From: Fibrobacter sp.
GTDB taxonomy: Bacteria > Fibrobacterota > Fibrobacteria > Fibrobacterales > Fibrobacteraceae
Assembly (NCBI GenBank): GCA_024399065.1
Contig: JAKSIB010000003.1
Coordinates: 62,001 to 126,000, forward strand
Reading direction: 5' to 3'
Length of the DNA stretch: 64,000 bases
Shown: piece after piece, positions 1-64,000 of the stretch
Layout of the letters: the number at the start of each line of letters is the position of its first letter
Position numbering within the stretch: the first letter of the stretch is position 1
Made by a program: the position numbers and the translations under genes
The notes under the pieces: generated by a model
Databases searched by the model: none
What the model saw: only the letters and a program-made list of their open reading frames with translations
Told to the model about the DNA's origin: nothing

Positions 1-2726
1 CTGCAAAGAGTCTTATTGAGACTAGTGGCATCGAAAAAGAGCTGAATGAAGAAAAAATTGCAGATGTCATACAAAAGGCTGCGTTTTTTACAGGTACCGA
101 GCTTAGCGCTGAAGAGACTGAGGCTGCAAAACGTGATTTGCAGTATCAGTACCAGGTCTATAGCGCTCCGGGTCAGAGCATTTTGGATGATTATGATCAA
201 GAACTTTGGTATGACGATGTTAAGGGTGACATTGAACCGAAGTTTTGGAATCGCTATCGTGATTATTTAATTGATTCACAGAATTTTAGTCCGAATGTAG
301 TGAATATCCTTGGTGATGATACCATTGATAAAAAGCTCATGAATTGTTTGGGTGATCCGAATTCATCGAAACCTTTCCTACGTCGCGGTTTGATTATTGG
401 TGATGTTCAGTCTGGTAAGACCTCTACCTATATTGGCTTGATGTGCAAGGCTGCTGATGCCGGATATAAGGTATTCATTCTTTTGACTGGTACCATTGAG
501 TCTTTGCGTAGACAGACTCAGGAACGTGTCGAAGAAGGATTTATTGGCATTGATATGACTGCCGATACTTCTGGCGGCAAGCGTGTAGGTGTTGGTCTTG
601 ATAATAAGCCCCTATTCGCAAAGGCTATGACTTCTCGTATCCAGGATTTTACTGGAAACATCGACAAGATCGCGGATACTCTTGCAGGCAACAACAATGC
701 AATTGTTTTCGTAATTAAGAAAAATACAACGTCTCTTAAGAAACTTAAGAATTGGCTTGTTTCTTTGAATGCGGATCCTGTAACAAAGAAGATTGATCAG
801 CCCATGGTTCTGATTGATGATGAAGCCGATAACGCTTCTATCAATACCAGTGGTGATTCTGAGAACCCGACTGTGATTAATAGGATGATTCGTGAATTGG
901 CAAGCGTATTTACTAAGTCTAATTACGTTGGCTTTACCGCGACGCCTTTTGCCAATGTGTTCATCGATCCGATTACAACGGAAGAAATGACCACTCAGGA
1001 TTTGTTCCCTGAGAACTTCATTGTCACTTTACCTACGCCTTCTAATTATGTTGGTCCCAAAAATATCTTTGACAAAGATGGCAAGCATTATAATCAGCTT
1101 GTTCCTATCACTGATGCGGGGTGCGTAGAAGATGATGGAATGCCCTTCTATTATAAACATAAAAAAGAATGGCGTGGCGATCTCCCTGAGAGTTTGACAG
1201 ATTCCATTTACGCTTTCTTCATTGCAAATACAATTCGAGATTTACGAGGTGATGAGGATAAGCATCGCTCTATGCTGATCAATATCAGTCGTTTTGTTGC
1301 AGTGCAAAAGTATATCAAGGATTGCGTTGATGAAATTTACACAAAGGCTTATAGAGCCGTTAAACACAATTTAACTGGAGCTGCAAGCGACTTAAAGGAT
1401 CCAATTCTTAAACGGATTCATGAGGTTTTTGAAGATCAATTTACGAATGCCGGAGTAACTTGGCGAGATGTGGCTAAGAATATGTTCAAGGCAATCGAAA
1501 AAATAAAGATCTGTATTGTGAACAGCTCCAAAAATTCGGAAAAGCTGGTATATAAAAAAGATGATCCGCAACGAGTTATTGCTATTGGCGGTCTCGCCCT
1601 ATCTCGCGGTCTTACTTTGGAAGGCCTCATTATCAGCTATTTCTATCGCAACACATCTACCTACGATGTTTTGATGCAAATGGGACGCTGGTTTGGTTAT
1701 CGTCGCAATTACGAGGATTTGTTCCGTATTTGGATTGCCGAAAGTTCAGCAGAATGGTATGCCGAAATTTCCGAAGCCACTGAGGCATTGAAGATAGACA
1801 TGGAACTCATGCGTGATCTTAAGTTGAAACCGAAGGACTTTGGTATTCGCGTTCGCAACAATTCCAGTGAGTTGAATATTACATCTTACAACAAGATGCG
1901 TAATACTTCTACGGAATATGAAACCGAAAGCTATTTTGGCGGCTGTGTTGAAACTCCGTATTTGCCCACTAATTATGCTGCAATTAAACAGAATTTTGAT
2001 GCAGTAACTAATTTGGTAAATGACTTACAAAATAAAGGCAAGAACTTTGTCAAGCAGGGTAATGAAAACTACAAGGAACGTTATTTAGTTAAGGATGTTG
2101 ATAAGAGTGATGTTACTCGTTTCTTGAGTAAACTTTCTATTTCGAAGTATAGTGTCAAGTTTGATACTGCTCAACTTGTCGATTTCCTCAATTCCTGTAC
2201 AGACAATTCCATTGATAAGTTTGATATCGCATTCATGGAAGGCGAAAAGGGTGCGGTTTCTATTGGCAACATGTCTCTGAATAAGGTTTATCGCGGTAAT
2301 TCTTCTATTGATCCGGTTAAAGAAAAGCTGAGTATTGGCCAAAAGGGGAAACTTGCTGGTACTAGCGATGGTAAAATTGGTATTGATAGCTTAGATATTG
2401 CGGATCAGGCAAAATCTGAATTCAAATCGCAAAATCCGACAAAAAGCGAACATTATCCGGTTGATACTTGGTTCAAGTATGTGGAAGACCGTAATCCGCT
2501 GCTTTTGATTTACCCTCTTGAGTTGGGAATGGGCAATCAGGAAATAAATCCTACTTACAAGAATCTTAAAGATCACGTTGATGCCGATAAAATCGCTTTC
2601 CTTGGTTTTATGATTGGATTCCCTAGGAATGAAGTTCAAGCATCCATGAGTGTCAATAAGTACAAGGTGAATACCGCTTACAACTATTTTGATCGCGATG
2701 TAAATGAAAATGAGGAGGAAGAATAA
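1..2726 (+). CDS. Z1-domain helicase-like protein of a restriction-type system (5' partial)
   Basis: The reading frame is open from base 3 without any convincing start, so the gene begins upstream of the window; the TTG at 138 is only an internal codon. The protein carries a P-loop (GDVQSGKTS), a DExD-like motif (LIDDEAD) and later SF2-like blocks (GFTATPFANVF, GGLALSRGLTLEGL, QMGRWFGYR), the pattern of the Z1 domain family (PF10593). Z1 proteins are known from restriction-modification and paraMORC gene neighbourhoods and are thought to be ATP-driven DNA translocases or remodellers. The stop overlaps the next start by one base (TAATG) with an AGGAGG ribosome site at 2712-2717, so translation is coupled to the nuclease gene. 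The family call is firm; the exact role is inferred from neighbours. Confidence 0.9.
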   Translation, partial: AKSLIETSGIEKELNEEKIADVIQKAAFFTGTELSAEETEAAKRDLQYQYQVYSAPGQSILDDYDQELWYDDVKGDIEPKFWNRYRDYLIDSQNFSPNVVNILGDDTIDKKLMNCLGDPNSSKPFLRRGLIIGDVQSGKTSTYIGLMCKAADAGYKVFILLTGTIESLRRQTQERVEEGFIGIDMTADTSGGKRVGVGLDNKPLFAKAMTSRIQDFTGNIDKIADTLAGNNNAIVFVIKKNTTSLKKLKNWLVSLNADPVTKKIDQPMVLIDDEADNASINTSGDSENPTVINRMIRELASVFTKSNYVGFTATPFANVFIDPITTEEMTTQDLFPENFIVTLPTPSNYVGPKNIFDKDGKHYNQLVPITDAGCVEDDGMPFYYKHKKEWRGDLPESLTDSIYAFFIANTIRDLRGDEDKHRSMLINISRFVAVQKYIKDCVDEIYTKAYRAVKHNLTGAASDLKDPILKRIHEVFEDQFTNAGVTWRDVAKNMFKAIEKIKICIVNSSKNSEKLVYKKDDPQRVIAIGGLALSRGLTLEGLIISYFYRNTSTYDVLMQMGRWFGYRRNYEDLFRIWIAESSAEWYAEISEATEALKIDMELMRDLKLKPKDFGIRVRNNSSELNITSYNKMRNTSTEYETESYFGGCVETPYLPTNYAAIKQNFDAVTNLVNDLQNKGKNFVKQGNENYKERYLVKDVDKSDVTRFLSKLSISKYSVKFDTAQLVDFLNSCTDNSIDKFDIAFMEGEKGAVSIGNMSLNKVYRGNSSIDPVKEKLSIGQKGKLAGTSDGKIGIDSLDIADQAKSEFKSQNPTKSEHYPVDTWFKYVEDRNPLLLIYPLELGMGNQEINPTYKNLKDHVDADKIAFLGFMIGFPRNEVQASMSVNKYKVNTAYNYFDRDVNENEEEE

Positions 2727-3634
2727 TGGACTTCAAAACTCGTTTTGCACAGTTCTCTAATCCCTGCTATTTTTCTCGAGTTGATGCTAACCATATTCTG
2801 AATTTGCATATCGGCATCAATGAACTTGGTCAAAAGAGTATTGAGTTTCGATATCCTTTTACTGCACGAAAAATCAAGGGAACAAAATCCATTGAAGTTG
2901 GCCAGTATAAAAATAACAACTACAATACTTTGCGTTTTTCCTTGGTAGAAAAAGCTCTTGAAGATCTTTTTTTCAAATTTTGCGATGACATTGTTGAAAA
3001 AACTCGTAATTTGCAGGATGCTGCTCTTGGTTATAATGCAATAGTTGAAAGATTTACCTTATGGAAACGGATGTTCGTTCAGTCTCGAGATGATCTTCTT
3101 TCCGAAGAAGCGATTATGGGCTTGATGGGCGAAATCCTGTATTTGCGAGATGTGCTCTTTACAAAGTATGGCTGCTGTGCAGCTGTCGAGGGCTGGAGTG
3201 GTCAGGATAAAACTAAGAAGGATTTTTCTTACGGTAATGAGTGGTACGAAACAAAGGCTATTCACTACAATAAGACGTCTGTCATAATTTCTTCTTTAGA
3301 ACAACTTGAATCTCAAAATGATGGCGTTTTGGGAGTGGTCCTTCTTGAAAAAATGAGCCAGTCTTATGCTGGGCTTACGCTTAACGATCTTGTATGGAAT
3401 GTTTGCAGTCAAATTAGTTCTGCGGAGCATCAGGATATCTTTTTGCAAAAGGCTGAAAAAAGCGGTTATTCGTACAATGCTGCATATGACGAGTATGTGT
3501 TTGCAAAAAAGAGTATTCGCAATTTTGCAGTGAATGCTACATTCCCAAAGATGACGCCGGCCTCTGTTCCAGCGGGAATTATTTCTGCAAAATACGAGTT
3601 GTCGCTACTGTCTATAGCTGATCATGAAATTTAA
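2726..3634 (+). CDS. PD-(D/E)XK motif nuclease, DUF4420 family
   Basis: This 302-residue protein matches the DUF4420 / PD-(D/E)XK motif family (PF14390). The central region has the expected order: GLMGEILYL with a conserved Glu, then W-SGQ, then Asp166 (KKDFS), then Glu175-Thr-Lys177 (WYETKA), consistent with a metal-dependent endonuclease fold. The start is fixed by the one-base overlap with the Z1 gene. It probably supplies DNA cleavage in the six-gene operon, working with the Z1 ATPase and the downstream GHKL ATPase; that role is inferred from gene order. No signal peptide or membrane segment is visible, so it should be cytoplasmic. Confidence 0.88.
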   Translation: MDFKTRFAQFSNPCYFSRVDANHILNLHIGINELGQKSIEFRYPFTARKIKGTKSIEVGQYKNNNYNTLRFSLVEKALEDLFFKFCDDIVEKTRNLQDAALGYNAIVERFTLWKRMFVQSRDDLLSEEAIMGLMGEILYLRDVLFTKYGCCAAVEGWSGQDKTKKDFSYGNEWYETKAIHYNKTSVIISSLEQLESQNDGVLGVVLLEKMSQSYAGLTLNDLVWNVCSQISSAEHQDIFLQKAEKSGYSYNAAYDEYVFAKKSIRNFAVNATFPKMTPASVPAGIISAKYELSLLSIADHEI

Positions 3635-3649
3635 CGGATAAAGTTGCTT

Positions 3650-5890
3650 ATGACCTACCAAGAATATCGCAAGAACTTTCTTCAAAACCTTCGCAATGAG
3701 TCTGCCATCGACGGAACCGATACAGAAGATGCCTTCATCAACAAGGCGTTAGATATTCTTTGCGAATATGATGAAATTCAAGCTCCCCAGCGAATTCGTA
3801 GTGGCGATAAGATTGTTTCGAAAGGCAGAAAGATTCACTTGGATGGTTATTGCATCGATGAAACGGATCACAGTTTGATCTTATTCATTAGCGATTTTGA
3901 AGATTCCTTTGATGTTTCAAATTTGACCATGAGTAGGGTTGATGAACTTTACTGGCGACTCTATAACTTTCTTGATGAAACTTGTCATGGTAAAATGTCG
4001 GAGTATTTTGATGATTCCGATGAAATGTTACAGGTTGCTTCGTTGGTTCGCGAACGTTTGAAAGTGGATGATATAAATGACGCAACAAACATCCTTAAAA
4101 TAAAGTTTGTTATTCTGACGAATAAGGAACTCGACACAAAACTCCTAAAACAGAATTTACTTGAAACCTCAAAACGGAAGACTAAAAGCCGTAAGCCTGC
4201 AAAGACCACCAAAAAGATTAAGAAAGAAGATTTCGATGGGAAACCTCTTGAAATAAATCTTTGGCATCTTGAACGATTTTATGAACAAGAAGAACAAAAT
4301 CTTTCCGAGGTTGTAACAATCAATTTTGAGGAAGACTACAAGGTAGAGGGTATTCCTTGCATCAAGGGGAATATTGGTGATGACTTGGGCTACCAAGCCT
4401 ATATTGCAATTATTCCAGGTAAGCTTCTTGCAGATATTTATATAGATCACGGCAGTAAAATTTTGGAAGGTAATGTCCGTGCATTCCTTGGAACTTCGGG
4501 CTCTAAGAGCGTGAATAGTGGCATACGCAAGACCATTAACAATGAACCGCAAAACTTCTTTACGTATAATAATGGTATTGCCGCTACGGCTTCTAACATT
4601 GAATTTGTAAAGTCTGAAAACCAGTTATATATTACCGAAATTGAAGACCTGCAGATTATCAATGGAGGCCAGACTACGGCGTCTTTAGCAGAGTCCGTTC
4701 TTAAAAAGACAAATGTGGATCTTGAGGGCATATTTGTGCCTATGAAGCTTACTGTCATTGAAGATCGAGAAACTGAGATTGATGGCATTCGCTATTACGA
4801 TAAAATGGTTCAGGATATAGCGAAGTATGCGAATAGTCAAAATAAGGTAACGGCTGCAGACCTGTTCTCTAATGATCCTTTCCATATTAAAATGGAAAAA
4901 ATGTCCAAGAGCTATCTTGCACCGGCAGTGAAGTACTCTATTCCTACGGCTTGGTACTATGAACGTGCACGAAAAAAATACAAGCAGGAACAGCTCAAAC
5001 TTAAGGGTGATAGTTTAAATCGATTCTTGGCAAAGTTCCCAAAGGAACAGATCATTACCAAAGAGCAGCTTGCAGTTTACTTGACCACTATGGCACAGAA
5101 ACCCCATATTGTGGCTAAGGGTAAAAATTATGTAATCAAGGAATTCAACCAGAACATCCGCGAAGTCTTTGGCAAGAATAAGGATTTGTTCAATGAATTC
5201 TTCTACCATAAGAGCATTGCATCTGCCATTATTTTTAGGTCGGTGGATAACTATCTGGAAGAACACAAGAACTGTGCCAAGAATCCATCGGACTTTTGGT
5301 ACACTGCTGGTGGTTTTAAGATGGATATCGTTCCTTATGCTATTGCGAAAATCCTCAGCTGTATTCCCAGTGAGTTGAGTATCGACTGGGAAAAAATTTG
5401 GAAGATGCAAAAGATCGGCCCTGGCTTTATGAAGGAAATTGCCCGAGCAACAAAATTTGCTAATGACTTCATTAACGATAGCAATGGTGTGATTGTTTCT
5501 GAATACTGCAAGAAGCCTTTGACTTGGGAAAAATTTAAGGAAAAACCTTATACTTTGGGTCAATGGTTCCTAGATGAACTGATTCCTCAGGAAATGGTGG
5601 ATGAACAGCAGAAAACTGCCCAAAGGAATCAAAGAAATACAAATAATCTTCAATCATTGGTAGACTTTATGAAACTCACTCCAAAATATTGGAACGCGAT
5701 TCTTCAGTTGGCTGAAGTCCATAAAGTTGGTACGAATGCAGAAAAAACAAGTTTACTTAAGGCTGTATCTTTTATTCAGAAGGGAATTTTACCCAAAACG
5801 AATACTGTACCGGTGAATGTACAGTCTATGATGAATGACTGTTACTCGGTTAAGGAAAAGTTAGTATCTTTAGGCGTAAAGATACGATGA
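3650..5890 (+). CDS. AIPR family protein
   Basis: The protein (about 746 residues) carries the AIPR core (PF10592, abortive infection phage resistance) between about residues 270 and 345: VRAFLG, then the VN--I--TI pattern, NNGIAATA, then QIINGGQTTASL. AIPR proteins occur in phage-resistance loci but their biochemistry is poorly known. A possible TTG start lies at 3644, but ATG at 3650 is preferred (MTYQEYRKN). The gap to the nuclease gene is about 15 bases, and the 3' end overlaps the methyltransferase start as ATGA. A lysine-rich stretch at about residues 175-200 looks like a linker between the N-terminal domain and the AIPR core. Family confidence is high; function unknown. Confidence 0.88.
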   Translation: MTYQEYRKNFLQNLRNESAIDGTDTEDAFINKALDILCEYDEIQAPQRIRSGDKIVSKGRKIHLDGYCIDETDHSLILFISDFEDSFDVSNLTMSRVDELYWRLYNFLDETCHGKMSEYFDDSDEMLQVASLVRERLKVDDINDATNILKIKFVILTNKELDTKLLKQNLLETSKRKTKSRKPAKTTKKIKKEDFDGKPLEINLWHLERFYEQEEQNLSEVVTINFEEDYKVEGIPCIKGNIGDDLGYQAYIAIIPGKLLADIYIDHGSKILEGNVRAFLGTSGSKSVNSGIRKTINNEPQNFFTYNNGIAATASNIEFVKSENQLYITEIEDLQIINGGQTTASLAESVLKKTNVDLEGIFVPMKLTVIEDRETEIDGIRYYDKMVQDIAKYANSQNKVTAADLFSNDPFHIKMEKMSKSYLAPAVKYSIPTAWYYERARKKYKQEQLKLKGDSLNRFLAKFPKEQIITKEQLAVYLTTMAQKPHIVAKGKNYVIKEFNQNIREVFGKNKDLFNEFFYHKSIASAIIFRSVDNYLEEHKNCAKNPSDFWYTAGGFKMDIVPYAIAKILSCIPSELSIDWEKIWKMQKIGPGFMKEIARATKFANDFINDSNGVIVSEYCKKPLTWEKFKEKPYTLGQWFLDELIPQEMVDEQQKTAQRNQRNTNNLQSLVDFMKLTPKYWNAILQLAEVHKVGTNAEKTSLLKAVSFIQKGILPKTNTVPVNVQSMMNDCYSVKEKLVSLGVKIR

Positions 5891-7140
5891 AATTTCTTGA
5901 TCTTTTCGCTGGCGCAGGTGGTCTTTCCGAAGGCTTTGTTCGGGAAGGTTTTGAGCCTGTTGCTCACGTTGAGTTGTGGGATGCTGCAAGTTATACACTA
6001 AAAACAAGGGCTGCTTTTCATTATTTAGAAGATTTTGGTCAAAGAGAGATTTACGCACAATATTTAAGGGGCGAAATTACTCGAGATGATCTCTATTCCC
6101 ATGTTCCTCAAAATGTCCTCGATTCTGTGATAAATAAGGAAATTGGGGAGGATACAATTGCGTCCATTTTTGAAAAAATAGATGCGTTGAAGGGAGATGA
6201 AGATATTGATTTGGTCGTTGGTGGACCTCCATGCCAGGCTTACTCTTTAGTTGGACGTGCTCGTGATCCGAATGGGATGCGTGACGATCACAGAAATTAC
6301 CTTTTTCAATATTATGCTAAGTTCCTTGAAAGGTATCAGCCTAAGTATTTTGTTTTTGAAAACGTACTTGGATTGTTGAGTGCTAAAGATGAAAACGGTA
6401 CTCTCTATTTTGATCTAATGCAGCGGAAGTTTCAGGAAATTGGTTATCGTGTAGATTACAGAGTGCTTTCCGCTGACAATTATGGTGTTTTGCAAAAACG
6501 CAAACGCATAATTTTGATTGGGAAGAAAACAGATGAAGATTTTCAGTATCCAGAACCGGATCCGGTTGAACATCAGTATACTGTTAAAGCGGTATTTTCA
6601 GGTTTGGCTTCGCTGCATGCTGGAGAAGGTGATGTATACGGGCATCCTTTAACTGTGGGACGTCATAGCCAATGGTTGGAAGAATTTGGAGTATTGTCCA
6701 CATATCCCGTAACCTTTCACTATGCTCGTCCTAATTGCGATAGAGACCTTGAAATATACAGACGCGTTGTTGATTTGTGGAATCATGAAAGAAAAAGGCT
6801 CGATTATAGTCAATTGCCTGAAGAGTTGAAGACTCACGCAAATCAGAAAACATTCTTAGACAGATTTAAGGTTGTCGCTGAAACAGAATCAGCTTCGCAA
6901 ACAATTGTTGCGCATATTTGCAAAGATGGTCATTATTATATCCATCCAGATATAGAACAGAACCGTTCTATTACGCCGAGAGAAGCTGCCCGATTGCAGA
7001 CTTTCCCGGATGATTATTTCTTTGAAAGTGCTTCTGGAAAGCCAAGTCGCACCGATGCTTTTAAACAGATTGGAAATGCAGTGCCTGTCCTGTTGGCTCA
7101 AAAAATTGCTGCAAAATTAAGAGAGGTTTGGGATGAGTGA
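5887..7140 (+). CDS. DNA (cytosine-5) methyltransferase of the six-gene operon
   Basis: A complete m5C methyltransferase of 417 residues. Visible motifs: I FLDLFAGAGGLSEGF at the N-terminus (SAM binding), IV GGPPCQAYS with catalytic Cys116, VI FVFENVLGLL, VIII VLQKRKRIILIG, IX ITPREAARLQTFPDD, and X QIGNAVPVLLA. The target-recognition region lies between motifs VIII and IX. It starts with ATG overlapping the AIPR stop and itself overlaps the next gene by 8 bases, so it belongs to the same transcript. It presumably marks host DNA against the nuclease partners encoded with it. Recognition sequence cannot be read from the protein by eye. Confidence 0.93.
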   Translation: MKFLDLFAGAGGLSEGFVREGFEPVAHVELWDAASYTLKTRAAFHYLEDFGQREIYAQYLRGEITRDDLYSHVPQNVLDSVINKEIGEDTIASIFEKIDALKGDEDIDLVVGGPPCQAYSLVGRARDPNGMRDDHRNYLFQYYAKFLERYQPKYFVFENVLGLLSAKDENGTLYFDLMQRKFQEIGYRVDYRVLSADNYGVLQKRKRIILIGKKTDEDFQYPEPDPVEHQYTVKAVFSGLASLHAGEGDVYGHPLTVGRHSQWLEEFGVLSTYPVTFHYARPNCDRDLEIYRRVVDLWNHERKRLDYSQLPEELKTHANQKTFLDRFKVVAETESASQTIVAHICKDGHYYIHPDIEQNRSITPREAARLQTFPDDYFFESASGKPSRTDAFKQIGNAVPVLLAQKIAAKLREVWDE

Positions 7141-9313
7141 AGAAATGATAACTAGTGGTGCATTCAAAATTCGTCCGGCAGGACGACATATATTTACAAT
7201 TGGACGTGATTTGATTCAGGATCCGTATGCGGCTGTTGTTGAATTGGTGAAAAATGCGTATGATGCAGATGCAACACATGTTGTTTTGTCCTTTAAAAAA
7301 ACGGACAAGCTTGAAATTGTTATAGAAGATAATGGCCATGGAATGACAAGGGATGTTGTTACGTCCAAATGGATGGTCCCATCTACTAATGATAAAGAAC
7401 AAAGAAAACTCAGTCCTAAGGGTCGTATTTTGCAGGGGAGAAAAGGCATAGGTCGTTATGCGTCTGCAATATTGGGAGAGGAACTTTTCTTAGAAACGAT
7501 TTCGCAAGAGTGTCATGAAAAGACGAGTCTTCTTGTTAATTGGGAGGATTTCTTGCATGCAGATTATCTTTCTGATGTGGATATCCTGATTGAAACAGAG
7601 AAAAATGATGGCGATAGTGGAACTGTTCTGACGATTAAAGGTAATAGTATCTCTTTGGAGGAATGGACTTTAGATCAGTTCAAACGGTTGAAAAAAGAAC
7701 TAAAAAAATTGATGACGCCTATAGATGACACGAAGCAGTCTTCTGACGTGGAGTTTGAAATCATTTTAAACATCGCTGGGTTTGGTGAAAACGATGTGGT
7801 CAATGAAAAAATAGAAGCTTTTCCATTATTTGGCTTATTTGATTATAAAATTGCTGGGTGTGTGAATGCGGATGGTTCGGGAATCCTTGTATATGAAATG
7901 CAAAAGTTACGCAATTCTGTGCCGGAGAAAATAAGCTTTAATTTTGGTGGCCCGACGAATTGTGGCGACGTCGTGTTTGATATAAGGGCTTTCGATAGAG
8001 AAAAAGAAGCAATAGAAGACTTAATAAAAAGAGGCTTGAAAGACGGTGGTGGAGCTTATGTAGGCAAACTCGAAGCAAGACGCCTGTTGAATGAAAATAA
8101 TGGCATTGGTGTTTATAGAAATGGATTTAGAATTCGACCTTTGGGTGATCCTGATTTTGATTGGCTTGAGTTGAATAAAAGTAGGGTGCAAAATCCGTCC
8201 CAAAAAATTGGTTCGGATCAGGTAATTGGTTTTGTTAAAATAGAAAGTGAAGAGAAATCTTGTCTTGTTGAAAAAAGTGCACGTGATGGGTTAAAAGAGA
8301 ATGCTGCGTACAAGTCCCTGGTAAGGTTAACTCAGAGCGTTATTAATGAGTTGGAAACTAGGCGATTTATCTATAGAAGTAAGGCTGGATTAAGCAGAAA
8401 AACCTTGAAGGTTGAATCTGAATTTGAGAAACTGTTCTCTTTTTCTTCCTTAAAAAAGAAAATGCAAAATGTTTTGGATACGGGAAATGTTGCAGGGAAT
8501 GTTTCTCAAAACATTATGCAGGTTATTGACGAATCTGAAATAGAAAAGAACAAAATTGCGGATTCTCTGCGTGAAACAATTGCGATTTATCAGGGGCAAG
8601 CGACTTTAGGTAAAATAGTCAATATTGTTTTGCATGAAGGTCGTAAACCTCTTGCATTCTTTAAAAATCAAGTCCCATTATTTAAGAACTGCTATGATCA
8701 ATACCTTGGCGGAGATTATTCGAAATTGCCTAAGGTGTATGAAAAGATGAATTCATTTGCAACGAATACGGATGTTTTAGTGCAGTTGTTTAAAAAAATA
8801 GATCCTTTGGCTGTTGGCAAGCGATTCTCGAAATCATCGATTTCGTTAGAATCGTGTTTAAAATCTGTCTTTTCGGTTTTTTCGTCCGAGCTAAATGATG
8901 TTGAGTGGAATGTCTATTGTAATGTAGAATCTGATGTTCGGTTGCTTTGTTACGAACAGGATGTGTATAGCATATTTACGAATCTGATTGAAAACAGTAT
9001 TTTTTGGATGAATGAAAAGCGATCGGAAATAAAGAAGATCGTTGTTGAGATATTTGTTGAAGATAATCAGGTGGAACATATTGATTACAGAGATTCTGGT
9101 CCAGGAATAGAGGACTCTTTAATTGAATCGGAAGTTATTTTTGAACCTGATTTTTCAACAAAGCCAAAAGGTACTGGTTTAGGCTTGAGTGTTGCCGGTG
9201 AAGCTGCAAGGCGATGTGGTTTTGAGTTAAAAGCTCTTTCATCGATGGAAGGGGCCTATTTTAGATTAGATAGAAAGGATAAGGAGGTGCAGGATGAAAG
9301 TTCTTTTGGTTGA
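7133..9313 (+). CDS. GHKL (MORC/Hsp90-like) ATPase fused to a histidine kinase module
   Basis: The 726-residue protein has two ATPase-like domains. N-terminal residues 18-115 show the GHKL Bergerat fold: Glu37 and Asn41 (ELVKNAYDADA), D66-N-G-H-G, and GRKGIGR around 102-108, as in MORC-like and Hsp90-like proteins of restriction neighbourhoods. The C-terminal half looks like a sensor kinase: an H-box-like segment LHEGRKPLAF with His501, compared with the classical HELRTPL, an N-box with Asn621 (NLIENSIFW), G1 at Asp654 (DSGPGI), and G2 near 680 (GTGLGLSVA). The next gene is a response regulator whose start lies inside this gene. I infer that substrate sensing by the first ATPase is converted to phosphotransfer. 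No membrane segment is seen. Start ATG at 7133 overlaps the methyltransferase and follows GAGAGG. Confidence 0.88.
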   Translation: MSEEMITSGAFKIRPAGRHIFTIGRDLIQDPYAAVVELVKNAYDADATHVVLSFKKTDKLEIVIEDNGHGMTRDVVTSKWMVPSTNDKEQRKLSPKGRILQGRKGIGRYASAILGEELFLETISQECHEKTSLLVNWEDFLHADYLSDVDILIETEKNDGDSGTVLTIKGNSISLEEWTLDQFKRLKKELKKLMTPIDDTKQSSDVEFEIILNIAGFGENDVVNEKIEAFPLFGLFDYKIAGCVNADGSGILVYEMQKLRNSVPEKISFNFGGPTNCGDVVFDIRAFDREKEAIEDLIKRGLKDGGGAYVGKLEARRLLNENNGIGVYRNGFRIRPLGDPDFDWLELNKSRVQNPSQKIGSDQVIGFVKIESEEKSCLVEKSARDGLKENAAYKSLVRLTQSVINELETRRFIYRSKAGLSRKTLKVESEFEKLFSFSSLKKKMQNVLDTGNVAGNVSQNIMQVIDESEIEKNKIADSLRETIAIYQGQATLGKIVNIVLHEGRKPLAFFKNQVPLFKNCYDQYLGGDYSKLPKVYEKMNSFATNTDVLVQLFKKIDPLAVGKRFSKSSISLESCLKSVFSVFSSELNDVEWNVYCNVESDVRLLCYEQDVYSIFTNLIENSIFWMNEKRSEIKKIVVEIFVEDNQVEHIDYRDSGPGIEDSLIESEVIFEPDFSTKPKGTGLGLSVAGEAARRCGFELKALSSMEGAYFRLDRKDKEVQDESSFG

Positions 9314-10355
9314 AGATGATGATGATTGTGTAGCAACGTTCATTGAGGTTGCGCAAGACGTTTGTGAAGATATTAGCATAATTTCTGCTAAAACAGCAAA
9401 GGATGCAATATCTTTGCTGAAGGAAGATTTTGATGTTGCCATTGTTGATCTTAGACTAGATGAGAATTCTGATGGTAATGAATTTATTTCTTCTATGCAG
9501 AAACTGGGTCTGAAAATTCCGACTGTTATACATACTGGAACCCCCGATGATGTTAATCCCAATTTGAATGCGTTAAAAGTATATAAAAGATCTGAAGTGG
9601 ATTATGCGGAAATTTTAAATTACTTACTGCGCATTTTTGAAACAGGTATTACCGAAATTATTGGACTGCGGGGAGAAATAGAAACGCAAATACAATTATT
9701 TTACAAAGATTCTTTTGTAAAAAATTCAGAATTATGGATGAACAGAGCCGCTTTGGATAAAGAACGGGTCAAGAGATCACTTCTGCGAAGCTTGTTGAAT
9801 CGATTTGAGTCTGATATCCATGATCCGAATGAAAAATCTTATGCTGAGGAATTTTACATTCCCTCGAAACAGGAATGCTTGTATACGGGTTCCATTGTAA
9901 AGGCCAAAGATTCTACAAAAACAAACTATGTTGTTCTATCCCCGTCATGCGATCTTGTTGTTAGAAGCTCGGGCCGGATAAATGTTAACACAATAACTTT
10001 ATGTAAGATTGAGAGCGTAAAAGACTATGGCGTTGAATATAAATTTGACGGAGACCAGTCTGTGTTGTCTAATTCGAAAAAAGAAAAAATAGAACCATAT
10101 ATAGAGAATAAAAAGAACTTAAGTCATTGGATGCCCAGAACCATTGATTATGAAGGAGGCGTTATAAACTTTACCATGGTGTCTTCTGCGCCTTATTCAG
10201 ATTTTTTTGAAAAATTTACAATTGCTGGTGTTCGCATATCTCCGGTATTTATGAAAAATATATTATCTAGATTTTCTTCATACTATGCAAGACAGGGACA
10301 GCCTGATTTGAATGTTATGGAAATTATAGATGAAATGAAAGCTCATGAGCAATAA
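9294..10355 (+). CDS. Response regulator with receiver domain and unknown C-terminal domain
   Basis: Residues 1-120 form a receiver domain: acidic patch at residues 7-9 (VEDDDD), phosphoacceptor Asp52 (VAIVDLRLDE), the Thr of VIHTG, and the Lys of VYKRSE. Residues 120-353 form an output region I do not recognise as a DNA-binding, GGDEF or HTH domain; it includes the segment VVLSPSCDLVVR. The gene begins inside the 3' end of the histidine kinase gene behind a strong site (AAGGAGG at 9281-9287), so the two are co-translated partners. The likely job is to pass the kinase signal to the nuclease or helicase of the operon. This role is inference. Confidence 0.85.
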   Translation: MKVLLVEDDDDCVATFIEVAQDVCEDISIISAKTAKDAISLLKEDFDVAIVDLRLDENSDGNEFISSMQKLGLKIPTVIHTGTPDDVNPNLNALKVYKRSEVDYAEILNYLLRIFETGITEIIGLRGEIETQIQLFYKDSFVKNSELWMNRAALDKERVKRSLLRSLLNRFESDIHDPNEKSYAEEFYIPSKQECLYTGSIVKAKDSTKTNYVVLSPSCDLVVRSSGRINVNTITLCKIESVKDYGVEYKFDGDQSVLSNSKKEKIEPYIENKKNLSHWMPRTIDYEGGVINFTMVSSAPYSDFFEKFTIAGVRISPVFMKNILSRFSSYYARQGQPDLNVMEIIDEMKAHEQ

Positions 10356-10406
10356 AAATTCTGAATTTGACAGGATTTGTCTCGGAATAATAAATAGATT
10401 TTTGTT

Positions 10407-11705
10407 ATGGCAAATGTAAAAAAAGACATTCAAGAAACGAATAAGAAGATTTCTCACGTTAGAAAAATTATCAAAAAACGTGTAGAGAACTTGGAGGAAC
10501 GTGATATTCCCCAGACTCCGCTTAGTACAGAAGAAACCTGGCGCTCAGCGGAATTTTCCAAGCCTCAAAAGACGGTTCGTATTGGAACCATGTTTAGTGG
10601 CATTGGCGCTATAGAACATGCGTTTCAAAGATTGGGATTGAAGCATAAGATTGCGTTTGCTGGTGATATTGAACCGAAATGTAAAACAAGTTATTTCGCA
10701 AATTACGATATAGCGGAAAAAGATTGGTTTACAGATATCCGTAATTTTGATGCCAAACCGTACGCTGGTAAAGTTGATTTTATCATCGGTGGTGCACCTT
10801 GCCAAGCTTTCTCAATGGTTGGAAAGAGGCTCGGCTTTGAAGATGCTCGCGGAACACTGTTCTATGAGTTTGCAAGAGTCGTTAAAGAAACGTCTCCTAA
10901 GGTATTTTTGTTTGAGAATGTTAAGGGTTTGTTAAATCATGACAATGGCCGTACATGGCATGTGATGCATGATATTTTTGAGGAGCTCGGTTATACTGTT
11001 TACTTCCGTGTTTTGAATAGTAAGGATTATGGTATTCCTCAACATCGTGAACGCGTATATTGTTTGGGCTTTAAGAAAGAGGTGGATTTTGAATTTCCCG
11101 CACCTATTCCGCTTGAATATACGATGTATGATTTTTTGGAGGATTACATTGATTCCAAGTATTTCTTGAAGGAAAAGGGAATTAAATTCGTCACTAGCCA
11201 TAAGAATAGAGAAAAATGCTATACTCAAATTAATGGTGACGTAGCACTTTGCCAAAAAAGAAATCAACAGTTCAATTGGCATGGTGATTTTGTGTATCAT
11301 CCTGATTCGAAGGATACTCCCAGCAATGAGGCTTTCGATGAATTCATCTTTGATGTTAAGGATGTCGAAGAAAAGTATTATCTGTCAGAAAAAGTGGCCA
11401 AGTATGTTTTAGCGGGTGGTACAAAGAACTTTAAAACATCTACAAAGACCGATTTGGAAGTTGCACGACCGCTTTTGCATTCTATGCATAAGATGCATCG
11501 TGCTGGAGTCGATAACTATGTAACCCATAAGGGGCGTATTCGTAAGCTGACGCCTAGAGAATGCCTGCGCCTAATGGGATTTAAGGATTCTTTTAAAATC
11601 GTTGTCTCCGATACGGCTGCATATCAACAAGCGGGAAATAGCATTGTTGTTGATGTTTTAATCGCGATCCTTAAGCAGATGGACATCACTAAATACGGAG
11701 TATAA
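10407..11705 (+). CDS. DNA (cytosine-5) methyltransferase of the McrB/LlaJI module
   Basis: A 432-residue m5C methyltransferase distinct from the one at 5.9 kb. Motif I is IGTMFSGIGAIEHAF, motif IV GGAPCQAFS with catalytic Cys132, motif VI FLFENVKGLL, motif VIII YGIPQHRERVYCLGF, motif IX LTPRECLRLMGF, and motif X QQAGNSIVVDVL. A basic, probably coiled N-terminal extension of about 55 residues precedes motif I. It is separated from the response regulator by 51 bases and sits 1 base before the HNH gene, so it seems to head a second operon. It should protect host sites from the HNH and LlaJI-type nucleases downstream. I see no strong ribosome site before the ATG. Confidence 0.93.
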   Translation: MANVKKDIQETNKKISHVRKIIKKRVENLEERDIPQTPLSTEETWRSAEFSKPQKTVRIGTMFSGIGAIEHAFQRLGLKHKIAFAGDIEPKCKTSYFANYDIAEKDWFTDIRNFDAKPYAGKVDFIIGGAPCQAFSMVGKRLGFEDARGTLFYEFARVVKETSPKVFLFENVKGLLNHDNGRTWHVMHDIFEELGYTVYFRVLNSKDYGIPQHRERVYCLGFKKEVDFEFPAPIPLEYTMYDFLEDYIDSKYFLKEKGIKFVTSHKNREKCYTQINGDVALCQKRNQQFNWHGDFVYHPDSKDTPSNEAFDEFIFDVKDVEEKYYLSEKVAKYVLAGGTKNFKTSTKTDLEVARPLLHSMHKMHRAGVDNYVTHKGRIRKLTPRECLRLMGFKDSFKIVVSDTAAYQQAGNSIVVDVLIAILKQMDITKYGV

Positions 11706-11706
11706 A

Positions 11707-12693
11707 ATGCTTATTGCTGGAAAGTATACTTTTGCAGATGTCTATGACAGTGTCATTACCATTCCAGACTGTTTTGTTTTGCGAAAGAATAAAATTGGTT
11801 CTGGAAATGGTGAAGCGAAATTGTATTTCGGTTCTAAAATTTCGATGAGAAATTTTTTTGGTGAGGAAGGGTTTTCTGCAAGCTGTTTCCTGCTCAAGAG
11901 TGACCTCATTGCCTATATGGATACGATTAAGGCTGAATATCTTAATCCTTCTTATGACTATAGCGGAAAAGATTCTTTTGCTTCATTATGGCAAGAACGT
12001 CGGAAGAAAGTGGATTCACTTCCAGATGTAATAAGTTTTTCGATCCAGGATCAAAATCAAATAGGTGGCTCACGTGGTTACGTAAATTCTGGCGATGAGG
12101 GTTATTATTTGATAAGGGAATTGTCTTTACCCTTAGTTAGTTATATCTCGGCAATGCGTGTGGAAGCTCTTGATGGAACTTCCCGTTTTTATTTGAAGCT
12201 TTTTGTTGATTTTGATGCCATAGAAATGAAGAAAAATGGTCCTTTGGTTCTGAATTACGGTAAAAAGGTTGATTCGGTGCATGAAAAGACGGCTAAGTAT
12301 GACGCTACAGAAAAGGATTCTAACAAGGGAAGAATTGGTCAGGAAAAGTATCGTAATGCTTTGCTTGAAGAATGTCCGTTCTGTCCAATAACGATGATTA
12401 ATGATGAACGTTTGCTAATTGCTAGTCATATCAAACCGTGGGCCGTTTGTGATGAGAAAGAACGTATTGACCCAAAGAATGGATTTATGCTTTCTCCATT
12501 GTACGATCGTCTTTTTGATCAAGGCTTTATCACATTTACAGATGATAAAAAACTTTGGGTGTCGCAATGGTTGACCCCTAAAAACGTTCAACGAATTGGT
12601 TTAAAAAATGATATGTACATTCAGATGCTCCCCATAGATGAAAAGAGAATTGAATATTTAGAGTATCATAGAAAATGTGTCTTTAGAGGATGA
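11707..12693 (+). CDS. HNH endonuclease
   Basis: The C-terminal third matches the HNH_2-type nuclease: GQEKYRNALLEECPFC with cysteines, LLIASHIKPWA with His241, and NGFMLSPLYDRLFD, the classical H-N-H order with an Asp-rich tail. The N-terminal about 200 residues are not recognised and probably give target recognition. The gene is packed between the methyltransferase and the McrB-like gene with spacings of 1 and 3 bases. HNH proteins of this type often accompany m5C methyltransferases as the restriction partner, so two nucleases (this and the gene at 14148) share one methylase. Cytoplasmic. Confidence 0.87.
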   Translation: MLIAGKYTFADVYDSVITIPDCFVLRKNKIGSGNGEAKLYFGSKISMRNFFGEEGFSASCFLLKSDLIAYMDTIKAEYLNPSYDYSGKDSFASLWQERRKKVDSLPDVISFSIQDQNQIGGSRGYVNSGDEGYYLIRELSLPLVSYISAMRVEALDGTSRFYLKLFVDFDAIEMKKNGPLVLNYGKKVDSVHEKTAKYDATEKDSNKGRIGQEKYRNALLEECPFCPITMINDERLLIASHIKPWAVCDEKERIDPKNGFMLSPLYDRLFDQGFITFTDDKKLWVSQWLTPKNVQRIGLKNDMYIQMLPIDEKRIEYLEYHRKCVFRG

Positions 12694-12696
12694 TTT

Positions 12697-14148
12697 ATGA
12701 AGCGACTTTTGCCCCAAAACAAGACTTTTTCGTCACTAGTGCTGGATATTTTTTCTTTTTTGTACGAAAAAGATGAATTTAAATCGTTTGAAACATATTC
12801 AAAAGAATCTATTCCAAAAACAGGTATGCCGGGTGAGACTATAATACAGCTCAATGCTGTAAACAGTGGCCATCGACTTACAGGGCTTTTTCTAAAAAGT
12901 TCTCTTTATTCTGTACAAGAACGAAATAGGCGTAGAGCGCCTCGTTGGTTTGAAAAACCTTTTTCATTTAAAGGCGAACAGGTCTTTTTGAGCAGTCAGT
13001 GGAATTCTGAAGGTGAATATCAATTAACGTTGGATGATCTAAACTTTTTTTTGAAACTGTGCTATTACAACAAGAATGAGGATTCTTATTATAAAGTTCT
13101 AAAGAATGATGAATTATTTGAATTTCACGAGGTGAAAAAAGGTGAAATAAACGAAGACGAAGTTATAAATCAGGAAAAGAGTAGTTGTGTGAATGTTGAT
13201 TTTTCGGTGTCTCAAAAAATTTTCTTCGGTGCTCCCGGAACAGGAAAGTCTCATAAGGTAAACCTGATTACACCGAAAGATAATACGATAACATTCCGCA
13301 CCACATTCCATCCTGACTATGATTATGCTCAGTTTGTTGGATCCTATAAGCCTAAGAAAGATGGCTCTTCTATTACCTATTCCTTCGTTCCACAGGTTTT
13401 TGCAAAGGCTTATGCGGCTGCATGGAAAAATTTGAATCAGCCAGTTTGTCTCGTAATTGAAGAAATCAATCGTGGTAACTGCGCGCAGATTTTTGGCGAC
13501 TTGTTCCAGTTGCTTGATCGTAAGAACGGTGAATCAGAATATCCTATTAATGTGGATGCCGATTTTGGACAATGGCTTGTTGATGAAGCTAAGGTCCCTA
13601 ACCACGAATATGACGAAAATGGATGCGTAAAAATTAAGCTCCCGCCCAACTTCAACATTCTCGCAACCATGAATACTAGCGACCAGTCTTTGTTCCCTAT
13701 GGACAGTGCCTTCAAGCGCCGCTTTGACTGGGAATATGTGCCTATCAAGTACGCCAAGGATGCCGACTGTGGCGATTGTTGGGATGCCGACAAGTTTGTG
13801 ATAAAGCTTGACGATGAAACCTGTTACAGCTGGCTCGACTTCCTAGAAAAAGTGAACGACGATATTTACGATGTCTCCCAGAGTGAAGACAAGCAGATGG
13901 GTGAGTTCTTCGTGAAGCCCAAGGACCATGAGATTGACCAAGACATGTTCCTTTCCAAGGTGATGTTCTACTTGTGGGATTCCGTGTATAAGGACGAGGT
14001 CGATAGAAAAAATGTATTCCATTTCGACTGGACTTTTGCAAATGGCAAAAAGTCTGCGGTCACGTTCCAGAACCTGTTTAAGAACAAGGCCGATACAATC
14101 GAGATTCTTAAGAAGGTCATGGAAAACCTGAAAGTTGAAGCCATCTAG
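12697..14148 (+). CDS. McrB-like AAA+ ATPase (LlaJI R1-type)
   Basis: The protein (483 residues) has an AAA+ domain of the McrB family: Walker A GAPGTGKS at residues 178-185, Walker B-like LVIEEINRG, and the McrB signature TMNTSDQS. In McrBC and LlaJI systems such subunits bind nucleotide, form rings and translocate DNA for the nuclease subunit. The first 160 residues are different from E. coli McrB and probably hold a sequence-recognition domain. The stop overlaps the GTG start of the next gene (TAGTG), as expected for a McrB/McrC-type pair. Confidence in family is high; whether it binds GTP or ATP cannot be told. Confidence 0.92.
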   Translation: MKRLLPQNKTFSSLVLDIFSFLYEKDEFKSFETYSKESIPKTGMPGETIIQLNAVNSGHRLTGLFLKSSLYSVQERNRRRAPRWFEKPFSFKGEQVFLSSQWNSEGEYQLTLDDLNFFLKLCYYNKNEDSYYKVLKNDELFEFHEVKKGEINEDEVINQEKSSCVNVDFSVSQKIFFGAPGTGKSHKVNLITPKDNTITFRTTFHPDYDYAQFVGSYKPKKDGSSITYSFVPQVFAKAYAAAWKNLNQPVCLVIEEINRGNCAQIFGDLFQLLDRKNGESEYPINVDADFGQWLVDEAKVPNHEYDENGCVKIKLPPNFNILATMNTSDQSLFPMDSAFKRRFDWEYVPIKYAKDADCGDCWDADKFVIKLDDETCYSWLDFLEKVNDDIYDVSQSEDKQMGEFFVKPKDHEIDQDMFLSKVMFYLWDSVYKDEVDRKNVFHFDWTFANGKKSAVTFQNLFKNKADTIEILKKVMENLKVEAI

Positions 14149-16190
14149 TGATTTTCCTTTTTGAACAGTTCCCTTACTCCATAGAGTATCTGAAATCTGT
14201 CCTGCCTTTAGATAAGGAGGGCCGTTTTAAGGATTTGCCTAACGGCTTCGTGACTCGCGATGGTAAGCTGGATGGTGTAGGGTATTTGTTCAATGGATCC
14301 CGACTCGGAGGCCGGGATGACAAGGCGGGTGACAGGATTGTATTTGTTCTGCCTAAGGTGTTTTTGGATTCTTCGGCTCAGAATGATGCGGCTAAAGTTT
14401 CTGCTTTTGGGCAGGATGTTCCTCATGATAAAAATTTTGAGCTGAACGGAGATCACAAGGATTTCTTGGCCAACCTTTCTTTGTGGGTATGTTCTTCCAT
14501 TGGAAAATATCGCGAGGCCTTTCCTGGCGACAAGAGCATGGAGGCTCCAACCGCCCGTGGCTTCAGTACAGACAAGGCTTGCCCCACGCTGATCGATGTG
14601 AAGAACGCCATGGAGCGTTTTTACGAGGAGAACAAGAGTCTCTTTGTATTCGTGAGCAAGAATGTGCATAGTGGCAACAACCGCATAGATTGGCGCAGGA
14701 CCATGCGGAAGGCTCCGTTCTTGCGGGGGGTTGGTTCTGCGACGACACCGATTTATATGGAACTGGTGAACAAGAAGAAGGTTTTCGATCTGGATGACCG
14801 TCTGATTGTGCTGTTCTTCTCCGCAATGAATTACATCGAGGAAACCTTTGGTTTCAAGATGCCCAAGTCGGAATTCTACGCCCCCATGCGGGTGAACGAG
14901 TTCCGCCGCCTGCTGGGCCACCGCGGCATCATGGAGCTTCGCCGTATCAAGCACAAGTACTTTGCCGACAAGTTCCTCCGCCTCTACAATATCATGAAGG
15001 CCTTCTTCGAATGGGGCGGCAACTTTAGCGCATGCGGCTTCGGCAGCGAATACCTGCTCACCAGCAAGTACAACAATGTATTCGAACACATGATCGACAA
15101 GCTGGTTGGCGATGACTTGCCATCTCAAATGGCTTATCTCAAGAACCAGAAGGACGGCAAGGAAGTTGACCATCTTTACAGGGATCAGCAATTGGTTTTT
15201 GCTGATGAATCCCAGAAGATTTGGTTCATTGGTGACAGTAAGTATTATAGTGACAAGAACGATATTGTTGGAGAATCCGTTTATAAGCAATTTACTTATG
15301 CGCGCAATATCATTCAGTACAATATTTCCGACTTGCTGAACTATAAGGGCGATAGTAAGGATTATCAGGGCCTCCGATATCGCGATTCCCTAACGGAAGG
15401 CTATTCCGTAACGCCCAACTTCTTTATTCGTGGTGAGGTGCCTGCGGATAAAATTTTCGAGATGCCCGCTGCTGTCGGTGCTATCAGAAAAGATGATGCC
15501 GATTTGTGGAATGAGCGAAACCGTCACTTTGAAAACCGACTCTTCGATCGCGACACCCTTTTGCTCCAGGTTTACAACGTCAACTTCCTCTACGTTCTCA
15601 AGGCCTTTTCCGCCAAGAGCTCCAGCCTCCGCACCGAATTCAAGCACACCGCCCGCGAAAAATTCCGAAAGAACTTCCTGAAGCTGCTGGATGAGAAGTA
15701 TGTTTTCTGGGCTTTGTATCCCCGAAAAGAATCTCTAGATAATTTTGTGACGAATAATTTCCGGAAACTTCAAGGTAAGATGTTCCGTAGGGATGAATCG
15801 GATAACTTTATTATATTGGCTCTTGAAAAGGGCGCTGACAAAAATCCAGAGATTCTGGCAGACGTCAAAAAAGTTGCAGATTTAATGTGGGTCGCGGTGG
15901 AAAAATTTATTGACGGCTCTGATGTGAATTGTCTTGAAGTTCGCGAAGCTGATGATGGCCGATGGAGCGATCGAGATAACGGCTTCTATTTGAAGAAGGA
16001 AATCTTTGAGGAAAGAGTCTTGAACAATACGACTCTGCCAAAGAAACTTGTCGTGAAATCGCAAGATGGCCAAACTGTTAAACACGAAGTTTTGCTCAAT
16101 GGTGGCGTGATTCCTGAATACTCGCACAAAGGTGAATATGACGCTGTAGATTGCTATTTCTTGCCGTGTAAACAACGCCTTGACAAATAA
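14148..16190 (+). CDS. LlaJI / McrC-like restriction endonuclease subunit
   Basis: A 680-residue partner of the McrB-like ATPase. A PD-(D/E)XK-like centre can be read as Asp341 (KEVDHLY) followed by Asp363-Ser-Lys365 (FIGDSKYY), the pattern seen in LlaJI R2-type and DUF2357 nucleases. The N-terminus (FLFEQFPYSIEYLKSVL) resembles the beginning of the second LlaJI protein at 17.9 kb (MYPYSLEAFRSVLGL), which supports a common family. It starts with GTG overlapping the McrB stop. Together with the methyltransferase, HNH and ATPase it forms a LlaJI-like four-gene module. It is followed by the first copy of the cassette-border repeat. Confidence 0.85.
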   Translation: MIFLFEQFPYSIEYLKSVLPLDKEGRFKDLPNGFVTRDGKLDGVGYLFNGSRLGGRDDKAGDRIVFVLPKVFLDSSAQNDAAKVSAFGQDVPHDKNFELNGDHKDFLANLSLWVCSSIGKYREAFPGDKSMEAPTARGFSTDKACPTLIDVKNAMERFYEENKSLFVFVSKNVHSGNNRIDWRRTMRKAPFLRGVGSATTPIYMELVNKKKVFDLDDRLIVLFFSAMNYIEETFGFKMPKSEFYAPMRVNEFRRLLGHRGIMELRRIKHKYFADKFLRLYNIMKAFFEWGGNFSACGFGSEYLLTSKYNNVFEHMIDKLVGDDLPSQMAYLKNQKDGKEVDHLYRDQQLVFADESQKIWFIGDSKYYSDKNDIVGESVYKQFTYARNIIQYNISDLLNYKGDSKDYQGLRYRDSLTEGYSVTPNFFIRGEVPADKIFEMPAAVGAIRKDDADLWNERNRHFENRLFDRDTLLLQVYNVNFLYVLKAFSAKSSSLRTEFKHTAREKFRKNFLKLLDEKYVFWALYPRKESLDNFVTNNFRKLQGKMFRRDESDNFIILALEKGADKNPEILADVKKVADLMWVAVEKFIDGSDVNCLEVREADDGRWSDRDNGFYLKKEIFEERVLNNTTLPKKLVVKSQDGQTVKHEVLLNGGVIPEYSHKGEYDAVDCYFLPCKQRLDK

Positions 16191-16218
16191 TTTCTGTAAA
16201 CGTATATTAATAACGATA

Positions 16219-16270
16219 GTACCCACCACGCGATCTTAGCGATAAGAGCGGACCACGGTGGGTCTTTTTT
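16219..16270 (+). terminator. Cassette-border repeat copy 1 (folded terminator-like element)
   Basis: ACCCACC (16221-16227) pairs with GGTGGGT (16257-16263), followed by a T-run (16265-16270). Inside, CGC (16229-16231) pairs with GCG (16248-16250) and TCTTA pairs with TAAGA around a GNRA-type loop GCGA (16239-16242). It lies 28 bases after the LlaJI-like gene, so it can end that operon. Related copies lie at 20.6, 24.3 and 25.3 kb. Confidence 0.75.
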
Positions 16271-16395
16271 ACGTATAAATTACAATATGACCCTTGCCAA
16301 TATTTAGTCATTAGCTATTATTCAGCCTGACGTACGAAAAAGTATCTCTAAGGCATCTGTGAAAAACAGATGTTTTTCTTTTTCAAGGAGATACT
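16271..16395 (+). promoter_or_regulatory. Leader copy 1: promoter plus attenuator-like hairpin
   Basis: This 125-base leader is nearly identical to 21957-22086, although the downstream genes are unrelated. It contains a promoter-like pair TTGCCA (16294-16299) and TATTAT (16316-16321) with 16 bases between, then a hairpin CATCTGT/ACAGATG (16354-16360, 16366-16372) with a T-rich tail, then AAGGAG (16385-16390) and the ATG. A terminator between promoter and gene suggests attenuation. In the second copy one stem pair changes to U-G, keeping the stem. Confidence 0.65.
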
Positions 16396-17841
16396 ATGCC
16401 CAGTCGAAAACTGCTTTTAAAAAGCGGTATTAATCTTAACAAAGAAGAAAGCCAGAACGTAGAGTTCAAGGAATCCTGGCAAGACGAATACCTTAAATGG
16501 ATTTGTGCCTTCGCGAATACCGAAGGTGGCTCTCTATTCATTGGTGTTGATGATAAGGGCAATGTTTGTGGTGTCAAGGACATTCACAAGAAAAGTGAGG
16601 ATATCCCTAACAAGATCCGCAATACCATGGGCATTGTTTGCGATGTTAATCTATTGACTGAAGGTAATTTGGATTATCTTGAAATCAAGGTGGAAAAATA
16701 CCCGATGCCAATCAGTTACAAGGGCAAATACTATAAGCGTTCCGGTTCAACTACGCAGGAATTAAGTGGTGTAGAAGTTAACAAGCTGATTTTGTTCTCG
16801 CAGGGGCGTACATGGGATTCGATCCCGGTTCCTGGAATTTCAACGAAAAGTTTAGACTCCGACGCAATCAAACTTTTCAAGAAAAGGGCTGTAGAATCTC
16901 GCCGACTCGATGAAAAAGCCGCAAAGATTTCCATACAGAATCTGATGCAGAATCTTCGTTGTGTCGAGGGCGATTATTTGACCCGAACGGCAATGATGTG
17001 CTTCCATCCTGATCCTGAAAAGTGGGTGCCAGGGTCTTATATCAAGATTGCATATTTTGCCACGGAAGCGGACATACTTTTTCAGGATGAAATTCATGGG
17101 CCCTTGTTGACTCAAGTTGAAAAGGCTATGGATTTAATTTTCTCCAAGTACATGAAAGCGCTCATTACTTATGAGGGAATCCATCGTCAGGAGTTTTTCT
17201 TTTTCCCGCCGGACGCCTTTAGGGAACTCCTGCTGAATGCCGTTGTCCATAAGGATTACATGGACCCGACTCCAATCCAAATCAAAATTTACGCCGATAG
17301 CATTTGGATGTGGAATCCCGGCTCCATGCCGCAGGAAGTCCGTGTAAGAGATTTGTTCAAGAAACATGTGTCTAAACCGCGAAATCCTGGAATAGCAAAC
17401 ATTTTCTTTATGAGTGGCTATGTGGAGCGCTGGGGTCGTGGCTATTACAACATTGAACAGGCTTGTACTGAGACAAATTCCAAGCTGCCGAAAGTTAAGG
17501 CTTCTGGTGGGGTGACGGTGGAATGTTTCGCCAGTGACAAGTACAACGCCGTTGCCTCGAAATGGAAATTGGATGGCAAAAGTCCGGAGCTGTCGCCAGA
17601 AAATCTGCCTGTAAATCTGCCTGTAAATCTGCCTGTAAATCCTTCTCTAAATAAAACGCAGAACGAATTGTTTGCTTTGGTTGTTGAATATCCATCTTCA
17701 ACCTATGATGATTTTGCGGGTAAGATGGGAAAGAAGAGAGAAACGATTCGAGTCAATTTGCGTACTCTTGAAAAATTGGGCTTGATTAAACGTGTCGGTG
17801 CCGATAAGAATGGTCATTGGGAAATTGTAAGCGAAGGTTAG
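16396..17841 (+). CDS. AlbA_2 / RecG-like ATP-binding regulator
   Basis: Residues 15-140 match the AlbA_2 (Schlafen AAA_4, PF04326) domain: ESQNVEFKES, FANTEGGSLFIGVDD, YYKRSGSTT. Residues 270-360 match the GHKL-like HATPase_c_4 region of RecG-like regulators: AFRELLLNAVVHKDY, NPGSMP, and GYVERWGRGY. The C-terminal 60 residues look like a winged helix (TYDDFAGKMGKKRETIRVNLRTLEKLG). A linker contains three NLPV repeats encoded by a 12-base tandem repeat. It stands behind the duplicated leader and 9 bases before the LlaJI nuclease gene, so the two are probably one operon. Proteins of this group are often called transcriptional regulators or are linked to defence; the true role is unknown. Confidence 0.88.
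   Translation: MPSRKLLLKSGINLNKEESQNVEFKESWQDEYLKWICAFANTEGGSLFIGVDDKGNVCGVKDIHKKSEDIPNKIRNTMGIVCDVNLLTEGNLDYLEIKVEKYPMPISYKGKYYKRSGSTTQELSGVEVNKLILFSQGRTWDSIPVPGISTKSLDSDAIKLFKKRAVESRRLDEKAAKISIQNLMQNLRCVEGDYLTRTAMMCFHPDPEKWVPGSYIKIAYFATEADILFQDEIHGPLLTQVEKAMDLIFSKYMKALITYEGIHRQEFFFFPPDAFRELLLNAVVHKDYMDPTPIQIKIYADSIWMWNPGSMPQEVRVRDLFKKHVSKPRNPGIANIFFMSGYVERWGRGYYNIEQACTETNSKLPKVKASGGVTVECFASDKYNAVASKWKLDGKSPELSPENLPVNLPVNLPVNPSLNKTQNELFALVVEYPSSTYDDFAGKMGKKRETIRVNLRTLEKLGLIKRVGADKNGHWEIVSEG
17602..17637 (+). repeat. Three 12-base tandem repeats inside the AlbA_2 gene
   Basis: The unit AATCTGCCTGTA occurs three times without change and encodes Asn-Leu-Pro-Val each time. It lies in the linker between the ATPase-like and winged-helix regions. 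Exact copies at DNA level suggest recent slippage, so linker length may vary among strains. Confidence 0.92.
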
Positions 17842-17850
17842 AAACTAAAA

Positions 17851-19791
17851 ATGCCAGAGACTCCGAAATCAGCCTACTTTAGAGAAATGTACCCTTACTC
17901 CTTGGAGGCGTTTAGGAGTGTTCTTGGCTTGAACATGGATTCCGCCAAGGAGGTGGTTTCGGCTCTTAAACGTTCCGGTGTTGCTAAGGCCGTTAATAGA
18001 AAAACCTTTGATCTGGATCGACTTACTGAAGAAAGCGAAGTCATTTCCGAAGATATTGCTGAAAATTCTGATATCGCCTATGTAATGAATTATGTGGGTG
18101 TGGTCTATACAGAAAATTGTGTTCTGAAATGCTACCCCAAGTATATTGATAATTTTCCCGACGATCCGAAGGATGAATCTGGGTTAGTAAAAGAATTAAG
18201 GTCTGTCCTTAAGGCAATCCAGAAACATAATGACAAGGTTCAGTCCATCCATTTGTATAATGGCGAGGAACGTAGCACCTTCAATATGCTTGGCTTGGTT
18301 CTCCATATTCTCCATGACTATTACGAGAATGGAATCTACACCAACTATCAGGAAGTTATAGAGACTAATGGTGAAGGCGAGATTGATTGGGATAGGACCA
18401 TCAACGAAACTTTTGCGTACCTCAAGGATAATCGTCCGTATTATCTAGAGCTGAAGACGATTGCGAATCAAACAGATGACTTTGACTACTTCAAGCGACT
18501 CCATGAATGCATTGTTACGGAATGTTCCAAGTATCTTGAAGATCTTGGCTTGACGGAATTGTTTGATGATGTTCCGTTTGTTCAGTTGACTGAAACGAAC
18601 CTTGATGATTTTGGAGACCCCGACTACATCAAGTATCGTCTGGAACGAGAAATTGCTTCGCAGTTTGTGACCCGCAAGCAAATGCTTCTCAAGACCCTCT
18701 ACACCTATGTGGCCGAAAAGAAAACGGACGAGCAGGAAGATTCCTTCAGTCTCTGGGGAACGAATTCCCTGAACCTCGTCTGGGAACATGCTTGTGGGGA
18801 AGTGTTTAAGAACGAATACGAGTCCTTTAAAAAGTATATCGATTGCCCTGAATGGAAATTTGAAGATAATGAAGATCCAATTTCCAAGGAAACATTGATT
18901 CCCGATATTGTTTGCAAGGCTTCAGATAATACATTTTGTATTCTTGATGGAAAATACTATTTGCCTAAATGGACAAAGAGTGCTCTTTCAAATAATCCCG
19001 GTGTACAGGATGTTGTAAAGCAGTTTGTTTATCACAAGGCGTTTCTTGAGTATTTGATTAAGAATGGAATTCAAAATGTGTTTAACGCATTTTTATTCCC
19101 GGCACCATCATCAAAGAAAACAACTGATTTTATCAAGGCTTTTGGAACGGTGGATATGAAACCCCTTATGGAATGGGGGTTGAATCGTTTGCCGTCCGTT
19201 CACTTGGCTTATGTAAATCCGGATGAGTTGTGGAAAGCCTACGTAGGTGGAAAAAATCGTAAGGCTGAATTAGAACTTTGTGTGGCTGAAATTCAGAAGT
19301 CTCCGGACTATAGCTATGACGCTATAATTCCTAGTTTGTTGCAGGTTGCTGAAGTTAGGGTGGATTATTCTGCGCAGCAATTAACCATGGTCGGTTATTT
19401 GAAACCTGATTATGTGGAATTTTTGCATCGCGGCTGTTCTAAAATGATATTCTATTTCTACCATACAAGAAACGGATTTGTGTATCCGGTACATCCGCAT
19501 TTGATCAATTGCAAAGCTTTTGCTGGCTACACAGATGGGGAAGGCGTTATTGTTGGCAACATTGTTGGGAAGTTGCAAATTTGCAATGCAAGTGCTCTTG
19601 CTGAAAAGCTTGCTGGATGCGGCATAGAAAAGAGTGATTTTTCTGCGCAGTCTTATTATGTGATTGAAATTGAAGATGTAAGAACTGTTGCCGGAAGAAA
19701 TAAATCCTATTACCAAGACGCCATAAATGCATATCCGGGTAATGACATTACCCATGAATATTCACCGAAAGTGGTGAATGATATAAAGTAA
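17851..19791 (+). CDS. LlaJI family restriction endonuclease, stand-alone
   Basis: The 646-residue protein matches the RE_LlaJI family (PF09563). The likely active site is Asp352 (LIPDIVCK) and Asp366-Gly-Lys368 (CILDGKYYLPKW), a PD-(D/E)XK pattern. The N-terminus MYPYSLEAFRSVLGL parallels the LlaJI-like gene at 14.1 kb. Unlike that gene it has no McrB partner or methyltransferase beside it; the upstream neighbour is the AlbA_2 regulator, 9 bases away. It may borrow the ATPase of the preceding module, act alone, or be an orphan left from a larger system. The ATG at 17851 fits the family start. Downstream is intergenic DNA ending in convergent sequence. Confidence 0.85.
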   Translation: MPETPKSAYFREMYPYSLEAFRSVLGLNMDSAKEVVSALKRSGVAKAVNRKTFDLDRLTEESEVISEDIAENSDIAYVMNYVGVVYTENCVLKCYPKYIDNFPDDPKDESGLVKELRSVLKAIQKHNDKVQSIHLYNGEERSTFNMLGLVLHILHDYYENGIYTNYQEVIETNGEGEIDWDRTINETFAYLKDNRPYYLELKTIANQTDDFDYFKRLHECIVTECSKYLEDLGLTELFDDVPFVQLTETNLDDFGDPDYIKYRLEREIASQFVTRKQMLLKTLYTYVAEKKTDEQEDSFSLWGTNSLNLVWEHACGEVFKNEYESFKKYIDCPEWKFEDNEDPISKETLIPDIVCKASDNTFCILDGKYYLPKWTKSALSNNPGVQDVVKQFVYHKAFLEYLIKNGIQNVFNAFLFPAPSSKKTTDFIKAFGTVDMKPLMEWGLNRLPSVHLAYVNPDELWKAYVGGKNRKAELELCVAEIQKSPDYSYDAIIPSLLQVAEVRVDYSAQQLTMVGYLKPDYVEFLHRGCSKMIFYFYHTRNGFVYPVHPHLINCKAFAGYTDGEGVIVGNIVGKLQICNASALAEKLAGCGIEKSDFSAQSYYVIEIEDVRTVAGRNKSYYQDAINAYPGNDITHEYSPKVVNDIK

Positions 19792-19878
19792 AACGGTTGT
19801 GTAAAACGAGGACGAAGCCTATGAAAAGCTCCCTGGTCCGTAAAAACCAGGTGCAATCCCTTGCTGATATTGCCGTGT

Positions 19879-19914
19879 AAAAAAATAGGGCGAGACCACT
19901 TAAGGTGCCGCCCT
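19879..19914 (-). terminator. Terminator on the minus strand
   Basis: Read leftwards, AGGGCG pairs with CGCCCT (19909-19914 with 19887-19892) and is followed by a run of seven T (19885-19879). It lies just downstream of the leftward gene fragment at 19982-20371 and can end that transcript. Confidence 0.55.
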
Positions 19915-19919
19915 TACAA

Positions 19920-19968
19920 AAACACGAATGTTTTTTAACGATATACTTAATATATTAATTTCGTGTTT
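19920..19968. repeat. Inverted repeat around an AT-rich core
   Basis: AAACACGAA (19920-19928) and TTCGTGTTT (19960-19968) flank 31 AT-rich bases. It lies between convergent genes. It could be a protein-binding site or a remnant end; nothing else supports either. Confidence 0.5.
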
Positions 19969-19981
19969 ATGGCGCAAGTCT

Positions 19982-20371
19982 TTACTTACACCATTTCGCT
20001 TCCTTGACTCGCTTAACGGCATTCATGCCGTTTTTGTCGTAGCAGTAGTAGCCGCCTTCGCTGAGCTTTTCCCAGAGCATGGTTCCGTCGCTTTGGCGCC
20101 AGCCCTGTTCTGTTTTCATTTCGTTCATTAGACCGACCAGGGTTTCTACGAAGCCGCTTGCGTCGACGCTTTCGTCATCTTTCGGCATTGCCTTTTTCTT
20201 GTGTGCGTTTCCCTGTTTTTCCATTTGTGTAGCGTCCCTTTCGCAGACTTTCTTGTCGTCGTACTCGGTGAAGCTTGCCTTTTCGCGGGTCCCGATGGGT
20301 ACGATGAAGTAGGATACACGTCCGGGGATTCCGTACAGGTCCTTGCCTTTTTTGTATTCCCCATAATCTAC
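19982..20371 (-). pseudogene. Small leftward gene, probably truncated at its 5' end
   Basis: An open frame on the minus strand runs from 20371 to the stop at 19982. The first in-frame ATG is at 20222-20224 and gives only 80 residues, yet the open frame upstream still reads like protein (GRVSYFIVPIGTREKASFTE) until a TAG at 20372-20374. The C-terminal part (GWRQSDGTMLWEKLSEGGYY) is rich in aromatic residues. I recognise no family. The simplest reading is a gene whose beginning was lost; a short functional gene from the ATG is also possible. A terminator follows at 19914-19879. Confidence 0.4.
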
Positions 20372-20463
20372 CTAATTTCGCGTGCCATATTCTGACATTT
20401 TGAAGGGCTTGTCAACAGTTGTTTGCAAAATGAGTGGTCCCTGATTGTGGACCTTGACTGTAA

Positions 20464-20667
20464 GCGTGTGCGATTTTTGCAAAAAGTGATTATTTTATAA
20501 CCACTGATTATCGGTTGCTAAAGTACAAGTCGGATGACATTAGGATTATTGACCCTACACGATTTGTCCTGGAATATGAGTTGAGGGATTCACTGAAACT
20601 TCCCGGCAATCGTACCCACCACGCGATCTTGGCAACAAGAGCGGACCACGGTGGGGATTTTTTTTGA
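20464..20667 (+). pseudogene. C-terminal remnant of a PIN-domain (VapC-like) toxin
   Basis: The open frame encodes ACAIFAKSDYFITTDYRLLK then IRIIDPTRFVLEYE, which is the last part of PIN-domain toxins: the helix before the conserved YFITTD motif, then the I-NP-FL block. A stop codon sits directly before it (20461-20463) and the N-terminal two thirds, including the first catalytic Asp residues, are missing. The frame runs on into the border repeat (copy 2), which supplies its last codons and stop (20665-20667). The gene is therefore broken at its 5' side. Recognition is by motif only, but the pattern is characteristic. Confidence 0.6.
20600..20664 (+). repeat. Cassette-border repeat copy 2
   Basis: Shares TTCCCGGCAATCGTACCC with copy 3 and the folded core with copies 1 and 3. 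Core: CCCACC (20615-20620) against GGTGGG; inner stem TCTTG/CAAGA around the loop GCAA. Relative to copy 1 an A-U pair has become G-C, a compensating change. It is followed by ATTTTTTTT. It lies in the tail of the PIN remnant. Confidence 0.75.
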
Positions 20668-20672
20668 ACGAA

Positions 20673-20948
20673 TTACAGATTCTCTGGGAAGGCGAAGAAT
20701 GTGCTAGGGGCGCATCCGAATATTTCTCCCAATTTTACGGCCATTTTCCTGGATACCGGACGTTTTCCGCGTTCCATTTCAGAAACGTTTTGCACGGCGA
20801 CATTCAGTTTTTCGGCAAGCTGGGCTTGTGTCCAATTGCATAGGCCTCTTGCTGCAACAATCATTTCTCCGGGAGTGGATTTTTGGCATGTATTTTTATG
20901 CAGGGCAGTTTCTTCAAATGGGACAAACTCAAAATATCCGCCGGACAT
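20673..20948 (-). CDS. XRE-family helix-turn-helix protein, antitoxin-like
   Basis: A 91-residue protein with a Cro/C1-type helix-turn-helix between about residues 28 and 82: GLCNWTQAQLAEKLNV, then VQNVSEMERGKRPVSRKMAVKLGEIF. The N-terminal 25 residues are a short extension. It is the last gene of a leftward operon, 10 bases after the GNAT gene, with a strong ribosome site (AAAGGAGG). Small XRE proteins next to GNAT genes usually regulate the operon or act as antitoxin; here it probably represses its own promoter upstream of 21733. The role is inferred from context. Confidence 0.85.
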   Translation of the reverse strand: MSGGYFEFVPFEETALHKNTCQKSTPGEMIVAARGLCNWTQAQLAEKLNVAVQNVSEMERGKRPVSRKMAVKLGEIFGCAPSTFFAFPENL

Positions 20949-20958
20949 ATTGCCTCCT

Positions 20959-21561
20959 TTAAATAAGTCTGAACATCTGGTTTAGCACCAGGCCTTCGGT
21001 GTTTGGGTTGTCTGTGATTCTTGAGGAAAATTGTCGAAAAAGATTTTGCTCGTAAAAATTCATCAGTTTCGGGTGGTTTTCACATTCCAGAAATACGATG
21101 GTTCCGCCCACAAGGTTTTGGGCTTGTCTTATAGAGGCGATTGCATGTTCCAGAAGTTTACTGCCAGATATTCTTTTTTCCATTGGCAGGTTAAAGTTTT
21201 TCCCTAGTTGAGCAACTAAGTATGCGCTTGCGCAGTACTCCTTTAATTGAGAATCATATTTGCTTACGCGTTCAATAACTTTTCTTGCGTTATTGCTTAA
21301 AAAAGAACTTTTAAAAGTTACAGGCTTTATTGTGAGTGCGTAATAACCAACGATTTCGTGCACATCATTCAAAACACAGTAAGTGACCGATTGTTTCTTT
21401 TTGGTGAATTCAATGGCATTCTTATGAAGAAATTTTTCAACATCCTCATTTGGGGTGCATGAAAAACTGCTTATGATGTCCTGTAGTTTATTGACACCAT
21501 AATTTGGGTTAGGTTCGGTTATGAAGTTGTTTATGTTTATGGATGTGAAATTATCGCCCAT
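20959..21561 (-). CDS. GNAT-family N-acetyltransferase, possible toxin
   Basis: The 200-residue protein shows the GNAT order: VTYCVLNDVHEIVGYYAL, then the CoA-binding region around SAYLVAQLGKNF and GSKLLEHAI, and a C-terminal block GTIVFLECENHPKLMNFYEQNLFRQF typical of the acetyltransferase fold. GNAT toxins of the TacT/AtaT group acetylate aminoacyl-tRNA. The context fits: a short gene overlaps its start by 11 bases and an XRE gene follows. Compared with TacT it has a longer N-terminal part (about 55 residues). A housekeeping acetyltransferase cannot be excluded. Confidence 0.75.
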   Translation of the reverse strand: MGDNFTSININNFITEPNPNYGVNKLQDIISSFSCTPNEDVEKFLHKNAIEFTKKKQSVTYCVLNDVHEIVGYYALTIKPVTFKSSFLSNNARKVIERVSKYDSQLKEYCASAYLVAQLGKNFNLPMEKRISGSKLLEHAIASIRQAQNLVGGTIVFLECENHPKLMNFYEQNLFRQFSSRITDNPNTEGLVLNQMFRLI

Positions 21562-21733
21562 TCTCCCCAGCCTTTTTCATAAAGGCAAGGAATTCTTCAC
21601 GGGTGCTAATCGTTTTATAAGAAACATGTTCTTGCTTCTGGGCGTCGCGTTCGGCGGCTTCGAGCTGGTCAGCGAATCGCTGAGTGCTTTCGGCGTCAAA
21701 CACGAAATTGTGCGTAATGCTAGAGGTTGCCAT
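21551..21733 (-). CDS. Small protein upstream of the GNAT gene, candidate antitoxin
   Basis: A 60-residue protein (begins MATSSITHNFVFDAESTQRF, ends with a helical EEFLAFMKKAGENGR segment). It overlaps the GNAT start by 11 bases and heads the leftward operon, the position of an antitoxin. The first 25 residues look like a short beta strand and helix, as in ribbon-helix-helix antitoxins, and the rest would wrap the toxin. I do not recognise a named family. Function is inferred from position and size. Confidence 0.6.
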   Translation of the reverse strand: MATSSITHNFVFDAESTQRFADQLEAAERDAQKQEHVSYKTISTREEFLAFMKKAGENGR

Positions 21734-21956
21734 AATTTCTCCCTGACTTTGTGCCTTTGGTGCCCTACGTTGATCGTCCAGATAGCGCTTACCCAGGTAC
21801 CCTGCGGCCTTGTGCAGATTGATTCTGTGCCGCGAACGTCAAGCAGAGAGTTTTACTTGCCCCACGCATGGGGATTACTCATTCGCCATAAAAGATACAC
21901 AAAACTTTTTACCTGTGCAAGGGGTGGGCATTGATGATTGCGGCGGGTCTTGATAT
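21734..21956. other. Intergenic region without a supported gene
   Basis: Together with the leader below it makes a 353-base gap between divergent genes. It should hold the promoter of the leftward GNAT operon, but I cannot pick one with confidence. At 21940-21957 the sequence GGCGGGTCTT then TTTTACG resembles the end of border repeat copy 1, so a decayed repeat copy probably lies here. Confidence 0.4.
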
Positions 21957-22086
21957 TTTACGTATAAATTACAAAATGACCCTTGCCAGCGTTTTATAAA
22001 TAGCTAACATTCTGCCTGACGTACGAAAAGTATCTCTATGACATCTGTGAAAAACAGGTGTTTTTTTTTTATCCAAAGGAGATACT
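21957..22086 (+). promoter_or_regulatory. Leader copy 2: promoter plus attenuator-like hairpin
   Basis: Near-identical to 16270-16395. Promoter-like TTGCCA (21983-21988) and TAACAT (22005-22010), 16 bases apart. Hairpin CATCTGT/ACAGGTG (22042-22048, 22054-22060) followed by ten T (22061-22070), then AAAGGAG and ATG at 22087. The hairpin keeps its stem through a U-G pair. Even the first codons of both genes agree (ATGCCCAG). Confidence 0.65.
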
Positions 22087-22701
22087 ATGCCCAGAGAGAA
22101 CTCGGCTTTGAAAAAGTCTGACGACAAGTTGTTCGTCAATGATTTAGGAACCATCGTTTCCACCGCTCGCGACATGAGTTTCCGTGCGGCGAACCTTATG
22201 CAGGTGGCGTGCAACTGGCTTGTCGGCTGGCGTATCGTGGAACAGGAACAGCATGGAAAAGCCCGTGCGGGTTATGGCAAGCATGTAATTCAGTTGGCGT
22301 CGGAGTCGCTGACCGAAAAATTCGGGAAGGGGTTTTCTGTTCCCTCGTTGAAAGGTTTCCGAAAATTCTATTTGATTTTTAAGAATGCTCGAATGTCCCA
22401 TGCTCTGCCAGTTTCGTTCGTTAATTCGCTGTCTGAAAAAGGGCAGGCATTGCCTGCCCTTTTGAAAAACAATGAAATTGGGCAGGCTTTGCCTATCCAA
22501 TTGTCCTGGAGTCATTACGAATGCCTGATCCGTGTCGCCGATGAAAAGGCCCGCCTGTGGTATATGCAGGAGGCTGCCGCCGAGCAGTGGGATTACCGCA
22601 CTTTGAAACGAAATATCGCCTCGCAGTATTATTATCGTTTGGTGCAGACTCCAGAGGGCAAAAGATCTGCAGTCGACAAAGCCAACGGCCAACGATCGTG
22701 A
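22087..22701 (+). CDS. DUF1016 N-terminal domain protein, nuclease domain missing
   Basis: The 204 residues correspond to the DUF1016_N domain (PF17761) of YhcG-family proteins: ANLMQVACNWLVGWRIVEQEQ, GKHVIQLASESLTEKFGKGF, LKGFRKFY and LSWSHYECLIRVAD with WDYRTLKRNIASQYY. The C-terminal PD-(D/E)XK nuclease half that normally follows is absent; the frame ends after QTPEGKRS and a strong terminator comes 7 bases later. Two 27-base palindromes sit in frame inside it and give repeated GQALP peptides. It is driven by leader copy 2. It may be a decayed nuclease gene or a functional DNA-binding remnant. The complete paralogue is at 23192. Confidence 0.8.
   Translation: MPRENSALKKSDDKLFVNDLGTIVSTARDMSFRAANLMQVACNWLVGWRIVEQEQHGKARAGYGKHVIQLASESLTEKFGKGFSVPSLKGFRKFYLIFKNARMSHALPVSFVNSLSEKGQALPALLKNNEIGQALPIQLSWSHYECLIRVADEKARLWYMQEAAAEQWDYRTLKRNIASQYYYRLVQTPEGKRSAVDKANGQRS
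22437..22502 (+). repeat. Two in-frame 27-base palindromes inside the DUF1016 fragment
   Basis: First: AAAAGGGCAGGC (22437-22448), loop ATT, GCCTGCCCTTTT (22452-22463), perfect 12-base arms. Second: AATTGGGCAGGC (22476-22487), loop TTT, GCCTATCCAATT (22491-22502), two mismatches. Both are 27 bases, so each adds nine codons without a shift. They lie just before the conserved LSWSHY block. Confidence 0.85.
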
Positions 22702-22707
22702 CCCCTT

Positions 22708-22733
22708 GGGGCGGAGACTCATCCGCCCTTTTT
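22708..22733 (+). terminator. Rho-independent terminator after the DUF1016 fragment
   Basis: GGGCGGA (22709-22715) pairs with TCCGCCC (22722-22728) around a 6-base loop, followed by TTTTT (22729-22733). Confidence 0.85.
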
Positions 22734-22843
22734 GCATTACTGGTATGCGGTAGGCGGGGAGGCTCCGTTTTATGAGGGCTATGTAATAACCCCATAAAAT
22801 AGAGCGTGACGGCGCTTTCTGCGCCGGGCCGCCCGAAGAAAGT

Positions 22844-22875
22844 TTTTGACACTTTACTGTCAAAATCTTTAATTA
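22844..22875 (+). promoter_or_regulatory. Promoter with overlapping inverted repeat (possible operator)
   Basis: TTTTGACA (22844-22851) and TGTCAAAA (22858-22865) form a perfect 8-base inverted repeat with a 6-base spacer. Its left arm contains a consensus -35 (TTGACA, 22846-22851); TAATTA at 22870-22875 could be the -10 with 18 bases between. A repressor bound there would block the promoter. Confidence 0.5.
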
Positions 22876-23141
22876 TATTTATTCCATGATTCATCACTCC
22901 TTGCGACAGTCGACATAGACTTGCAAAAGTCCGTACGTGCATTCGCGGCAAGGTTCATTAACCATCTGGTTGATGTTGTTGGATAGCTGGCAGGAGACGC
23001 AGCCTGCTCAAGAGCGTGAGATCGCCGAAATGTGCATCGCGCCAGGTAACGCCGAGGAAGACCCTCGCCAACAATGTGGCTAGAACCTCCAATCTCTACG
23101 CAATGTAGGGAACATCTTTATAATCAAAAAGAATGCTATCG

Positions 23142-23168
23142 ACCATTTTCCCGGCGTGGGGAAATGGT
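23142..23168 (+). promoter_or_regulatory. Hairpin in the 5' region of the DUF1016 gene
   Basis: ACCATTTTCCC (23142-23152) pairs with GGGAAATGGT (23159-23168) with one bulged base and a short loop, 23 bases before the ATG at 23192. It may affect translation or message stability. Confidence 0.4.
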
Positions 23169-23191
23169 GGTTTAAACGTACGGAGAATATT

Positions 23192-24229
23192 ATGACAAAA
23201 AAGATTGTTTTGCAGGTAGAATCTGAATATGGTGAAATTCTGCAACAGGCTGTTGCAGTAATTAAACAGGCTCGTGTAAATGTTGCACGTCAACTAAATG
23301 TTGGTGAAAATGCTGCTTACTGGGAAATTGGGAAAATGCTACATGAGCGCAAGCTCGATAGTAAGCATGGAAATTCCGTTGTTCGCCGCCTTTCTGTAGA
23401 TTTAAAGGTACATTTTCCGGATATGGGGGTGTCTCCAAGACAACTCTGGAACATGAAAAAATATTATGTACGATATTGTAACTCCGCTGAAAAAGTGCTA
23501 CGGAGCGTAGCACTTTTGACATGGGGGCAAAATCTTTTTCTTTTAAGCCAAAATTTTGACGACAATCAAATCCTTTTCTATGCAAATGAGTGCGTTGCCA
23601 AGGGATGGACGCGTGATTTGCTGATAAACGCCGTGAAAATGCAAATGTATGAACGTGCTGCTCTTAACCGCCCTCAAAACAACTTCAAGGACACGTTGCC
23701 CGAAGGTCAGGCGGAATTTGCGAACGAAGCATTTCGCAGCACTTATAACTTGGGTTTCCTTGGAATTACAGAGCCGGTAATGGAGTTGGAACTGGAACGA
23801 AAACTTGTTGAAAAGGTTAGACAGTTCCTTTTGGAACTTGGAAAGGGCTTTGCCTTTATTGGAAATCAGCATGAGCTGGAATTCAACGGGAAAGCAAGCA
23901 GGGTAGATATGCTTTTCTTCCATAGGCAACTGAGATGTTTGGTGGCAATTGATTTGAAAGTGGGTGAATTTAAGCCGGAATATGTAGGCAAGATGAACTA
24001 TTATCTTTCGTTGCTTGACCGTTTGGAGCGCGGGGAGGGCGAAAATCGTTCGGTCGGTATTATTCTTTGTGCAACAAAAGATAATGTTGAAGTTGAACTT
24101 TCGCTTGATGGTGTTGGCAAGCCTATTGGAGTTGCTGATTATCAATTACTGTTGCCCAAGGAAGAACTGCAGAAAGTTCTGGCTGACGAAATCAAGTCTT
24201 TCAAAGAAGTTAAACATTTAACGCATTAA
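23192..24229 (+). CDS. DUF1016 / YhcG-family PD-(D/E)XK nuclease
   Basis: A complete YhcG-like protein. The N-terminal DUF1016_N region (about residues 10-160) includes AAYWEIGKMLHERKLDSKHG, LSVDLKVHFPDMGVSPRQLWNMKKYY and LLINAVKMQMYER. The C-terminal half (PF06250) carries the nuclease centre: FAFIGNQHELEFNG, RVDMLFFHR with the Asp, and LVAIDLKVGEF with the D-x-K. ATG at 23192 is chosen because GGAG (23182-23185) lies before it; the frame extends to a GTG at 23156 without support. A 27-base palindrome lies in frame in the N-terminal domain. Border repeat copy 3 follows after 27 bases. The family is linked to defence and DNA processing. Confidence 0.9.
   Translation: MTKKIVLQVESEYGEILQQAVAVIKQARVNVARQLNVGENAAYWEIGKMLHERKLDSKHGNSVVRRLSVDLKVHFPDMGVSPRQLWNMKKYYVRYCNSAEKVLRSVALLTWGQNLFLLSQNFDDNQILFYANECVAKGWTRDLLINAVKMQMYERAALNRPQNNFKDTLPEGQAEFANEAFRSTYNLGFLGITEPVMELELERKLVEKVRQFLLELGKGFAFIGNQHELEFNGKASRVDMLFFHRQLRCLVAIDLKVGEFKPEYVGKMNYYLSLLDRLERGEGENRSVGIILCATKDNVEVELSLDGVGKPIGVADYQLLLPKEELQKVLADEIKSFKEVKHLTH
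23491..23517 (+). repeat. In-frame 27-base palindrome inside the DUF1016 nuclease gene
   Basis: AAAAGTGCTACG (23491-23502), loop GAG, CGTAGCACTTTT (23506-23517): perfect 12-base arms, same 12-3-12 layout and the same protein position as the palindromes at 22437-22502, but a different arm sequence. Confidence 0.88.
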
Positions 24230-24256
24230 GACCTTAGTTTTTTGATGGAGAGTAGA

Positions 24257-24320
24257 TTCCCGGCAATCGTACCCACCACGCGATCTTGGCAATAAGAGCG
24301 GACCACGGTGGGTCTTTTTT
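24257..24320 (+). terminator. Cassette-border repeat copy 3
   Basis: Starts TTCCCGGCAATCGTACCC as in copy 2. Outer stem ACCCACC (24271-24277) with GGTGGGT, inner stem TCTTG/TAAGA (one G-U pair) around GCAA, then CTTTTTT. It ends the DUF1016 transcript. Confidence 0.78.
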
Positions 24321-24334
24321 ATTTGCGCAGCTTC

Positions 24335-24363
24335 TTGACATCTTATAATTATTGGTGTATATT
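24335..24363 (+). promoter_or_regulatory. Consensus sigma-70-type promoter of the RhuM gene
   Basis: TTGACA (24335-24340), 17 bases, TATATT (24358-24363). The RhuM ATG is 51 bases further on. It is the best promoter match in the island. Confidence 0.7.
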
Positions 24364-24413
24364 TGTGCAGTAAACATCCGTGGTTATACGCTTGTCTACG
24401 GAAAGGAGAAATG

Positions 24414-25342
24414 ATGGCTAATAGTATTCAAAAACAGTTGCAGTTCCTTATGTACAGCACCCCTGACGAAGATGTCAAGGTGAACGCCTTGGTGAAGGAT
24501 GAAACTATTTGGCTTACGCAAAAGGCCATGGGGGAACTGTTCAATGTTAATGTTCCGGCAATTTCAAAGCATTTGAAAAACATCTTTGACGAAGGTGAAC
24601 TTCAGGAAAATTCAGTTATTTCCATTTTGGAAACAACTGCCGCGGATGGGAAAAACTATAATACCAAATTCTACAATCTCGATGCCATCATTTCTGTAGG
24701 TTATCGCATCAGTTCCGCCCGGGCAACGCAGTTCCGTATTTGGGCGACGGGTGTTCTCAAGGAATACATCCGCAAGGGCTTTGTGCTGGATGATGAACGC
24801 CTGAAGCAGGGTGAAAACGCTTTTGGCGCAGACTATTTCCGTGAATTGCTGGAACGAGTGCGTTCGATCCGAGCAAGCGAACGTAGGATTTGGCAGCAGA
24901 TTACTGATATTTTTGCTGAATGCAGCTTTGACTACAATAAGGATTCCGAGCTGCTAACGCCGATGCATCCAAGGAACTCATGGGGCTCTTGACATGGAAA
25001 AACTCACCTGATGGTCGCGTGTTGAAAAGCGATGTCGCTATAGCCAAGAACTATCTGACCGAAAAGGAAATCAGAAGGCTGGAGCGTCTTGTGAGCGGCT
25101 TCTTTGACTATGTGGAAGACCTGATTGAAAGAGAAATCCCGTTTACCATGCAACAGTTTGCCGGTGCCGTTAATGAATTCCTGGAGTTCCGCAAGTACCA
25201 GGTTCTCGAAGGTGAGGGAAAAATTTCTCACGAGCAGGCGGAACACAAGGCCTTTGCTGAATATGATGTTTTCAACAAGACGCAAAAGATTGAATCTGAC
25301 TTTGACAAACTCGTGAAAAAAACGAATAAAAGACTGCGATAA
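24414..25342 (+). pseudogene. RhuM-family gene broken by an internal out-of-frame deletion
   Basis: Virulence_RhuM family (PF13310). Part one, from ATG 24414 (AAGGAG at 24403-24408), reads the typical N-terminus: VKDETIWLTQKAMGELF, VISILETTAADGKNYNTKFYNLDAIISVGYRISS, RIWATGVLKEYI, DYNKDSE. It then leaves the frame and stops at 24992. The second part continues in another frame from about 24959 with NADASKELMGLLTWKN, SDVAIAKNYLTEKEI and SDFDKLVKKTNKRLR to 25342. Compared with the family, roughly 35 codons between DKDSE and the ADASK block are missing. The stop codon is contributed by border repeat copy 4. Confidence 0.85.
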
Positions 25343-25367
25343 GAGCGGACCACGGTGGGTCTTTTTT
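25336..25367 (+). repeat. Cassette-border repeat copy 4, right half only
   Basis: GCGATAAGAGCGGACCACGG then TGGGTCTTTTTTAC is identical to the right half of copy 1 (16239-16271). The left half is missing and the RhuM reading frame runs straight into it, ending at its TAA. This indicates a deletion at the repeat. Without the left arm it cannot fold as the other copies do. Confidence 0.85.
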
Positions 25368-25375
25368 ACTTACCG

Positions 25376-25453
25376 TTGTCAGAAAAACTGCCTGTAAATC
25401 CGTCTCTAAATAAAATGCAAAAGGAAATCTTTGAACAAAGGAATAAATGCTAA
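25376..25453 (+). pseudogene. Remnant of a second AlbA_2-type gene
   Basis: The 25-codon open piece encodes LSEKLPVNPSLNKMQKEIFE, matching ELSPENLPVNPSLNKTQNELF-type sequence in the linker of the AlbA_2 protein at 16.4 kb at both DNA and protein level. It begins 9 bases after border repeat copy 4 and ends at 25453. The rest of the gene, including its leader, is gone. Confidence 0.75.
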
Positions 25454-25502
25454 CCTAATCAAATTTCTATATTGCTTTCCGGAAAGGTCTTGAGGAGACG
25501 AG

Positions 25503-28500
25503 ATGAAAAGGGATTGGATTGCGGCGGTTATCGCTGTTTTGATATTGTGCGTAAGTGCGCATGCCGCAACGTTGACGATTGAAGCTTCGTCGGGCGGAAC
25601 TGTAGAAGAAACATCGAAGGTGGTGTCTGCAGGCGATGCGGCGAATGTTACGGCTGAGGCGGGTTTCGGCTATAATTTTGATAGCTGGACGGTTTCCAAA
25701 AATCCTGGCAACTGCAAAATCTCAAACGATTATTCTGCCTCCACAACAGTGATTGTCAATGGCAATTGTACTGTAACGGCGAATTTCTCGTTGATTCCTT
25801 ACGTTACCCCGGTTTCTGCCGAAAATGCCGTTGAATACAATCTCCGTCCTGATCAATCCCTGATTGCGCTTGCTGATGAGTCCGCAGACGGTTCAAATGT
25901 AATCCGTTTTTCCACCAATACGCCTAGCGAAGGGTGGTACTGCCTTGAGTTCGGCATGTCTTCCGTCAACTCCTTGTATCTATCGGATTTTGGTGCGGAC
26001 GATCAATATCTGGATGTGAACAACAGCAAATCCTTTGTGGAATATCATCTGCCGGAAAATCTTAGGAAACGCTGCTTCCAGGGAGATGGTCTGCATTACT
26101 GGTCTGTATCCGGCGTGAAGGCCAATGTTTATCAATACGTGACAATCCGATTGGTGCAAACGGAAACGACTACGATAACAATAAGAGATAGCTTTAGTTA
26201 TTACAACCCAGGTTTAGTACTTTTATTTAATGGGGATACGCTTCAATGGAAGACGTATCCAGTCTTGGATGTTCCCAAAGGTGTTCCTTTGCCAATAGAA
26301 TCCTTTACGTCGCCTTATTATAATTATCCTGAATGGTCGCTTTCGCAGGGCGACGCCTGCAGTATTTCTCCACCAAGTATATATTTTATTTTTTCTCCTG
26401 TAATATATTTTCAAGGTTCTTGTGGATTGAGTGGTAAGTTTGGTTTTTCTAGTAATAAAGATCGATATGCAATAACAAATGTGGTTGTTGAACCTGCAAG
26501 TGAAGATACTGTTTGTGTGAAATTTGATTTGAGTTATAATCAAGGGGGATACATGCCATGGGCGGTTTACGAGGCTTTTAAACTTGATGTTTATTCTAGG
26601 GAGTCCTCCGATTTGCTGCCGTATTTTTATGTGGAAAATAATCCGGAAGATGCTGTGAGCACGGTCCTTGTTGTTGATGAGGGCGATGATGGATGGGTCG
26701 GTTTTCGATCCATCAACTTGATCAATACCTTTATCAATGGCATGCTTGATGGGGATAAGGTTGCCATAGTTGGTTATAGGGGCGATGGCTCGGCCGTGTT
26801 GCATCAGTCCTTGACCTCCGACAAGATGGCTCTTTATAATATGACCTATAGATTGATGACTGTTGGAACGTCCAGTGACTTGGGCATGGGTGTTGACTTA
26901 GGTCTGAAACAATTGATGGATGTTCCTGGACGCAAATCCATGATTGTGTTTACGTCTGGAAATGCTGACTTGAAATTTTCGTCTAGAAATGACGTTGTAA
27001 GTAGGGCGAAGGCCATGGATGTTTCTATAAGTGTTGTGGCTAAAAAATTGGGAAGTGCCGATGCGTTGAAATCCTTGGCTGATGATACGGATGGAACGTA
27101 TACATTATTTGATATTGAAAGTTTTAATAGCGGATCATTGTATGGGAGATTTTTTTCGCTGGCTACAGAGGCCTTCGACAGGGCCCGTTTTTTCAAAAGA
27201 TTAACGGAAAAGGCTTGTATGGTTGCTGATGATGGCGTAATGAACGGAGGTAATTACAGGATAAATGTTCGTCAAGAAGGTGATTATATGAAAGATCCGG
27301 TTACCGGATATTTTCATTTGATGGATTGGACAGAGCCTCTTTGGCGTGAGCCTGATGCAAAAGATACCGTAAAGCTTTATGATGCTCGGGAAGTTGGCGA
27401 TATTACTCGTGCTACGGATTCCCTGCTGATCCAGGTCAATACCCAGAATTTTTCCGATGATTCCATTAGGCCTATTGTGGAAATACCGGTTTTGTTGACT
27501 TGCCTAAATTCTCGCGATCATGAAACGGCTACGGTGTCCCATGTGCAAGACGGATTGTACCAGGTTGTGGGTTTCCCCAAACGCGAAGGCTTTGCCAAAA
27601 TGGACAATGGAATTCTGGAATGTTTCAGCGAGGATTCCATTGTTGCAGATTTCAAGGATCCGATTTACGAGACTGTTGCCAGCGATACCGTATACTTTGC
27701 AGATAAAGATGCCTATGTTGACCCTGTTATCGTTGAACATGATGGCGGCCTGCCTAATGGTGCTTCGATTCTCACTTACAGCGACGGCACAAAGTTTGAA
27801 ATTCTGATACACGGTTATAGCGAATCTCTGTACGAAGTGGATACGTTGATGGTGCTTGCCTATACGGACCAGGGGGATTCCCTTTGGATGAAGGCTATCG
27901 AAACTGGGGCCTATACTTCGGAATTCAAACTGACAGGTGAATTTGTCGTGGTGAACGATTCTGCGAAAATGCGTTCCGACCACTTGGAAGGCTTGCTGGG
28001 CAAGGGGGCTGATGGTGGTCAGTGGCGAGTGAATCTGGAATTGCATTCGCTTGGCATGACGGGATATCCCTTGGGTGGATTTACTGTAGAATCCAGGTAT
28101 GAACCTGCGGTGCTTACGGTCATCAATGCCGATGGAAAGGACAAGCCCATTTTGCGCACCACGGAAAAATTGCAGTTGGACCTGACTGCAAGTGAATACG
28201 CAGAAGCCGGTGACAAGGTAGTTTCCGTTCGTTGCCTTAATTCGGGGGATGCGGAACAGCTGCTCTTGACGAAAACGGAGACTTTGGTGAAGGATGAACA
28301 TAAGCCTGTCTCTGGTGATGGTGTTCTATCCTGTGCGGCCGAAGACGAAATCGTGGTGGAGTACGTGGACCCGCTCTACGAAAAGTCTGTGGTGTGGTCC
28401 CGCGGTTTCAAGGATGAAGTTGAAACATCTTATGCGTTCACGAATGAATCGGCGGCAGATTCTCTGGATGGTTACGATGCCGATTTTACTCTTTCCTTTA

Positions 28501-29762
28501 CGGCGGTGAGCCCGTCCCTTTACGAAGTCGATACGGTAAAGGTTCTGTTGTTTACGGATCGCGGGGATTCCCTGTGGGTGGATGCTGTGGAAACCGGTGC
28601 CTATACTTCTGAATTCGTGGCTCAGGGTTCCTTTAACTTTGTGGTGGATTCTTCCAGCGCCCGTGACGATGCCCTGGACTGCGTCATGGATCTTGACCAG
28701 GATCGTAACCGCGTTGTGATTCGTGCCCAGTTCGGTAACGATAGCTTGGCTATGGATGAAAGGGATTCGCTGGTTGTTTCCGTCAGCTATATACCGGCGG
28801 ACTTTGCAGAGATTTATGACAAGGATCAGGATGGCCGCGCCGACTTTGTCCGCGTACATTTTGCGAAGTCCATCAGCCGCGAAAACATTTTCATTGATTC
28901 TGTTTTCTGGAACGGATCCAGGGACAGTTGGCGTGTCGTGCGCCATGGCAGCGAAAACGCTGTAGGTGACCGTTGGATCGAAGCCGCTTTGGATGAACCG
29001 TTTGATTATGGCATGACAGAGGCCATGTCGGGATCGAAGAACTCGCAGGCCTATGTGCGCATTTCGAGACTGTCTTCTTCTACAAAGCAGAAGGTTCCGC
29101 TGCGCGATTCCGTAGGTGCCGTTCCTGTGGCTGCGATAAAGCACCCGGGCGTTATGGATGCGGAATCCTACATGGAGGGTGGCATCAAGAAACCTCAGGA
29201 TACGTTGTATGTGTCCTTGTCGGAACCATTGAAGTTGCCGCTGGATTCCTTGGATTGGAAGAATCTTTTCGCCTTGTCTGAAAAGTGTTCCGACAAGAAT
29301 TCGGAAGTACTGCGCCTTGATGGCAAGCCCAGTGTGGACAAGTCTGGAAGGGAATGGAAGCTGGTGCTTTCTCGTGAAAGGATTGTAAAGGTGGGCGGCT
29401 GCCTGAGATTGAACCCGATGATTGGAGGCGTGAAAATCAGTGGCGACGATGGTGATGCCTACCTGTACGAAATTGCTGCAGACCCCGCCGTCGCTACGTT
29501 GCAAACAGGTTCCGCTGTCAGGACCAAGGCAAGGCTCGGCTACACGGCGAACGTGACCATCTTCGATAACATCGGCAATGTGGTAACGTTCTTCAAGTAT
29601 AAAAGTTCCGCCATGGACGACAGGATTCCCTGGGACCTTCGCACGGATGACGGCGTACTTGTTGGCTCCGGTGTGTACATCTGGAAAATCCGCTTCCGCT
29701 TTACCGACGGCCACAAGGAAACCCGAATCGTAAGAACCGGCGTTAATCGCAGAAATAACTGA
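25503..29762 (+). CDS. Large exported VWA-like protein with bacterial-repeat and FlgD-like tail
   Basis: A 1419-residue exported protein. Residues 1-21 are a signal peptide ending in AHA. Residues 22-98 resemble an InlB-type bacterial repeat (EASSGGTVEET, FGYNFDSWTV, VNGNCTVTANFSL). From about 385 to 560 a von Willebrand A-like domain is readable (TVLVVDEGDDGW, INTFINGMLDGDKVAIVGY, KSMIVFTSG), although the usual DxSxS metal site is not present. Two similar modules follow, each with EVDT--VL--TD-GDSLW and ETGAYTSEF. The last 75 residues (VTIFDNIGNVV, GVYIWKIRF, IVRTGVN) look like a FlgD-Ig/sorting tail used by Fibrobacteres and Bacteroidetes surface proteins. ATG follows GAGGAG. Role on the cell surface is unknown. 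Confidence 0.82.
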   Translation: MKRDWIAAVIAVLILCVSAHAATLTIEASSGGTVEETSKVVSAGDAANVTAEAGFGYNFDSWTVSKNPGNCKISNDYSASTTVIVNGNCTVTANFSLIPYVTPVSAENAVEYNLRPDQSLIALADESADGSNVIRFSTNTPSEGWYCLEFGMSSVNSLYLSDFGADDQYLDVNNSKSFVEYHLPENLRKRCFQGDGLHYWSVSGVKANVYQYVTIRLVQTETTTITIRDSFSYYNPGLVLLFNGDTLQWKTYPVLDVPKGVPLPIESFTSPYYNYPEWSLSQGDACSISPPSIYFIFSPVIYFQGSCGLSGKFGFSSNKDRYAITNVVVEPASEDTVCVKFDLSYNQGGYMPWAVYEAFKLDVYSRESSDLLPYFYVENNPEDAVSTVLVVDEGDDGWVGFRSINLINTFINGMLDGDKVAIVGYRGDGSAVLHQSLTSDKMALYNMTYRLMTVGTSSDLGMGVDLGLKQLMDVPGRKSMIVFTSGNADLKFSSRNDVVSRAKAMDVSISVVAKKLGSADALKSLADDTDGTYTLFDIESFNSGSLYGRFFSLATEAFDRARFFKRLTEKACMVADDGVMNGGNYRINVRQEGDYMKDPVTGYFHLMDWTEPLWREPDAKDTVKLYDAREVGDITRATDSLLIQVNTQNFSDDSIRPIVEIPVLLTCLNSRDHETATVSHVQDGLYQVVGFPKREGFAKMDNGILECFSEDSIVADFKDPIYETVASDTVYFADKDAYVDPVIVEHDGGLPNGASILTYSDGTKFEILIHGYSESLYEVDTLMVLAYTDQGDSLWMKAIETGAYTSEFKLTGEFVVVNDSAKMRSDHLEGLLGKGADGGQWRVNLELHSLGMTGYPLGGFTVESRYEPAVLTVINADGKDKPILRTTEKLQLDLTASEYAEAGDKVVSVRCLNSGDAEQLLLTKTETLVKDEHKPVSGDGVLSCAAEDEIVVEYVDPLYEKSVVWSRGFKDEVETSYAFTNESAADSLDGYDADFTLSFTAVSPSLYEVDTVKVLLFTDRGDSLWVDAVETGAYTSEFVAQGSFNFVVDSSSARDDALDCVMDLDQDRNRVVIRAQFGNDSLAMDERDSLVVSVSYIPADFAEIYDKDQDGRADFVRVHFAKSISRENIFIDSVFWNGSRDSWRVVRHGSENAVGDRWIEAALDEPFDYGMTEAMSGSKNSQAYVRISRLSSSTKQKVPLRDSVGAVPVAAIKHPGVMDAESYMEGGIKKPQDTLYVSLSEPLKLPLDSLDWKNLFALSEKCSDKNSEVLRLDGKPSVDKSGREWKLVLSRERIVKVGGCLRLNPMIGGVKISGDDGDAYLYEIAADPAVATLQTGSAVRTKARLGYTANVTIFDNIGNVVTFFKYKSSAMDDRIPWDLRTDDGVLVGSGVYIWKIRFRFTDGHKETRIVRTGVNRRNN

Positions 29763-29781
29763 TTTTGTTTCAAGGACAGTC

Positions 29782-31551
29782 TTACTTCAGGAACAATGCG
29801 CCGGAGATGGTGGCGCTTCCGTATTCACTGGCGGTGGAATGGTTGAATGTTCCCTTCTTGATGACGAGGGTTGCATTGCCGTTGTCGTAGACCACGGGGT
29901 GGTTCACCACGGCGGTTCTGGAGGTGCCTGCGTTATCACTGTTTGCGGAGTCCACGAGGCTTGCTAAGGGAATCGCAAATTCTTCGCGGACGTCTTTTTG
30001 CTCGCGGGCCTGGGTGCTGTCGGCGCAGTTTTCTTCGGCGTTGCCGCAGCTTGCACAACCGTTGTCCTCTTCAGTCAGATCCAGGGTTATATGAATGGTG
30101 TCGTTCTTCAGGATGAATAGGGAATCCTGAATGTAGCGGTAATCCACAAAGACAATCTTGTTCTTGCCTGCCGGGAATTCCGTGGGGATGTTCCTGGTTT
30201 CGTGGTCCCAGCGGATTTCGATTTCTGTGATGGTGTCGGGGATGGCAACTACGGAATCTACGGATGCCTCGGTGCAGTCATTGATGTCGCAATCGCTGAC
30301 GTCGCCGGCCAGGGCCTGTTCTTCCAGGTACTCCTTGTATTCGCACATTTCGCATTCATCGTTGTACCTGGGGTTCACGAAGGTTTTAAGGTTGAAGATG
30401 TTGATGCCGAACATGGTGGCTACAATGGCTGTGGCGCAGAGGCTGACCATGGTCCACCAGATTTTCTTCTGGATCTTTTTTACGATCAAGATAATGAGGG
30501 CTCCCAGCATCCAGAAATGGAGAATGTAGAGGGCGAGGAGTTCGGTGTCGAAAAACTGGATGTGTCTGCCGAAGAGGATCGCGATGCGGGTGCAGGAAAC
30601 CAGGAGGAGGGGGAGTGCCGTCCAGGGCAGGTATTTCATCACGATGCTGTCCAGCTTGTTTTCCTGGAAACGGGAGGGGTAGATCAGGGTGCAGATGATG
30701 ATGATGGAGGCAATGGAGCAGAGGGCCGAAGCGGAAAGGGCTGCTATAATTTGGCCTGCCATGATGGAGTACTTGATGGAAAGGGCGTAGATGACAAAGA
30801 CAAAGAAAATGACTGCGGGGATGAACAGGTAGTGGATGGTGCCGTAGACGAACTTGCTCTGGGTGGGCTGCTCGTCGGTGGAGGTCATCCGGGGGAGACT
30901 TGCCAAGAAGAGGGTTGGGAAGATGAAGGAGGCGCAGAAGATGGCTGCGTCGATGTAGATTTCGTTTTTGTAGATGTTGGAACCGAAAAGCAGGCCTAGG
31001 CTCAGCATGAGGGCGCTGAGGATTCCGTAGAACAAAATTGCGATGAGTGCGGATGCAAAGAAGGATTTGATGGCGCTGCCCAGGTGGCTCCACAGGGGGA
31101 TATCGTTCTTTTGCCTGAAGCTGGGAATGAGGAACATGAGGGCGATGGTGGTGACCACCAGGACCACCGTGCGGCCGATAAGGATTTCTTCTTCGGAGTA
31201 GGATCTGCCGAAATCCTTGAAGACGTATGCCGTCACAGCCGCCAGAATGATTTGCGGGATGACATTCAGGAGGATGGATTTGACGCGGGTCCGGGTGCCG
31301 CCAAGAGAGTCGCGGGTTTCGTCGCGGAGCTTGACGCCTACGGAGAGGATTGCGCCCAGGATCGGGTAAAAGCCCATCCACAGGGAGAATGTGGCGTGGT
31401 GGCTGATCCAGCTTTCATAATGCACGAAACCGATGCGCGCCAGGCCGATGTAGTACAGGGTTGCCAGGCTGATGAGGGCCATGGCCACGGGAAAACGCTT
31501 GAAAACACCGGAAACTTTTGTGGGAAGCTGCTTGATTTTGGTAAGGTCCAT
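29782..31551 (-). CDS. DUF4153 family membrane protein
   Basis: A 589-residue polytopic membrane protein. The first 400 residues contain about eleven hydrophobic segments, e.g. ILAAVTAYVF, VVLVVTTIALMFLIP, and the PAVIFFVFVIYALSIKYSI block common in DUF4153 proteins (PF13687). The last 190 residues are polar and cysteine-bearing (ECEMCEY, NGCASCGNAEENC) and probably extracytoplasmic. The stop is 20 bases from the end of the VWA-like gene, in convergent orientation, and the gene is divergent from nhaA. The family is of unknown function. Confidence 0.8.
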   Translation of the reverse strand: MDLTKIKQLPTKVSGVFKRFPVAMALISLATLYYIGLARIGFVHYESWISHHATFSLWMGFYPILGAILSVGVKLRDETRDSLGGTRTRVKSILLNVIPQIILAAVTAYVFKDFGRSYSEEEILIGRTVVLVVTTIALMFLIPSFRQKNDIPLWSHLGSAIKSFFASALIAILFYGILSALMLSLGLLFGSNIYKNEIYIDAAIFCASFIFPTLFLASLPRMTSTDEQPTQSKFVYGTIHYLFIPAVIFFVFVIYALSIKYSIMAGQIIAALSASALCSIASIIIICTLIYPSRFQENKLDSIVMKYLPWTALPLLLVSCTRIAILFGRHIQFFDTELLALYILHFWMLGALIILIVKKIQKKIWWTMVSLCATAIVATMFGINIFNLKTFVNPRYNDECEMCEYKEYLEEQALAGDVSDCDINDCTEASVDSVVAIPDTITEIEIRWDHETRNIPTEFPAGKNKIVFVDYRYIQDSLFILKNDTIHITLDLTEEDNGCASCGNAEENCADSTQAREQKDVREEFAIPLASLVDSANSDNAGTSRTAVVNHPVVYDNGNATLVIKKGTFNHSTASEYGSATISGALFLK

Positions 31552-31648
31552 GTTTTTACCTAATCTTTTCGTGATTTGGATTACTTTTTTTCATAAATAG
31601 ATTATTTTGTAATATGAAAGGCTGAAGAACCTCCAACTATAGGTAAAT

Positions 31649-33010
31649 ATGTCCGCAAAGGTAACTAGCAGCGATCGCGTTGAAGATTTGTTCCCGGAAA
31701 CCCCGGTCCGCAAGATCCTTACCCCTATCGAACGTCTCATGCAGGTGGAAACCACCGGTGGTATCGTTCTCATCATCATGACGATTGCAGCCCTGCTCTG
31801 GGCAAACCTCTCCCCGGAATCCTATCACCATGTTTGGCACTTGCCCTTCTCGTTGTCCATTGCGGGCTGGGTTGGCGCAGGCGATTTGCACTGGCTCATT
31901 AACGATGCCCTCATGACCATCTTCTTCTTCAACATCGGTCTTGAAGTGAAGGGCGAAATGACCTACGGCGAGCTTCGCGACCCGAAGGCAGCCAGCCTCC
32001 CCATTATTGCCGCTGCTGGCGGTATGCTTTTCCCGGCTTTGATCTACTTGGCTGTGAACGGCCTTACCGGTACCGACGCCGCCCGCGGTTGGGGTATCCC
32101 CACTGCTACTGATATTGCCTTCGTTGTGGGCTGTATGGCTATCCTGGGCAAGAAGGTGCCCCACGCTCTCCGCGTTATGATCCTTACTCTCGCCATTGCC
32201 GACGATATTGGCGCAATTCTCGTGATTGCTATCGGCTATCCCAGTGGCGACGGCTTGAACTTTGCAGCCCTGGGCGCAGGTATCGGCCTTCTGGTGCTGA
32301 TCAACGTGCTGTTCCATATCGGCGTCCGTAACTTGTTCCTCCACGGAATTATCGGTGTGGCTGTCTGGGCCTTCTTTGTGAAGTCTGGTGTACACCCGAC
32401 TATTGCCGGCGTGCTTCTTGGCCTTTCTGTTCCTGCAAAGCCTGTGGTTACCAGCGGCAAGATCCGTAACTTTGTGGCTGGCGCAGACCATGTTCTTTCT
32501 GGCGAATCCAAGGACGAACACGAAAAGTACCGCGTATTCTCCATGCTGACCAAGGCTTCCAGCGAAAGTATTTCCATGCAGGAACGCCTCTTCAAGCCTC
32601 TGACCCCCTGGATCAACTTCTTCATTATGCCGCTGTTCGCCCTTTCCAACGCAGGTGTGGAAATCAAGCTTGGCGGTGTGGAAGTTCCGGTGATGGGTGC
32701 TGTGGCTCTCGCTCTTGTCTTCGGTAAGCCTATCGGTATTTTCCTCTTCAGCTTGCTCTCCGTGAAGCTCGGCATTTCCAAGAAGCCCAGCTACAGCTGG
32801 AAGATCCTCTGGGGCGGTGGCATGCTGGCCGGTATCGGCTTTACCATGGCTCTGTTCGTGGCTAGCCTGGCCTTCGACGTGGGTGACCGTCAGGACTCCG
32901 CAAAGCTCGGTATTTTGCTGGGAAGCTTTAGCGCCGCAATCCTCGGTACCATCTACATGAGCTTGGTTTCCAAGCCTTCGAAGGATGAACCTGAGGAAGC
33001 TCACCACTAA
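31649..33010 (+). CDS. nhaA: Na+/H+ antiporter NhaA
   Basis: A 453-residue inner-membrane antiporter. Characteristic blocks: TGGIVLIIMTIAALLWAN, FFFNIGLEVKGEM, RGWGIPTATDIAFVVG and TLAIADDIGAILVIAI with the paired Asp185-Asp186 of the ion-binding site, then LFALSNAGV and GGGMLAGIGFTMALFVASLAF. It exchanges sodium for protons and supports pH and salt homeostasis. Length is somewhat above the E. coli protein (about 390), with an N-terminal extension and a longer loop near residues 265-315. It is monocistronic: divergent from DUF4153, followed by its own terminator. Confidence 0.96.
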   Translation: MSAKVTSSDRVEDLFPETPVRKILTPIERLMQVETTGGIVLIIMTIAALLWANLSPESYHHVWHLPFSLSIAGWVGAGDLHWLINDALMTIFFFNIGLEVKGEMTYGELRDPKAASLPIIAAAGGMLFPALIYLAVNGLTGTDAARGWGIPTATDIAFVVGCMAILGKKVPHALRVMILTLAIADDIGAILVIAIGYPSGDGLNFAALGAGIGLLVLINVLFHIGVRNLFLHGIIGVAVWAFFVKSGVHPTIAGVLLGLSVPAKPVVTSGKIRNFVAGADHVLSGESKDEHEKYRVFSMLTKASSESISMQERLFKPLTPWINFFIMPLFALSNAGVEIKLGGVEVPVMGAVALALVFGKPIGIFLFSLLSVKLGISKKPSYSWKILWGGGMLAGIGFTMALFVASLAFDVGDRQDSAKLGILLGSFSAAILGTIYMSLVSKPSKDEPEEAHH

Positions 33011-33018
33011 AAAGAAAC

Positions 33019-33041
33019 GCGGGCCTCGGCCCGCTTTTTTT
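33019..33041 (+). terminator. Terminator of nhaA
   Basis: GCGGGC (33019-33024) pairs with GCCCGC (33029-33034), then seven T. Confidence 0.9.
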
Positions 33042-33042
33042 G

Positions 33043-33069
33043 TACCTCGCGCCTGGAGCCTCGAACCTC
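33043..33069. repeat. Short intergenic repeat of the CCTGGAGCCTCGA type
   Basis: GCGCCTGGAGCCTCGAACCT is closely related, in inverted orientation, to 57197-57227 downstream of the MetY gene. It immediately precedes the GTG of the GIY-YIG gene. Likely a small dispersed repeat. Confidence 0.5.
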
Positions 33070-33456
33070 GTGCCTCATTTTGTCTACATGTTACGTTGCG
33101 CCGGAAACCGCATCTACACGGGCTACGCCGTGGATGTGGAGGCCCGTTTTAAGCAGCATGTGTCGGGCAAGGGGGCGCGATTTACCAAGGCCTTTCCGCC
33201 GGAATGTGTGCTCCGCCAATTCGAACTGGAGACTAAGGGGCAGGCCTTGCGTTTGGAGGCTCGTATAAAGAAATTGAGCCGCCCGCAGAAGGAACTATTA
33301 GCTAGTGGATTGGGTGGTGCCGCGGATGGTGTTGCGCAGGGTGCCGCCGCCGAACTTCTGGAAAAATTGCTGGCCGGTTTGGACAAAACCTTGAAAAAGC
33401 CTCGCAAGAAAAAAGTGGACCCTATCGCTTCGCTCCAGGGTGACGCTAAGGATTAG
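33070..33456 (+). CDS. GIY-YIG domain protein
   Basis: Small nuclease-fold protein. From GTG 33070 it reads VPHFVYMLRCAGNRIYTGY, a GIY-YIG domain (VYML - YTGY motif) with conserved Arg (ARFKQH) and KARFTK-like segment (KGARFTKAFPPE), followed by RLEARIKKLSRPQKELL. The frame is open back to 33040, but that segment lies in repeat and terminator sequence. The C-terminal 55 residues are an Ala-rich and Lys-rich tail not in the core family. Its stop overlaps the convergent transporter gene by 4 bases. Members of this family (UPF0213) have uncertain function. Confidence 0.85.
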   Translation: MPHFVYMLRCAGNRIYTGYAVDVEARFKQHVSGKGARFTKAFPPECVLRQFELETKGQALRLEARIKKLSRPQKELLASGLGGAADGVAQGAAAELLEKLLAGLDKTLKKPRKKKVDPIASLQGDAKD

Positions 33457-34238
33457 TGGGCAATCAGGTCCACGATCAGATAAATCGCCATGGCGATACT
33501 GCACACGCTGATAAAGTTCTCGATGAACTTGTTGCCTTTTTTGCGCTGGAGGGCGCTGCCGAAGTAGCCGCCGCACCAGGCGCCGGCGGACATCACGATG
33601 GCGATGGGCCAGACAATCTTTCCTGCAATTCCGAGAGCGATGGTACTGATCACCAGGAACACAGTGGTAAGGCAGTTCTTGAGTGCGTTTACGTGAATGG
33701 GATCCAGGCCTGTGTAGCGTGTAAGGCTGAAGATCTGCACAAAGCCCACGCCTACCTGCACAATGCACCCGTAGACAGAAACGAGGGCGAATCCGATGGC
33801 GCCGCCCAGGGTCAGTTTTTCAGGCGGGTTGGCGGGCGGCTTTCCCAAAATGTCCTTGCGGAGGCGCCCCATGATGACCACAAGGCAGATGGCGACTGCA
33901 ATGATTGCCTGGAAAACTTTGTCGTTGGCGTTCATCAAAAATCCAAGTCCGATGAATGTGCCCACGATGGAGGGCCAGAACAGTTGCTTGAAGAGTTTGA
34001 CGTTCAGGTAGCCGTGCTTCGCCAGGTTATGGACGCTACTGAGGTTTCCGATAATCAGGCCGATTCGGTTGGTGCCGTTGGCGACGGTGGGCGGCATCCC
34101 CAAAAAGATCATGATGGGGAGACTCAGGGTGCTGCCGCCTCCAGCGATGCTGTTGATGAGGCTGACGATGGCGCCTAGCAGAAAGAATGCGGGGTACTGA
34201 CCGTATTCCCACCAGCTTCCAAGTGTGGCGGCATCCAC
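33453..34238 (-). CDS. TauE/SafE (TSUP) family membrane transporter
   Basis: A 261-residue membrane protein with about eight hydrophobic helices and the TSUP signatures LLGAIVSLINSIAGGGSTLS near the N-terminus and GIAGKIVWPIAI with MSAGAWCGGYFGSAL near the C-terminus, arranged as the usual internal duplication. TSUP proteins export or import sulfite, sulfonates or other organic anions; the substrate cannot be told here. It is the last gene of a leftward group after the lipoprotein and class A PBP genes, separated from the lipoprotein by 55 bases. Confidence 0.88.
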   Translation of the reverse strand: MDAATLGSWWEYGQYPAFFLLGAIVSLINSIAGGGSTLSLPIMIFLGMPPTVANGTNRIGLIIGNLSSVHNLAKHGYLNVKLFKQLFWPSIVGTFIGLGFLMNANDKVFQAIIAVAICLVVIMGRLRKDILGKPPANPPEKLTLGGAIGFALVSVYGCIVQVGVGFVQIFSLTRYTGLDPIHVNALKNCLTTVFLVISTIALGIAGKIVWPIAIVMSAGAWCGGYFGSALQRKKGNKFIENFISVCSIAMAIYLIVDLIAH

Positions 34239-34293
34239 TAGAGAACCTCCGCGAGTGAAAGGTCGCGTCGCATCGTGAGGTCGCGTCGCGGCA

Positions 34294-35616
34294 TTAGCGG
34301 TCCAGTTCCTTCTTCAAGAAGATGATGTTGTCGGTAACGGTCTTGATTTTTTCGTATTCCGGATATTCGTCGCTGCAGTTGTTCAGGGCGCCAATCGCCT
34401 TCAACAGAAGTTCCTTCTTCTTTTCGGGCTTCTTCTGCTTGGTGGCCTGGGAGTACAGCTGAGATGCGGTCTTGCGCTTGTCAGTGCAAACTGCGTCGGC
34501 CAACTTCTGGTACTTTTCTGCGGCCTGCTGACGGAGTTTGCTTGCCTTCAGACGTTCTACAAGAACCTTGGCCTTTTCGTAGGACTTCTTTTCTATGAGA
34601 CCGTCCACTTCGGCGAGAGCCTTTTCCGGGTCGTTCTTTTCCCAGTACTTCTGGTCTTCGGAATTGATGGAATTCTGAAGTCTCTGGATGTAGGCGATCA
34701 TCTTTTCGATCTGAAGTTCGTTTTCGAAGTCGCGGTAGCGCATCTGGAATTCGGTTGCCTGCTTCATGGCTTCTTCGAAGCGGGCCTTTGCCTCGGCCAG
34801 TTCAAGAATCTGGGTCTTTTCCTTGAGGCCCTTTGCAAGGGTGTTCTTGTAGGCAATCCGCTTTTGTTCGTTTGCGAAGTTGGTGAGGGAGTCACCCGGG
34901 GCCAGAGCGATGAGGCTGTCGGCAGCGGCGGCCACAAGGCTGTAGGCAGCGTTTACGCGGTTCATGTTCCTGATTTCAAGGACCATGGGCTCGTACTGCT
35001 TGGCGCGTTCCGCATTGGTCTGTCCGAAAACGTTCAACAAGGAATCGGCGCGATTCTGCCATTCGTTCCACAAAGGCTTCATGATGCGGAACTTCTGCAA
35101 GTAGGCTACGGCTTCATCTACGGCGTTGGCTTGGAACAAGGTATTTGCGAAATCAAACACCTCGTCTACGATACTTGGAATGGCTGTGTAGGGATCTACA
35201 GGGTCTGCGATCAGGCTGGGCTGTTCCTCAGGCTGCTGGCTTTTCTGTTGTGGAACGGTTTGCTGAACTGCCGGCTGTGCTGCGCTGGAGGAACTTGCTG
35301 CCGAAATAGTTGTTTTTGCGCTTGCATTGTCGGAAGAGCTTGCAATGATTTCAGAAGAACTGCTCTGAACAGATGCTTGAGAAGAAGATGACTGTGCAAC
35401 GGTAGCTTGTGCCACGATGGCTTCGGTCTGTGCTACCGGACCACTTGCAGTGTTGCTAGCGTTTGTTGCGGGCGCTGTTGCTTGTGCCTGGGCTTCAGTT
35501 GTTGCGGGGACGGCAGGTGCGGTTTCCACAACGGGGCAAGGTTGCTGAACGGCGCAAGCGCCCAACATGGATGCTGCGGAAGCGGCAGTCAAAATCTTAA
35601 CAAACTTCTTGTTCAT
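34294..35616 (-). CDS. Lipoprotein with long alpha-helical domain
   Basis: A 440-residue lipoprotein: signal peptide MNKKFVKILTAASAASM with lipobox LGAC (Cys20). Residues 30-150 are low-complexity, rich in Ala, Thr, Gln and Ser, a flexible linker. Residues 150-440 are charged and helical (KARFEEAMKQATEFQMRYRD, KSYEKAKVLVERLKASKLR), resembling TPR-like or coiled-coil repeats. It lies 37 bases downstream of the class A PBP gene in the same direction, so it may be an outer-membrane partner of that synthase, comparable in position (not sequence) to LpoA/LpoB. That role is inference. Confidence 0.72.
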   Translation of the reverse strand: MNKKFVKILTAASAASMLGACAVQQPCPVVETAPAVPATTEAQAQATAPATNASNTASGPVAQTEAIVAQATVAQSSSSQASVQSSSSEIIASSSDNASAKTTISAASSSSAAQPAVQQTVPQQKSQQPEEQPSLIADPVDPYTAIPSIVDEVFDFANTLFQANAVDEAVAYLQKFRIMKPLWNEWQNRADSLLNVFGQTNAERAKQYEPMVLEIRNMNRVNAAYSLVAAAADSLIALAPGDSLTNFANEQKRIAYKNTLAKGLKEKTQILELAEAKARFEEAMKQATEFQMRYRDFENELQIEKMIAYIQRLQNSINSEDQKYWEKNDPEKALAEVDGLIEKKSYEKAKVLVERLKASKLRQQAAEKYQKLADAVCTDKRKTASQLYSQATKQKKPEKKKELLLKAIGALNNCSDEYPEYEKIKTVTDNIIFLKKELDR

Positions 35617-35653
35617 TTCTTAAAATCCTTTTCGTGCTTGCGCGTGGCCGAGT

Positions 35654-38600
35654 TTATTCCATATCAGCTTCGATAGGAACGAATGCGTTCTGGCTGTTGA
35701 ATTCAGAAGGCAGATCCCAGTCGTCGTCCTTAGGCATTGCCTTCGGAGTGTTGCTTGCAGGTGCTGCAGTTGCGGCAGGAACTGTTGCCGGTGCTGCGGT
35801 TTCTGCAGAGGGTGCTGCGGCTGGCTGAACAACAGGTTGTGCGGCAGCCGGAGTTGCAGACTGTGCTGCGTCAGTGGGCTGTGCCTGTGCTGCGGCTTCT
35901 GCGGTTGCTGCCGGTGCGGAACCTTCAGAAGTTGCGGGCTGTGCAGTACCTTCAGCGGTTGCAGGCTGAGCTGCGGGCTGTTCTGCGCTAGGCATGGGCA
36001 AGCTGATCATGATACCGCTTTCTGCAGCAGATTCTGCAGCGCGTTCCTGAACTTGGGGCGGAGTAAAGCCGGGCACATCCAGCCAGGGCAGCGGGCGTCC
36101 TTGAGAAGCGTCTGCGCCGGCGAGTGCAAGACCCGTCATGGGGTCAACGATAAGCTGGCCGCGTTCGTTACGGAAATTCAGGGGAACTTCGCCGGCCGCA
36201 ATCATGGAAATGTCCAGGAAGTCCAGCTTGTTGGGAGTGCCGAGGATTTCAATTTCTTCCTTGGCAAAGGCAGCCCACTGGGGAAGGCCACCGCTGGCGC
36301 CTGCGATACGGGTGCGTCCGGATTTCAAAGGCTTGTTGTCGTCGAAGCCCACGTAGCTACCGATGGCCACCACGGAATCCAATGCAAGTCCGTTCTTTTC
36401 ACTTACGTAAGTCGGCAATGCACCGAGGAATGCCACGTTGCGGTAATCGTTGGTGGTACCGGTCTTACCCAAGGTGGGGTAGCGGAGCTTGGTTCCTTTA
36501 TCCGGGGAGGAAACGGTCATGTTGCTGAACTGGCTGCGAGCGGTACCGTTGGTGAATACGGAGTGGAGCATCACGGCCATCTGGGTGGTAACGGTGTCGT
36601 CCAATACAACCTTTTCTTCGACCTTGTTCTTGAAGATCACCTTGCCGTCGCGGTTTCTGATTTCCTTGATGAAGCAGGGATCGGTCCAGTCGCCATCTTT
36701 GCACTTGAATACCTTACCGGTAAGAAGAGTCTGGTAGGCGGTGGAGATTTCAGCCAAGGTAATTTCGTTTACGCCGAGAGGCATACTGAACACTTTCTGC
36801 AACTTCTGGTGGATACCGATTTCCTTGGCGAAGCGTGCGTATTCCGCCATGGAGAGGGAACGCTTGAAGTCGGGCCAGTAGCGGATGTGGTCTGCGTCCA
36901 GGTAGTCGGTAGAGGCGTCCACCGGTTCGATCATGTGGCTCAAACGCTTCAGGTCTGCCAAGGTGAAGTCTTCGAAAAGCTTGAAGCTTTCGGTGGGCGG
37001 CAATGTTGCGGCCAAGTCCGGATCAAGTTCGCTTGCCTCGCGAAGGCGCAAAATGTCGGAGTAGTTCTTGTAGTTGTGCTTGATGAACTGGATTGTCTGC
37101 GCATCCTTCTTGGCCTGCTTTACGGCGATGTCGTTGTAGGTGCCGTAGCGCATGTTCAGCAAGGCGCGGGCGGCGCCTTCGCGGCCTTCGTTCTTCAAGA
37201 TTTCAACCAATGCTTCCTTGGCCTTGGTGAATTCGATTTCCTTCTTGGTTTCATCCTTCAAGGTCAGGCCGAACTTGTCGCGGAGTCTTGCGAAGTAGGC
37301 CTTGTATTCTTCTTCTGCTTCACGGGCGTAGCCGTTCTGTGCGGCCACTTCGGCGAACTCGTCGCTGTTCAGCTTGTCCAGCAAATGTTCAAGGAGCCAG
37401 ATACTTGCGATGTTTTCGGAACGGGTGGTTGCCCAGGCGATGCTCACCACGTCGCCCTTGTTCTTGTGGTCCGGGCGCGGGAAGTAGAACTGGTTCACGA
37501 ACTGGAATACGTTGAAGTTGTTTTCCAGCGGGTCAAGGTAGTTCCAATGATGCTGAAGTGCGAGAGCGTAAAGCAGCGGCTTCCAACTGGAACCCAGCTG
37601 ACGTAGTGCCTTGAAACTACGGTCGAAACCTGTGTTGTGGAAACCGCCCTGGGTTGCAAGAACATTTCCGTTCTGGATGGCGAACAAGCCGCCCTGCAAA
37701 ACAGGTTCCGTTTCAATCTGGCAGGGAGCGAAACCGTTCACCAGTTCTTCGCTGGCGACGCTCACCAAAAGGATGGCGCCTTTCTTCAGCTGGCTACCCA
37801 GAAGCTTGCTTACATCGATAGGCTTCTTGGGGTCGGAACTTGCCTTCTTGGCGAAGTCCTTCACGGCTTCTTCGGAGACCATGCCCTTCAGCTGTCCGAA
37901 GCTTAAGGTAAGTGCCTTGAGGCGGCCCAGGGAATCAACATAAACGCTGTCTACTGCGCCGTAGAGGTAATCGCCCTTGCGAGCGCTCTGGGCCTTGCTT
38001 GCAAACTGGGACTTGGGCAAAACGAAACCGCCCAGCTGCATCTGCAGATTACTGATGTTTGTCTGCAAAGCGCGCTTTGCTGCGTTCTGGGATTTAGCAT
38101 CCAGGGTGGTGGTAATGGTGAGCTGAGCCTTGCGCCAGTCTTCGATTCCTTCCTTTTCAAATTCTGCGGTGAAGTAGTCGTTATCTAACTTTTCTTCGAT
38201 GCGTTCCAGGATGGTGCTCATGGTGAAGCGGAAGTTTCCGTGGTTGAATGCCAACGGTTCGGAAAGAGCTTCGTCCATTTCGTCCTTGGAGATGTATTCT
38301 TCCTCCACCATTCGGCCCAGCACGTATCTCAAGCGTTCCTGGCCGCGGGCGATGGCGCGTTCGCGGCGTTCGGTGCTGCGCTGGATGAAGGGGTCGTAGT
38401 TGAAGGGGCCCTTCACGGAGCCTGCGATGAATGCGCATTCGGCGAGGGTCAGGTCCTTCAGTTCCTTGTTGAAGAAATACTGTGCTGCAATGGCCACGCC
38501 CTTGCCGGTACCGGAGACGTGGAACTGGTTCAGATAGAATTCAAGAATGTCTTCCTTGCTGAAGTGCTTTTCCATGCGCAGGGAGTTGATGAGTTCCTTG

Positions 38601-39052
38601 CCCTTTTCCTTGATGGAGCGTTCTTCACGTCCGAAGATGTTCTTTACGGTCTGCTGGGTCAGAGTGGAACCGCCCTGACGCATGTGGCCCGCCTTGATGT
38701 TGGAAACCATGGCGCGGGTGAAGCCATACACGCTGAAACCGTTGTGGTGCCAGTAGCCGGCGTCTTCGGCGGCGATCAAGGCGTTCACGATGTTCTTCGG
38801 GATGTCGCCATAGGGCACGTACACGCGGTGGTTTGCATCGAAGAATGCGCCAAGCAGTTCTTCGCCATCATTATAGTAGACGCGTGTTTCGCCAGAGAGA
38901 ACCTGGAGAATGGTCTTGCGGTTGAACTGGTTGTCGGGATCCTTTTCGGGAAGGACCTTGAACACCAAAATGTATACCGGGATGCAGCAAATAATGCCGA
39001 CGAGGGCGAATGCTGCCACAATCTTGAAAAGTTTGGAAAGTAGACGCTTCAT
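35654..39052 (-). CDS. Bifunctional class A penicillin-binding protein (PBP1A-type)
   Basis: A 1132-residue inner-membrane protein. One N-terminal transmembrane helix (residues 8-32), then a GT51 glycosyltransferase: AAEDAGYWHHNGF, RQGGSTLTQQTVKN, LRMEKHFSKEDILEFYLN. The transpeptidase domain has SSWK with Ser488, the S-E-N motif (TTRSENIASIW), and KTGTTNDYRN. It polymerises and cross-links peptidoglycan in the periplasm. The C-terminal about 110 residues are an Ala/Pro/Gln/Thr-rich tail ending in a short acidic segment, not seen in ordinary PBP1A. A large insert with many Glu/Lys lies between the SEN and KTG motifs. It is first in a leftward group with the lipoprotein and TSUP genes. Confidence 0.92.
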   Translation of the reverse strand: MKRLLSKLFKIVAAFALVGIICCIPVYILVFKVLPEKDPDNQFNRKTILQVLSGETRVYYNDGEELLGAFFDANHRVYVPYGDIPKNIVNALIAAEDAGYWHHNGFSVYGFTRAMVSNIKAGHMRQGGSTLTQQTVKNIFGREERSIKEKGKELINSLRMEKHFSKEDILEFYLNQFHVSGTGKGVAIAAQYFFNKELKDLTLAECAFIAGSVKGPFNYDPFIQRSTERRERAIARGQERLRYVLGRMVEEEYISKDEMDEALSEPLAFNHGNFRFTMSTILERIEEKLDNDYFTAEFEKEGIEDWRKAQLTITTTLDAKSQNAAKRALQTNISNLQMQLGGFVLPKSQFASKAQSARKGDYLYGAVDSVYVDSLGRLKALTLSFGQLKGMVSEEAVKDFAKKASSDPKKPIDVSKLLGSQLKKGAILLVSVASEELVNGFAPCQIETEPVLQGGLFAIQNGNVLATQGGFHNTGFDRSFKALRQLGSSWKPLLYALALQHHWNYLDPLENNFNVFQFVNQFYFPRPDHKNKGDVVSIAWATTRSENIASIWLLEHLLDKLNSDEFAEVAAQNGYAREAEEEYKAYFARLRDKFGLTLKDETKKEIEFTKAKEALVEILKNEGREGAARALLNMRYGTYNDIAVKQAKKDAQTIQFIKHNYKNYSDILRLREASELDPDLAATLPPTESFKLFEDFTLADLKRLSHMIEPVDASTDYLDADHIRYWPDFKRSLSMAEYARFAKEIGIHQKLQKVFSMPLGVNEITLAEISTAYQTLLTGKVFKCKDGDWTDPCFIKEIRNRDGKVIFKNKVEEKVVLDDTVTTQMAVMLHSVFTNGTARSQFSNMTVSSPDKGTKLRYPTLGKTGTTNDYRNVAFLGALPTYVSEKNGLALDSVVAIGSYVGFDDNKPLKSGRTRIAGASGGLPQWAAFAKEEIEILGTPNKLDFLDISMIAAGEVPLNFRNERGQLIVDPMTGLALAGADASQGRPLPWLDVPGFTPPQVQERAAESAAESGIMISLPMPSAEQPAAQPATAEGTAQPATSEGSAPAATAEAAAQAQPTDAAQSATPAAAQPVVQPAAAPSAETAAPATVPAATAAPASNTPKAMPKDDDWDLPSEFNSQNAFVPIEADME

Positions 39053-39148
39053 ACCATTTTAAATGTAGAATTTTTGTTTTTTGGGGTTTTGGCATGTAAA
39101 AAAATTGGGGGTTTTGGGGTGTTTTTAATGAATTATGGGGCGCTCCCC

Positions 39149-39177
39149 TTGAAAAACCACTGCTTTTTTTCTAAAAT
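39149..39177 (+). promoter_or_regulatory. Promoter of tRNA-Ser
   Basis: TTGAAA (39149-39154), 17 bases, TAAAAT (39172-39177); the tRNA begins 16 bases later. Confidence 0.6.
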
Positions 39178-39192
39178 CTGTGTCCCCAAGAT

Positions 39193-39281
39193 GGGAAGAT
39201 GGCCGAGCTGGCCGAAGGCGCGTCCCTGCTAAGGACGTATAGGACTAAATCCTATCGCGAGTTCGAATCTCGCTCTTCCCG
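39193..39281 (+). tRNA. tRNA-Ser (anticodon GCU)
   Basis: Acceptor stem GGGAAGA (39193-39199) with TCTTCCC (39274-39280), discriminator G. Anticodon stem CGTCC/GGACG with loop CTGCTAA; anticodon GCT at 39228-39230, reading AGC/AGU serine codons. The long variable arm (ATAGGACTAAATCCTAT) is typical of class II serine tRNA. T arm GCGAG-TTCGAAT-CTCGC. CCA is not encoded. Confidence 0.97.
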
Positions 39282-39289
39282 CTGAAAAG

Positions 39290-39317
39290 CCCCAGATCGA
39301 AAGATCTGGGGTTTTTT
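39290..39317 (+). terminator. Terminator after tRNA-Ser
   Basis: CCCCAGATC (39290-39298), loop GAAA, GATCTGGGG (39303-39311), then six T. Confidence 0.93.
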
Positions 39318-39704
39318 GCTCTTCGAGCCCCCAAAAAAAACAGATGCGGTACTGTAGACCGATAAATATGCTGAAATGTCTCAATTTACGGGAAAAATGC
39401 TTCCAAAAGCGCCCTTTTTCCCGTAATTTTGCACATAACCTAACGGGAAGATCGCAAATTTGCGGAAAAATTCCCTGGTTTTGGACGATTTTGTGCCTCC
39501 GAACCCTATTTCTACCCATTTTTTTATACAAATCATGGCGAATTGCTACGGACAACGTAACATTTTACGGGAAAAACGCCCTGATTTTGCCTTTTATTCC
39601 CGTAAAAAAGGCGGTTTTTTGAAAATTATCTCCTGAAACTATATTTTTCTTGACTTTCCCTATTATTTTTGCGATATTATTTGGGGTAAAAACAAGGAGT
39701 GCTT
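39318..39704. other. Intergenic stretch with two related inverted repeats
   Basis: No supported gene. The motif TTACGGGAA occurs in two inverted pairs. Pair one: TTACGGGAAAAA (39386-39397) and TTTTTCCCGTAA (39415-39426). Pair two: TTTTACGGGAA (39563-39573) and TTCCCGTAAAA (39597-39607). A single copy AACGGGAA lies near 39442. A promoter for the gene at 39705 is likely in the AT-rich 39640-39690 part (TTGACT, then TATTAT). Confidence 0.6.
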
Positions 39705-40034
39705 ATGAAGGCATTGAATTTTATCGCTGGTGTGGCCCTTGGTGCCGCCGCAGCCATTGTCGCTGTTAAAAAATTCAAGGTTTGTTCCTGCGGTGATGCA
39801 GCCGATGGCGAAACCAATCCTGCAGTCAAGGAAGCTGAAGAAGCAGTGGAAAACCTCCGCAGTTCCGTGGACAGCCTCCGCAAGGAACTGAATTCCCGCA
39901 TCGAGTCCGAACAGACCTACGCCTCTCAGTGCGAAGAGCTCAAGGGCGAAGTTGCCAAGAAGGAAGCTGAAATCAACAACCTCAAGAATGTCTGCGACAA
40001 GCAGGCTGGCCAGATCCGCAAACTCGAACCGTAA
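39705..40034 (+). CDS. Small membrane-anchored coiled-coil protein
   Basis: A 109-residue protein from ATG 39705, preceded by AAGGAG (39694-39699). Residues 1-22 form a hydrophobic, Ala-rich segment (LNFIAGVALGAAAAIVAV), probably a single membrane anchor, followed by CSC and then a long heptad-like helix rich in Glu and Lys (VENLRSSVDSLRKELNSR). No named family recognised. Base composition matches the core genome. It is monocistronic with its own terminator at 40067-40088. It may be a structural or envelope-associated protein; no more can be said. Confidence 0.75.
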   Translation: MKALNFIAGVALGAAAAIVAVKKFKVCSCGDAADGETNPAVKEAEEAVENLRSSVDSLRKELNSRIESEQTYASQCEELKGEVAKKEAEINNLKNVCDKQAGQIRKLEP

Positions 40035-40066
40035 TAGCGCTTTTTAGCCACTTTTCGGTGTAAAAC

Positions 40067-40088
40067 GCCCCCTTTAGGGGGCTTTTTT
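40067..40088 (+). terminator. Terminator before lptC
   Basis: GCCCCC (40067-40072), TTTA, GGGGGC (40077-40082), six T. Confidence 0.92.
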
Positions 40089-40144
40089 ATTTGTAAATTA
40101 TGATTGTGGCACGCTTTTTGCATAGAAAAACAGAGGCTTTGACA

Positions 40145-40927
40145 ATGATCCGCAACGTTTGCTCGACGTTGGTGTTTGTTGCGTTCGCCCTTGCTTGTGC
40201 CTGCGCCTTTACCGCCTGTGAGGAAATTGAGGAAGAAAAACCCTGGATCCAGGTGGAACGCCCGGACATGCTCTTTACTGACACCACCCTCATGGACAGC
40301 TACGACAGGGGTGTGCTTGCCTGGAAGTTGAAGACTGCCTATTTGGAACGCTGGGGAAACAAGGACGTTGTTTTTGTCCGCCCGGTGCTTGTGGATATTT
40401 ATGATTCCGTGGGGGAGCGAACTGCGTTTCTTCGTGCCGACTCTGGCCGACTGGACATGAGTTTCTCCTATGTGTATGCCTACGGTCACGTGTATGCCCT
40501 TACGCCCAAGGGTGCCTCGGTGCGCTCCGACTCCTTGCTCTGGAACAAGAAGGATAACCTTGTCCGTACCGAAAGCTATGTGCGTGTAGTCAGTGAAGAT
40601 GGCGACGTGCTGCAAGGCAAGGGATTTGTCAGCGACGCCCACATGGACAACTGGAGAATTCTTGCCAACGTCACCGGTATTTTCCAGGATGCTGCAAAGC
40701 GCCTGAAGGAAGAGGACAAGAAGGAAGCCGACGCCATCGAAAGCAGAGATGCAAACGATGCCGCCCATCCCCATGCCCGCCCCTCCAACGCGCCGATCAA
40801 GGGATCGCCGGGCGTTCCGGCAAAGCCCGCTCCCATGAAGCCTGCGCCTGGCCAGTCCGCTCCGCAGAAACCGGCTCCGCAGAAACCTGCGCCGCGCCCC
40901 AATACGCCTGCAAGGAGGAACCGCTAA
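40145..40927 (+). CDS. lptC: LPS-export lipoprotein LptC-like
   Basis: From ATG 40145 (GAGG at 40133-40136) the protein has a signal sequence with lipobox FTAC and then an LptC/OstA-like beta-rich domain (MLFTDTTLMDSYDRGVLAWK, YGHVYALTPKGASVRSDSLL, VSDAHMDNWRILANVTGIF). LptC connects the LptBFG transporter with LptA in the periplasm. The C-terminal 65 residues are Pro/Ala/Lys-rich, unusual for LptC. Its stop overlaps the next start (TAATG). The ORF is open to ATG 40100, but that upstream part does not precede the signal peptide sensibly. Context with OstA and LptB makes the call secure. Confidence 0.85.
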   Translation: MIRNVCSTLVFVAFALACACAFTACEEIEEEKPWIQVERPDMLFTDTTLMDSYDRGVLAWKLKTAYLERWGNKDVVFVRPVLVDIYDSVGERTAFLRADSGRLDMSFSYVYAYGHVYALTPKGASVRSDSLLWNKKDNLVRTESYVRVVSEDGDVLQGKGFVSDAHMDNWRILANVTGIFQDAAKRLKEEDKKEADAIESRDANDAAHPHARPSNAPIKGSPGVPAKPAPMKPAPGQSAPQKPAPQKPAPRPNTPARRNR

Positions 40928-42369
40928 TGCGCCGTTCCCTGATTTTCCTGCTGGTGCTGTTGCTTCCGGTAATCGCATTTTCCCAGACGTCTCCGCTGAT
41001 CATGAAACATGCGGATAGCCTCGCCGTGGCCCGCAAACGCGGTACCTTGATTCTGCATGGTCGCGTACACTTTGTTCACGATAGCGTTCAGTTCCGCACC
41101 CAGCGCGCCGTATGGAACAAGGACAACGAAGTGGTCCAGTGCGACGGCGGTTTCAAGTTTACTCATCCCAATGGTTATGTGAACGCTGACAAGGGTATCT
41201 ACCAGAAGAAGGACAACATCGCCATTGCTACAGGCAAGGTGAATGCCGGCGACTCCGCCCACACCTATTTGCTGAAAGGCGAACACCTCGTGTACAACCG
41301 TAAGGATGAAATTCTGGACATGCCCAAGGATCCGCACCTGTGGCAGTTCGAGAAGAAGAAGGACGGAACTGAGGACACCCTTTCCGTGGTGGCAGAGCAC
41401 ATCGTGTACAATAAGAAGGATGGTGTTGCCCAGGCTCATGAAAAGGTGGTCATCATGCAGCAGGATGTGACCATTTCTGCCGACCACATGAAGTATACCA
41501 GGCAAAGCGATATTGCCGAGGCTTATGACCACGTGACCCTGACCCAGAAGGATGTGACCATCTTTGCGGACAAGATGAACTACAACAAGAAGGACGACTT
41601 TGCCGAAGCCTTCAACCACGTGAAGATGACTCAGAAGGACATGGTGGTGACCTGCGATACGGGTTACTTTGACCGTAAGAACAACTGGGTTTCCATGAAG
41701 GGACATCCGACCTGCGACTTGAAGGGATATCACCTGACGGGCGATTCCATTTTCCTGGTGCTGGATTCCACGGGCAATTCCCTGAAGTCCGCCTTGGTGA
41801 TCCGAAACGCCCACGGCGTGCAGCAGGAAGAACCTAAGGGACGTACCCCCGGCCGTGTCACGGAAGCTACCGGCGATACCTTGTTTGCCCAGTTCAAGAA
41901 CAACAAGATTGAACATTTGTATGTGAACCAGAATGCCCACGGAACCTTCTACGAAACCGACCTGAAGGATTACCGCAACTTGATGGACGGGGACCGCCTG
42001 GATATGTTCTTCAAGAAAGGCAAGATGGACCATGCTGTTGTTTCGGGCAAGGCTCAGAGTACTTATTTCTACGTGAAGAACGACAGATCCATTTCGGGCA
42101 AGAACGAGGCCACCGGCGATACCATCCATATCACCTTCGATGCCCAGAAGAATGCGGTGAAGTCTCTTCGACTGCTGGGAAGCTCCGCCATGGCCAGCGG
42201 CCGATACGTGGACATGGAAAAGGAAAGCCGCAATAAGGCTGCCGCAAAGAAAGATTCTTTGGCACAATTGAAAGAAAAAAGCGATATTAAGAAGGACGAT
42301 GTCCCGGTTATTAAAAGAGGTCGTCGTCGCGAATACAAGAACGAATCCCCTGTGGAGGAAAAACATTGA
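40927..42369 (+). CDS. lptA: OstA/LptA-like LPS transport protein
   Basis: A 480-residue exported protein with signal peptide ([19 protein letters not shown]). It consists of repeated OstA-type beta strands ([30 protein letters not shown]; later [17 protein letters not shown] and [16 protein letters not shown]), each round giving the alternation expected of the jellyroll bridge. It is more than twice the length of E. coli LptA (185 residues), so it may span the periplasm with fewer copies or combine LptA and LptD-N-like parts. Overlapping starts link it to lptC and lptB. Cited strings are kept short; repeats are obvious from residue 30 to about 260. Confidence 0.85.
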
Positions 42370-43103
42370 AAAACCTAGTCAGCACTATTCGTACAGAAAA
42401 GCTCCGTAAGGTGTACGGCGGTCGCCAAGTGGTGAGCGATGTTTCCATCCGCGTTTCCCAGGGTGAAATCGTCGGATTGCTGGGCCCCAACGGTGCCGGC
42501 AAGACAACGTCTTTCTACATGATCGTGGGAATGGTCCGTCCGGAATCCGGCCACATCTTCTTGGATGATATCGAGATGACGGACAAGCCCATGTACAAGC
42601 GCGCCCGCCTGGGTGTTGGCTACCTCCCGCAGGAAGCTTCCATCTTCCGCAAGCTTAGCGTTGAAGACAACATCATGGCCATTCTTGAAACCCAGGACAT
42701 GAAGCGCGCCCAGCGCAAGAAGCGCCTGGAAGAACTCCTGGAAGAATTCAAGATTACCCATATTCGTAAGACCAAGTCCATGAGCTGTTCCGGTGGTGAA
42801 CGCCGCCGCCTGGAAATCGCCCGTGCCTTGGCTAGTGACCCGTCGTTCCTGCTTCTGGACGAACCCTTCGCTGGTATCGACCCCATTGCTGTGGCAGATA
42901 TTCAGTCCATTATTTCCGGACTCAAGGACAAGGGCATGGGCGTGCTGATTACGGACCACAACGTGCGCGAGACTTTGTCCATTACGGACCGCGCCTACAT
43001 TATGTACAAGAGCCAGGTCTTGACCGAAGGTTCCTCCGAATACTTGGCGAACGACCCCGAGGCTCGTAGAATTTATCTTGGTGATAGCTTTAGATTGGAT
43101 TAG
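42366..43103 (+). CDS. lptB: LPS export ABC ATPase LptB
   Basis: A 245-residue ABC ATPase: Walker [11 protein letters not shown]-loop region [13 protein letters not shown], signature [15 protein letters not shown], Walker [14 protein letters not shown] and H-loop TDHNVRETL. The sequence FAGIDPIAV and [17 protein letters not shown] are typical of LptB. It powers LPS extraction from the inner membrane with LptFG, which are not in this window. TTG start overlaps the lptA stop (TTGA) behind GGAGG. Confidence 0.96.
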
Positions 43104-43110
43104 GTATTAG

Positions 43111-44754
43111 ATGGCTTTAGATTTAGGAATGAATTTGGCCCAGGGCCAACGATTGGAGCAGACGCTGTCGCCGCAGCTTCTGCAGTCCATCAATATTCTT
43201 CAAAAGACATCTTTGGAAATTGAAACCGCCATCAAGGAAGAAGTGGAAAGCAATCCTCTTCTGGAACTGGACGATAGCGTTCCTGAAGAAGAACGCGAAG
43301 TACGCGACGAGGAACTTCCGGAGTCGGGTGCAGAACTTGTGAACGACGCAGGCTCCGACTACGATCCAGACAATAGCTTTGACAACGGTTCCCTGGACGA
43401 TAGCGCCTTGATGGACCGCGGCATGCTTGACGACCCTAACGCAGGCGACTTGAATTACGAGCGTTACCTCGGTGACGGTTCCTCCGACGAAGACGCGCCC
43501 TTCAAGGATTTGAACGCCGCCTCGAAGGATGCCGACGAGGAATGGGACCGCCCCATCAAGGATAACGGAAAGAGCCTGCAGGAACAGTTGCGTGATCAGC
43601 TGATGCTCTGGTCCGGTACCCGCGAATTGCTTGAACAGCTTAAGGAAAGCGGCTGTACCGAAAAGCGTTTCCGCGCCCTGGTGGAGTACCTGATTGACTC
43701 TGTCAGCGAAGAAGGTTTCCTGCTGGGCGGCGATGCGGAACATGCTCCCGTCAGCGAATCTTCCGACGAGTACATCAACGAAATCGAGAAGATGATCCGC
43801 CGCGAGATTCCTCTTGAGGAAACCAGCGTGCCTGTGCGCGAAGCGGTCCATGTGCTGCAGGGCTTCAACCCCCGCGGTATCGGTGCCCGCGATCAGCGTG
43901 AATGTTTCCTGATCCAGGCTTACGCAATCCCCAAGTTCCCTGAGCTGGGAATCAAGATTCTTGAAAACTGCTACGAGGACTTGCTCGCCTTGCGTTACGC
44001 AAAAATCGGCAAGACTCTTGGCGCCTCCACCGAAGACGTACAGAAGGCTGTGGCCAGCTTTGCAAAGCTGAATCCCCATCCGGGTTTCCAGCTTTCCAAC
44101 GCCCGCGTGCAGACCATTGCCGCCGACATGAAGATTGTGGAAAAGCGTGGAAAGTTCGATGTGGAAGTGACCCGCTCCTCCACCCAGAAGCGCCTCCGCA
44201 TCAATCAGACCTACAAGTCCATTCTCGACGACAAGAGCGCATCCAAGGATGCCCGCGATTTCGTGAAGACCCACCTGAACAAGGCGGTGGAATTCATGAA
44301 GTCCCTGGACAACCGCTACTCCACCATGGAGCTTGTTATGCGCGCCATTCTCAAGCGTCAGAAGGAATTCTTTACCCAGGGTCCGGCGTTCCTCAAGCCC
44401 ATGATTCTGCAGGACATTGCAGACGACGTAAAGCGTGACGTTAGCACTGTGAACCGCGTGACCAACGGTAAGTACGTGGATACTCCCTACGGCGTCTACG
44501 AACTCAAGCGTTTCTTCACCTCAGGTGTGAAGCAGGGCGCATCTCCCGATGCAGAGGAAGTGGGTTCCGCACAAATTCTCGACGCCATGAAGAAGATGAT
44601 CGACGAAGAGGACAAGAAGAAGCCGCTTTCCGATCAGGCTATTTCAGACAAACTTGCAGAAATGGGGATGAAGGTTGCCCGCCGTACCGTTGCGAAGTAC
44701 CGCGAGAACTCCCTTCACATCCTCACCGCAAGCCAGCGCAAGCAAATTAAATAA
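43111..44754 (+). CDS. rpoN: RNA polymerase sigma-54 factor
   Basis: A 547-residue sigma-54. N-terminal activator-interacting region LEQTLSPQLLQSINILQKTS and IKEEVESNPLLELDD, an acidic linker (about residues 50-150), the core-binding region, the helix-turn-helix (LQDIADDVKRDVSTVNRVTN) and the RpoN box ARRTVAKYRE. It allows activator-dependent promoters. It lies 7 bases after lptB, the usual lptB-rpoN order, and hpf and hprK follow at 45.3 and 45.7 kb, the classic rpoN neighbourhood. Confidence 0.97.
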   Translation: MALDLGMNLAQGQRLEQTLSPQLLQSINILQKTSLEIETAIKEEVESNPLLELDDSVPEEEREVRDEELPESGAELVNDAGSDYDPDNSFDNGSLDDSALMDRGMLDDPNAGDLNYERYLGDGSSDEDAPFKDLNAASKDADEEWDRPIKDNGKSLQEQLRDQLMLWSGTRELLEQLKESGCTEKRFRALVEYLIDSVSEEGFLLGGDAEHAPVSESSDEYINEIEKMIRREIPLEETSVPVREAVHVLQGFNPRGIGARDQRECFLIQAYAIPKFPELGIKILENCYEDLLALRYAKIGKTLGASTEDVQKAVASFAKLNPHPGFQLSNARVQTIAADMKIVEKRGKFDVEVTRSSTQKRLRINQTYKSILDDKSASKDARDFVKTHLNKAVEFMKSLDNRYSTMELVMRAILKRQKEFFTQGPAFLKPMILQDIADDVKRDVSTVNRVTNGKYVDTPYGVYELKRFFTSGVKQGASPDAEEVGSAQILDAMKKMIDEEDKKKPLSDQAISDKLAEMGMKVARRTVAKYRENSLHILTASQRKQIK

Positions 44755-44765
44755 AGTTTCTTTCT

Positions 44766-44800
44766 GTCATTGCGAGCCCGTAGGGCGTGGCAATCGAAGC
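44766..44800. repeat. Dispersed TCATTGCGAGC repeat copy A
   Basis: GTCATTGCGAGCCCGTAGGG then CGTGGCAATCG. It shares its ends with 55856-55891, while the inner stem differs (GCCC/GGGC against GCGAC/GTCGC), so the hairpin is kept by paired changes. Confidence 0.75.
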
Positions 44801-44916
44801 TCTGTTTACCTCAGCGTTTATGAGATGCAAAGGGGTTATCACACGTCCACATAGTGGATAATTCTCACTAAGGGCTAAAGCCCTAAGTGTTCATTTACCT
44901 TTGGAATCCCCACTCA

Positions 44917-44942
44917 CAAAAGTCCGCTAACACGGACTTTTT
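44917..44942 (+). terminator. Hairpin terminator, possibly for rpoN transcript
   Basis: AGTCCG (44921-44926) pairs with CGGACT (44933-44938), flanked by A and T runs, so it could act on either strand. Confidence 0.6.
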
Positions 44943-45337
44943 CTCGTGTTTGAGGGGCTGCAACACACTTAGGAACTTGTTCCTTAGTGTGGCTGGTCCC
45001 CAAAAGGGGACGAGTAAACCCGCTCCTCAAGGGGCCCCTGCCCCTAGTTTGCAAAAGCAATACTAACCTGTGGTAATGTTCTGACCTGCTTGCGGGTGGC
45101 CAGGGATGGGGAGGGTGCAGGGAGGGGCCCGGGCGGCCTTCGCAACTTTGAGCTGGGGCCCCTCCCGCATAAAAAACGTTTTTTAATTTTTTGAAAATTT
45201 TTGTTCCAACTTGGAATATGGTTTTTACCAAAAAAACAGCCAAGGGTGTTTTTTCCTGGAAAAAAGATGTATATACTCTAAACGTGAGACAACGAAATGT
45301 CTCGCCGATATTCACTTTTTTCTACGGAGGTTTAACA

Positions 45338-45655
45338 ATGGATATTCAGTTTTCTGCTCGTCATTTTAATGCATCTGCTGGTCTTCAGGATCGTATCCAG
45401 GAAGAAATGGACAAACTCGCCAAGTTCTATCCGAACATTACCAGCGCCTCCGTCGTTTTGGACCATGAAGTAGAACATCAGCGTCACTGCGAAATCACCG
45501 TGAACATTACCGGTTCCCAGGTTGTCGCTTCCGCCGATGAAGAAAACATGGGCAAGGCTGTTGATGTTGCTCTTGATCGCGTTAAAATCCAGCTCAAGAA
45601 GGCAAACGACAAGCAGAATGACCATCGAGCACAGCCCGTATCTGATGTTGTTTAA
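45338..45655 (+). CDS. hpf: Ribosome hibernation promoting factor, short form
   Basis: ATG 45338 follows ACGGAGG (45325-45331); the frame is open upstream to 45191 but that part is not protein-like. The 105-residue protein has the HPF/YfiA fold: DIQFSARHFNASAGLQDRIQEEMDKLAKFYPNIT-like helix and strand order, EVEHQRHCEITVNITGSQVVA, and DEENMGKAVDVALDRVKIQLKK. It binds stalled ribosomes in the hibernation state. The genomic place between rpoN and hprK is standard. Confidence 0.93.
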   Translation: MDIQFSARHFNASAGLQDRIQEEMDKLAKFYPNITSASVVLDHEVEHQRHCEITVNITGSQVVASADEENMGKAVDVALDRVKIQLKKANDKQNDHRAQPVSDVV

Positions 45656-45689
45656 TTCGGTCTCTCCAAAAATTGTATAATTTTGGAAT

Positions 45690-46721
45690 ATGGCTGAATC
45701 AAGATTGAAAGATATTAAGATCCTGCACAGGGAACGCTTCCTTGTGCGGGACTTTTTTTGTCGTTACGGAAAAGACCTGCAGATGGCCAACCACTCTGCA
45801 GAAGAATGTTTAGATACTCCCATTGCCGAAAGTGGTATTCATCGCCCGGGCCTCGCCATGGCCGGATACACATCGGTTTATAGTTCCCAGCAGATTCAGG
45901 TTGTGGGCCATACGGAATGGAACTACCTGGAATCCATCGGCTCCCAGGGCCGCGCCAAGGTTTTCGAGAACTTGTCTGTGTTCAAGGCCCCCATGTGGGT
46001 GGTGACTCACGCCCAGCAGCCTCACAGGGAACTTCGCGACATGTGCGAGAAGAAGGGTATCCCCCTGTTCTCCACCACGCTCCATACTTATGAATTTGTC
46101 AAGCTTGCCCAGCGAATTCTCGAAGAGTTTTTCGCTCCCCATGCCATTATCCACGGAAGCCTTGTGGACGTGTACGGCATCGGTATGCTGTTCGTAGGCG
46201 ACAGCAATGTGGGTAAGTCCGAATGTGTGCTGGACCTTGTGGAAAGTGGCCACCGTATGGTCGCCGACGACGTGGTCCATATCAGCAACGTGGGCAAGTC
46301 CATTATCGGACGCCCGGACCCGCTGATCAAGCATCACATGGAAATCCGCGGCGTTGGCATTCTGGATATCCGCTCCATGTTTGGTATCCATGCTATCCGC
46401 AAGCAGAAGAAGATTGAAACCATCGTGGAACTGCAGCAGTGGCGCCAGGATGGCGGTTACGACCGTACGGGTCTCAACGAACAGGAAGAAGTCGTCATGG
46501 GCATCAAGATTCCCAAGGTGGTGATTCCTGTGGCCCCGGGTAAGAACCTGACGGTGATTTCCGAAGTCATCGCCATGAATACCTTGATGAAAATGAATGG
46601 CCAGAACGTGGCCGAGGACTTCAACGAAGCCCTAATGCAGAAGATTAAGGCCAAGGCCAAGGGCGAATTCGTGGATGATTTACTAGATTTCGATCCACAG
46701 AACTGGTCCTACTATGAATAG
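45690..46721 (+). CDS. hprK: HPr kinase/phosphorylase
   Basis: A 343-residue protein with N-terminal sensor domain and a C-terminal kinase domain. Key parts: GMLFVGDSNVGKSECVLDL (Walker A; the usual family form is GDSGxGKS, here Asn replaces the first Gly), MVADDVVHI, and the HprK signature HHMEIRGVGILDIRSMFG. The enzyme phosphorylates and dephosphorylates HPr on Ser46. No HPr or EIIA gene is in the window. Its 3' end overlaps the next gene by 8 bases. In Fibrobacter-like bacteria the kinase probably acts in a sugar-independent PTS-like regulatory chain; inferred. Confidence 0.94.
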   Translation: MAESRLKDIKILHRERFLVRDFFCRYGKDLQMANHSAEECLDTPIAESGIHRPGLAMAGYTSVYSSQQIQVVGHTEWNYLESIGSQGRAKVFENLSVFKAPMWVVTHAQQPHRELRDMCEKKGIPLFSTTLHTYEFVKLAQRILEEFFAPHAIIHGSLVDVYGIGMLFVGDSNVGKSECVLDLVESGHRMVADDVVHISNVGKSIIGRPDPLIKHHMEIRGVGILDIRSMFGIHAIRKQKKIETIVELQQWRQDGGYDRTGLNEQEEVVMGIKIPKVVIPVAPGKNLTVISEVIAMNTLMKMNGQNVAEDFNEALMQKIKAKAKGEFVDDLLDFDPQNWSYYE

Positions 46722-47643
46722 ATTCGTCAGGCTTGTTAAAGAAAACGTGATTCCCTCGATAGTGTTTACCATTATCGCGGTGTCCTGCATTTTGGCCTGG
46801 TACACTCTTCATCCGGCTAGCCCCTACCACAGCAGATATTCCTTTGTGGTGGCCTACGATGCCATCGGTACCCTTTCCCCGGGCAACCGTGTGGAGGTCC
46901 GCGGTATTTCCAAGGGCGAAATCACCAAGGTGGAGTTGACAGAGGATGCGGTTTACGTGACTGCACGAGTCCTTGCCGATACCAAGATTCCGGTGAACTC
47001 CGAATTCCGCCTGATCAACTCCGGCTTGATGGGCGAACGTGAAATGTGCGTTCTGACCGGCGATAGTCCGATCATGGTCAATGACGGTGATACCTTGAAG
47101 GGTCATTACGACGAAGGTACTTCCGGCGTGGTGAAGAGCCTCCTTGCCGCCTTGGACGATTTGGACGAAGTTCTCGATACTTTGTACGCTTTTGTAGACT
47201 CTGTTACCGAAGGTTCCACGGGTCAGCAAATCAAGCGCATCATCAAGAAGGGTGACCGCCTGGTTCGAGTGGGCAAGTCTGATATCAAGTCCTGGATTGG
47301 GGAGGCTACCCAGTTGTTCGACCAGCTGGATGGCGCCCTGGAGAAGACAAAGACCATCTTGACTGCAGCGGTAGACCAGGGTAAGCTGAGGGTTGAAGAT
47401 GCCCAGAACCTGATTACCCGTGCGGATGCTCTCCTGAAGCGCCTGGGTGTGGCGAAGAACCAGAGCCAGAATTTGTTCGATGACCTTTCCAAACAAGATA
47501 ATACGGCGGCATTGATCCTCGCCGACGATAGCAAGTTCCTCAAGGAAGTGGACAAAATAATCCTTGATGCCAGCAATTTGGTGGCCGATGTCAAGAAGCA
47601 GGGCATCCGAGTCAACATCGATTTTGATTTTTTTAGAAAATAA
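46714..47643 (+). CDS. mlaD: MCE/MlaD-family protein
   Basis: One N-terminal transmembrane helix (IPSIVFTIIAVSCILAWYTL) followed by an MCE domain: YSFVVAYDAIGTLSPGNRVEVRGISKGEITKVEL-type arrangement with the VRGI-KG core, then RLINSGLMGERE. The C-terminal 170 residues are helical. MCE proteins form lipid-transport rings between membranes. The partner genes mlaE and mlaF are not seen here, though they may lie elsewhere. ATG 46714 lies inside hprK, so translation is coupled. Confidence 0.85.
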   Translation: MNRFVRLVKENVIPSIVFTIIAVSCILAWYTLHPASPYHSRYSFVVAYDAIGTLSPGNRVEVRGISKGEITKVELTEDAVYVTARVLADTKIPVNSEFRLINSGLMGEREMCVLTGDSPIMVNDGDTLKGHYDEGTSGVVKSLLAALDDLDEVLDTLYAFVDSVTEGSTGQQIKRIIKKGDRLVRVGKSDIKSWIGEATQLFDQLDGALEKTKTILTAAVDQGKLRVEDAQNLITRADALLKRLGVAKNQSQNLFDDLSKQDNTAALILADDSKFLKEVDKIILDASNLVADVKKQGIRVNIDFDFFRK

Positions 47644-47721
47644 TTTACCCTTTTGTAAAAAAAAGATTAGTTTCACTCTATTAGTAGATGATAGAGCCAC
47701 TCACAACCAAGGAGCATTACC

Positions 47722-48189
47722 ATGGCTGAAAAGAAACCTGTAAAAATGAGCGACGCTGACCTCAAGTTTTTTGAAGATATGCTTATTGAAAAACGTCGTG
47801 AGCTGGTGACGGCCCAGACGGAATCCGACAAGGCTGAAACTTTCAAGAGCCAGATGCAGGCTGGCGATGGTGGCGAATCCAATAGCGCCGACCTTGCTAC
47901 TGACTACAATGCCCTGGAAACCAACTTTGAACTTGCTGCCCGCGAAGGCAAGTACCTTGTCTATCTTGAAGAAGCTCTCAAGCGCATCAAGAAGGGTACC
48001 TTCGGTATTTGCAAGGTTTGTGGCGAACTTATTCCCAAGCCCCGCCTGATGGCAGTGCCCACCGCTACCAAGTGCGTGAACTGCAAGGAAGAAACCAAGC
48101 GTAAGGAACGCGAAGATAGCCGTTTGGAAATGGCCCGTTTGTTGGCAGAAGAACAGCGTCGCGAACTGATGGCACGCGCTAAGAAGTAA
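47722..48189 (+). CDS. DksA/TraR-type zinc-finger protein
   Basis: A 155-residue regulator with an N-terminal coiled coil (LKFFEDMLIEKRRELVTAQ) and a C4 zinc finger (CKVCGELIPK ... CVNCKEE) in the DksA/TraR family. Such proteins insert into the RNA polymerase secondary channel to modulate transcription. The DxxDxA tip motif is not obvious, so it may be a DksA-like protein with a different effect. ATG follows AAGGAG with good spacing. Own terminator at 48234-48266. Confidence 0.88.
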   Translation: MAEKKPVKMSDADLKFFEDMLIEKRRELVTAQTESDKAETFKSQMQAGDGGESNSADLATDYNALETNFELAAREGKYLVYLEEALKRIKKGTFGICKVCGELIPKPRLMAVPTATKCVNCKEETKRKEREDSRLEMARLLAEEQRRELMARAKK

Positions 48190-48233
48190 CAAGAACCGAA
48201 TTTAGGGTGAGCTGCCGGGAGTGTGCAGCGAAA

Positions 48234-48266
48234 AAGACCTCGGATCGAATCCGGGGTCTTTTTTTT
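48234..48266 (+). terminator. Terminator after the dksA-like gene
   Basis: AAGACC, T, CGGAT (48241-48245), CGA, ATCCG (48249-48253), G, GGTCTT, then a run of T. Confidence 0.92.
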
Positions 48267-48310
48267 GGTGCGCGGGAGTGGCCCGCAAATTACATGGCGA
48301 AGAACGCAAA

Positions 48311-49423
48311 TTACATGGCGAAGAACGCGTCGGCCAGCTTTGCGCGGAAGGCGTGGATGCGGTCGGCGTTGGGTTCGCGATGGGGGTAGGTGAAGTTGCT
48401 GAGGAGCACTACGGCGGCGCCCTTGTCGGGATCGGCCACGATGCTTGCGCCAGTGAATCCTGTTTTGCCGAAAGTCCGGGGGGAGACCTTGGTTCCCATG
48501 AACTTGGGTGCGTTCAGTTCCCAGCCCAGGGCGGTACAGTCGCCTGCTGCGCCTGCGGGGCAGCTGCCGTAGGCGGGATTGGTAAAGGCGTTGGTGCTTG
48601 CTAGCTTGAGGATGCCGGCAGGAGCGATGCGGGCGACTCCGTTTGGTGCGCCACTGTTTTGAACGTTGCCATGTACGTCTACGCCGTCGTTCAGCATCAT
48701 CTGCACGAAGTTCAGCAGGTCGGGAACGCAGCTGAACATGCCTGCGCTTCCTACGGGGAAAAGCTTTCGCAGTACCCAGGCGCTTTCGTCGTGAATTTCA
48801 CCTTGGATCTCCCTGCCGCGGAAACTGCAGATTTCCGTAGGAGATATCTGGTCCTTCGGGATGGGGTTCTCGGGGCGCGTCAGCGGGTCCCATCCGGAGC
48901 GGGTCATCTTCAGCGGCCTAAAGAAACGTTCCGCCCCCTGTTCCTGCAGGGACTTTCCCGTAAGGCGACACAGGATCATGCCCAGCAGCACGCTGGCAGG
49001 GTTTCCGTAATTGAACTGGGCACCAGGCGCTGCCGCAAACTGGTACTTGTAAAGCGCGTCAAGAATTCCCTCGGGCGGAAGCTCCCTCAAGGTCTTCATG
49101 GGAACGCGGTAATCCAGGCTGTGTGTCAGCAGATGGAATACGCGGATGTCTTCGCGATAATTTGTCTGTAACTCAGGAATGAAATCTACAACTTTCGCAT
49201 CCACAGAGAGTTTTCCCTCGAGAATGTAACTGAGGGCGAGGGTCGATGTGGGACAAACCTTTGTCAGCGATGCAATGTCAAAGACCGTGTTTTGCTCGGT
49301 GTTCAGGGTGACGATTTGCTGGCTGCCATCGCTAAGGATGAAGCCTGCCACGGCCTTGTTGAATACACCTTCGTTTTCGGCCTGCCTTAAAAGACGTTGA
49401 ATTTCTTCTGCCATGAATTTCAT
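48311..49423 (-). CDS. Serine hydrolase of the beta-lactamase/PBP4* family
   Basis: About 370 residues with the class C-like motifs S-x-x-K (FDIASLTKV), Y-x-N (FNYGNPASVLLG) and K-T-G (FGKTGFTGASIV). No signal peptide is seen, so a cytoplasmic esterase or peptidase is more likely than a beta-lactamase. Two ATGs are possible, at 49421-49423 and at 49412-49414; neither has a clear ribosome site. The repeated 16-base sequence CAAATTACATGGCGAAGAAC occurs at the 3' end of this gene and just after it (48287-48320). Confidence 0.82.
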   Translation of the reverse strand: MKFMAEEIQRLLRQAENEGVFNKAVAGFILSDGSQQIVTLNTEQNTVFDIASLTKVCPTSTLALSYILEGKLSVDAKVVDFIPELQTNYREDIRVFHLLTHSLDYRVPMKTLRELPPEGILDALYKYQFAAAPGAQFNYGNPASVLLGMILCRLTGKSLQEQGAERFFRPLKMTRSGWDPLTRPENPIPKDQISPTEICSFRGREIQGEIHDESAWVLRKLFPVGSAGMFSCVPDLLNFVQMMLNDGVDVHGNVQNSGAPNGVARIAPAGILKLASTNAFTNPAYGSCPAGAAGDCTALGWELNAPKFMGTKVSPRTFGKTGFTGASIVADPDKGAAVVLLSNFTYPHREPNADRIHAFRAKLADAFFAM

Positions 49424-49502
49424 GTTCTGAAAATAGAAATCTTTTTTGTAATATCTTATATTTATCCTCAAAGGTTTAGGAATAACGATAGGTACTGTGG
49501 TT

Positions 49503-52088
49503 ATGCGTGTAGAACGAAAAATAAAAGGCGATAATGTCTGGCTTCAGTATGTTGCCTTGGTGCTTTTCTTCTTTTTCAGCATAGTCGCCGTTTCTGTCTA
49601 CTTCTTTAATTCCTTCCTGAATCTCGCCAACGAGGAAATCACCCGATCCGGGATGGCTGCGGCAGAGAAGGACGCGGAAATCGTCAACAACATTTTGGAC
49701 GATGGCAAAAGTAGCCTGCTGCTGGTGCAGCGTTTGACTGAAAGAATCCTTAAGGACGACATGCCCCTTTCTGAAGTGGAGGCATTGTTTGTTACAGAAT
49801 CTGAACGTTACAAGACCCAGCGTGAATCTGAATACTTTGGAATTTACGGCTATGTCAATGGAACGTACATTGATGGTGACCATAAGAATCCTTCAAAGGA
49901 TTTCAAGGCTCAGGATACGCCCTGGTTCAAGAGTGCCGTTCGAGCAAGAACCGACGAACCCCAGATTATTGCCTTTGGCGATGCAAGCGATGGCCAGCGT
50001 GTGGTCGCTATTTGCAAGGCGTTCAATAATAAGCAGGATGTGGTTTCACTAAGCATTCCGCTGAAGAGGATTAGAAGCTATTCAAAGTCCTTGAGCAATG
50101 CCGAAAAGAAATGGCTGCTGATGGACCTGGCCGGAAATATCATTGATCACCATGTTGATTTGGAAGTGGGCCAGAATTATTTGTCCGACGCCTATTGGGG
50201 TACGGAAAAGGAAAACCTTGCCCGTAAGGTAACCCGAGCTAGAAGCGGCATGGTCAATGTGATTTATGAGGGCAAGGAATCTTACGCTTTTGTCGCGCCT
50301 CTTGAAAACGAGTGGCTGTTGGTGTCGTTCCTGGATAAGGCTTCTGCAACAGAAAGCGTGCGCTGGCTTATGGTTCGCAACGTCATGGTGGTTGTTTCCC
50401 TGTTGCTGATCGTTGTTGTTATTTGTGGTTTGACCTTCCTTAGGCATCGTAAAATCTCGAAGATCATCAAGGCAAAGCGTGTTATCCAGAAGAAGATGAA
50501 CCATGAGATGCTGGCTTCGATCAATGGCATTCTTGGAATGAACTCCGTGGTGATGAAGAGTATTCGTGATGAAAGTACGCGAGTGTTTTCGGAAAGTATC
50601 GGTTCTGCAATGCAGGATCTGCATGCCTTGATTAGCGATGCCAACGACTTTTCCTTTATTGAAAGAGGCAACTCGAAGTCTGTGTCGGAAGGCTATGAAC
50701 TTTTCACGTTGATTTCCGACTGCTACAACAATGTCATGCTCAAGGCCAAGCTGAAGAACTTGCAGGTGTCGCTGGAATGCGATCCGGAACTTCCTTCAAG
50801 CTTGTGGGGCGACGTTAAGCGACTTCGCCAGACCCTCTACAATCTTTTGACGGATGCGGTCAAGAGAACTGAATCGGGTGGCATATTGATTTCCGTAGGT
50901 TTCGACAAGTCCCCGAAGGTCCTGGGCGCTTCCGACAGCAGCATCGTGCTGAAAATCGCTATCAGAGATACGGGCGAGTCCTTGAACTTTGATCAACTTG
51001 TCGATGACAACTGGGACAATGCCAGCGCAGAACTCTGCATCGCTAAAATGCTCTTGACGGCATGCGGTGGCGACCTTGTGGTGAAGAGCCGCTATGGGGA
51101 AAGTACTACCTTCATGGTGTCCTTGCCTCAGGTGGTTTTGAATGTGGAACCGATGGGTGACTTCTTTGTCCGTTACAATGTGTCTCTCATTGAAAAGGAA
51201 ACCTTCGACACTTTGTTTGCCCCGTCCGCAAGAATCCTTGTGGTTGATGACGTGGACATCAACTTGAAAGTGGTGGCGGGTCTTTTGAAAACGTCCAAGA
51301 TCCAGGTGGATATGGCGGTGAGCGCAACGCAGTGCCTGGAACTTGTGGCCATTCGACATTACGACCTGATTTTGCTGGACTATTCCTTGCCGGTCATGGA
51401 TGGTATCAAAACCTTTGAGCGAATGAAGAAAATCGAGAATTCCCCCAACAAGGATACTCCGGTTATTATTGCGACGGCAAAAACTATCGAGTTCAGCGAC
51501 TCCTATTTGAAGCTGGGCTTGACGGACTTTATCGTGAAACCGTACCAGGAACAGGACTTGATGAGGATTCTTGCCTGGTACCTTCCCAAGAACCTTATCC
51601 TGACTGGTGATGACTTGCTGGAATTCCCGCAGAGAAAGAATTCGGGAAAATCTTCTACAAAGAAATCCCAGGAGCGATTTGAAAACGAAACCGAGGAACT
51701 GGAGTTCCATTCTGTTTTGACTCCCGAAGAAAAACTGTTTGTATTCGACGATGTTCTGAACGTGAAAATGGGATTGGAATATTTCTCCCATGATGTACGT
51801 TGCTATTGCGAAGTCCTTCAGGAATTTGTTCGTGATAACAAGGCTGAAAATTTCAAGAAGTTGTATGCGGCGGAGGACTGGGAAAACTATCTGGTTCTAA
51901 TCCATTCCACAAGAAATGTCGCCTATGCCATTGGCGCTGATGACTTGTCCCGAATGGCCCAGAGTATTGAGTCTGCTTGCAAGGATCTTAAGTACGACGA
52001 AGTGGCAAATCTTCACGCGGGCTTTGTGAACTTGTACGAAGAAAACGTTGAAAAGATAAAGAAGGGCTTGTCTGAATATGAAAGTTAG
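49503..52088 (+). CDS. Hybrid sensor histidine kinase with degenerate ATP site
   Basis: Inner-membrane protein (ATG 49503 preferred over GTG 49497) of about 861 residues. Two transmembrane segments (about residues 16-38 and 290-312) enclose a periplasmic dCache-like sensor (FGIYGYVNGTYIDGDHK). The H-box has His334 (KMNHEMLASINGILGM). The N-box reads LYNLLTDAVKRT with Asp instead of the second Asn; G1 is DTGESL and the G2 glycines are gone (NASAELCIAKML), so ATP binding is doubtful. A receiver with Asp626 (LILLDYSLPVMDG) and an HPt-like end with His801 (LIHSTRNVAYAIGA) follow. It overlaps the next, related gene by 11 bases. Confidence 0.85.
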   Translation: MRVERKIKGDNVWLQYVALVLFFFFSIVAVSVYFFNSFLNLANEEITRSGMAAAEKDAEIVNNILDDGKSSLLLVQRLTERILKDDMPLSEVEALFVTESERYKTQRESEYFGIYGYVNGTYIDGDHKNPSKDFKAQDTPWFKSAVRARTDEPQIIAFGDASDGQRVVAICKAFNNKQDVVSLSIPLKRIRSYSKSLSNAEKKWLLMDLAGNIIDHHVDLEVGQNYLSDAYWGTEKENLARKVTRARSGMVNVIYEGKESYAFVAPLENEWLLVSFLDKASATESVRWLMVRNVMVVVSLLLIVVVICGLTFLRHRKISKIIKAKRVIQKKMNHEMLASINGILGMNSVVMKSIRDESTRVFSESIGSAMQDLHALISDANDFSFIERGNSKSVSEGYELFTLISDCYNNVMLKAKLKNLQVSLECDPELPSSLWGDVKRLRQTLYNLLTDAVKRTESGGILISVGFDKSPKVLGASDSSIVLKIAIRDTGESLNFDQLVDDNWDNASAELCIAKMLLTACGGDLVVKSRYGESTTFMVSLPQVVLNVEPMGDFFVRYNVSLIEKETFDTLFAPSARILVVDDVDINLKVVAGLLKTSKIQVDMAVSATQCLELVAIRHYDLILLDYSLPVMDGIKTFERMKKIENSPNKDTPVIIATAKTIEFSDSYLKLGLTDFIVKPYQEQDLMRILAWYLPKNLILTGDDLLEFPQRKNSGKSSTKKSQERFENETEELEFHSVLTPEEKLFVFDDVLNVKMGLEYFSHDVRCYCEVLQEFVRDNKAENFKKLYAAEDWENYLVLIHSTRNVAYAIGADDLSRMAQSIESACKDLKYDEVANLHAGFVNLYEENVEKIKKGLSEYES

Positions 52089-53778
52089 TGTTGGCAGAAA
52101 AGATAGTCCCTTGACTAAAGATCGTGCTGAGGAGTCTACAAATTACAGATTTTCCTCCAGTATGAGTAACGAGTTCCGCGTTCTCATAAATGAAATTCTC
52201 GGCTTGAACGCAATGCTGATCAAGGAATGCGATAAGCCGGAATTGAAGGGGTATGCGAGCAACATACAGAACACTGGTCGCAGCCTCCTTTCTCTTGTTA
52301 ACGACGTGATGGACTTTTCAAAGATTGAATCTGGGGAAATGGAGTTTGCTCCCGTCACTTATGATTCGTTTTTGATGTTGAATGAAGACTACGACTTGTT
52401 CGCCGCCCGAGCCCAGGATAAGAATCTTGACTTTGTTTTCAAGGTGGATTCCAATCTTCCCATGGAACTTTATGGCGACGAGAAACGAATCCGCCAGATT
52501 ATAAGCAACTTGCTGTTCTATTCCATCAAGTACACGAAAAGAGGAAACGTATCTCTTGAAGTCACTTTTGAACGAGTTGCTGACGGTCCCCGTGATTCCA
52601 TTGAATTGATTATCGTCGTGAAGGATACAGGTGACGGCATTCCTGAAGTGGCCATGGAGCACCTGTTTGATATTTCTGAACGAATCGAACAGCAGCGCGA
52701 TGTGGAAAGCGTTGACCTTGCCTTGAACCTGACGAAGCGTTTGGTGGATCTGCAGTGCGGTTCCCTGGAAGTGGATAGTACTTTCGGAAGGGGTACGACG
52801 TTCAAAATATCCATTCCCCAAATGGTGAAAAAGGAATCACCCATTGGAGACTTCTTTACCCGAAGAAAGAACTACGTTTCGTCCATTGAAGTGGTGAAGA
52901 ATAAGTTCCGTGCTCCCAACGTGAATATTCTTGTGGCAGATGAATTGCCCATGAACTTGCGTGTGGTGAAGGGCTTCTTGAAGGATACCGGCATCACCGT
53001 GGACGAGGTTTCCAATGGAATGGAAGCCCTTGAAAAAATCAAGCGCAAGCATTACCACATTATTTTCCTGGACAAGGAAATGCCGGTCATGAACGGTGAA
53101 GAGGCTTTTGATATCATGAAGTCTCTCACGGGAAATCCGAATATGGAAACCCCTGTGGTCTTGCTCATGTCCGACGACTCTGTGCAACCGGAGTTCTACA
53201 AAAAGGCCGGTTTTGCGGACTGCATGCAGAAACCTGTTCGTGAAGAGGCTCTATTTGCAATTCTTAACAGGTTGATTCCTTCGAACCTTGTGGAATCAAA
53301 GGCTGAACTGGGTAGTGGTGCCAAGCTTTCGGTAACTCCTGAAGATGGCGTGTCGGTACAAAAGAATGAGCCTAAGGAAATTGATGCAAAGACGCTGATA
53401 GCCTTGATTCAAGACTCAAAGATTCCGTCGGACTTGCTTAAGCTTTCTGCATCGGGTTTCATTGATGTTAACGTAGGCTTGAATTTCTGCAAGAATGACG
53501 AGGAACTGTACCGTAATCTGTTGGTGGATTTCCAAAAGCTGAACAGGGGAAATTCTCTTGAAGCTGCCATGGATAATGAGGACTTCGAACTTTATCGAAT
53601 CGAAATGAGGTCCCTGAAAAGTGCCGCCCTGACTATTGGCGCAATCGATGTGGCAAGCCGTGCGAAGGCAATGGAATTCGCCTGCAAGGATGGCCACTAC
53701 GATTACGTGCAGATGCATCACCAGGATTTTATTCGCGAATACAATCACTTGATTAACGCGTTAACCGAAATTCTTTAA
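52078..53778 (+). CDS. Cytosolic hybrid histidine kinase lacking phosphoacceptor histidines (pseudokinase)
   Basis: A 566-residue soluble paralogue of the kinase before it. The H-box is SMSNEFRVLINEILGL, with Asn31 where the phosphorylated His should be (compare MSHEIRTPLN). The N-box is NLLFYSIKYT, again changed, while G1 (DTGDGI) is kept and G2 (VESVDLALNLT) is lost. The receiver is intact (acidic VADE, Asp332 in IIFLDKEMPVMNG, Lys in QKPVREEAL). In the HPt part Arg511 replaces His (MRSLKSAALTIGA). It therefore should not autophosphorylate but could accept phosphate on Asp332 or serve as scaffold for its neighbour. Shares operon and domain order with it. Confidence 0.85.
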   Translation: MKVSVGRKDSPLTKDRAEESTNYRFSSSMSNEFRVLINEILGLNAMLIKECDKPELKGYASNIQNTGRSLLSLVNDVMDFSKIESGEMEFAPVTYDSFLMLNEDYDLFAARAQDKNLDFVFKVDSNLPMELYGDEKRIRQIISNLLFYSIKYTKRGNVSLEVTFERVADGPRDSIELIIVVKDTGDGIPEVAMEHLFDISERIEQQRDVESVDLALNLTKRLVDLQCGSLEVDSTFGRGTTFKISIPQMVKKESPIGDFFTRRKNYVSSIEVVKNKFRAPNVNILVADELPMNLRVVKGFLKDTGITVDEVSNGMEALEKIKRKHYHIIFLDKEMPVMNGEEAFDIMKSLTGNPNMETPVVLLMSDDSVQPEFYKKAGFADCMQKPVREEALFAILNRLIPSNLVESKAELGSGAKLSVTPEDGVSVQKNEPKEIDAKTLIALIQDSKIPSDLLKLSASGFIDVNVGLNFCKNDEELYRNLLVDFQKLNRGNSLEAAMDNEDFELYRIEMRSLKSAALTIGAIDVASRAKAMEFACKDGHYDYVQMHHQDFIREYNHLINALTEIL

Positions 53779-53787
53779 GAGGATATT

Positions 53788-54318
53788 GTGGAAGAGCAGA
53801 TTGATGTCCTGAATCCGGATGGAACTTTTGCGGGTTATGCTCGCGGAAGAACCGAAGTTCACGCCAAGGGCCTCTGGCACCGCACCGTGCATATCTGGGC
53901 CTTCGACAAGGATGACAGAATCCTGTTCCAGTTGCGCGCCCGCGTGAAGGAGAATAATCCGGGACTTTTGGACACCAGTTGCGCCGGCCATATTTCCGCT
54001 GGTGATGATAGCCGCAATGCAGCCGTCCGTGAACTCCGTGAGGAACTTGGCGTGGTGAAAAACGCCGATGATCTGGAATATCTCTTCGAGTCCACCCATG
54101 AAAGCGTTTTGAATGGCGGCGAATATCTGGACAATGAATATTATGACGTTTATCGAATTCGTTTGTCCGATGAGGAAGCTGCTGCTTTGGTGCCGCAGCC
54201 TGGTGAAGTTGATGATTTCGTGTGGATGACCCGCCAGGAATTTTTTGCCAAGCACAAACTTGATCCTGGTAAATTCGTGGACCATCCCAAGGATTTTAAC
54301 TGGCTATTGGCCTTGTAG
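53788..54318 (+). CDS. Nudix hydrolase (IPP-isomerase-like subgroup)
   Basis: A 176-residue Nudix protein. The Nudix box reads GHISAGDDSRNAAVRELREELGV, where the first Glu of the consensus is Asp, as found in a subgroup related to isopentenyl-diphosphate isomerase and YfcD. The N-terminus (DVLNPDGTFAGYARGRTEVHAKGLWHRTVHIWAF) is typical of it. Substrate unknown. GTG start at 53788 behind AAGAGG, 10 bases after the pseudokinase gene. Confidence 0.88.
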   Translation: MEEQIDVLNPDGTFAGYARGRTEVHAKGLWHRTVHIWAFDKDDRILFQLRARVKENNPGLLDTSCAGHISAGDDSRNAAVRELREELGVVKNADDLEYLFESTHESVLNGGEYLDNEYYDVYRIRLSDEEAAALVPQPGEVDDFVWMTRQEFFAKHKLDPGKFVDHPKDFNWLLAL

Positions 54319-54325
54319 GTAAAAT

Positions 54326-54508
54326 ATGTCCAAGGCTATTACCGGTCACCGCTATCGTCATTACAAAAAGGAAACCATGGTCTACACGGTGGTGGAGGCC
54401 AACGCCCTGGATTGCGAGGATGTGAAGCCCCTGGTGATTTACCGCAGTGAGGTAATTTTGCCCGATGGAACGGTGGCAGACCGCTTTACCGAAATAGATT
54501 TGTTATAA
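54326..54508 (+). CDS. DUF1653 family protein
   Basis: A 60-residue protein with the DUF1653 (PF07866) pattern: GHRYRHYKKETMVYTVVEANAL, then VIYRSEVILPDGTVADRF. It is 8 bases after the Nudix gene, so co-transcribed. Function unknown. Confidence 0.8.
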   Translation: MSKAITGHRYRHYKKETMVYTVVEANALDCEDVKPLVIYRSEVILPDGTVADRFTEIDLL

Positions 54509-54546
54509 TTGGTGCTGGTGTTTTGGGGTTGTTAAGTGGGTTTTTA

Positions 54547-55704
54547 ATGATCAGTACTTTTAACCTGGCGTCTGTGTACGTGGCGAATGTTATCGGCGCG
54601 TTCCTGTTGATTATCTTGATGGCGACCAATGTGTGGCGCTTGCGTGAACGCAGCGAGGAAAACCGTTGCCTTATGGTCATGATGGTCCTCGCCTTTACCA
54701 ATTGCCTGATCGATCCGGTATCCTACTCCCTCGATGGCCACCCGGGTGCATTGAATAGGTTCCTTGTTACTTTTGGAAACGCCTGGTTGTATATCGCTCT
54801 TATGATGGCTGCGGAATTCTGGGTGCATTTTGTAGAAGTCCATCTGAATGGCTCCATTTCCAAGCGTCATTTGTGGACGCTTAAGGCGTTTGTTATTGTG
54901 GGTGCGGCCTTGATGGTTGTGAACTTCTTTGTTCCCATCGTGTTTGAAGTGGATGCCAATAATGTGTACCATCGTAAAAGCTTGTTCTTCTACTATGTTG
55001 CGGTAGACTACCTGTTCGTGATGGATTCTTTGGTGTCCTATCTTCACAGCAAGTACCGTGGTGGTTCCCTCAAGTTCTTCCCGATATGGGTGTATATCTT
55101 GCCTGTTTTTGCAGGCGGCGTCGCACAGACTTTGTTCTACGGTGTGTCGGTTTCCTATGTTAGCCTGGCTGTAGCTGTGGCAGGCGTTCTTGCCAGCTTG
55201 CAGAACGAACGGATTTTCAGGGATTCCCTGACCGGCCTGTACAACCGTGCCTATCTTGATTACCTCCTGAAAAAATATTCCCGTCGTAAGAAGAATCTGG
55301 TTTCTGGCATCATGCTGGACCTGAATGACTTTAAACGCATCAATGATGAATTTGGCCACGCTGTGGGTGATGAAGCCTTGATCAACGCCGCTTCCATATT
55401 GAAGAAGGTGGTGGGCGAATTGGGACTTGTGATCCGCTATGCCGGTGACGAGTTCATCATTTTCGTCAATAGCCAGGACGATGCTGTTATTGAGGATGTT
55501 ATGAATCGCGCAAGAGCCGCCCTGAGAAAATTCAATGAAGTTTCTGGTGCGGTTTATGTGCTGTCTGCGGCCATGGGTTCTTGCAAGCTGGATTTCTCTG
55601 AAATGCGTGTGGATGCATTCATCAACGAAATCGACCGCCGCATGTACGAAGAAAAGAGGGACTACTACGCGGAAAACATTAGCATGGACCGTCGCAAACG
55701 CTAG
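54547..55704 (+). CDS. Membrane diguanylate cyclase (GGDEF protein)
   Basis: Residues 1-215 contain seven hydrophobic helices in the 7TM-like arrangement of bacterial signalling proteins; residues 220-385 are a GGDEF domain (DSLTGLYNRAYLD, LDLNDFKRINDEFGHAVGDEAL, RYAGDEFIIF). The motif is A-G-D-E-F, which is compatible with activity. It makes cyclic di-GMP. No I-site RxxD is obvious. ATG 54547 is preferred over TTG 54523. A terminator follows at 55775. Confidence 0.88.
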   Translation: MISTFNLASVYVANVIGAFLLIILMATNVWRLRERSEENRCLMVMMVLAFTNCLIDPVSYSLDGHPGALNRFLVTFGNAWLYIALMMAAEFWVHFVEVHLNGSISKRHLWTLKAFVIVGAALMVVNFFVPIVFEVDANNVYHRKSLFFYYVAVDYLFVMDSLVSYLHSKYRGGSLKFFPIWVYILPVFAGGVAQTLFYGVSVSYVSLAVAVAGVLASLQNERIFRDSLTGLYNRAYLDYLLKKYSRRKKNLVSGIMLDLNDFKRINDEFGHAVGDEALINAASILKKVVGELGLVIRYAGDEFIIFVNSQDDAVIEDVMNRARAALRKFNEVSGAVYVLSAAMGSCKLDFSEMRVDAFINEIDRRMYEEKRDYYAENISMDRRKR

Positions 55705-55774
55705 CCATGGTCGTGGTATAGATTTTATCTATTACCAATGATAAATTTTTCCTTGTATTAGGGGTGATTTTTGT

Positions 55775-55806
55775 AAAGGTAGGTTGATAAACCTGCCTTT
55801 TTTTTG
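55775..55806 (+). terminator. Terminator after the GGDEF gene
   Basis: AGGTAGGTT (55777-55785), loop GATA, AACCTGCCT (55790-55798), then a run of T. Confidence 0.9.
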
Positions 55807-55855
55807 CCCTAGCTATAGGAACTAGCTATATTTACGTCATAAAAACACTACAGCA

Positions 55856-55891
55856 TGTCATTGCGAGCGACAACGTCGCGAAGCAATCGAA
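55856..55891. repeat. Dispersed TCATTGCGAGC repeat copy B
   Basis: GTCATTGCGAGCGACAACGT then CGCGAAGCAATCG folds as TTGCGAGCGAC/GTCGCGAAGCAA. It lies 28 bases before the MetY start. The other copy is at 44766. Confidence 0.78.
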
Positions 55892-55918
55892 ACTTTTTAA
55901 ACCAGAGGAATCATCAAA

Positions 55919-57196
55919 ATGGCAAATCTCGAAACATTGTGCGTTCAGGCTGGCTGGACCCCGAAAAAGGGCGAACCCCGCGTTCTCCCCATTTACCAGA
56001 GCACCACTTTCAAGTACGACACTTCCGCCCAGATGGCTGACCTGTTCGACTTGAAGGAATCCGGCTACTTCTACACTCGTCTCCAGAACCCCACCAACGA
56101 CGCTGTGGCTTCCAAGATCGCCCAGCTGGAAGGTGGCGTAGGTGCCATGCTCACTTCCTCCGGTCAGGCTGCAAACTTCTACGCAGTGTTCAACATCTGC
56201 GAAGCTGGCGACCACTTCATTTCCACTTCCGCAATTTACGGCGGTACCAGCAACCTCTTCAGCGTTACCATGAAGAAGCTGGGCATCGAATGCACCTTCA
56301 TTGACCAGGATGCTTCCGACGAAGAAATCGAGAAGGCTTTCCGCCCCAACACCAAGTGCGTCTTCGGTGAAACTGTTGCAAATCCGGCTGGCAAGATTCT
56401 TGACCTGAAGCGCTTTGCAGATTTGGCTCACAAGCATGGCGTTCCCATGATTGTGGACAACACTTTCCCCACTCCGATCCTCTGCCGTCCTTTTGAATTC
56501 GGCGTGGACATCGTGACCCACTCCACCACCAAGTATATGGACGGTCATGCCATGGCTGTGGGTGGCGCAGTGGTCGATAGCGGCAATTTCGACTGGGAAG
56601 CCCATCACGACAAGTTCCCGGGCCTCACCGAACCGGATCCGTCTTACCACGGCCTTCGCTACACCGAAGCCTTCGGCAAGCTCTGCTACATCACCAAGGC
56701 TACCGTGCAGCTCATGCGCGACCTGGGTTCCATCCAGTCTCCGCAGAATGCATTCCTCCTGAACGTTGGTCTTGAAACCTTGTTCCTCCGCATGCCCCGT
56801 CATTGCGAAAACGCTCTCGCTGCTGCCAAGTGGCTGAAGAAGCACCCGAAGGTTGCATGGGTTGACTACGCAGGTCTCGAGGACAACGCTTCCTACGCTT
56901 TGGCCCAGAAGCAGTTCAAGGGCGGCCTGCCCTGCGGCGTGCTCACCTTCGGTATCAAGGGTGGCCGCGACAAGTCCATCCAGTTCATGGATGCACTGAA
57001 GCTGATCTGCATCGTGACCCATGTGGCCGACGCCCGCAGCTGCGTGCTGCACCCGGCAAGCCACACTCACCGCCAGCTCTCCGACGAACAGCTCATCGAA
57101 GCAGGCGTTGCACCTGACCTGATCCGCTTCAGCGTCGGTATCGAAAATATCGAAGACATCATTGCCGACCTGGAACAGGCTCTGGCACAGGTTTAG
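55919..57196 (+). CDS. metY: O-acetylhomoserine sulfhydrylase (MetY-type PLP enzyme)
   Basis: A 425-residue Cys/Met metabolism PLP enzyme: VLPIYQSTTFKYD, YFYTRLQNPTNDAVASKIAQLEGG, MLTSSGQAANFYA, VDNTFPTPILCRP and the PLP lysine in VTHSTTKYMDGHA, with the SVGIENIEDIIADL end. Length and the LFDLKESGYFYTR block favour O-acetylhomoserine (thiol)-lyase over cystathionine gamma-synthase. It makes homocysteine from O-acetylhomoserine and sulfide. No SAM riboswitch is visible in the upstream sequence. GAGGAA precedes ATG. Own terminator at 57235. Confidence 0.9.
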   Translation: MANLETLCVQAGWTPKKGEPRVLPIYQSTTFKYDTSAQMADLFDLKESGYFYTRLQNPTNDAVASKIAQLEGGVGAMLTSSGQAANFYAVFNICEAGDHFISTSAIYGGTSNLFSVTMKKLGIECTFIDQDASDEEIEKAFRPNTKCVFGETVANPAGKILDLKRFADLAHKHGVPMIVDNTFPTPILCRPFEFGVDIVTHSTTKYMDGHAMAVGGAVVDSGNFDWEAHHDKFPGLTEPDPSYHGLRYTEAFGKLCYITKATVQLMRDLGSIQSPQNAFLLNVGLETLFLRMPRHCENALAAAKWLKKHPKVAWVDYAGLEDNASYALAQKQFKGGLPCGVLTFGIKGGRDKSIQFMDALKLICIVTHVADARSCVLHPASHTHRQLSDEQLIEAGVAPDLIRFSVGIENIEDIIADLEQALAQV

Positions 57197-57227
57197 ACTC
57201 GAGGCTCCAGGCTCGAGGTTCGAGCAC
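57197..57227. repeat. Short intergenic repeat of the CTCGAGGCTCCAGG type
   Basis: CTCGAGGCTCCAGGCTCGAG followed by GTTCGAG; related by inversion to 33043-33069. Confidence 0.5.
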
Positions 57228-57234
57228 AAAAAGA

Positions 57235-57268
57235 CCCGCGACGTTCGTCGCGGGCCTTCTTTTTCTCT
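57235..57268 (+). terminator. Terminator after metY
   Basis: CCCGCGAC (57235-57242), GTTC, GTCGCGGG (57247-57254), then a T-rich tail. Confidence 0.9.
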
Positions 57269-57288
57269 CTCAGTATTTAAGGTATATC

Positions 57289-58251
57289 TTAGTTGTTGGG
57301 TTTTCCTTCACCGTACCAACCGATACTTATGATGTCGAATTTGGCTTCGGTGCCGCTTTTGTCGCTGAACTTGATGTTGATGCTTGTAACATTCTTCAAT
57401 ATTTCTTCCCAAGGCTGTTTAATACCCCAGCCATCTTGCCTAAAGTTCGTTGAGTCTACGTCATAACAGATTTGTTTTCCAGAGGATGATTTCTGCAAGC
57501 CCTTTTTAGGAACGTCGAAACCGAGACTATCCTTGGTATACTCGTCAGTGAAACCAAGTTGCAATTCAGCGGAAATATCGGAAGAGTAATGGATGCAGAT
57601 TTTGGTCCAACCAGTGATGTCTCCGGATTGAACATTGCCTTTCTCGTCTTCGCCAACCAGGTTGAAACCTATGCCAACGAACGGGTCGTATGTCACAGTT
57701 CCCTTGTCGAAGTGGGCTGTACCGCATACGCCCATACAGTAGTCAATAATGTTGTCCATGGCGTCTTTATGGTAGTCGTTTCCCTTTGCTGCAGGCCATT
57801 CGATATAGGATTTTCCTCCATCTACGTTATCGTTGTATTCGTACCAGTAGCCGCTTGTTTTGGTTCCGTTGTCCATGCCTGTGTCAATCTTGTAGCCTTC
57901 GTCAGCATCCCATTTGTGATCGCCTAGAGTTGTAAATGCGCAACCCATCAATGTCTTGGTCTTGCAACCGATGACAGGAGGAATGTAAATGGAGGAACTG
58001 CTGACTTCGGGTTTAAAAGCAGAGGAGCTGCTGCTGCCCGGCACCTGGGAGTCGCTGCTGCCGAGTGGTCCGGATTCGCTGCTGGAAGGTTCCTGGCTGT
58101 CGGAGGAGATGTTGTTGTCGGCGATAACGCCGTCTTCGTCAATGCTGACGCCGGCTCCCTGGGTGGGGCTAGTGTCGCCGCAAGCGGAGAAAACACCTGC
58201 CATGGCTATGGCGGAAAGTGTGGTTATTGTTTTGAAGTTGATGCTTTTCAT
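57289..58251 (-). CDS. Poly-serine linker lipoprotein with carbohydrate-binding-like domain
   Basis: A 320-residue lipoprotein: signal peptide with lipobox FSAC (Cys24), a serine-rich linker (residues 50-90), then a domain beginning at about residue 93 (GCKTKTLMGCAFTTLGDHKW) with aromatic-rich strands (GYWYEYNDNVDGGKSYIEW, GFNLVG, ICIHYSSDISAELQLGF). This design is typical of Fibrobacter outer-membrane lipoproteins, and the second half resembles carbohydrate-binding folds, though I do not name a family. It may serve in plant-fibre degradation. Upstream and same-strand is the TIGR02147 regulator. Confidence 0.82.
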   Translation of the reverse strand: MKSINFKTITTLSAIAMAGVFSACGDTSPTQGAGVSIDEDGVIADNNISSDSQEPSSSESGPLGSSDSQVPGSSSSSAFKPEVSSSSIYIPPVIGCKTKTLMGCAFTTLGDHKWDADEGYKIDTGMDNGTKTSGYWYEYNDNVDGGKSYIEWPAAKGNDYHKDAMDNIIDYCMGVCGTAHFDKGTVTYDPFVGIGFNLVGEDEKGNVQSGDITGWTKICIHYSSDISAELQLGFTDEYTKDSLGFDVPKKGLQKSSSGKQICYDVDSTNFRQDGWGIKQPWEEILKNVTSINIKFSDKSGTEAKFDIISIGWYGEGKPNN

Positions 58252-58261
58252 GGTGCTCTCC

Positions 58262-59101
58262 TCAGCGGTTGGAACCGCGGTTGTTTAAATTTTTTGTTAG
58301 CGCGAATACTTGCATATTCACGCGGAAAACTTTTTCTACTTCCTGGGGCCTTGATGCGATAGCTGCGATGCGCTTGCGGCATTGGTCCAGTTCTTCAAGG
58401 ATTTCGCCGTAGGCGCTTTCGGACACGCCCAAGGTGAGACCTGTAAACTTTCGTTCGTTGATGGGATCGTTCTCGAGAGATTCCAGGGCGAACGTTCCCA
58501 TTTGACGGTGCATGTTGCGGATTGCTAACGGAACCATTTCGCCTTTTCCGGAACTCAGTACCTTGTCGGTCTGGCGGTAGTTCCCGTTTTCATCTTTTTG
58601 CAACAAGCCTGCCTTGGTGAGGAACTGGAGAGTCTCAGTCACTTCGGCTGCGGTAATTTTCGGTTTGCAAGCGTGGGCGATTTCCAAAGGCTTTGCGCCG
58701 GGCATTGCAGGGGCCACTTCGCGGAGCACCGGATTTTTCCAGGAGTCGAAGTAGGCGAATTCGTCGGCGCCAAGGATTTTAACCTTGAGGGCGTTTGCAA
58801 TATTTTGCATGTTGTCAAATGCCTTTTTCTTGTCGTCGTCGGTCTTTGCGTTGGCGAAGGCGACCAGGGCGCAGAAGTAGGCCGCGTCGTGTTCCGTTAA
58901 ACCGGTTGCGCTGGCGACTCGTTCTGCGGCTGCTGCGCTCAGGTTCTTTTTGCCTGTGCTTACATCTTTCAGGTACACGGGAGAGGAAAATCCGGCTTGA
59001 GCTGCAAAATCGCGCCAGGTGAATGCGGACTTTTGCTTTCGCTCCTCGTAGTACTCCTGAATGAACAGGCGATAATCTTTGTACTCTGTCACTTGCTTCA
59101 T
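58262..59101 (-). CDS. TIGR02147 family regulator (DUF4423)
   Basis: From ATG 59099-59101 (MKQVTEYKDYRLFIQEYYEERK) this 279-residue protein matches the TIGR02147 family, a paralogous family expanded in Fibrobacter succinogenes. A helix-turn-helix-like part lies at WRDFAAQAGFSSPVYLKDVSTGKKNLS; the middle has GLTEHDAAYFCALVAFANA, and a C-terminal domain carries DUF4423-like features. Eleven bases separate it from the downstream lipoprotein gene, so it likely regulates that gene or is co-transcribed. Function experimentally unknown. Confidence 0.85.
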   Translation of the reverse strand: MKQVTEYKDYRLFIQEYYEERKQKSAFTWRDFAAQAGFSSPVYLKDVSTGKKNLSAAAAERVASATGLTEHDAAYFCALVAFANAKTDDDKKKAFDNMQNIANALKVKILGADEFAYFDSWKNPVLREVAPAMPGAKPLEIAHACKPKITAAEVTETLQFLTKAGLLQKDENGNYRQTDKVLSSGKGEMVPLAIRNMHRQMGTFALESLENDPINERKFTGLTLGVSESAYGEILEELDQCRKRIAAIASRPQEVEKVFRVNMQVFALTKNLNNRGSNR

Positions 59102-59239
59102 GGAAATGAATATAAACACAAAAAACAAAAAAGTCAATAGCTAGAGTACAAAAATTTAAAAATATTTGAAAAATTGTGGTGATTTTGCGTTTTTTTATTA
59201 AAAATCAAACATTTTAGAGTACAAAAGCGGCTGTGGACG

Positions 59240-60148
59240 CTAATGTTTTTTGTACTCAGCCATGATCATTCCGGTAACGATTGCTGCAGCCCCTGCGATG
59301 GCGACGGCAGAAATGTGCTCGCCGATGGTGAGTGCCGCCGTAATGATGGTAATGAGCGGCAGTGCGTAGATGTAATTGGAAGCAAGTACTGTTCCCAGCC
59401 TTTCCATTACCTTATTCCAGATCAGGTAACCGAAGAGATTGCTAAAAATGCAGAGACACAGGAAATTGCCGATGACTACGGGCTCCTTGAATGCATTCCA
59501 GGGAATGGGGTGGGCGACGAAATGTCCTTCGGCTTCGAGCCCGAAGTAGTCCAGCGCAAAAATAGGAAGGGATGTCAGGAATCCGTAGAAGAAGATTTTT
59601 CGAATGGCGAAAAGTGTAGAATACTTGCTGCGGACTTTTTCGGTACTGTAGGCGTAGACCGTCCAGGCTATGGCGGCGCAGAATGCCAGCATGTCGCCGA
59701 CGGGAGAAAGCTTCAGGATGAATTTTCCGTTAAGCACCACCAGGATCATTCCCATAAAGGTGATGAGGGATCCTGCAATCTGCCGTGGTAAAAGCTTCTC
59801 GCGCTTGAAGATGAAAATGCCCACCAGCATGATCAACAGCGGGTTGGTACAGACGATGAGAGAAACGTTGCTGCTCTGGGATATGGTCAGTGCCGTATTT
59901 TCCGCCCAGAAATAAATGGTGCAGCCGGTGACGCCGCCCAATAAAAAGAACAGTTCGTCCTTCAGGGAGTTGGAGCGGAATCGGATGTGGCGAAGCCCTG
60001 CCAGAAAAAGCATGAGGTAGGTGGCTGCAAACCGGATGGTGAAAATCTGCACCGCGGAAAAACCGTGGTTAATCAGCACCTTGGTGCTTACAAAGCTGGT
60101 GCCCCAGAATACGATGGTGCAGATGGCTAGGATGTGCCAAATGGCCAT
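59240..60148 (-). CDS. EamA (DMT) family transporter
   Basis: A membrane protein of about 302 residues from ATG 60146-60148 (MAIWHILAICTIVFWGTSFV); the frame is open upstream to 60301 but that sequence overlaps the ECF gene region. It has ten hydrophobic helices in two EamA repeats: VFWGTSFVSTKVLINHG and NLFGYLIWNKVMERLGTVLASNYIY. Substrate unknown. No ribosome site is obvious before the ATG. It is divergent from the ECF sigma operon. Confidence 0.85.
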   Translation of the reverse strand: MAIWHILAICTIVFWGTSFVSTKVLINHGFSAVQIFTIRFAATYLMLFLAGLRHIRFRSNSLKDELFFLLGGVTGCTIYFWAENTALTISQSSNVSLIVCTNPLLIMLVGIFIFKREKLLPRQIAGSLITFMGMILVVLNGKFILKLSPVGDMLAFCAAIAWTVYAYSTEKVRSKYSTLFAIRKIFFYGFLTSLPIFALDYFGLEAEGHFVAHPIPWNAFKEPVVIGNFLCLCIFSNLFGYLIWNKVMERLGTVLASNYIYALPLITIITAALTIGEHISAVAIAGAAAIVTGMIMAEYKKH

Positions 60149-60260
60149 GGATCCGGAGGAATTTTTTAAACCGATTTTCACGGACACAAATTTATGAAAT
60201 AAAACCACCTTTTTTCTAACTTTCGGTAACACTTTTACTTCCCTGTGGTGTTTTACAGGT

Positions 60261-60764
60261 ATGAATAGGCAAGATATTGCAGACAGAGCAGCTTTTTCCA
60301 AGGCTTACGAGACCTTCGCACCCATGGTGATGCGTCGTTGCCTCGCACTCCTGAAGGATGAGGCTGAGGCCAGCGATATGATGCAGAATGTTTTCCTGAG
60401 AACTTATTCCAACCGCAATACTCTGGACTTGTCCAGTCCTTCCAGCCTTCTGTGGAATACGGCTACCAGGCTATGCCTGAACCGCATTCGCGATAAGAAA
60501 CGCCGCGGACTGAATGTGGACTGCAGCGAAATGCTTTTGCAGATTGCTGCCGCCGATGACGAGCTGGAGGCTTATGAATCTGCCGGTGTCCTCAGGAAAA
60601 TTTTTGCCAGGGAGCCTGAATCTACCCGCACCATGGCTGTGTTGCATTATGTCGACAACATGACTTTAGAAGAGACCGCCGAAGCCGTTGGGCTTTCCGT
60701 TAGCGGCGTCCGTAAACGTCTCCGCACTTTGCAGGAGAAGGTCAAGAACTTGGAGGTAAAGTAA
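60261..60764 (+). CDS. ECF sigma factor
   Basis: A 167-residue ECF sigma: region 2 (FSKAYETFAPMVMRRCLALLKDEAEASDMMQNVFLRTYS) and region 4 (TRTMAVLHYVDNMTLEETAEAVGLSVSGVRKRL). It recruits polymerase to specific promoters. The stop overlaps the next gene start (TAATG), a classic sigma/anti-sigma pair. Cited blocks show the region order only. The intergenic sequence before it may hold an autoregulated promoter, but I cannot assign one safely. Confidence 0.92.
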   Translation: MNRQDIADRAAFSKAYETFAPMVMRRCLALLKDEAEASDMMQNVFLRTYSNRNTLDLSSPSSLLWNTATRLCLNRIRDKKRRGLNVDCSEMLLQIAAADDELEAYESAGVLRKIFAREPESTRTMAVLHYVDNMTLEETAEAVGLSVSGVRKRLRTLQEKVKNLEVK

Positions 60765-61555
60765 TGAATTCCAGAAAGAATGGTCCTGTATCGGACTTCG
60801 AGATGGAGCGGTACCTGATTGGTGCTTTGCCCGAAAATAAAATGAAGGAACTTCGTGATCGCGAAGCTTCTGACGAAATTTTCGCTGCCCGCGTCGCTGC
60901 GCTCCGTGAACAGAATGAATCCATTTTGGCGGATCATCCTTTTGATGATCTGGCTGAGAGGTTGGGTCTTGTGGATGTGGTGGAAAATCGCCGCCCCTCC
61001 AACCTTTTTTTCTTGAAGGTGGCTGCAGCCTTGGTGATTGCCTTGGGAATTTTTTCCGCGGTAGCCTTCAGTGGCCGCAGCGAATTGGTGCAGATGGATG
61101 CAAGCCAGCAGGCTGCTGGCGCAGATGTGGCCATGGTTAGCGACGCTGATTATGGAACTCGCATTAAGGGCTTGCAATCCCGCATGGAAGTCTGGAAGAA
61201 GTCCGACGAGGGCGTGGTGCAGCTTGAAGAAATGGGCACAGCCAGCGAAGGTGACGAACTACAGCTTCGTTATGCGGTTCCTGAAAAGTGCTTTGGTATG
61301 CTGATCAGTATGGATGGTAACGGTGTGGTCACGGTTCATGTGGGCCAGGGCGCACAGGCAATTGCCTTGGAACCGGGCAAGATGAATACTTTGCCTTTCG
61401 CCTACCGTTTGGATAATGCTCCTCACTTCGAAAAGTTCTTCCTGCTTACTTCTAAGGAAGAATTCAGTGTGGATGAAAAGGAATTTGATAAGTCTTTGAA
61501 ACAGCCGAACATTCAGGTAATTTCTTTTACCGTTCGTAAGCAGGCCAAGAATTAG
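60764..61555 (+). CDS. Membrane anti-sigma-type protein
   Basis: A 263-residue protein with N-terminal cytoplasmic domain (residues 1-82; FEMERYLIGALPENKMKELRDREASDEIFAARVAALREQ), one transmembrane helix (FFLKVAAALVIALGIFSAV), and a periplasmic domain (EGDELQLRYAVPEKCFGMLISMDG, GKMNTLPFAYRLDNAP). It is the natural partner of the preceding ECF sigma. It lacks an HxxxCxxC zinc motif. The periplasmic domain resembles DUF4384-like modules; the signal is unknown. The 11-base gap before the caspase gene implies co-regulation. Confidence 0.78.
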   Translation: MNSRKNGPVSDFEMERYLIGALPENKMKELRDREASDEIFAARVAALREQNESILADHPFDDLAERLGLVDVVENRRPSNLFFLKVAAALVIALGIFSAVAFSGRSELVQMDASQQAAGADVAMVSDADYGTRIKGLQSRMEVWKKSDEGVVQLEEMGTASEGDELQLRYAVPEKCFGMLISMDGNGVVTVHVGQGAQAIALEPGKMNTLPFAYRLDNAPHFEKFFLLTSKEEFSVDEKEFDKSLKQPNIQVISFTVRKQAKN

Positions 61556-61566
61556 GGGAGGAGAAA

Positions 61567-63801
61567 ATGAATAAGACTTTGAGTAAGGTTTTTGATCACG
61601 TCATGGAATCTAGCCCGTGGACTAGCATGGTTTGCCTTTCTATTCTGGCTTTTGTCATGCTCTTTGCCATGGTGACCAACGCTCATGCTGCTACAGGTTC
61701 TGCGGGTAATGCGGTGCCTGATGTGGAAAAATCCATTGACCGTTATGTCATTGCCATTAGCGCTAACAATGGTGGTAAGGGTCGCCCCATGCTTCGTTAT
61801 GCTGAAAGCGATGCCAAGGCTTTCGCCGCAGTGCTTAAGGAAATGGGTGGGGTTCCCCGCAATAACATTTTCCTGGTGCAGGAACCTAGCGTTAGCTACC
61901 TGGAAAATCATTTTGACAATCTCGATAAGATCATTAATCTGAAGAAGGGCCAGAGCGGTCGCGATGAAGTGCTGGTTTACTACAGCGGTCACGCCGATGA
62001 AAAGGGCCTGCGCCTGGGTAACGAGGTGTACCCCTGGACTGCACTGCGTAAGCGTGTAGACGAATTGGGCGCCGACGTGAAAATTGCTGTGATCGATGCC
62101 TGCGGTTCCGGCGCTATTACTCGCGCCAAGGGCGGCGTTGCAGTCCCTGCCTTCATGGTGGACCAGAGCAGCGATATGCGTGGCTATGCTTTTATCACCA
62201 GCAGCACTCAAGACGAATCCAGCCAGGAAAGCGATAAGCTTCGCGGAAGCTTCTTCACACATTCTCTGGTCAGCGGCCTCCGAGGCGCTGGCGATGCCAG
62301 TGGTGACGGAAAAGTGACTCTGTCCGAAGCCTACCAGTTTGCCTTTAACGAGACTTTGCAAAAGACAGAAGCTACCATGGGCGGCGCCCAGCATCCTAGC
62401 CGCGATATGAATCTGGCTGGCACTGGCGACGTGGTGATGACCGATTTGCGCAGCACCAGCGCAGGCCTGGATCTTGACGAAAACGTTGACGGTCGCCTGT
62501 TCATCCGCGACGCTCACGGCGAACTGCTTGCGGAATTGAATAAGAAGTCTGGCCATGCCATGAGTTTGGGCCTTCCTGCCGGCAAGTACACTATTCGCCT
62601 GGAACGCCCGGCAGAATTCAAGGAAGCTTCTATAGTGCTGGCCGAAGGCAAACGCGAAAAGTTGGGTGGCTATCAGTTTAAGGTTGCCTCTGCTGAAAAG
62701 ACTGTTTCTCGTGGCTCCGCTCCTGCTGATAGCAATGCACTCTTCGAAGAAGGTTCCTCCATGGATTCCCTGGATCGCTATGGAAGAACTAAGGTGACTT
62801 TCAACGCCGTGGATCATGAAAAGAACCCGCGTAAGGGTGTACAGATTGGATTTTTCGTGACTGATGCTCGTGAAAATATGATTGGCACCCAGGTGAGCCT
62901 TATTGCCAATATCGCTCGAAAGGAATTCGCTGGAACCCAGATTTCTACGGGCATTAACGTAGCCAAGGATATTTCTGGTATTCAGGTGTCTGCTGGTGCA
63001 AACGTTGCCAGGGGAATGAGCGGTGGTCAGATTTCTACGGGTGTCAACGTAGCTAAGGATGCTACATTCCAGTTGGCCGAAATGAATTTTGCTGCAAAGT
63101 CCAATGTACAGCTTGGTGTAGGAAATATTTCTGATTACACGGATGTGGCTGTGGGTGTGATTAATGCGAACGCTCACTTGAATACGGCTCAGATTGGCGT
63201 ATTCAATATCGGTGGCAAGGTTAAGGGTCGCCAGATTGGCGTGTTCAATGTCTGTGGCCACTGTGAAAAGACTCCTATCGGTTTGTTCAACTTTGTGGGC
63301 AACGGTGTATGGTCTACCACCATGGGTGTCGATGAAATGGGTAACACATCTATAGACCTGAAGTTGGGTACCGCAGCCTTCTATACCAGTTTTGAATTTG
63401 GTCGTCTTTTGGATCGGAAAAAGAAATTTGAATATGAAGACCGTTTCCTGTCTGGTTTAGGTTTGGGTACTCAGTTTGGACGCTACGGAACTCACCTCAG
63501 TTTGGATTACACATTCCTGAATACTTTTGAAATTGAGGATAAACATTTCAAGAGAAATTCCTTGGATTATGTGAAGGGTGAAACTTCATTCCATCATCGC
63601 TTGCGTCTTCACGGAACTTATGAATTCGTCAAGGGATTCGGTATGACCAGTGGTTTTTCCATGAATGTGGTGACCGAAGGTTACACTAGCGAAATCCAGT
63701 TGGAACCTCGTGGTGAATGGCATGGAAACTTCGAAGTGAAGGATCGAAAAGTGAGAGCTTGGCCCGGGGTATTTGCTGGTTTCACTTTTGGACGTTTCTA
63801 A
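61567..63801 (+). CDS. Exported caspase-like (C14) protease with repeat domain
   Basis: A 744-residue protein. Signal peptide (to about residue 40, AHAATG). Residues 50-300 are a caspase/metacaspase domain: YVIAISANNG, catalytic His142 in VYYSGHADE, Cys179 in VIDACGSG. Residues 420-590 are a repeat region (GVQIGFFVTDARE, TQVSLIANIARK, TQISTGINVAKD, GQISTGVNVA, IGVFNIGG, IGVFNVCG) as in LA_2272-type surface repeats. The last 150 residues show alternating strands and end FAGFTFGRF, as outer-membrane barrels do. GGGGAGGAGA precedes the ATG. The operon with ECF sigma and anti-sigma suggests envelope-stress control. Confidence 0.86.
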   Translation: MNKTLSKVFDHVMESSPWTSMVCLSILAFVMLFAMVTNAHAATGSAGNAVPDVEKSIDRYVIAISANNGGKGRPMLRYAESDAKAFAAVLKEMGGVPRNNIFLVQEPSVSYLENHFDNLDKIINLKKGQSGRDEVLVYYSGHADEKGLRLGNEVYPWTALRKRVDELGADVKIAVIDACGSGAITRAKGGVAVPAFMVDQSSDMRGYAFITSSTQDESSQESDKLRGSFFTHSLVSGLRGAGDASGDGKVTLSEAYQFAFNETLQKTEATMGGAQHPSRDMNLAGTGDVVMTDLRSTSAGLDLDENVDGRLFIRDAHGELLAELNKKSGHAMSLGLPAGKYTIRLERPAEFKEASIVLAEGKREKLGGYQFKVASAEKTVSRGSAPADSNALFEEGSSMDSLDRYGRTKVTFNAVDHEKNPRKGVQIGFFVTDARENMIGTQVSLIANIARKEFAGTQISTGINVAKDISGIQVSAGANVARGMSGGQISTGVNVAKDATFQLAEMNFAAKSNVQLGVGNISDYTDVAVGVINANAHLNTAQIGVFNIGGKVKGRQIGVFNVCGHCEKTPIGLFNFVGNGVWSTTMGVDEMGNTSIDLKLGTAAFYTSFEFGRLLDRKKKFEYEDRFLSGLGLGTQFGRYGTHLSLDYTFLNTFEIEDKHFKRNSLDYVKGETSFHHRLRLHGTYEFVKGFGMTSGFSMNVVTEGYTSEIQLEPRGEWHGNFEVKDRKVRAWPGVFAGFTFGRF

Positions 63802-63837
63802 AAAATTGTAAATAAAGTTTTCATTATAAACTAAGGA

Positions 63838-63868
63838 AGTCTGCCGACGCTAGTTTGGCAGATTTTTT
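63838..63868 (+). terminator. Terminator after the caspase gene
   Basis: TCTGCC (63840-63845), 11-base loop, GGCAGA (63857-63862), six T. Confidence 0.88.
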
Positions 63869-63963
63869 GAATTTTAGGTGACATTTTCTAGTTGCCAAGG
63901 TGTTATACTGTTGTATTGAATGGGTGTTATTTTCTACATTTGGAGCATAGGAATAGAGAGAAT

Positions 63964-64000
63964 TTGAAAAGACTACTGACAAGCCTCTTTATGCTGCTTT
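63964..64000 (+). CDS. Start of an exported protein (3' partial)
   Basis: From TTG 63964 the frame reads LKRLLTSLFMLL, a positive N-terminus followed by a hydrophobic core as in signal peptides. It follows the caspase terminator by about 95 bases. Only 12 codons are inside the window, so nothing else can be said. Confidence 0.45.
   Translation, partial: MKRLLTSLFMLL

What the first reader, a model, noticed from the sequence alone, without database searches (positions are those of the whole stretch)
1..10355. Six-gene restriction-like operon with a built-in two-component pair
Z1 ATPase, DUF4420 nuclease, AIPR protein, m5C methyltransferase, GHKL/histidine kinase and response regulator are joined by overlapping or near-touching starts. 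Z1, DUF4420, AIPR and GHKL proteins are known from paraMORC-type restriction neighbourhoods. A matched kinase and regulator inside the operon would let the system be switched by signal rather than being always on.
Basis: partly seen in the sequence, partly recalled or inferred. Interest (0 to 1): 0.85.

Follow-up and report, generated by a model that had tools for sequence, protein, structure and literature searches.

The report
MZA-type defence operon with swappable kinase-regulator pair
This stretch of bacterial DNA carries an MZA-like anti-phage gene cluster with an extra kinase and partner regulator that, in a related genome, has been exchanged for a very different kinase-regulator pair between nearly identical neighbouring genes, which suggests a plug-in signalling cassette for DNA-defence operons.

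Summary
The six genes are real, intact and tightly packed, but they are the middle of an 11-gene run (window -1619 to 16190). A GHKL ATPase (MzaB) lies just upstream of the window; a second m5C methyltransferase, HNH, McrB-like AAA and McrC-like gene follow. MzaB-Z1-DUF4420-AIPR is an MZA-like anti-phage locus (MzaB/C/D/E profiles match, below equivalog cut-offs; no MzaA here). The 'GHKL/histidine kinase' is one protein: a MORC/SMCHD1-type ATPase module fused to an HK853-type kinase. Its partner is a receiver-domain protein with a conserved C-terminal domain of unknown fold. This architecture beside m5C methyltransferases is already published (HEF_HK/Response_reg_2), though these proteins fall outside those Pfam models. 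Most MZA-type loci lack the pair: 2 of 31 sampled outside the host genome have it, both in the host's genus. Kinase and regulator do travel together: adjacent in 61 of 71 loci, distances correlated 0.85 (kinase-methyltransferase 0.19). In a same-genus genome the pair is replaced by a 24%-identical type between flanks about 95-97% identical in DNA, with breaks at gene starts. Most likely a soluble MORC-sensing two-component cassette plugged into restriction loci. Phosphotransfer, signal and output are inferred. A new variant of known kinds.

The parts
1..2726 (+). Z1-domain ATPase, MzaC-like; complete gene starts at window -39 (L002:9961-12726, 921 aa). Preceded by MzaB-like GHKL ATPase at window -1619 to -48 (L002:8381-9952, 523 aa)
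   Evidence: Pfam Z1 2e-76; PADLOC MzaC 9e-110, MzaB 3e-76; Walker A GDVQSGKT and LIDDEAD read directly
2726..3634 (+). DUF4420 PD-(D/E)XK nuclease, MzaD-like, 302 aa; D-x(n)-ETK motif present
   Evidence: Pfam 9.8e-51, PADLOC MzaD 5.5e-19
3644..5890 (+). AIPR protein, MzaE-like, 748 aa
   Evidence: Pfam AIPR 3.5e-78, PADLOC MzaE 3.6e-52
5887..7140 (+). m5C DNA methyltransferase 1, 417 aa (PCQ, ENV, QxGN motifs present)
   Evidence: Pfam 4.3e-61; best PADLOC model DrmMII 1.8e-159
7133..9313 (+). MORC-type ATPase fused to histidine kinase, 726 aa: GHKL+S5 (about 1-410), coiled coil and DHp with H501, CA domain (about 570-715)
   Evidence: Pfam HATPase_c_3 + HATPase_c; motifs invariant in 60-71 homologues; AF2 pLDDT 87; Foldseek SMCHD1/MORC2/MORC3 and HK853
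9294..10355 (+). Response regulator, 353 aa: REC (1-125, D52) plus conserved C-terminal domain of unknown fold (P217-x-C219-D220, R333-x-G335-x-P337)
   Evidence: AF2 pLDDT 92; REC matches in PDB; C-terminal domain without match
7133..10406 (+). Exchangeable cassette: replaced in genome G092 by a distant kinase-regulator pair between conserved flanks
   Evidence: DNA comparison
10407..11705 (+). m5C DNA methyltransferase 2, 432 aa
   Evidence: Pfam 2.6e-82
11707..12693 (+). HNH_2 endonuclease, 328 aa
   Evidence: Pfam 6.7e-11
12697..14148 (+). McrB-like AAA protein, 483 aa
   Evidence: Pfam AAA_5 3.4e-13; NCBIfam McrB model 7e-10, below cut-off
14148..16190 (+). McrC-like partner, 680 aa (name from position; no family hit)
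   Evidence: no Pfam hit; 58% identical homologue follows the regulator gene in G151, and 62% homologue beside an MZA locus in L120
16350..16376 (+). terminator-like hairpin after the 11-gene run
   Evidence: pattern scan only

Best explanation
An MZA-like anti-phage restriction locus (MzaB, Z1/MzaC, DUF4420/MzaD, AIPR/MzaE and its m5C methyltransferase) has taken in a signalling cassette. The cassette encodes a soluble kinase whose input is a MORC-type GHKL-S5 ATPase module and whose output is an HK853-type histidine kinase, plus a receiver-domain regulator. Proposed working: the MORC module senses the state of DNA (foreign, unmethylated or clamped DNA), this sets autophosphorylation of H501, the phosphate passes to D52 of the regulator, and the regulator's C-terminal domain then switches the neighbouring restriction machinery, probably by protein contact since it is not a known DNA-binding domain. 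Shown here by sequence or model: gene order, intact motifs, MORC+HK architecture, receiver domain, pairing, paired exchange. Inferred: kinase activity, the signal, phosphotransfer, the target and any effect on phage.
For: MZA profiles match four consecutive genes. The kinase model matches SMCHD1, MORC3 and DNA-bound MORC2 over the N-terminal half and HK853 over the C-terminal half. H501, D52 and both ATP sites are invariant or nearly so. The regulator is adjacent in 61 of 71 loci, usually with a 4-nt overlap. Kinase-regulator distances correlate 0.85 against 0.19 for kinase-methyltransferase. In G092 both genes are exchanged together, from the kinase start codon to the start of the next gene, between flanks at about 95-97% DNA identity. 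Two regulator families too far apart to match over the receiver still share the C-terminal domain (hhalign 94%, 1.3e-7). The composite recurs in several phyla, with the same order in Paenibacillus.
Against: Most MZA-type loci lack the pair (29 of 31), and most kinase loci lack Z1 (31 of 37 with full flanks), so a functional link between the two halves is not required by the data. Kinase-methyltransferase co-divergence is weak. No output site, target or regulon was found, and no experiment was possible.
Confidence: 0.5

Rival explanations
1. The methyltransferase-kinase-regulator triad is a defence system of its own: the methyltransferase marks self, the MORC-kinase senses unmarked DNA, and the regulator's C-terminal domain is the phospho-activated effector. 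MZA and McrBC genes are only neighbours.
For: 31 of 37 full-flank kinase loci lack Z1, and m5C methyltransferase is within 5 kb in 32 of 37. No nuclease family recurs beside the triad except Vsr and Vsr-like/repair genes. The regulator's C-terminal domain is conserved across very distant regulators.
Against: The C-terminal domain shows no recognisable catalytic site or fold match, and no activity is known. Kinase and methyltransferase histories are only weakly linked.
Confidence: 0.22
2. Defence-island clustering: MZA, DCM-kinase-regulator and McrBC units are independent cassettes that collect in the same hotspots without acting on each other.
For: The locus is mosaic by gene block (about 70%, 95%, unrelated, 97%, 84-90% DNA identity to G092). 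The units occur alone elsewhere, and further restriction-like genes follow at 16396-19791.
Against: Genes overlap by 1-20 nt, and the same order recurs in a distant phylum (Paenibacillus, L114) and in three genomes of the host genus. In the host phylum 3 of 6 genomes with MZA-type loci carry the kinase, against 9 of 168 overall (hypergeometric p 0.002, not corrected for kinship).
Confidence: 0.23
3. The kinase half is not a kinase: both GHKL domains act as DNA-remodelling ATPases and the REC protein is a passive subunit.
For: The N-terminal half is a MORC-like ATPase, a family otherwise found in restriction operons as a structural ATPase (PMC2292703).
Against: H501, N/G boxes and the partner's D52 are invariant or nearly so across 60-71 homologues from many phyla, including archaea, and the DHp-CA matches active kinases by profile.
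Confidence: 0.05

Closest known systems
MZA (mzaABCDE) anti-phage system (Gao 2020, as cited by PMC9523054; PADLOC and NCBIfam MzaB-MzaE)
   Same: MzaB GHKL ATPase, MzaC Z1, MzaD PD-(D/E)XK, MzaE AIPR, same order and strand
   Different: scores well under the NCBIfam equivalog cut-offs; no MzaA (sigma-factor-like) at the locus; adds m5C methyltransferase, MORC-kinase and regulator
Putative type II system of Miller et al. 2022 (PMC9523054)
   Same: Z1 + PD-(D/E)XK family + C5 methyltransferase + AIPR, with a MORC-family protein; about 20% identity to MZA
   Different: their text mentions no two-component pair; only their main text was read
HEF_HK / Response_reg_2 two-component-like pair (Bellieny-Rabelo 2021, PMC8011034; PF19191/PF19192)
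   Same: HATPase_c_3 + DHp + HATPase_c kinase next to a REC-like regulator, near C5 methyltransferase, HNH_2 and Vsr; soluble
   Different: the window proteins match neither Pfam model; only 3 of 60 kinases and 1 of 66 regulators of this set do; a search of that paper's text finds no Z1 domain, AIPR or DUF4420
paraMORC1 family (Iyer 2008, PMC2292703)
   Same: GHKL-S5 ATPase with a conserved C-terminal extension, in operons with MORC, helicase, DCM, Vsr, HNH
   Different: extension not identified as a histidine kinase there; identity with paraMORC1 not tested here

Membership tests
MZA system | MzaB, MzaC, MzaD, MzaE homologues in order | tested here: met
   PADLOC E 3e-76, 9e-110, 5.5e-19, 3.6e-52
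MZA system | equivalog-level scores in NCBIfam | tested here: not met
   308/850, 461/1500, 100/420, 252/1050 bits against cut-offs
MZA system | MzaA (sigma-factor-like) at the locus | tested here: not met
   MzaA model hits lie only on other contigs
Miller 2022 type II | Z1 + PD-(D/E)XK + C5 methyltransferase core plus AIPR | tested here: met
   their sequences were not at hand for direct comparison
HEF_HK / Response_reg_2 pair | match to PF19191 and PF19192 | tested here: not met
   no match at E<=10 in the genome; none for the proteins
HEF_HK / Response_reg_2 pair | HATPase_c_3 + DHp + HATPase_c architecture with adjacent REC-like gene near a C5 methyltransferase | tested here: met
Two-component system | phospho-His in DHp and phospho-Asp in REC conserved | tested here: met
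   H501 invariant in 71 and D52 in 66 sequences
Two-component system | phosphotransfer from kinase to regulator | not testable with these tools
   needs purified proteins
MORC-type ATPase | GHKL + S5 module with intact ATP motifs | tested here: met
   motifs invariant; Foldseek SMCHD1 2.3e-11, MORC3, MORC2
Restriction-modification system | sequence-specific m5C marking and cleavage of unmarked DNA | not testable with these tools
   motifs of both enzymes present; no methylome or assay

The most novel reading that the evidence does not exclude
Methyltransferase + MORC-kinase + regulator is a widespread phosphorelay-based DNA-defence module, in which a MORC clamp senses unmodified DNA and a regulator with a previously undescribed C-terminal domain is the phospho-activated effector, able to work alone or to license MZA and McrBC effectors as an exchangeable cassette.
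Probability: 0.25. Interest if true: 0.8.

Novelty: new variant of a known kind. Interest (0 to 1): 0.5.

Why it matters
What a MORC ATPase senses in prokaryotes is unknown; here it sits in the sensor position of a kinase, so phosphate transfer would give a direct biochemical read-out of MORC activation. The paired exchange between nearly identical flanks gives a natural experiment: two very different kinase-regulator pairs appear to fill the same slot in one operon. If the link to restriction holds, it would show phosphorelay control of an MZA-type system.

Tried and rejected
Pfam for the regulator: no hit at E<=0.01 and only weak unrelated ones at E<=10. PF19191/PF19192 in the whole genome: nothing. 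Sequence search of the PDB with the C-terminal domain profile up to E 10: nothing. Fold searches of the regulator gave only receiver-domain matches of note; a weak PemK-like viral hit (rank 19, E 4e-3, TM 0.23-0.33) was not followed and is not claimed. Idea that kinase and methyltransferase co-evolve as a sensor of one mark: weak (0.19). Idea that the six-gene set is a fixed system: rejected by the Z1-anchored census. Weak kinase hits in L130 and L158 rejected on reading: L130 lacks a kinase half, L158 is a membrane kinase. Phage records hold only partial relatives of the kinase. Promoter scan uninformative: 49 found against 49 in shuffles.

Full report
OBSERVATION. All six genes exist as described, in one direction, with overlaps or gaps of at most 20 nt. 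The window cuts the first gene. In the parent contig (window = C3:62001-126000) the Z1 gene starts 39 nt upstream, and a 523-aa GHKL ATPase matching MzaB ends 8 nt before it. Downstream the same strand continues with a second m5C methyltransferase, HNH_2, McrB-like AAA and a McrC-like gene, no gap above 51 nt, then a terminator-like hairpin at 16350-16376. This is an 11-gene run, not a six-gene operon; a single transcript is not shown. Catalytic motifs of the methyltransferase, Z1 ATPase, PD-(D/E)XK and both GHKL ATPases read intact.

WHAT THE RESTRICTION PART IS. MzaB, Z1, DUF4420 and AIPR match the PADLOC models MzaB, MzaC, MzaD, MzaE and the NCBIfam MZA models below their equivalog cut-offs. 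MzaA model hits in the genome lie only on other contigs. The set with a C5 methyltransferase fits the text description of the type II putative system of Miller et al. (PMC9523054), which they describe as about 20% identical to mzaBCDE, citing Gao 2020 for mzaABCDE. So: MZA-like, not a strict MZA member.

THE KINASE. One 726-aa protein carries HATPase_c_3 and HATPase_c. In 71 homologues both ATP sites and the H-box histidine H501 are conserved. The AlphaFold2 model (pLDDT 87) matches SMCHD1, MORC3 and DNA-bound MORC2 ATPase modules over the first part and HK853-type kinases over the second; a profile search of the PDB gives kinases over 460-710 and MutL over 25-90.

THE REGULATOR. It has no significant Pfam hit, but D52 is invariant in 66 homologues, the profile matches receiver domains in the PDB, and the model (pLDDT 92) matches receiver structures. 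27 of 66 homologues hit Pfam Response_reg. Residues 125-353 form a conserved domain with invariant P217 and C219 and near-invariant D220, R333, G335, P337, with no match in the PDB by sequence. It is not a recognised DNA-binding output domain.

CENSUS BY KINASE. The regulator directly follows the kinase in 61 of 71 loci with room for it, most often with a 4-nt overlap; an m5C methyltransferase lies within 5 kb in 32 of 37 loci with full flanks; a Z1 gene lies within the flanks in 6 of 37. A 133-174-aa family at the +2 or nearby position occurs in 22 of 85 loci; Pfam identifies Vsr in 14 of the 95 neighbours scanned, with HhH-GPD in 4. Both fit repair of m5C deamination. The kinase-regulator pair also sits on conjugative Campylobacter plasmids and on Enterobacter and Hymenobacter plasmids. 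The best-80 sample leans to close relatives and is not a set of independent draws.

CENSUS BY Z1. 46 Z1 loci from four phyla (host genome not counted): 31 have Z1, DUF4420 and AIPR, 30 of these also MzaB, 30 an m5C methyltransferase, but only two the kinase and regulator, both from the host's genus. So the pair is an optional addition. Composite loci are nonetheless spread: three genomes of the host genus, Paenibacillus (same order), Flavobacterium, Hymenobacter, a Methanoregulaceae archaeon and several Streptomycetaceae. In the host phylum, 3 of 6 genomes with MZA-type loci carry the kinase against 9 of 168 overall (hypergeometric p 0.002, inflated by shared ancestry). McrC-like homologues also adjoin the pair in G151 and in L088.

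PAIRED EXCHANGE. Against genome G092 (same genus), methyltransferase 1 is 96% and methyltransferase 2 98% identical in protein. In between, the kinase is 24% identical and the regulator has no significant BLAST match. At DNA level identity is mostly 90-99% up to about 7130, about random until 10405, and 97% from 10406. The left break coincides with the kinase start codon, the right one with the start of methyltransferase 2. A third genome (G081) has the G092-type pair. The kinases fall in distant parts of the tree. Over 59 loci, kinase and regulator distances correlate 0.85, kinase and methyltransferase 0.19. The two regulator families share only the C-terminal domain by hhalign. The simplest reading is that kinase and regulator move as one cassette. 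The genomes are assembled drafts; chimeric assembly is unlikely because two genomes show the same arrangement, but it was not excluded by reads.

PRIOR KNOWLEDGE. Restriction operons with MORC, paraMORC1 (with an unexplained C-terminal extension), DCM, Vsr, HNH and AIPR were described in 2008 (PMC2292703). HATPase_c_3+HEF_HK+HATPase_c kinases with Response_reg_2 neighbours beside C5 methyltransferases, HNH_2 and Vsr were described in 2021, with 91.6% linkage and a proposed role in controlling R-M systems (PMC8011034). The main idea of the finding is therefore published for the kinase-regulator part. New here: these proteins lie outside both Pfam models (3 of 60 and 1 of 66 match), the MORC-fold evidence, the shared C-terminal output domain, the MZA combination with its frequency, and the paired exchange. 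'New' is limited to the library searched (open-licence PMC).

MECHANISM AND CONFIDENCE. Shown by sequence or model: architecture, motifs, linkage, exchange. Inferred: ATP-driven DNA sensing by the MORC module, His-to-Asp transfer, and control of restriction by the regulator. I give 0.5 to the signalling-cassette explanation, with a stand-alone triad (0.22) and island clustering (0.23) as the main rivals.

Noticed in passing
window 16396-19791: After the terminator-like hairpin: a Schlafen AlbA_2/HATPase_c_4 gene and a LlaJI-type restriction endonuclease gene; a similar AlbA_2/HATPase_c_4 gene lies upstream on the other strand (L002:5960-7657).
   Followed up: partly
window 22087-25342: Further genes that look like mobile or defence-linked hypothetical families; not scanned against any library.
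   Followed up: no
window 16216-16270, 20609-20663, 24266-24321: Short sequences of about 55 bases at several intergenic places match the same places in G092, suggesting a dispersed intergenic repeat.
   Followed up: no
L130:15718-17385: Beside an MZA-type locus, a GHKL protein without a kinase half; its C-terminal sequence looks like a Shedu-type nuclease (by eye only).
   Followed up: no
L112:12901-13875: A gene that looks like a metallo-beta-lactamase-fold protein (by eye) lies between the kinase-regulator pair and the MZA genes in Flavobacterium.
   Followed up: no
L022:11989-16442: Kinase-regulator pair with a convergent m5C methyltransferase on conjugative Campylobacter plasmids, found in 35 Campylobacter plasmid records.
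   Followed up: partly

Follow-up and report, generated by a model that had tools for sequence, protein, structure and literature searches.

Repressor-binding sites can be located within genes, as with lac O2 and gal OI, and the phage immunity repressors, with their stoperators, illustrate the co-evolution of repressor and operator. Homing endonuclease genes, carried by mobile DNA, encode sequence-specific nucleases and split their own targets. Palindromes also occur in frame within protein-coding genes: the Rickettsia palindromic elements (Ogata et al., cited in PMC4316617) are about 100-150 nt long and found in many unrelated places. In ParB and Noc, the recognition helix alpha4 together with alpha6 and alpha8 touches the palindromic site, with R173 contacting G1 of parS and R201 reading C6 (PMC7383237). 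One such site, parS-359 of Bacillus subtilis, sits within the parB gene itself and is a single-gene precedent for the arrangement described below (PMC4442127). The DUF1016/YhcG family is large and widespread, includes a member in Escherichia coli K-12 and is considered a candidate defence system, with no assigned function. In the open-licence PMC text searched, no paper on such palindromes was found for DUF1016, YhcG or PDC-S02, nor was a family-wide, hypervariable target co-evolving with a nuclease gene found there.

The window (the whole 64-kb stretch analysed, part of a 3.8-Mb Fibrobacter genome) contains two members of this family: both pass the PF17761 cut-off, and gene 2 passes that of PF06250 too (Table 1). 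In the nuclease domain, D239 and K256 are invariant across the alignment, and gene 2 has the D254-L-K256 motif. The two genes carry four palindromes, and the axis of all four (4/4) falls on codon position 1, in keeping with the claim of an earlier note, based on the sequence alone, that the palindromes are in frame. Palindromes 1a and 2b are the only perfect inverted repeats in the window (arms of at least 10 nt, loops of up to 8 nt), and two sites have at least 12 of 13 pairs, where Markov-simulated windows contain 0.07 on average, so that the palindromes are real. The earlier note described three palindromes of a 12-3-12 layout; 1a and 2b are perfect, but 1b is imperfect, and 2a was overlooked. 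The latter lies early in gene 2, within the N-terminal helix EILQQAVAVIK, at a position homologous to the sites of loci L306 and L114. Palindrome 1b starts 39 nt downstream of 1a and shares with it 12 of the 14 variable positions of both arms, whereas 2b occupies the canonical place, preceding L-T-W-G-Q-N. Of the two genes, only gene 1 has extra units; the proposed insertion does not fit gene 2, where the palindrome coincides with one of the regular helices of the domain, at residues 100-107 of the structure model, and the length is unchanged.

Table 1. The two DUF1016 genes of the window, their palindromes and the predicted DNA-reading and nuclease segments of gene 2
Feature	Position in the window	Strand	Description	Basis or detail
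Gene 1	22087..22701	+	204 aa, DUF1016_N alone, without nuclease domain	Pfam PF17761, E 8.8e-34
Gene 2	23192..24229	+	345 aa, DUF1016_N and YhcG_C PD-(D/E)XK nuclease	PF17761, E 7.6e-32; PF06250, E 4.5e-55
Palindrome 1a (gene 1)	22437..22463	no strand	AAAAGGGCAGGCATTGCCTGCCCTTTT	13/13 pairs, perfect 13-1-13
Palindrome 1b (gene 1)	22476..22502	no strand	AATTGGGCAGGCTTTGCCTATCCAATT	10/13 pairs, imperfect copy of 1a
Palindrome 2a (gene 2)	23236..23262	no strand	AATTCTGCAACAGGCTGTTGCAGTAAT	11/13 pairs; N7 CTGCAAC, fully paired
Palindrome 2b (gene 2)	23491..23517	no strand	AAAAGTGCTACGGAGCGTAGCACTTTT	12-3-12, perfect; 12/13 pairs when read as 13-1-13; N7 GTGCTAC
Predicted recognition helix (gene 2, residues 82-95)	23435..23476	+		R83/W86/N87 co-vary with N7 bases 7/8/6
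Helix 111-119 (gene 2)	23522..23548	+		residues 112/115 co-vary with N7 bases 3/4
Helix 141-149 (gene 2)	23612..23638	+		R141 co-varies with N7 base 3
PD-(D/E)XK nuclease domain (gene 2)	23726..24172	+		Pfam YhcG_C; alignment; fold match EndoMS/NucS, Z 11.6

As to the surroundings, an LlaJI/McrC-type restriction protein is encoded upstream (17851-19791), and the stretch resembles a defence island. Downstream of gene 2, a RhuM-family gene (24363-25342) is apparently split into the overlapping ORFs 24363-24992 and 24980-25342, possibly by a frameshift, and a very large ORF (1419 aa, 25503-29762) with an apparent signal peptide adjoins the island.

The family-wide set of DUF1016_N genes came from the phylum of the window, genomes sampled from the phyla of a Pseudomonas and a Bacteroidia genome, viral contigs, E. 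coli, and plasmids of Actinomycetota, Chlamydiota, Deinococcota and Fusobacteriota; the sampling is non-random and favours high-scoring hits. The 352 hits include 285 distinct genes, of which 195 remained after clustering at 85%. In these 195 non-redundant genes, from several phyla, phages and plasmids, the palindrome is within the ORF, usually directly 5' of the LSWSHY block, so that its placement at the same point in both window genes, reported in the earlier note, recurs across the family. Over the 48 codons that surround the site, 67% of the genes have 11 or more of the 13 pairs and 90% have 10 or more, compared with 0.57% and 4.4% in codon-shuffled versions of the same proteins, a null that rules out chance or codon bias as the source of the palindrome, and with 1.7-3.2% and 3.9-4.9% in control stretches of the same genes. 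The axis lies on codon position 1 in every one of the 130 genes that reach 11 pairs or more, regardless of the length of nearby inserts. The finding thus survived the DNA-level comparison across many genomes suggested in the earlier note, which asked whether most members lack palindromes and whether inserts depart from multiples of three. At the threshold used, the site is absent from 23 of the 285 genes (about 8%), which counts against the explanation favoured below; it is present in each of the 15 genes that encode DUF1016_N without the nuclease domain. Some genomes (G083, G111, G123) have 9-22 DUF1016_N matches, at times in tandem, and the neighbours carry different palindrome words. In two plasmid loci, from Deinococcus and Cetobacterium (L328 and L332), the DUF1016 gene is located between genes for a DNA methyltransferase and a restriction specificity subunit.

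The repeated unit can be written as AATT-N7-CA-S-TG-N7'-AATT. Pairing ends sharply past 13 bp per arm (at position 14, 0.33 observed vs 0.31 expected), so that the unit is 27 bp long. The seven-base word N7 is hypervariable, with 127 words among 200 sites, and is paired in 83-99% of the genes vs the 29-46% expected from base composition. Compensatory changes keep it palindromic: for example, two close homologs that encode IVVSLIRQL and ILVSLIREL, with AATTGTCGTATCA and AATTCTCGTATCA, respectively, differ in both arms, and the amino acids differ on both sides. In the observed phase, the unit translates as I-x-x-x-L-x-x-(Q/E)-L. This peptide is an amphipathic helix, which accounts for the constancy of the phase as well as for the variation that is tolerated.

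Co-variation between protein residues and N7 bases was analysed in 226 full-length proteins (effective number 132; residue numbers are those of gene 2), with only alignment columns outside the palindrome-coding segment tested. The strongest residue-base pairs include 112-3, 83-7, 141-3, 115-4, 86-8 and 87-6. In a scan of 111 non-overlapping sister pairs (2135 column-by-base tests, Bonferroni limit 2.3e-5), these rank 1, 2, 11, 6, 3 and 4, respectively, and all pass the limit; the six best tests involve residues 112, 83, 86, 87, 112 and 115, with p from 3e-15 to 3e-7. The preferences make chemical sense: Arg83 goes with G7 (weighted counts 59 to 0.5) and Lys83 with C7; Glu86 with C8 (12/12) and Trp, Tyr or Phe86 with T8 (32/32); Tyr87 with C6, Arg115 with C4, and Arg or Lys141 with C3. 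When predicted from residues 112 and 141, using training proteins less than 35-50% identical, base 3 is correct in 83-93% of the cases; for bases 8 and 9, prediction from residue 86 does no better than the majority base. Gene 2 follows the code (R83-G7, W86-T8, L115-A4, G112/R141-C3); gene 1 agrees with it at residue 86 and deviates at 83 (Pro with G7) and 112 (Ser with G3). Part of the co-variation could stem from a linked block being exchanged as a whole, although most neighbouring residues of the block do not co-vary. The palindromes do have to do with recognition, as initially surmised. The further suggestion that the encoded peptide changes the recognition surface is probably incorrect, given that the co-varying residues 112, 83, 86, 87, 115 and 141 are outside the palindrome, on neighbouring helices.

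The model of the N-terminal domain (pLDDT 94.5) places the co-varying residues on the three helices listed in Table 1. In a structural comparison, the best 13 matches of this model are all DNA-binding domains of ParB, Noc, Spo0J and SopB (Z from 8.8 to 5.3, with the next match at 4.9). A Foldseek search with the N-terminal domain alone gives no match at E of 0.001 or lower; in view of these weak E-values, the ParB-like match is remote, and the predicted fold of DUF1016_N is best described as distantly ParB/Noc-like. By spacing, residues 83, 112 and 115 would correspond to ParB residues 173, 201 and 204. No solved structure was matched by sequence. DUF1016_N and YhcG_C are the only Pfam domains in the two window proteins; in the models, residues 2-52 form a single long helix that would leave no space for a ParB-type N-terminal CTP-binding domain, and no ParA is found among the neighbours annotated in the loci examined.

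Because N7 co-varies with residues that it does not encode, and these belong to a domain with a predicted ParB/Noc-like fold, the most likely reader of the palindrome is the protein encoded by the same gene; binding by that product appears very probable on these computational grounds. Around the genes, second dyads that match a gene's own N7 in at least 12 of 14 positions number 56, against 4.7 for the N7 of other genes, and at 13 or more positions 25 against 0.7. The second copies are in frame at non-homologous places (e.g., -108, +183 and -255 nt) or form tandem units at 36, 39 and 54 nt. The words of sites in one gene are identical in 5.2 of 7 bases, compared with 2.6 of 7 for sites in different genes, and gene pairs sharing one locus have different words. 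Some copies are outside the ORF: in Paenarthrobacter pAO1, a site is located 35 nt 5' of the ATG, and in another locus (L071) a site with a related word precedes the ATG by 115 nt.

We favour, with moderate confidence, the reading that each DUF1016 gene holds the palindromic site of its own protein in frame, most likely as an intragenic operator. Under this scenario, the ParB/Noc-like N-terminal domain, probably a dimer, would read the seven variable bases of each half-site through residues 83, 86 and 87 of the recognition helix and residues 112, 115 and 141 of the two neighbouring helices. With the axis at the first codon base, the site would encode an amphipathic helix (I-x-x-x-L-x-x-x-L), so that the protein would tolerate almost any N7. 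The bound site would serve as an operator through which the protein restrains transcription of its own gene wherever the mobile gene lands, and neighbouring paralogs with other words would not cross-react. The recognition helix and its target are within about 80 nt, so that a single recombination event could replace both, and such a joint replacement would shift specificity without loss of self-recognition. For autoregulation as the use of the site, we would put the chances at about even. It is favoured because the nuclease-less genes carry sites, because some genes have upstream copies, and because a mobile gene with such a site takes its control along; what counts against it is that the majority of the sites are intragenic, at some 300 nt past the start, with cognate upstream non-coding sites in only a handful of genes.

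The main rival to autoregulation keeps the same protein and the same site and lets the site direct the PD-(D/E)XK nuclease. The nuclease would cut or be loaded there, and the purpose would be self-directed breaks, homing, the exclusion of related elements or addiction, in the last case with the nuclease kept occupied by the gene's own DNA. We regard this reading, the addiction variant included, as rather unlikely, although it draws on the fusion of the site-reading domain to a nuclease domain with conserved motif residues, on the status of DUF1016 as the candidate anti-phage defence family PDC-S02 (PADLOC), and on rearrangements in E. coli that end at palindromes (Nissle, the K-12 gltF-yhcG block, O157). 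In K-12, yhcG contains three in-gene sites, with one more after gltD and one past its own stop codon, such that the gltF-yhcG block has a site at either end. In O157, an in-frame deletion of 78 nt removes two units. The Nissle strain is without yhcG and retains, between gltD and nanQ, one site identical to an in-gene one; since the gene is present at this locus in Pseudocitrobacter, where all sites are inside it, the Nissle allele is probably a deletion, and its interpretation as an empty insertion site is disfavoured. This weakens the nuclease reading, as do the readiness of palindromes to rearrange even without a nuclease, the excess of sites in the filled allele over the empty one, the reverse of what is seen with homing endonucleases, and the sites in genes that have no nuclease domain (15/15).

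In the yhcG allele of some E. coli strains, nucleotides 238-330 diverge by 34% compared with 3-4% for the remainder, and the recognition helix and the palindromes form one divergent block. Here, the helix GFSAKNLRQMR is replaced by GFSTRNLWQFK and the first site CGCCAGA by GTGCAGA, i.e., K83/R86 with the former word is exchanged for R83/W86 with the latter, in agreement with the code at both residues; two strains with the GTGCAGA-type allele show a compensatory pair difference in the second site. Accordingly worded predictions are possible for E. coli: the N-terminal domain of K-12 YhcG is predicted to prefer AATTCGCCAGACAGTGTCTGGCGAATT, and that of the L216-type allele AATTGTGCAGACACTGTCTGCACAATT. 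In E. coli B and others (L220 4001-4802, L221), yhcG stops inside the third palindrome, and a small transposase-annotated gene replaces the rest.

A broader possibility, tentative and not one that we consider likely, is that DUF1016 genes are self-targeting elements in which a private, diversifying DNA word in the gene itself directs or restrains the nuclease. If so, each gene would distinguish its own DNA, or DNA lacking the word, from that of rivals, and specificity would evolve by swaps of helix-plus-target cassettes.

It is very unlikely that another DNA-binding protein, of the host or co-mobile, reads the palindrome while DUF1016 co-varies by linkage only. Helix-turn-helix proteins do sometimes adjoin (20673-20948 in the window; L327 and L330), but no neighbouring gene is constant among the annotated loci, and the co-variation is specific to chemically sensible residue-base pairs on ParB-like helices, with most residues of the block not involved.

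Even less probable are mobile or selfish in-frame palindromes akin to those of Rickettsia; mobility had been suggested in the earlier note. Several copies per gene and tandem units of 36, 39 and 54 nt could be taken that way; however, the 27-bp size is fixed, N7 is unrelated between genes, and the palindrome usually replaces a normal helix instead of adding length. Dispersal over unrelated genes is not observed either: a search of 12 whole genomes with one such word (0-2 mismatches) found none outside DUF1016 genes or their fragments, and a pattern search of the window's own genome with its two sites yielded nothing but the neighbour at 39 nt and a small number of weak matches with 2-3 mismatches, about as many as a control pattern. 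Two intergenic copies in one of the genomes (G158) resembled att sites or regulatory targets but belong to decayed pieces of DUF1016 genes on either side of a two-gene insertion. In a Bacteroidia genome (L334 3243-5219), an insertion of two genes, whose ORFs of 297 and 142 aa look, by eye, DUF91-like and GIY-YIG-like, is bordered by two fragments of decayed DUF1016 genes in direct orientation.

The least probable reading, again one raised at the outset, is an mRNA hairpin that would serve to control translation or to process RNA: the inverted repeats within the mRNA are strong, but an RNA stem should tolerate GU only, whereas GU (62) and AC (64) mismatches are equally frequent, the central spacer is often 1 nt and copies occur outside the ORF as well. 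The strand symmetry of the mismatches points to a palindrome that acts as double-stranded DNA.

These observations assign a predicted DNA ligand to DUF1016/YhcG and predict its residue-by-base recognition code; in E. coli, they also point out a natural switch of specificity. As every gene comes with its own target, genomes directly supply a very large number of matched protein and target sequences, a kind of data seldom available for learning how proteins recognise DNA. The coding sequence is dual-purpose throughout the family, with a single phase, a single helix and a single DNA site.

Compared with the systems outlined above, DUF1016 shares with the Rickettsia palindromic elements the in-frame position within protein genes but is unlike them in that the palindrome is limited to one gene family. 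Similarly to homing endonuclease genes, it places a sequence-specific nuclease gene on mobile DNA; however, the target is intact and multiplied inside the gene, which, together with the probable deletion in the gene-less E. coli allele, sets it apart from that class. As with intragenic operators and phage immunity repressors, the sites are inside genes and reader and site change together, but in DUF1016 it is the ORF of the presumed reader itself that contains the site, always in one codon phase and family-wide. In DNA reading, DUF1016 would resemble ParB/Noc with parS/NBS: a palindrome read by a dimer, as proposed here for DUF1016, via a recognition helix and two further helices, with specificity residues that apparently occupy equivalent positions, Arg-G and Arg-C(G) contacts among them (PMC7383237), and, in the one case of parS-359, a site within the protein's own gene (PMC4442127). 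Unlike those of ParB/Noc, the DUF1016 sites are 27 bp long, vary from gene to gene and are embedded in about 90% of the genes of the family, and a fused PD-(D/E)XK nuclease takes the place of the CTPase domain of ParB.

Follow-up and report, generated by a model that had tools for sequence, protein, structure and literature searches.

What function does a caspase-type protease with a predicted export signal serve when it is encoded in one operon with an ECF sigma factor and a membrane anti-sigma factor? The initial annotation of the window (the whole stretch of 64,000 nucleotides of Fibrobacter sp. DNA analysed here) had noted such an operon, with the caspase under its own regulator, and indeed three ORFs lie on the same strand (+) at 60261-63801, those for sigma and anti-sigma factor overlapping by 1 nt and those for anti-sigma factor and caspase being separated by 11 nt (Table 1). 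The sigma protein scores above cut-off with Sigma70_r2 (39.8 bits), r4_2 (26.1 bits) and TIGR02937 (66.5 versus a cut-off of 42.9) and carries regions 2 and 4 only, as is typical of ECF sigma factors. We give nearly even credence to the reading that the operon encodes a self-amplifying envelope signalling module in which the outer-membrane caspase clips the anti-sigma factor to free the ECF sigma factor. The intrinsic terminator in Table 1 was missed by one scan, which permits loops of 3-8 only.

Table 1. Features of the sigma, anti-sigma and caspase operon and its downstream neighbour (positions in the window)
Feature	Position	Strand	Basis
ECF promoter GTAACA-N16-GTGTT, start codon at +35 of motif	60226..60252	+	motif conservation; exact genome match
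ECF sigma factor, 167 aa	60261..60764	+	PF04542, PF08281, TIGR02937
Predicted membrane anti-sigma factor, 263 aa	60764..61555	+	AlphaFold2 model pLDDT 83.8; DUF4384 matches among relatives
R133-I-K135-G136, start of periplasmic domain, candidate cleavage site	61160..61171	+	near-invariant in relatives
Predicted exported caspase (C14) with C-terminal beta-barrel, 744 aa	61567..63801	+	PF00656; AlphaFold2 pLDDT 78.4, pTM 0.44
Caspase domain, residues 58-298	61738..62460	+	H142, D177, C179 invariant, D82 conserved; EF-hand-like loop D243-E254
Beta-sandwich, residues 299-374	62461..62688	+	DSSP on model
Predicted beta-barrel region, residues 408-743: LA_2272-like repeats about 422-566, eight strands 581-743	62788..63798	+	model, Foldseek, profile
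Intrinsic terminator, hairpin then T run	63834..63874	+	dG -17.0 for segment 63830-63878
Second promoter, GTGACA-N16-GTGTT	63878..63904	+	second of two exact matches in own genome
TonB-dependent receptor gene start (TTG start proposed)	63964..64000	+	L081 ORFs; Plug PF07715

The arrangement had been called unusual, and a search for the three-gene order in other genomes had been suggested. With the caspase as query and the best 80 of 83 loci kept, we found the order sigma, anti-sigma, caspase on one strand in 67/80 loci, from Fibrobacterota, Myxococcota, Acidobacteria and Eisenbacteria; because this set was built from a caspase query, it is uninformative on how often caspases occur without this context. 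(One locus, L057, in which a 13-aa frame had been called, was excluded from caspase counts and alignments, and its promoter was counted.) Across 150 genomes, both anti-sigma factor and caspase occur in 112, the anti-sigma factor without the caspase in 2, the caspase without the anti-sigma factor in 13 and neither in 23. The anti-sigma factor is almost never kept without the caspase (112/114 genomes have both); the Fisher test on this co-occurrence ignores kinship. Coordinates were compared in 28 of the 112 two-gene genomes, a hand-picked and not a random sample, where the two genes are adjacent in 22 and unlinked in 6. Within the Fibrobacter genus sample 64/67 genomes carry both, and sigma-metacaspase operons, with Fibrobacter among their hosts, have been in print since 2012 (PMC3501461, excerpt), which leaves little of the supposed rarity.

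Turning to the protease, Peptidase_C14 matches it with 42.2 bits (cut-off 21.4), the modelled domain aligns with caspase-7 (Z 17.7, 192 residues, 2.8 A), and the catalytic His142 and Cys179 named in the initial annotation are, together with D177, identical in 79/79 relatives (from the best 80 of 83 loci). Domain, His/Cys dyad and fold together place the protein in C14, with proteolytic activity predicted. D82 is retained in at least 97% of relatives (from the same best 80 of 83) and in 57/57 rows of alignment A1. In metacaspases, Arg/Lys specificity is ascribed to the pocket aspartates Asp95 and Asp211 of TbMC2 (PMC6426788, excerpt), to which D82 and D177 correspond in a weak HMM alignment with plant metacaspase-4 (E 0.02); judged from sequence, the caspase keeps both aspartates expected for this specificity. 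A search of solved structures with the caspase sequence returned nothing at E≤0.1, and with the caspase profile plant metacaspase-4 (E 0.02 and 0.56); two Holliday-junction resolvase chains, also at E 0.56, were taken as chance. The loop following the catalytic Cys (181-218) is modelled with pLDDT under 50. The structure work used 57 of 62 non-redundant caspases, L072, L073, L075, L079 and L080 being excluded for their other C-terminal parts.

Where would such a protease act? Export was judged by hydrophobicity: 79/79 caspases (from the best 80 of 83 loci) have a hydrophobic stretch near the N-terminus, with a 12-mer mean KD of ≥1.8 within the first 70 aa, in agreement with the signal peptide proposed earlier. 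The barrel-like end likewise finds support: strands are predicted across residues 408-743 (pLDDT mostly 85-96), Foldseek matches this region to the OprF barrel (E 3e-4) and F is the last residue in 63/75 complete relatives (from the best 80 of 83 loci); barrel closure and membrane side are putative, and the whole-protein model has a pTM of 0.44. The repeats assigned to the LA_2272 type are LA_2272-like, but NF047436 scores 20.1 bits versus a curated cut-off of 25, so the resemblance stands and the family assignment does not. By the established topology of outer-membrane proteins, the part that precedes a canonical barrel should lie in the periplasm and not on the surface, and the caspase domain is thus expected to face the periplasm. 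Caspase fold and predicted export signal could also suit a cell-surface or secreted protease for killing or cell death, a role made highly improbable by this expected location and by the presence of the module in nearly all sampled members of the genus (64/67).

The candidate substrate is the anti-sigma factor, whose AlphaFold2 model comprises a helical N-terminal domain (residues 11-76), one TM helix (81-103), a disordered linker (105-133) and a beta domain (140-260) on what we infer to be the periplasmic side. The helical domain, the single TM helix and the adjoining sigma gene fit a membrane anti-sigma factor, for which binding to sigma is predicted. No Pfam domain scores above cut-off in the protein of 60764..61555, and its assignment follows from position, predicted fold and relatives; the ZAS motif HxxxCxxC, absent from it, is present in distant Fibrobacterota anti-sigmas. 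Foldseek with the model gave weak beta-sandwich matches only, none at E≤0.001. The window protein has no match to DUF4384 (PF14326) at E≤0.1, a threshold reached by 26/42 anti-sigma relatives (best 1.2e-5; 42 of 58 anti-sigmas entered the structure work). Going by these relatives, the periplasmic domain probably belongs with DUF4384, a domain fused to caspases elsewhere: it is an accessory domain in 23/473 cyanobacterial orthocaspases (PMC8283722, excerpt), and in 60 Fibrobacterota genomes 24/26 DUF4384 places have a caspase match within about 1.5 kb. Two candidate caspase-DUF4384 fusions (L102 and L103) were rejected, as the ORFs are separate proteins. In a literature search that covered few subscription journals, none of the papers listed dealt with DUF4384 in an anti-sigma or with a caspase cleaving a membrane anti-sigma.

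Immediately before the first strand of this domain, at the end of the disordered linker, lies an R-x-K-G motif. In the 68-row anti-sigma alignment (L022, cut by a contig end, excluded), R133 is conserved in 66/68 and both K135 and G136 in 68/68. L077 and L078 have L in place of the R, which the distant L099, L100 and L119 lack, and K-G is also found in those distant zinc-type anti-sigmas that were readable. K145, K146 and K259 are about equally conserved, which makes the conservation of a basic residue unremarkable in this protein, and R-x-K-G may have a structural role or be a docking site instead of a cleavage site. A docking site would suit control without cutting, the periplasmic caspase domain docking on the DUF4384 domain and either shielding it from other proteases or exposing it to them, in the manner of FoxA and FoxR; an outer-membrane transducer that contacts the periplasmic domain of an anti-sigma factor has precedent (PMC11637429, excerpt). 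We consider this improbable, as the catalytic His and Cys are invariant (79/79, from the best 80 of 83 loci) and the activity is therefore under selection.

Next, we considered what the sigma factor reads. GTRACA-N16-GTGTT precedes sigma in 58/69 loci that have sigma (from the best 80 of 83), versus 0.015 loci in a resampled control, and the distance from motif to start codon is exactly 35 nt in 50/58; a near-leaderless transcript is predicted. The own genome holds two exact matches, at this operon and at the downstream TonB-receptor/ExbBD operon, which continues 3' of the receptor gene, beyond the window, with DUF4249, DUF3450, ExbB, ExbB and ExbD genes. Where the caspase is unlinked to sigma and anti-sigma, the promoter with the ATG exactly at +35 occurs in 8/8 loci (from the best 80 of 83), three with GTATCA in place of GTRACA; in 4 of these 8 genomes sigma-anti-sigma pairs were located elsewhere, and in 3 of those 4 the pair carries the promoter. 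Since unlinked caspases keep the promoter, the caspase is a true regulon member. In Fibrobacter the regulon further includes the TonB receptor, a DUF4249 lipoprotein, DUF3450/ExbB/ExbD and a flavoprotein reductase, and targets other than the caspase vary between lineages. This uptake and redox character lends no support to the cell death or competition envisaged in the initial annotation and argues against killing. ECF operons often include their own outputs, and the caspase, being a target of the sigma factor, may be no more than an output: an outer-membrane-tethered maturation or quality-control protease by which other envelope proteins (e.g. TonB receptor or lipoprotein) are trimmed or removed, with a DegS/Prc/RseP-like protease activating sigma. 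The unlinked caspase bears the promoter like an ordinary target, and in Fibrobacter the caspase is co-produced with TonB receptor, lipoprotein and ExbBD. Yet we hold this unlikely, as the anti-sigma factor lacks the caspase in just 2/114 genomes, though other targets differ by lineage, and as DUF4384 partners caspases in cis (PMC8283722, excerpt) and in trans (24/26 places).

Operon, conserved promoter, unlinked caspase in the regulon, catalytic and pocket residues and R-x-K-G were computed here; caspase location, cleavage and its site, later proteolysis and signal are inferred. Of the candidate mechanisms, cleavage of the anti-sigma factor by the caspase is the best supported. The ECF sigma factor would be held by the single-pass anti-sigma factor with its DUF4384-type C-terminal domain in the periplasm, and the secreted caspase would be anchored to the outer membrane via its C-terminal barrel, the protease domain directed toward the periplasm. 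The caspase would be allowed to cut at R-x-K-G by an envelope signal, whose sensor may be the barrel or the anti-sigma beta domain, upon which host intramembrane and cytoplasmic proteases would complete the breakdown. Freed sigma would then read GTRACA-N16-GTGTT promoters, including that of its own operon to yield more caspase, and in Fibrobacter those of the TonB-dependent receptor, DUF4249 lipoprotein, DUF3450/ExbB/ExbD motor and flavoprotein reductases. Against such cleavage, an outer-membrane caspase would have to reach an inner-membrane substrate. With somewhat less confidence, and short of even credence, we suggest that the barrel protein is sensor and site-1 protease in one, an Arg/Lys-specific periplasmic caspase that removes the DUF4384 domain from an inner-membrane anti-sigma factor to activate its own operon, and that it represents a new class of transmembrane signalling, in which the same caspase is joined to different barrels and which is found in at least Fibrobacterota, Myxococcota and Acidobacteria.

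The module gives one widespread exported type of bacterial caspase a definite partner (the membrane anti-sigma factor), promoter and few targets, which makes substrate, specificity and signal directly testable. If cleavage is true, caspases would serve regulation in the bacterial envelope instead of cell death, and an outer-membrane sensor-protease would be added to ECF signalling. Among known systems, DiCASP is cytoplasmic and RNA-guided, with a CHAT-type protease and an inhibitor that is not membrane-bound, whereas the present caspase is predicted to be exported and tethered and its anti-sigma factor to lie in the membrane; DegS is an inner-membrane serine protease encoded outside the rseA operon, unlike the present cysteine caspase, whose gene lies beside that of the anti-sigma factor. 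In DiCASP (Csx29 caspase-like protease, Csx30 inhibitor and CASP-sigma), as proposed here, a caspase-fold protease is thought to lift inhibition of an autoregulated ECF-type sigma, and with the RseA/DegS/RseP sigma-E pathway the proposed module would share an envelope signal and a site-1 cut of a single-pass anti-sigma factor (both PMC10028731, excerpt). FecIRA/FoxIRA resemble it in an outer-membrane protein with a periplasmic domain, a membrane anti-sigma factor, an ECF sigma factor and a TonB receptor in the regulon; there, a TonB receptor that bears a signalling domain acts as transducer (PMC11637429, excerpt), in place of which the third gene here encodes the caspase barrel protein. ECF54 sigma factors, with peptidases and CHAT in their context, have a caspase-like gene nearby, as here, but, unlike the present operon, no anti-sigma factor (PMC8999054, excerpt). 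Assignment to the EACC1-associated caspases (NF047832) was rejected at 56.7 bits versus a cut-off of 140; the caspase domains are similar. The sigma-70/metacaspase operons of Asplund-Samuelsson 2012, reported from Myxococcus xanthus, Anaeromyxobacter, Haliangium, Sorangium, Ralstonia and Fibrobacter, are very probably of the same type as the present one, and the available excerpt treats the sigma-metacaspase pairing only, without anti-sigma factor, promoter, export, barrel or mechanism (PMC3501461). To that known pairing, the present analysis adds the strict promoter, the unlinked caspase in the regulon, the two own-genome sites, DUF4384 and R-x-K-G with the pocket aspartates, and the co-occurrence of anti-sigma factor and caspase.

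The initial annotation had read a three-gene sigma/anti-sigma/exported-caspase operon in the window, and this operon proved to be real and conserved, and also partly known already. Using the caspase as query we gathered 79 loci, which with the one from its own genome make 80 (the best 80 of 83), the closest named ones being from Fibrobacter sp. (86-87% identity), which marks the surrounding genome as Fibrobacter-like. Sigma and anti-sigma, scored as present at E<=1e-5, were each found in 69/80 loci, and in 67/80 both lie upstream of the caspase on the same strand. Among the 13 exceptions, the caspase is unlinked in eight, all of Fibrimonadales type; a further two (L022 and L064) are truncated at contig ends, and in three (L068, L073 and L074) one of the two matches is missing. 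As gene order and the caspase part are kept across loci including those of Acidobacteria and Eisenbacteria, where the C-terminal part is different, the pairing is old and broad. In the available text of PMC3501461 (2012), a sigma/metacaspase operon is given for Fibrobacter and myxobacteria, and to that extent the arrangement was known; as far as the literature searched goes, the novelty lies in the promoter and its regulon, in the finding of this promoter at unlinked caspase genes as well, in DUF4384 as the partner domain and in the candidate cut site.

Features of the operon and of the adjacent gene cluster (window coordinates unless stated; L081 is a stretch overlapping the window end and continuing beyond it)
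Feature	Coordinates	Orientation or position	Predicted features
ECF sigma gene	60261-60764	same strand as next two genes	
Anti-sigma gene	60764-61555	same strand as sigma	N-terminal helical domain, one transmembrane helix, disordered linker, beta domain (model pLDDT 83.8)
Caspase gene	61567-63801	same strand as sigma	hydrophobic N-terminus, caspase domain, beta-sandwich, strand-rich barrel region with terminal F
TonB-receptor, DUF4249, DUF3450, ExbB, ExbB, ExbD cluster	L081:3893-11999 (window 63892 onwards and beyond)	directly 3' of operon, same promoter type	

Near the operon, a TIGR02147 (Fsuc_second) family protein with DUF4423 is encoded on the minus strand (58262-59137). Five loci (L072, L073, L075, L079 and L080) share the caspase part and differ in the C-terminal part, apparently carrying other barrels in an apparent exchange of membrane anchor between phyla; that of L080 matches OMP_b-brl weakly (27.3 bits, under the cut-off of 28.7).

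Upstream of sigma we found GTRACA-N16-GTGTT in 58/69 loci versus 0.015 loci expected from resampled sequence, the spacer being 16 save for 15 in two loci and 17 in one. From motif start to start codon there are 35 nt in 50/58 loci with the motif. Between the ECF -10-like GTGTT and the start codon lie just 8 nt in these 50/58 (window 60226-60261 and relatives) and in 8/8 unlinked caspase genes, a conserved gap so short that the transcript would be nearly leaderless. The eight Fibrimonadales-type caspases carry the same promoter with the ATG at exactly +35 (8/8; GTATCA replaces GTRACA in three), which tells regulon membership apart from operon membership. We found the sigma-anti-sigma pair elsewhere in 4/8 of these genomes, preceded by the promoter in 3/4.

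The 3.8-Mb own genome holds exactly two motif matches, before sigma and just 3' of the caspase (reversed-pattern control: 1 forward, 3 reverse), with a hairpin and T run between caspase and second site; no separate match precedes its DUF3450 gene, which comes after those for the receptor and DUF4249. Sites occur in 36/36 genus genomes searched, and in eight genomes of other lineages number 0 to 3 each, two having none. Across the locus set the motif precedes 21/25 TonB-receptor, 18/20 DUF3450 and 11/11 flavoprotein reductase matches, and only 1/22 DUF4249 matches, which lie mostly 3' of the receptor. Sites sampled at a distance from the operon in other genomes mostly precede the same gene kinds: at L088, L089, L090 and L092 a flavoprotein or reductase-like gene, at others genes for TonB receptors, DUF4249 and DUF3450, and at L095 a small, unrelated-looking protein; in the Myxococcota-type L070 genome a second site precedes the gene right 3' of the caspase, for a Cys-rich predicted lipoprotein. 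In Fibrobacter, NAD(P)H/FMN reductases that have a flavodoxin fold and clustered Cys residues recur as targets of the motif (L088, L089, L090, L091:1485-2081 and L092; Pfam scan for L091 only). The reductase targets hint at an iron or redox signal.

H142, C179 and D177 are identical in 79/79 caspases. Key positions of an EF-hand-like loop (D243-E254, window 62293-62328) are conserved, and this sequence feature suggests calcium dependence. According to the accessible part of PMC6426788, two acidic pocket residues let metacaspases accept Arg or Lys; the caspase retains both, D82 and D177, by a weak HMM alignment to metacaspase-4 (E 0.02). In 68 anti-sigmas, R-x-K-G (R in 66, K and G in 68) ends a disordered linker of variable length, with 8 to 45 residues from transmembrane helix to K. 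Both anti-sigma and caspase are present in 112 of 150 Fibrobacterota genomes, caspase alone in 13, neither in 23 and anti-sigma alone in two (G087, 68% complete; G136, a partial match); genus g4 has two genomes with both and four with neither, one of the latter a single contig rated 100% complete. DUF4384, present in 23/473 orthocaspases in a table of PMC8283722, matches the predicted periplasmic domain of the anti-sigma in 26/42 relatives, with no match in the window anti-sigma itself. Starting from DUF4384 in 60 Fibrobacterota genomes, a caspase match lies nearby at 24/26 places, among them distant sigma/anti-sigma/caspase sets whose anti-sigma is of the zinc type.

Taking pocket acids, conserved R-x-K-G, adjacency, co-loss and the DUF4384-caspase tie together, the simplest reading of these sequences is that the caspase would cut the anti-sigma at R-x-K-G. 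Against this reading, R-x-K-G directly adjoins the beta domain at its first strand and may have a structural role, three other anti-sigma Lys positions are conserved about equally, and R is absent from a few distant anti-sigmas. The proposed caspase cut of the anti-sigma would resemble that of RseA by DegS and that of Csx30 by Csx29.
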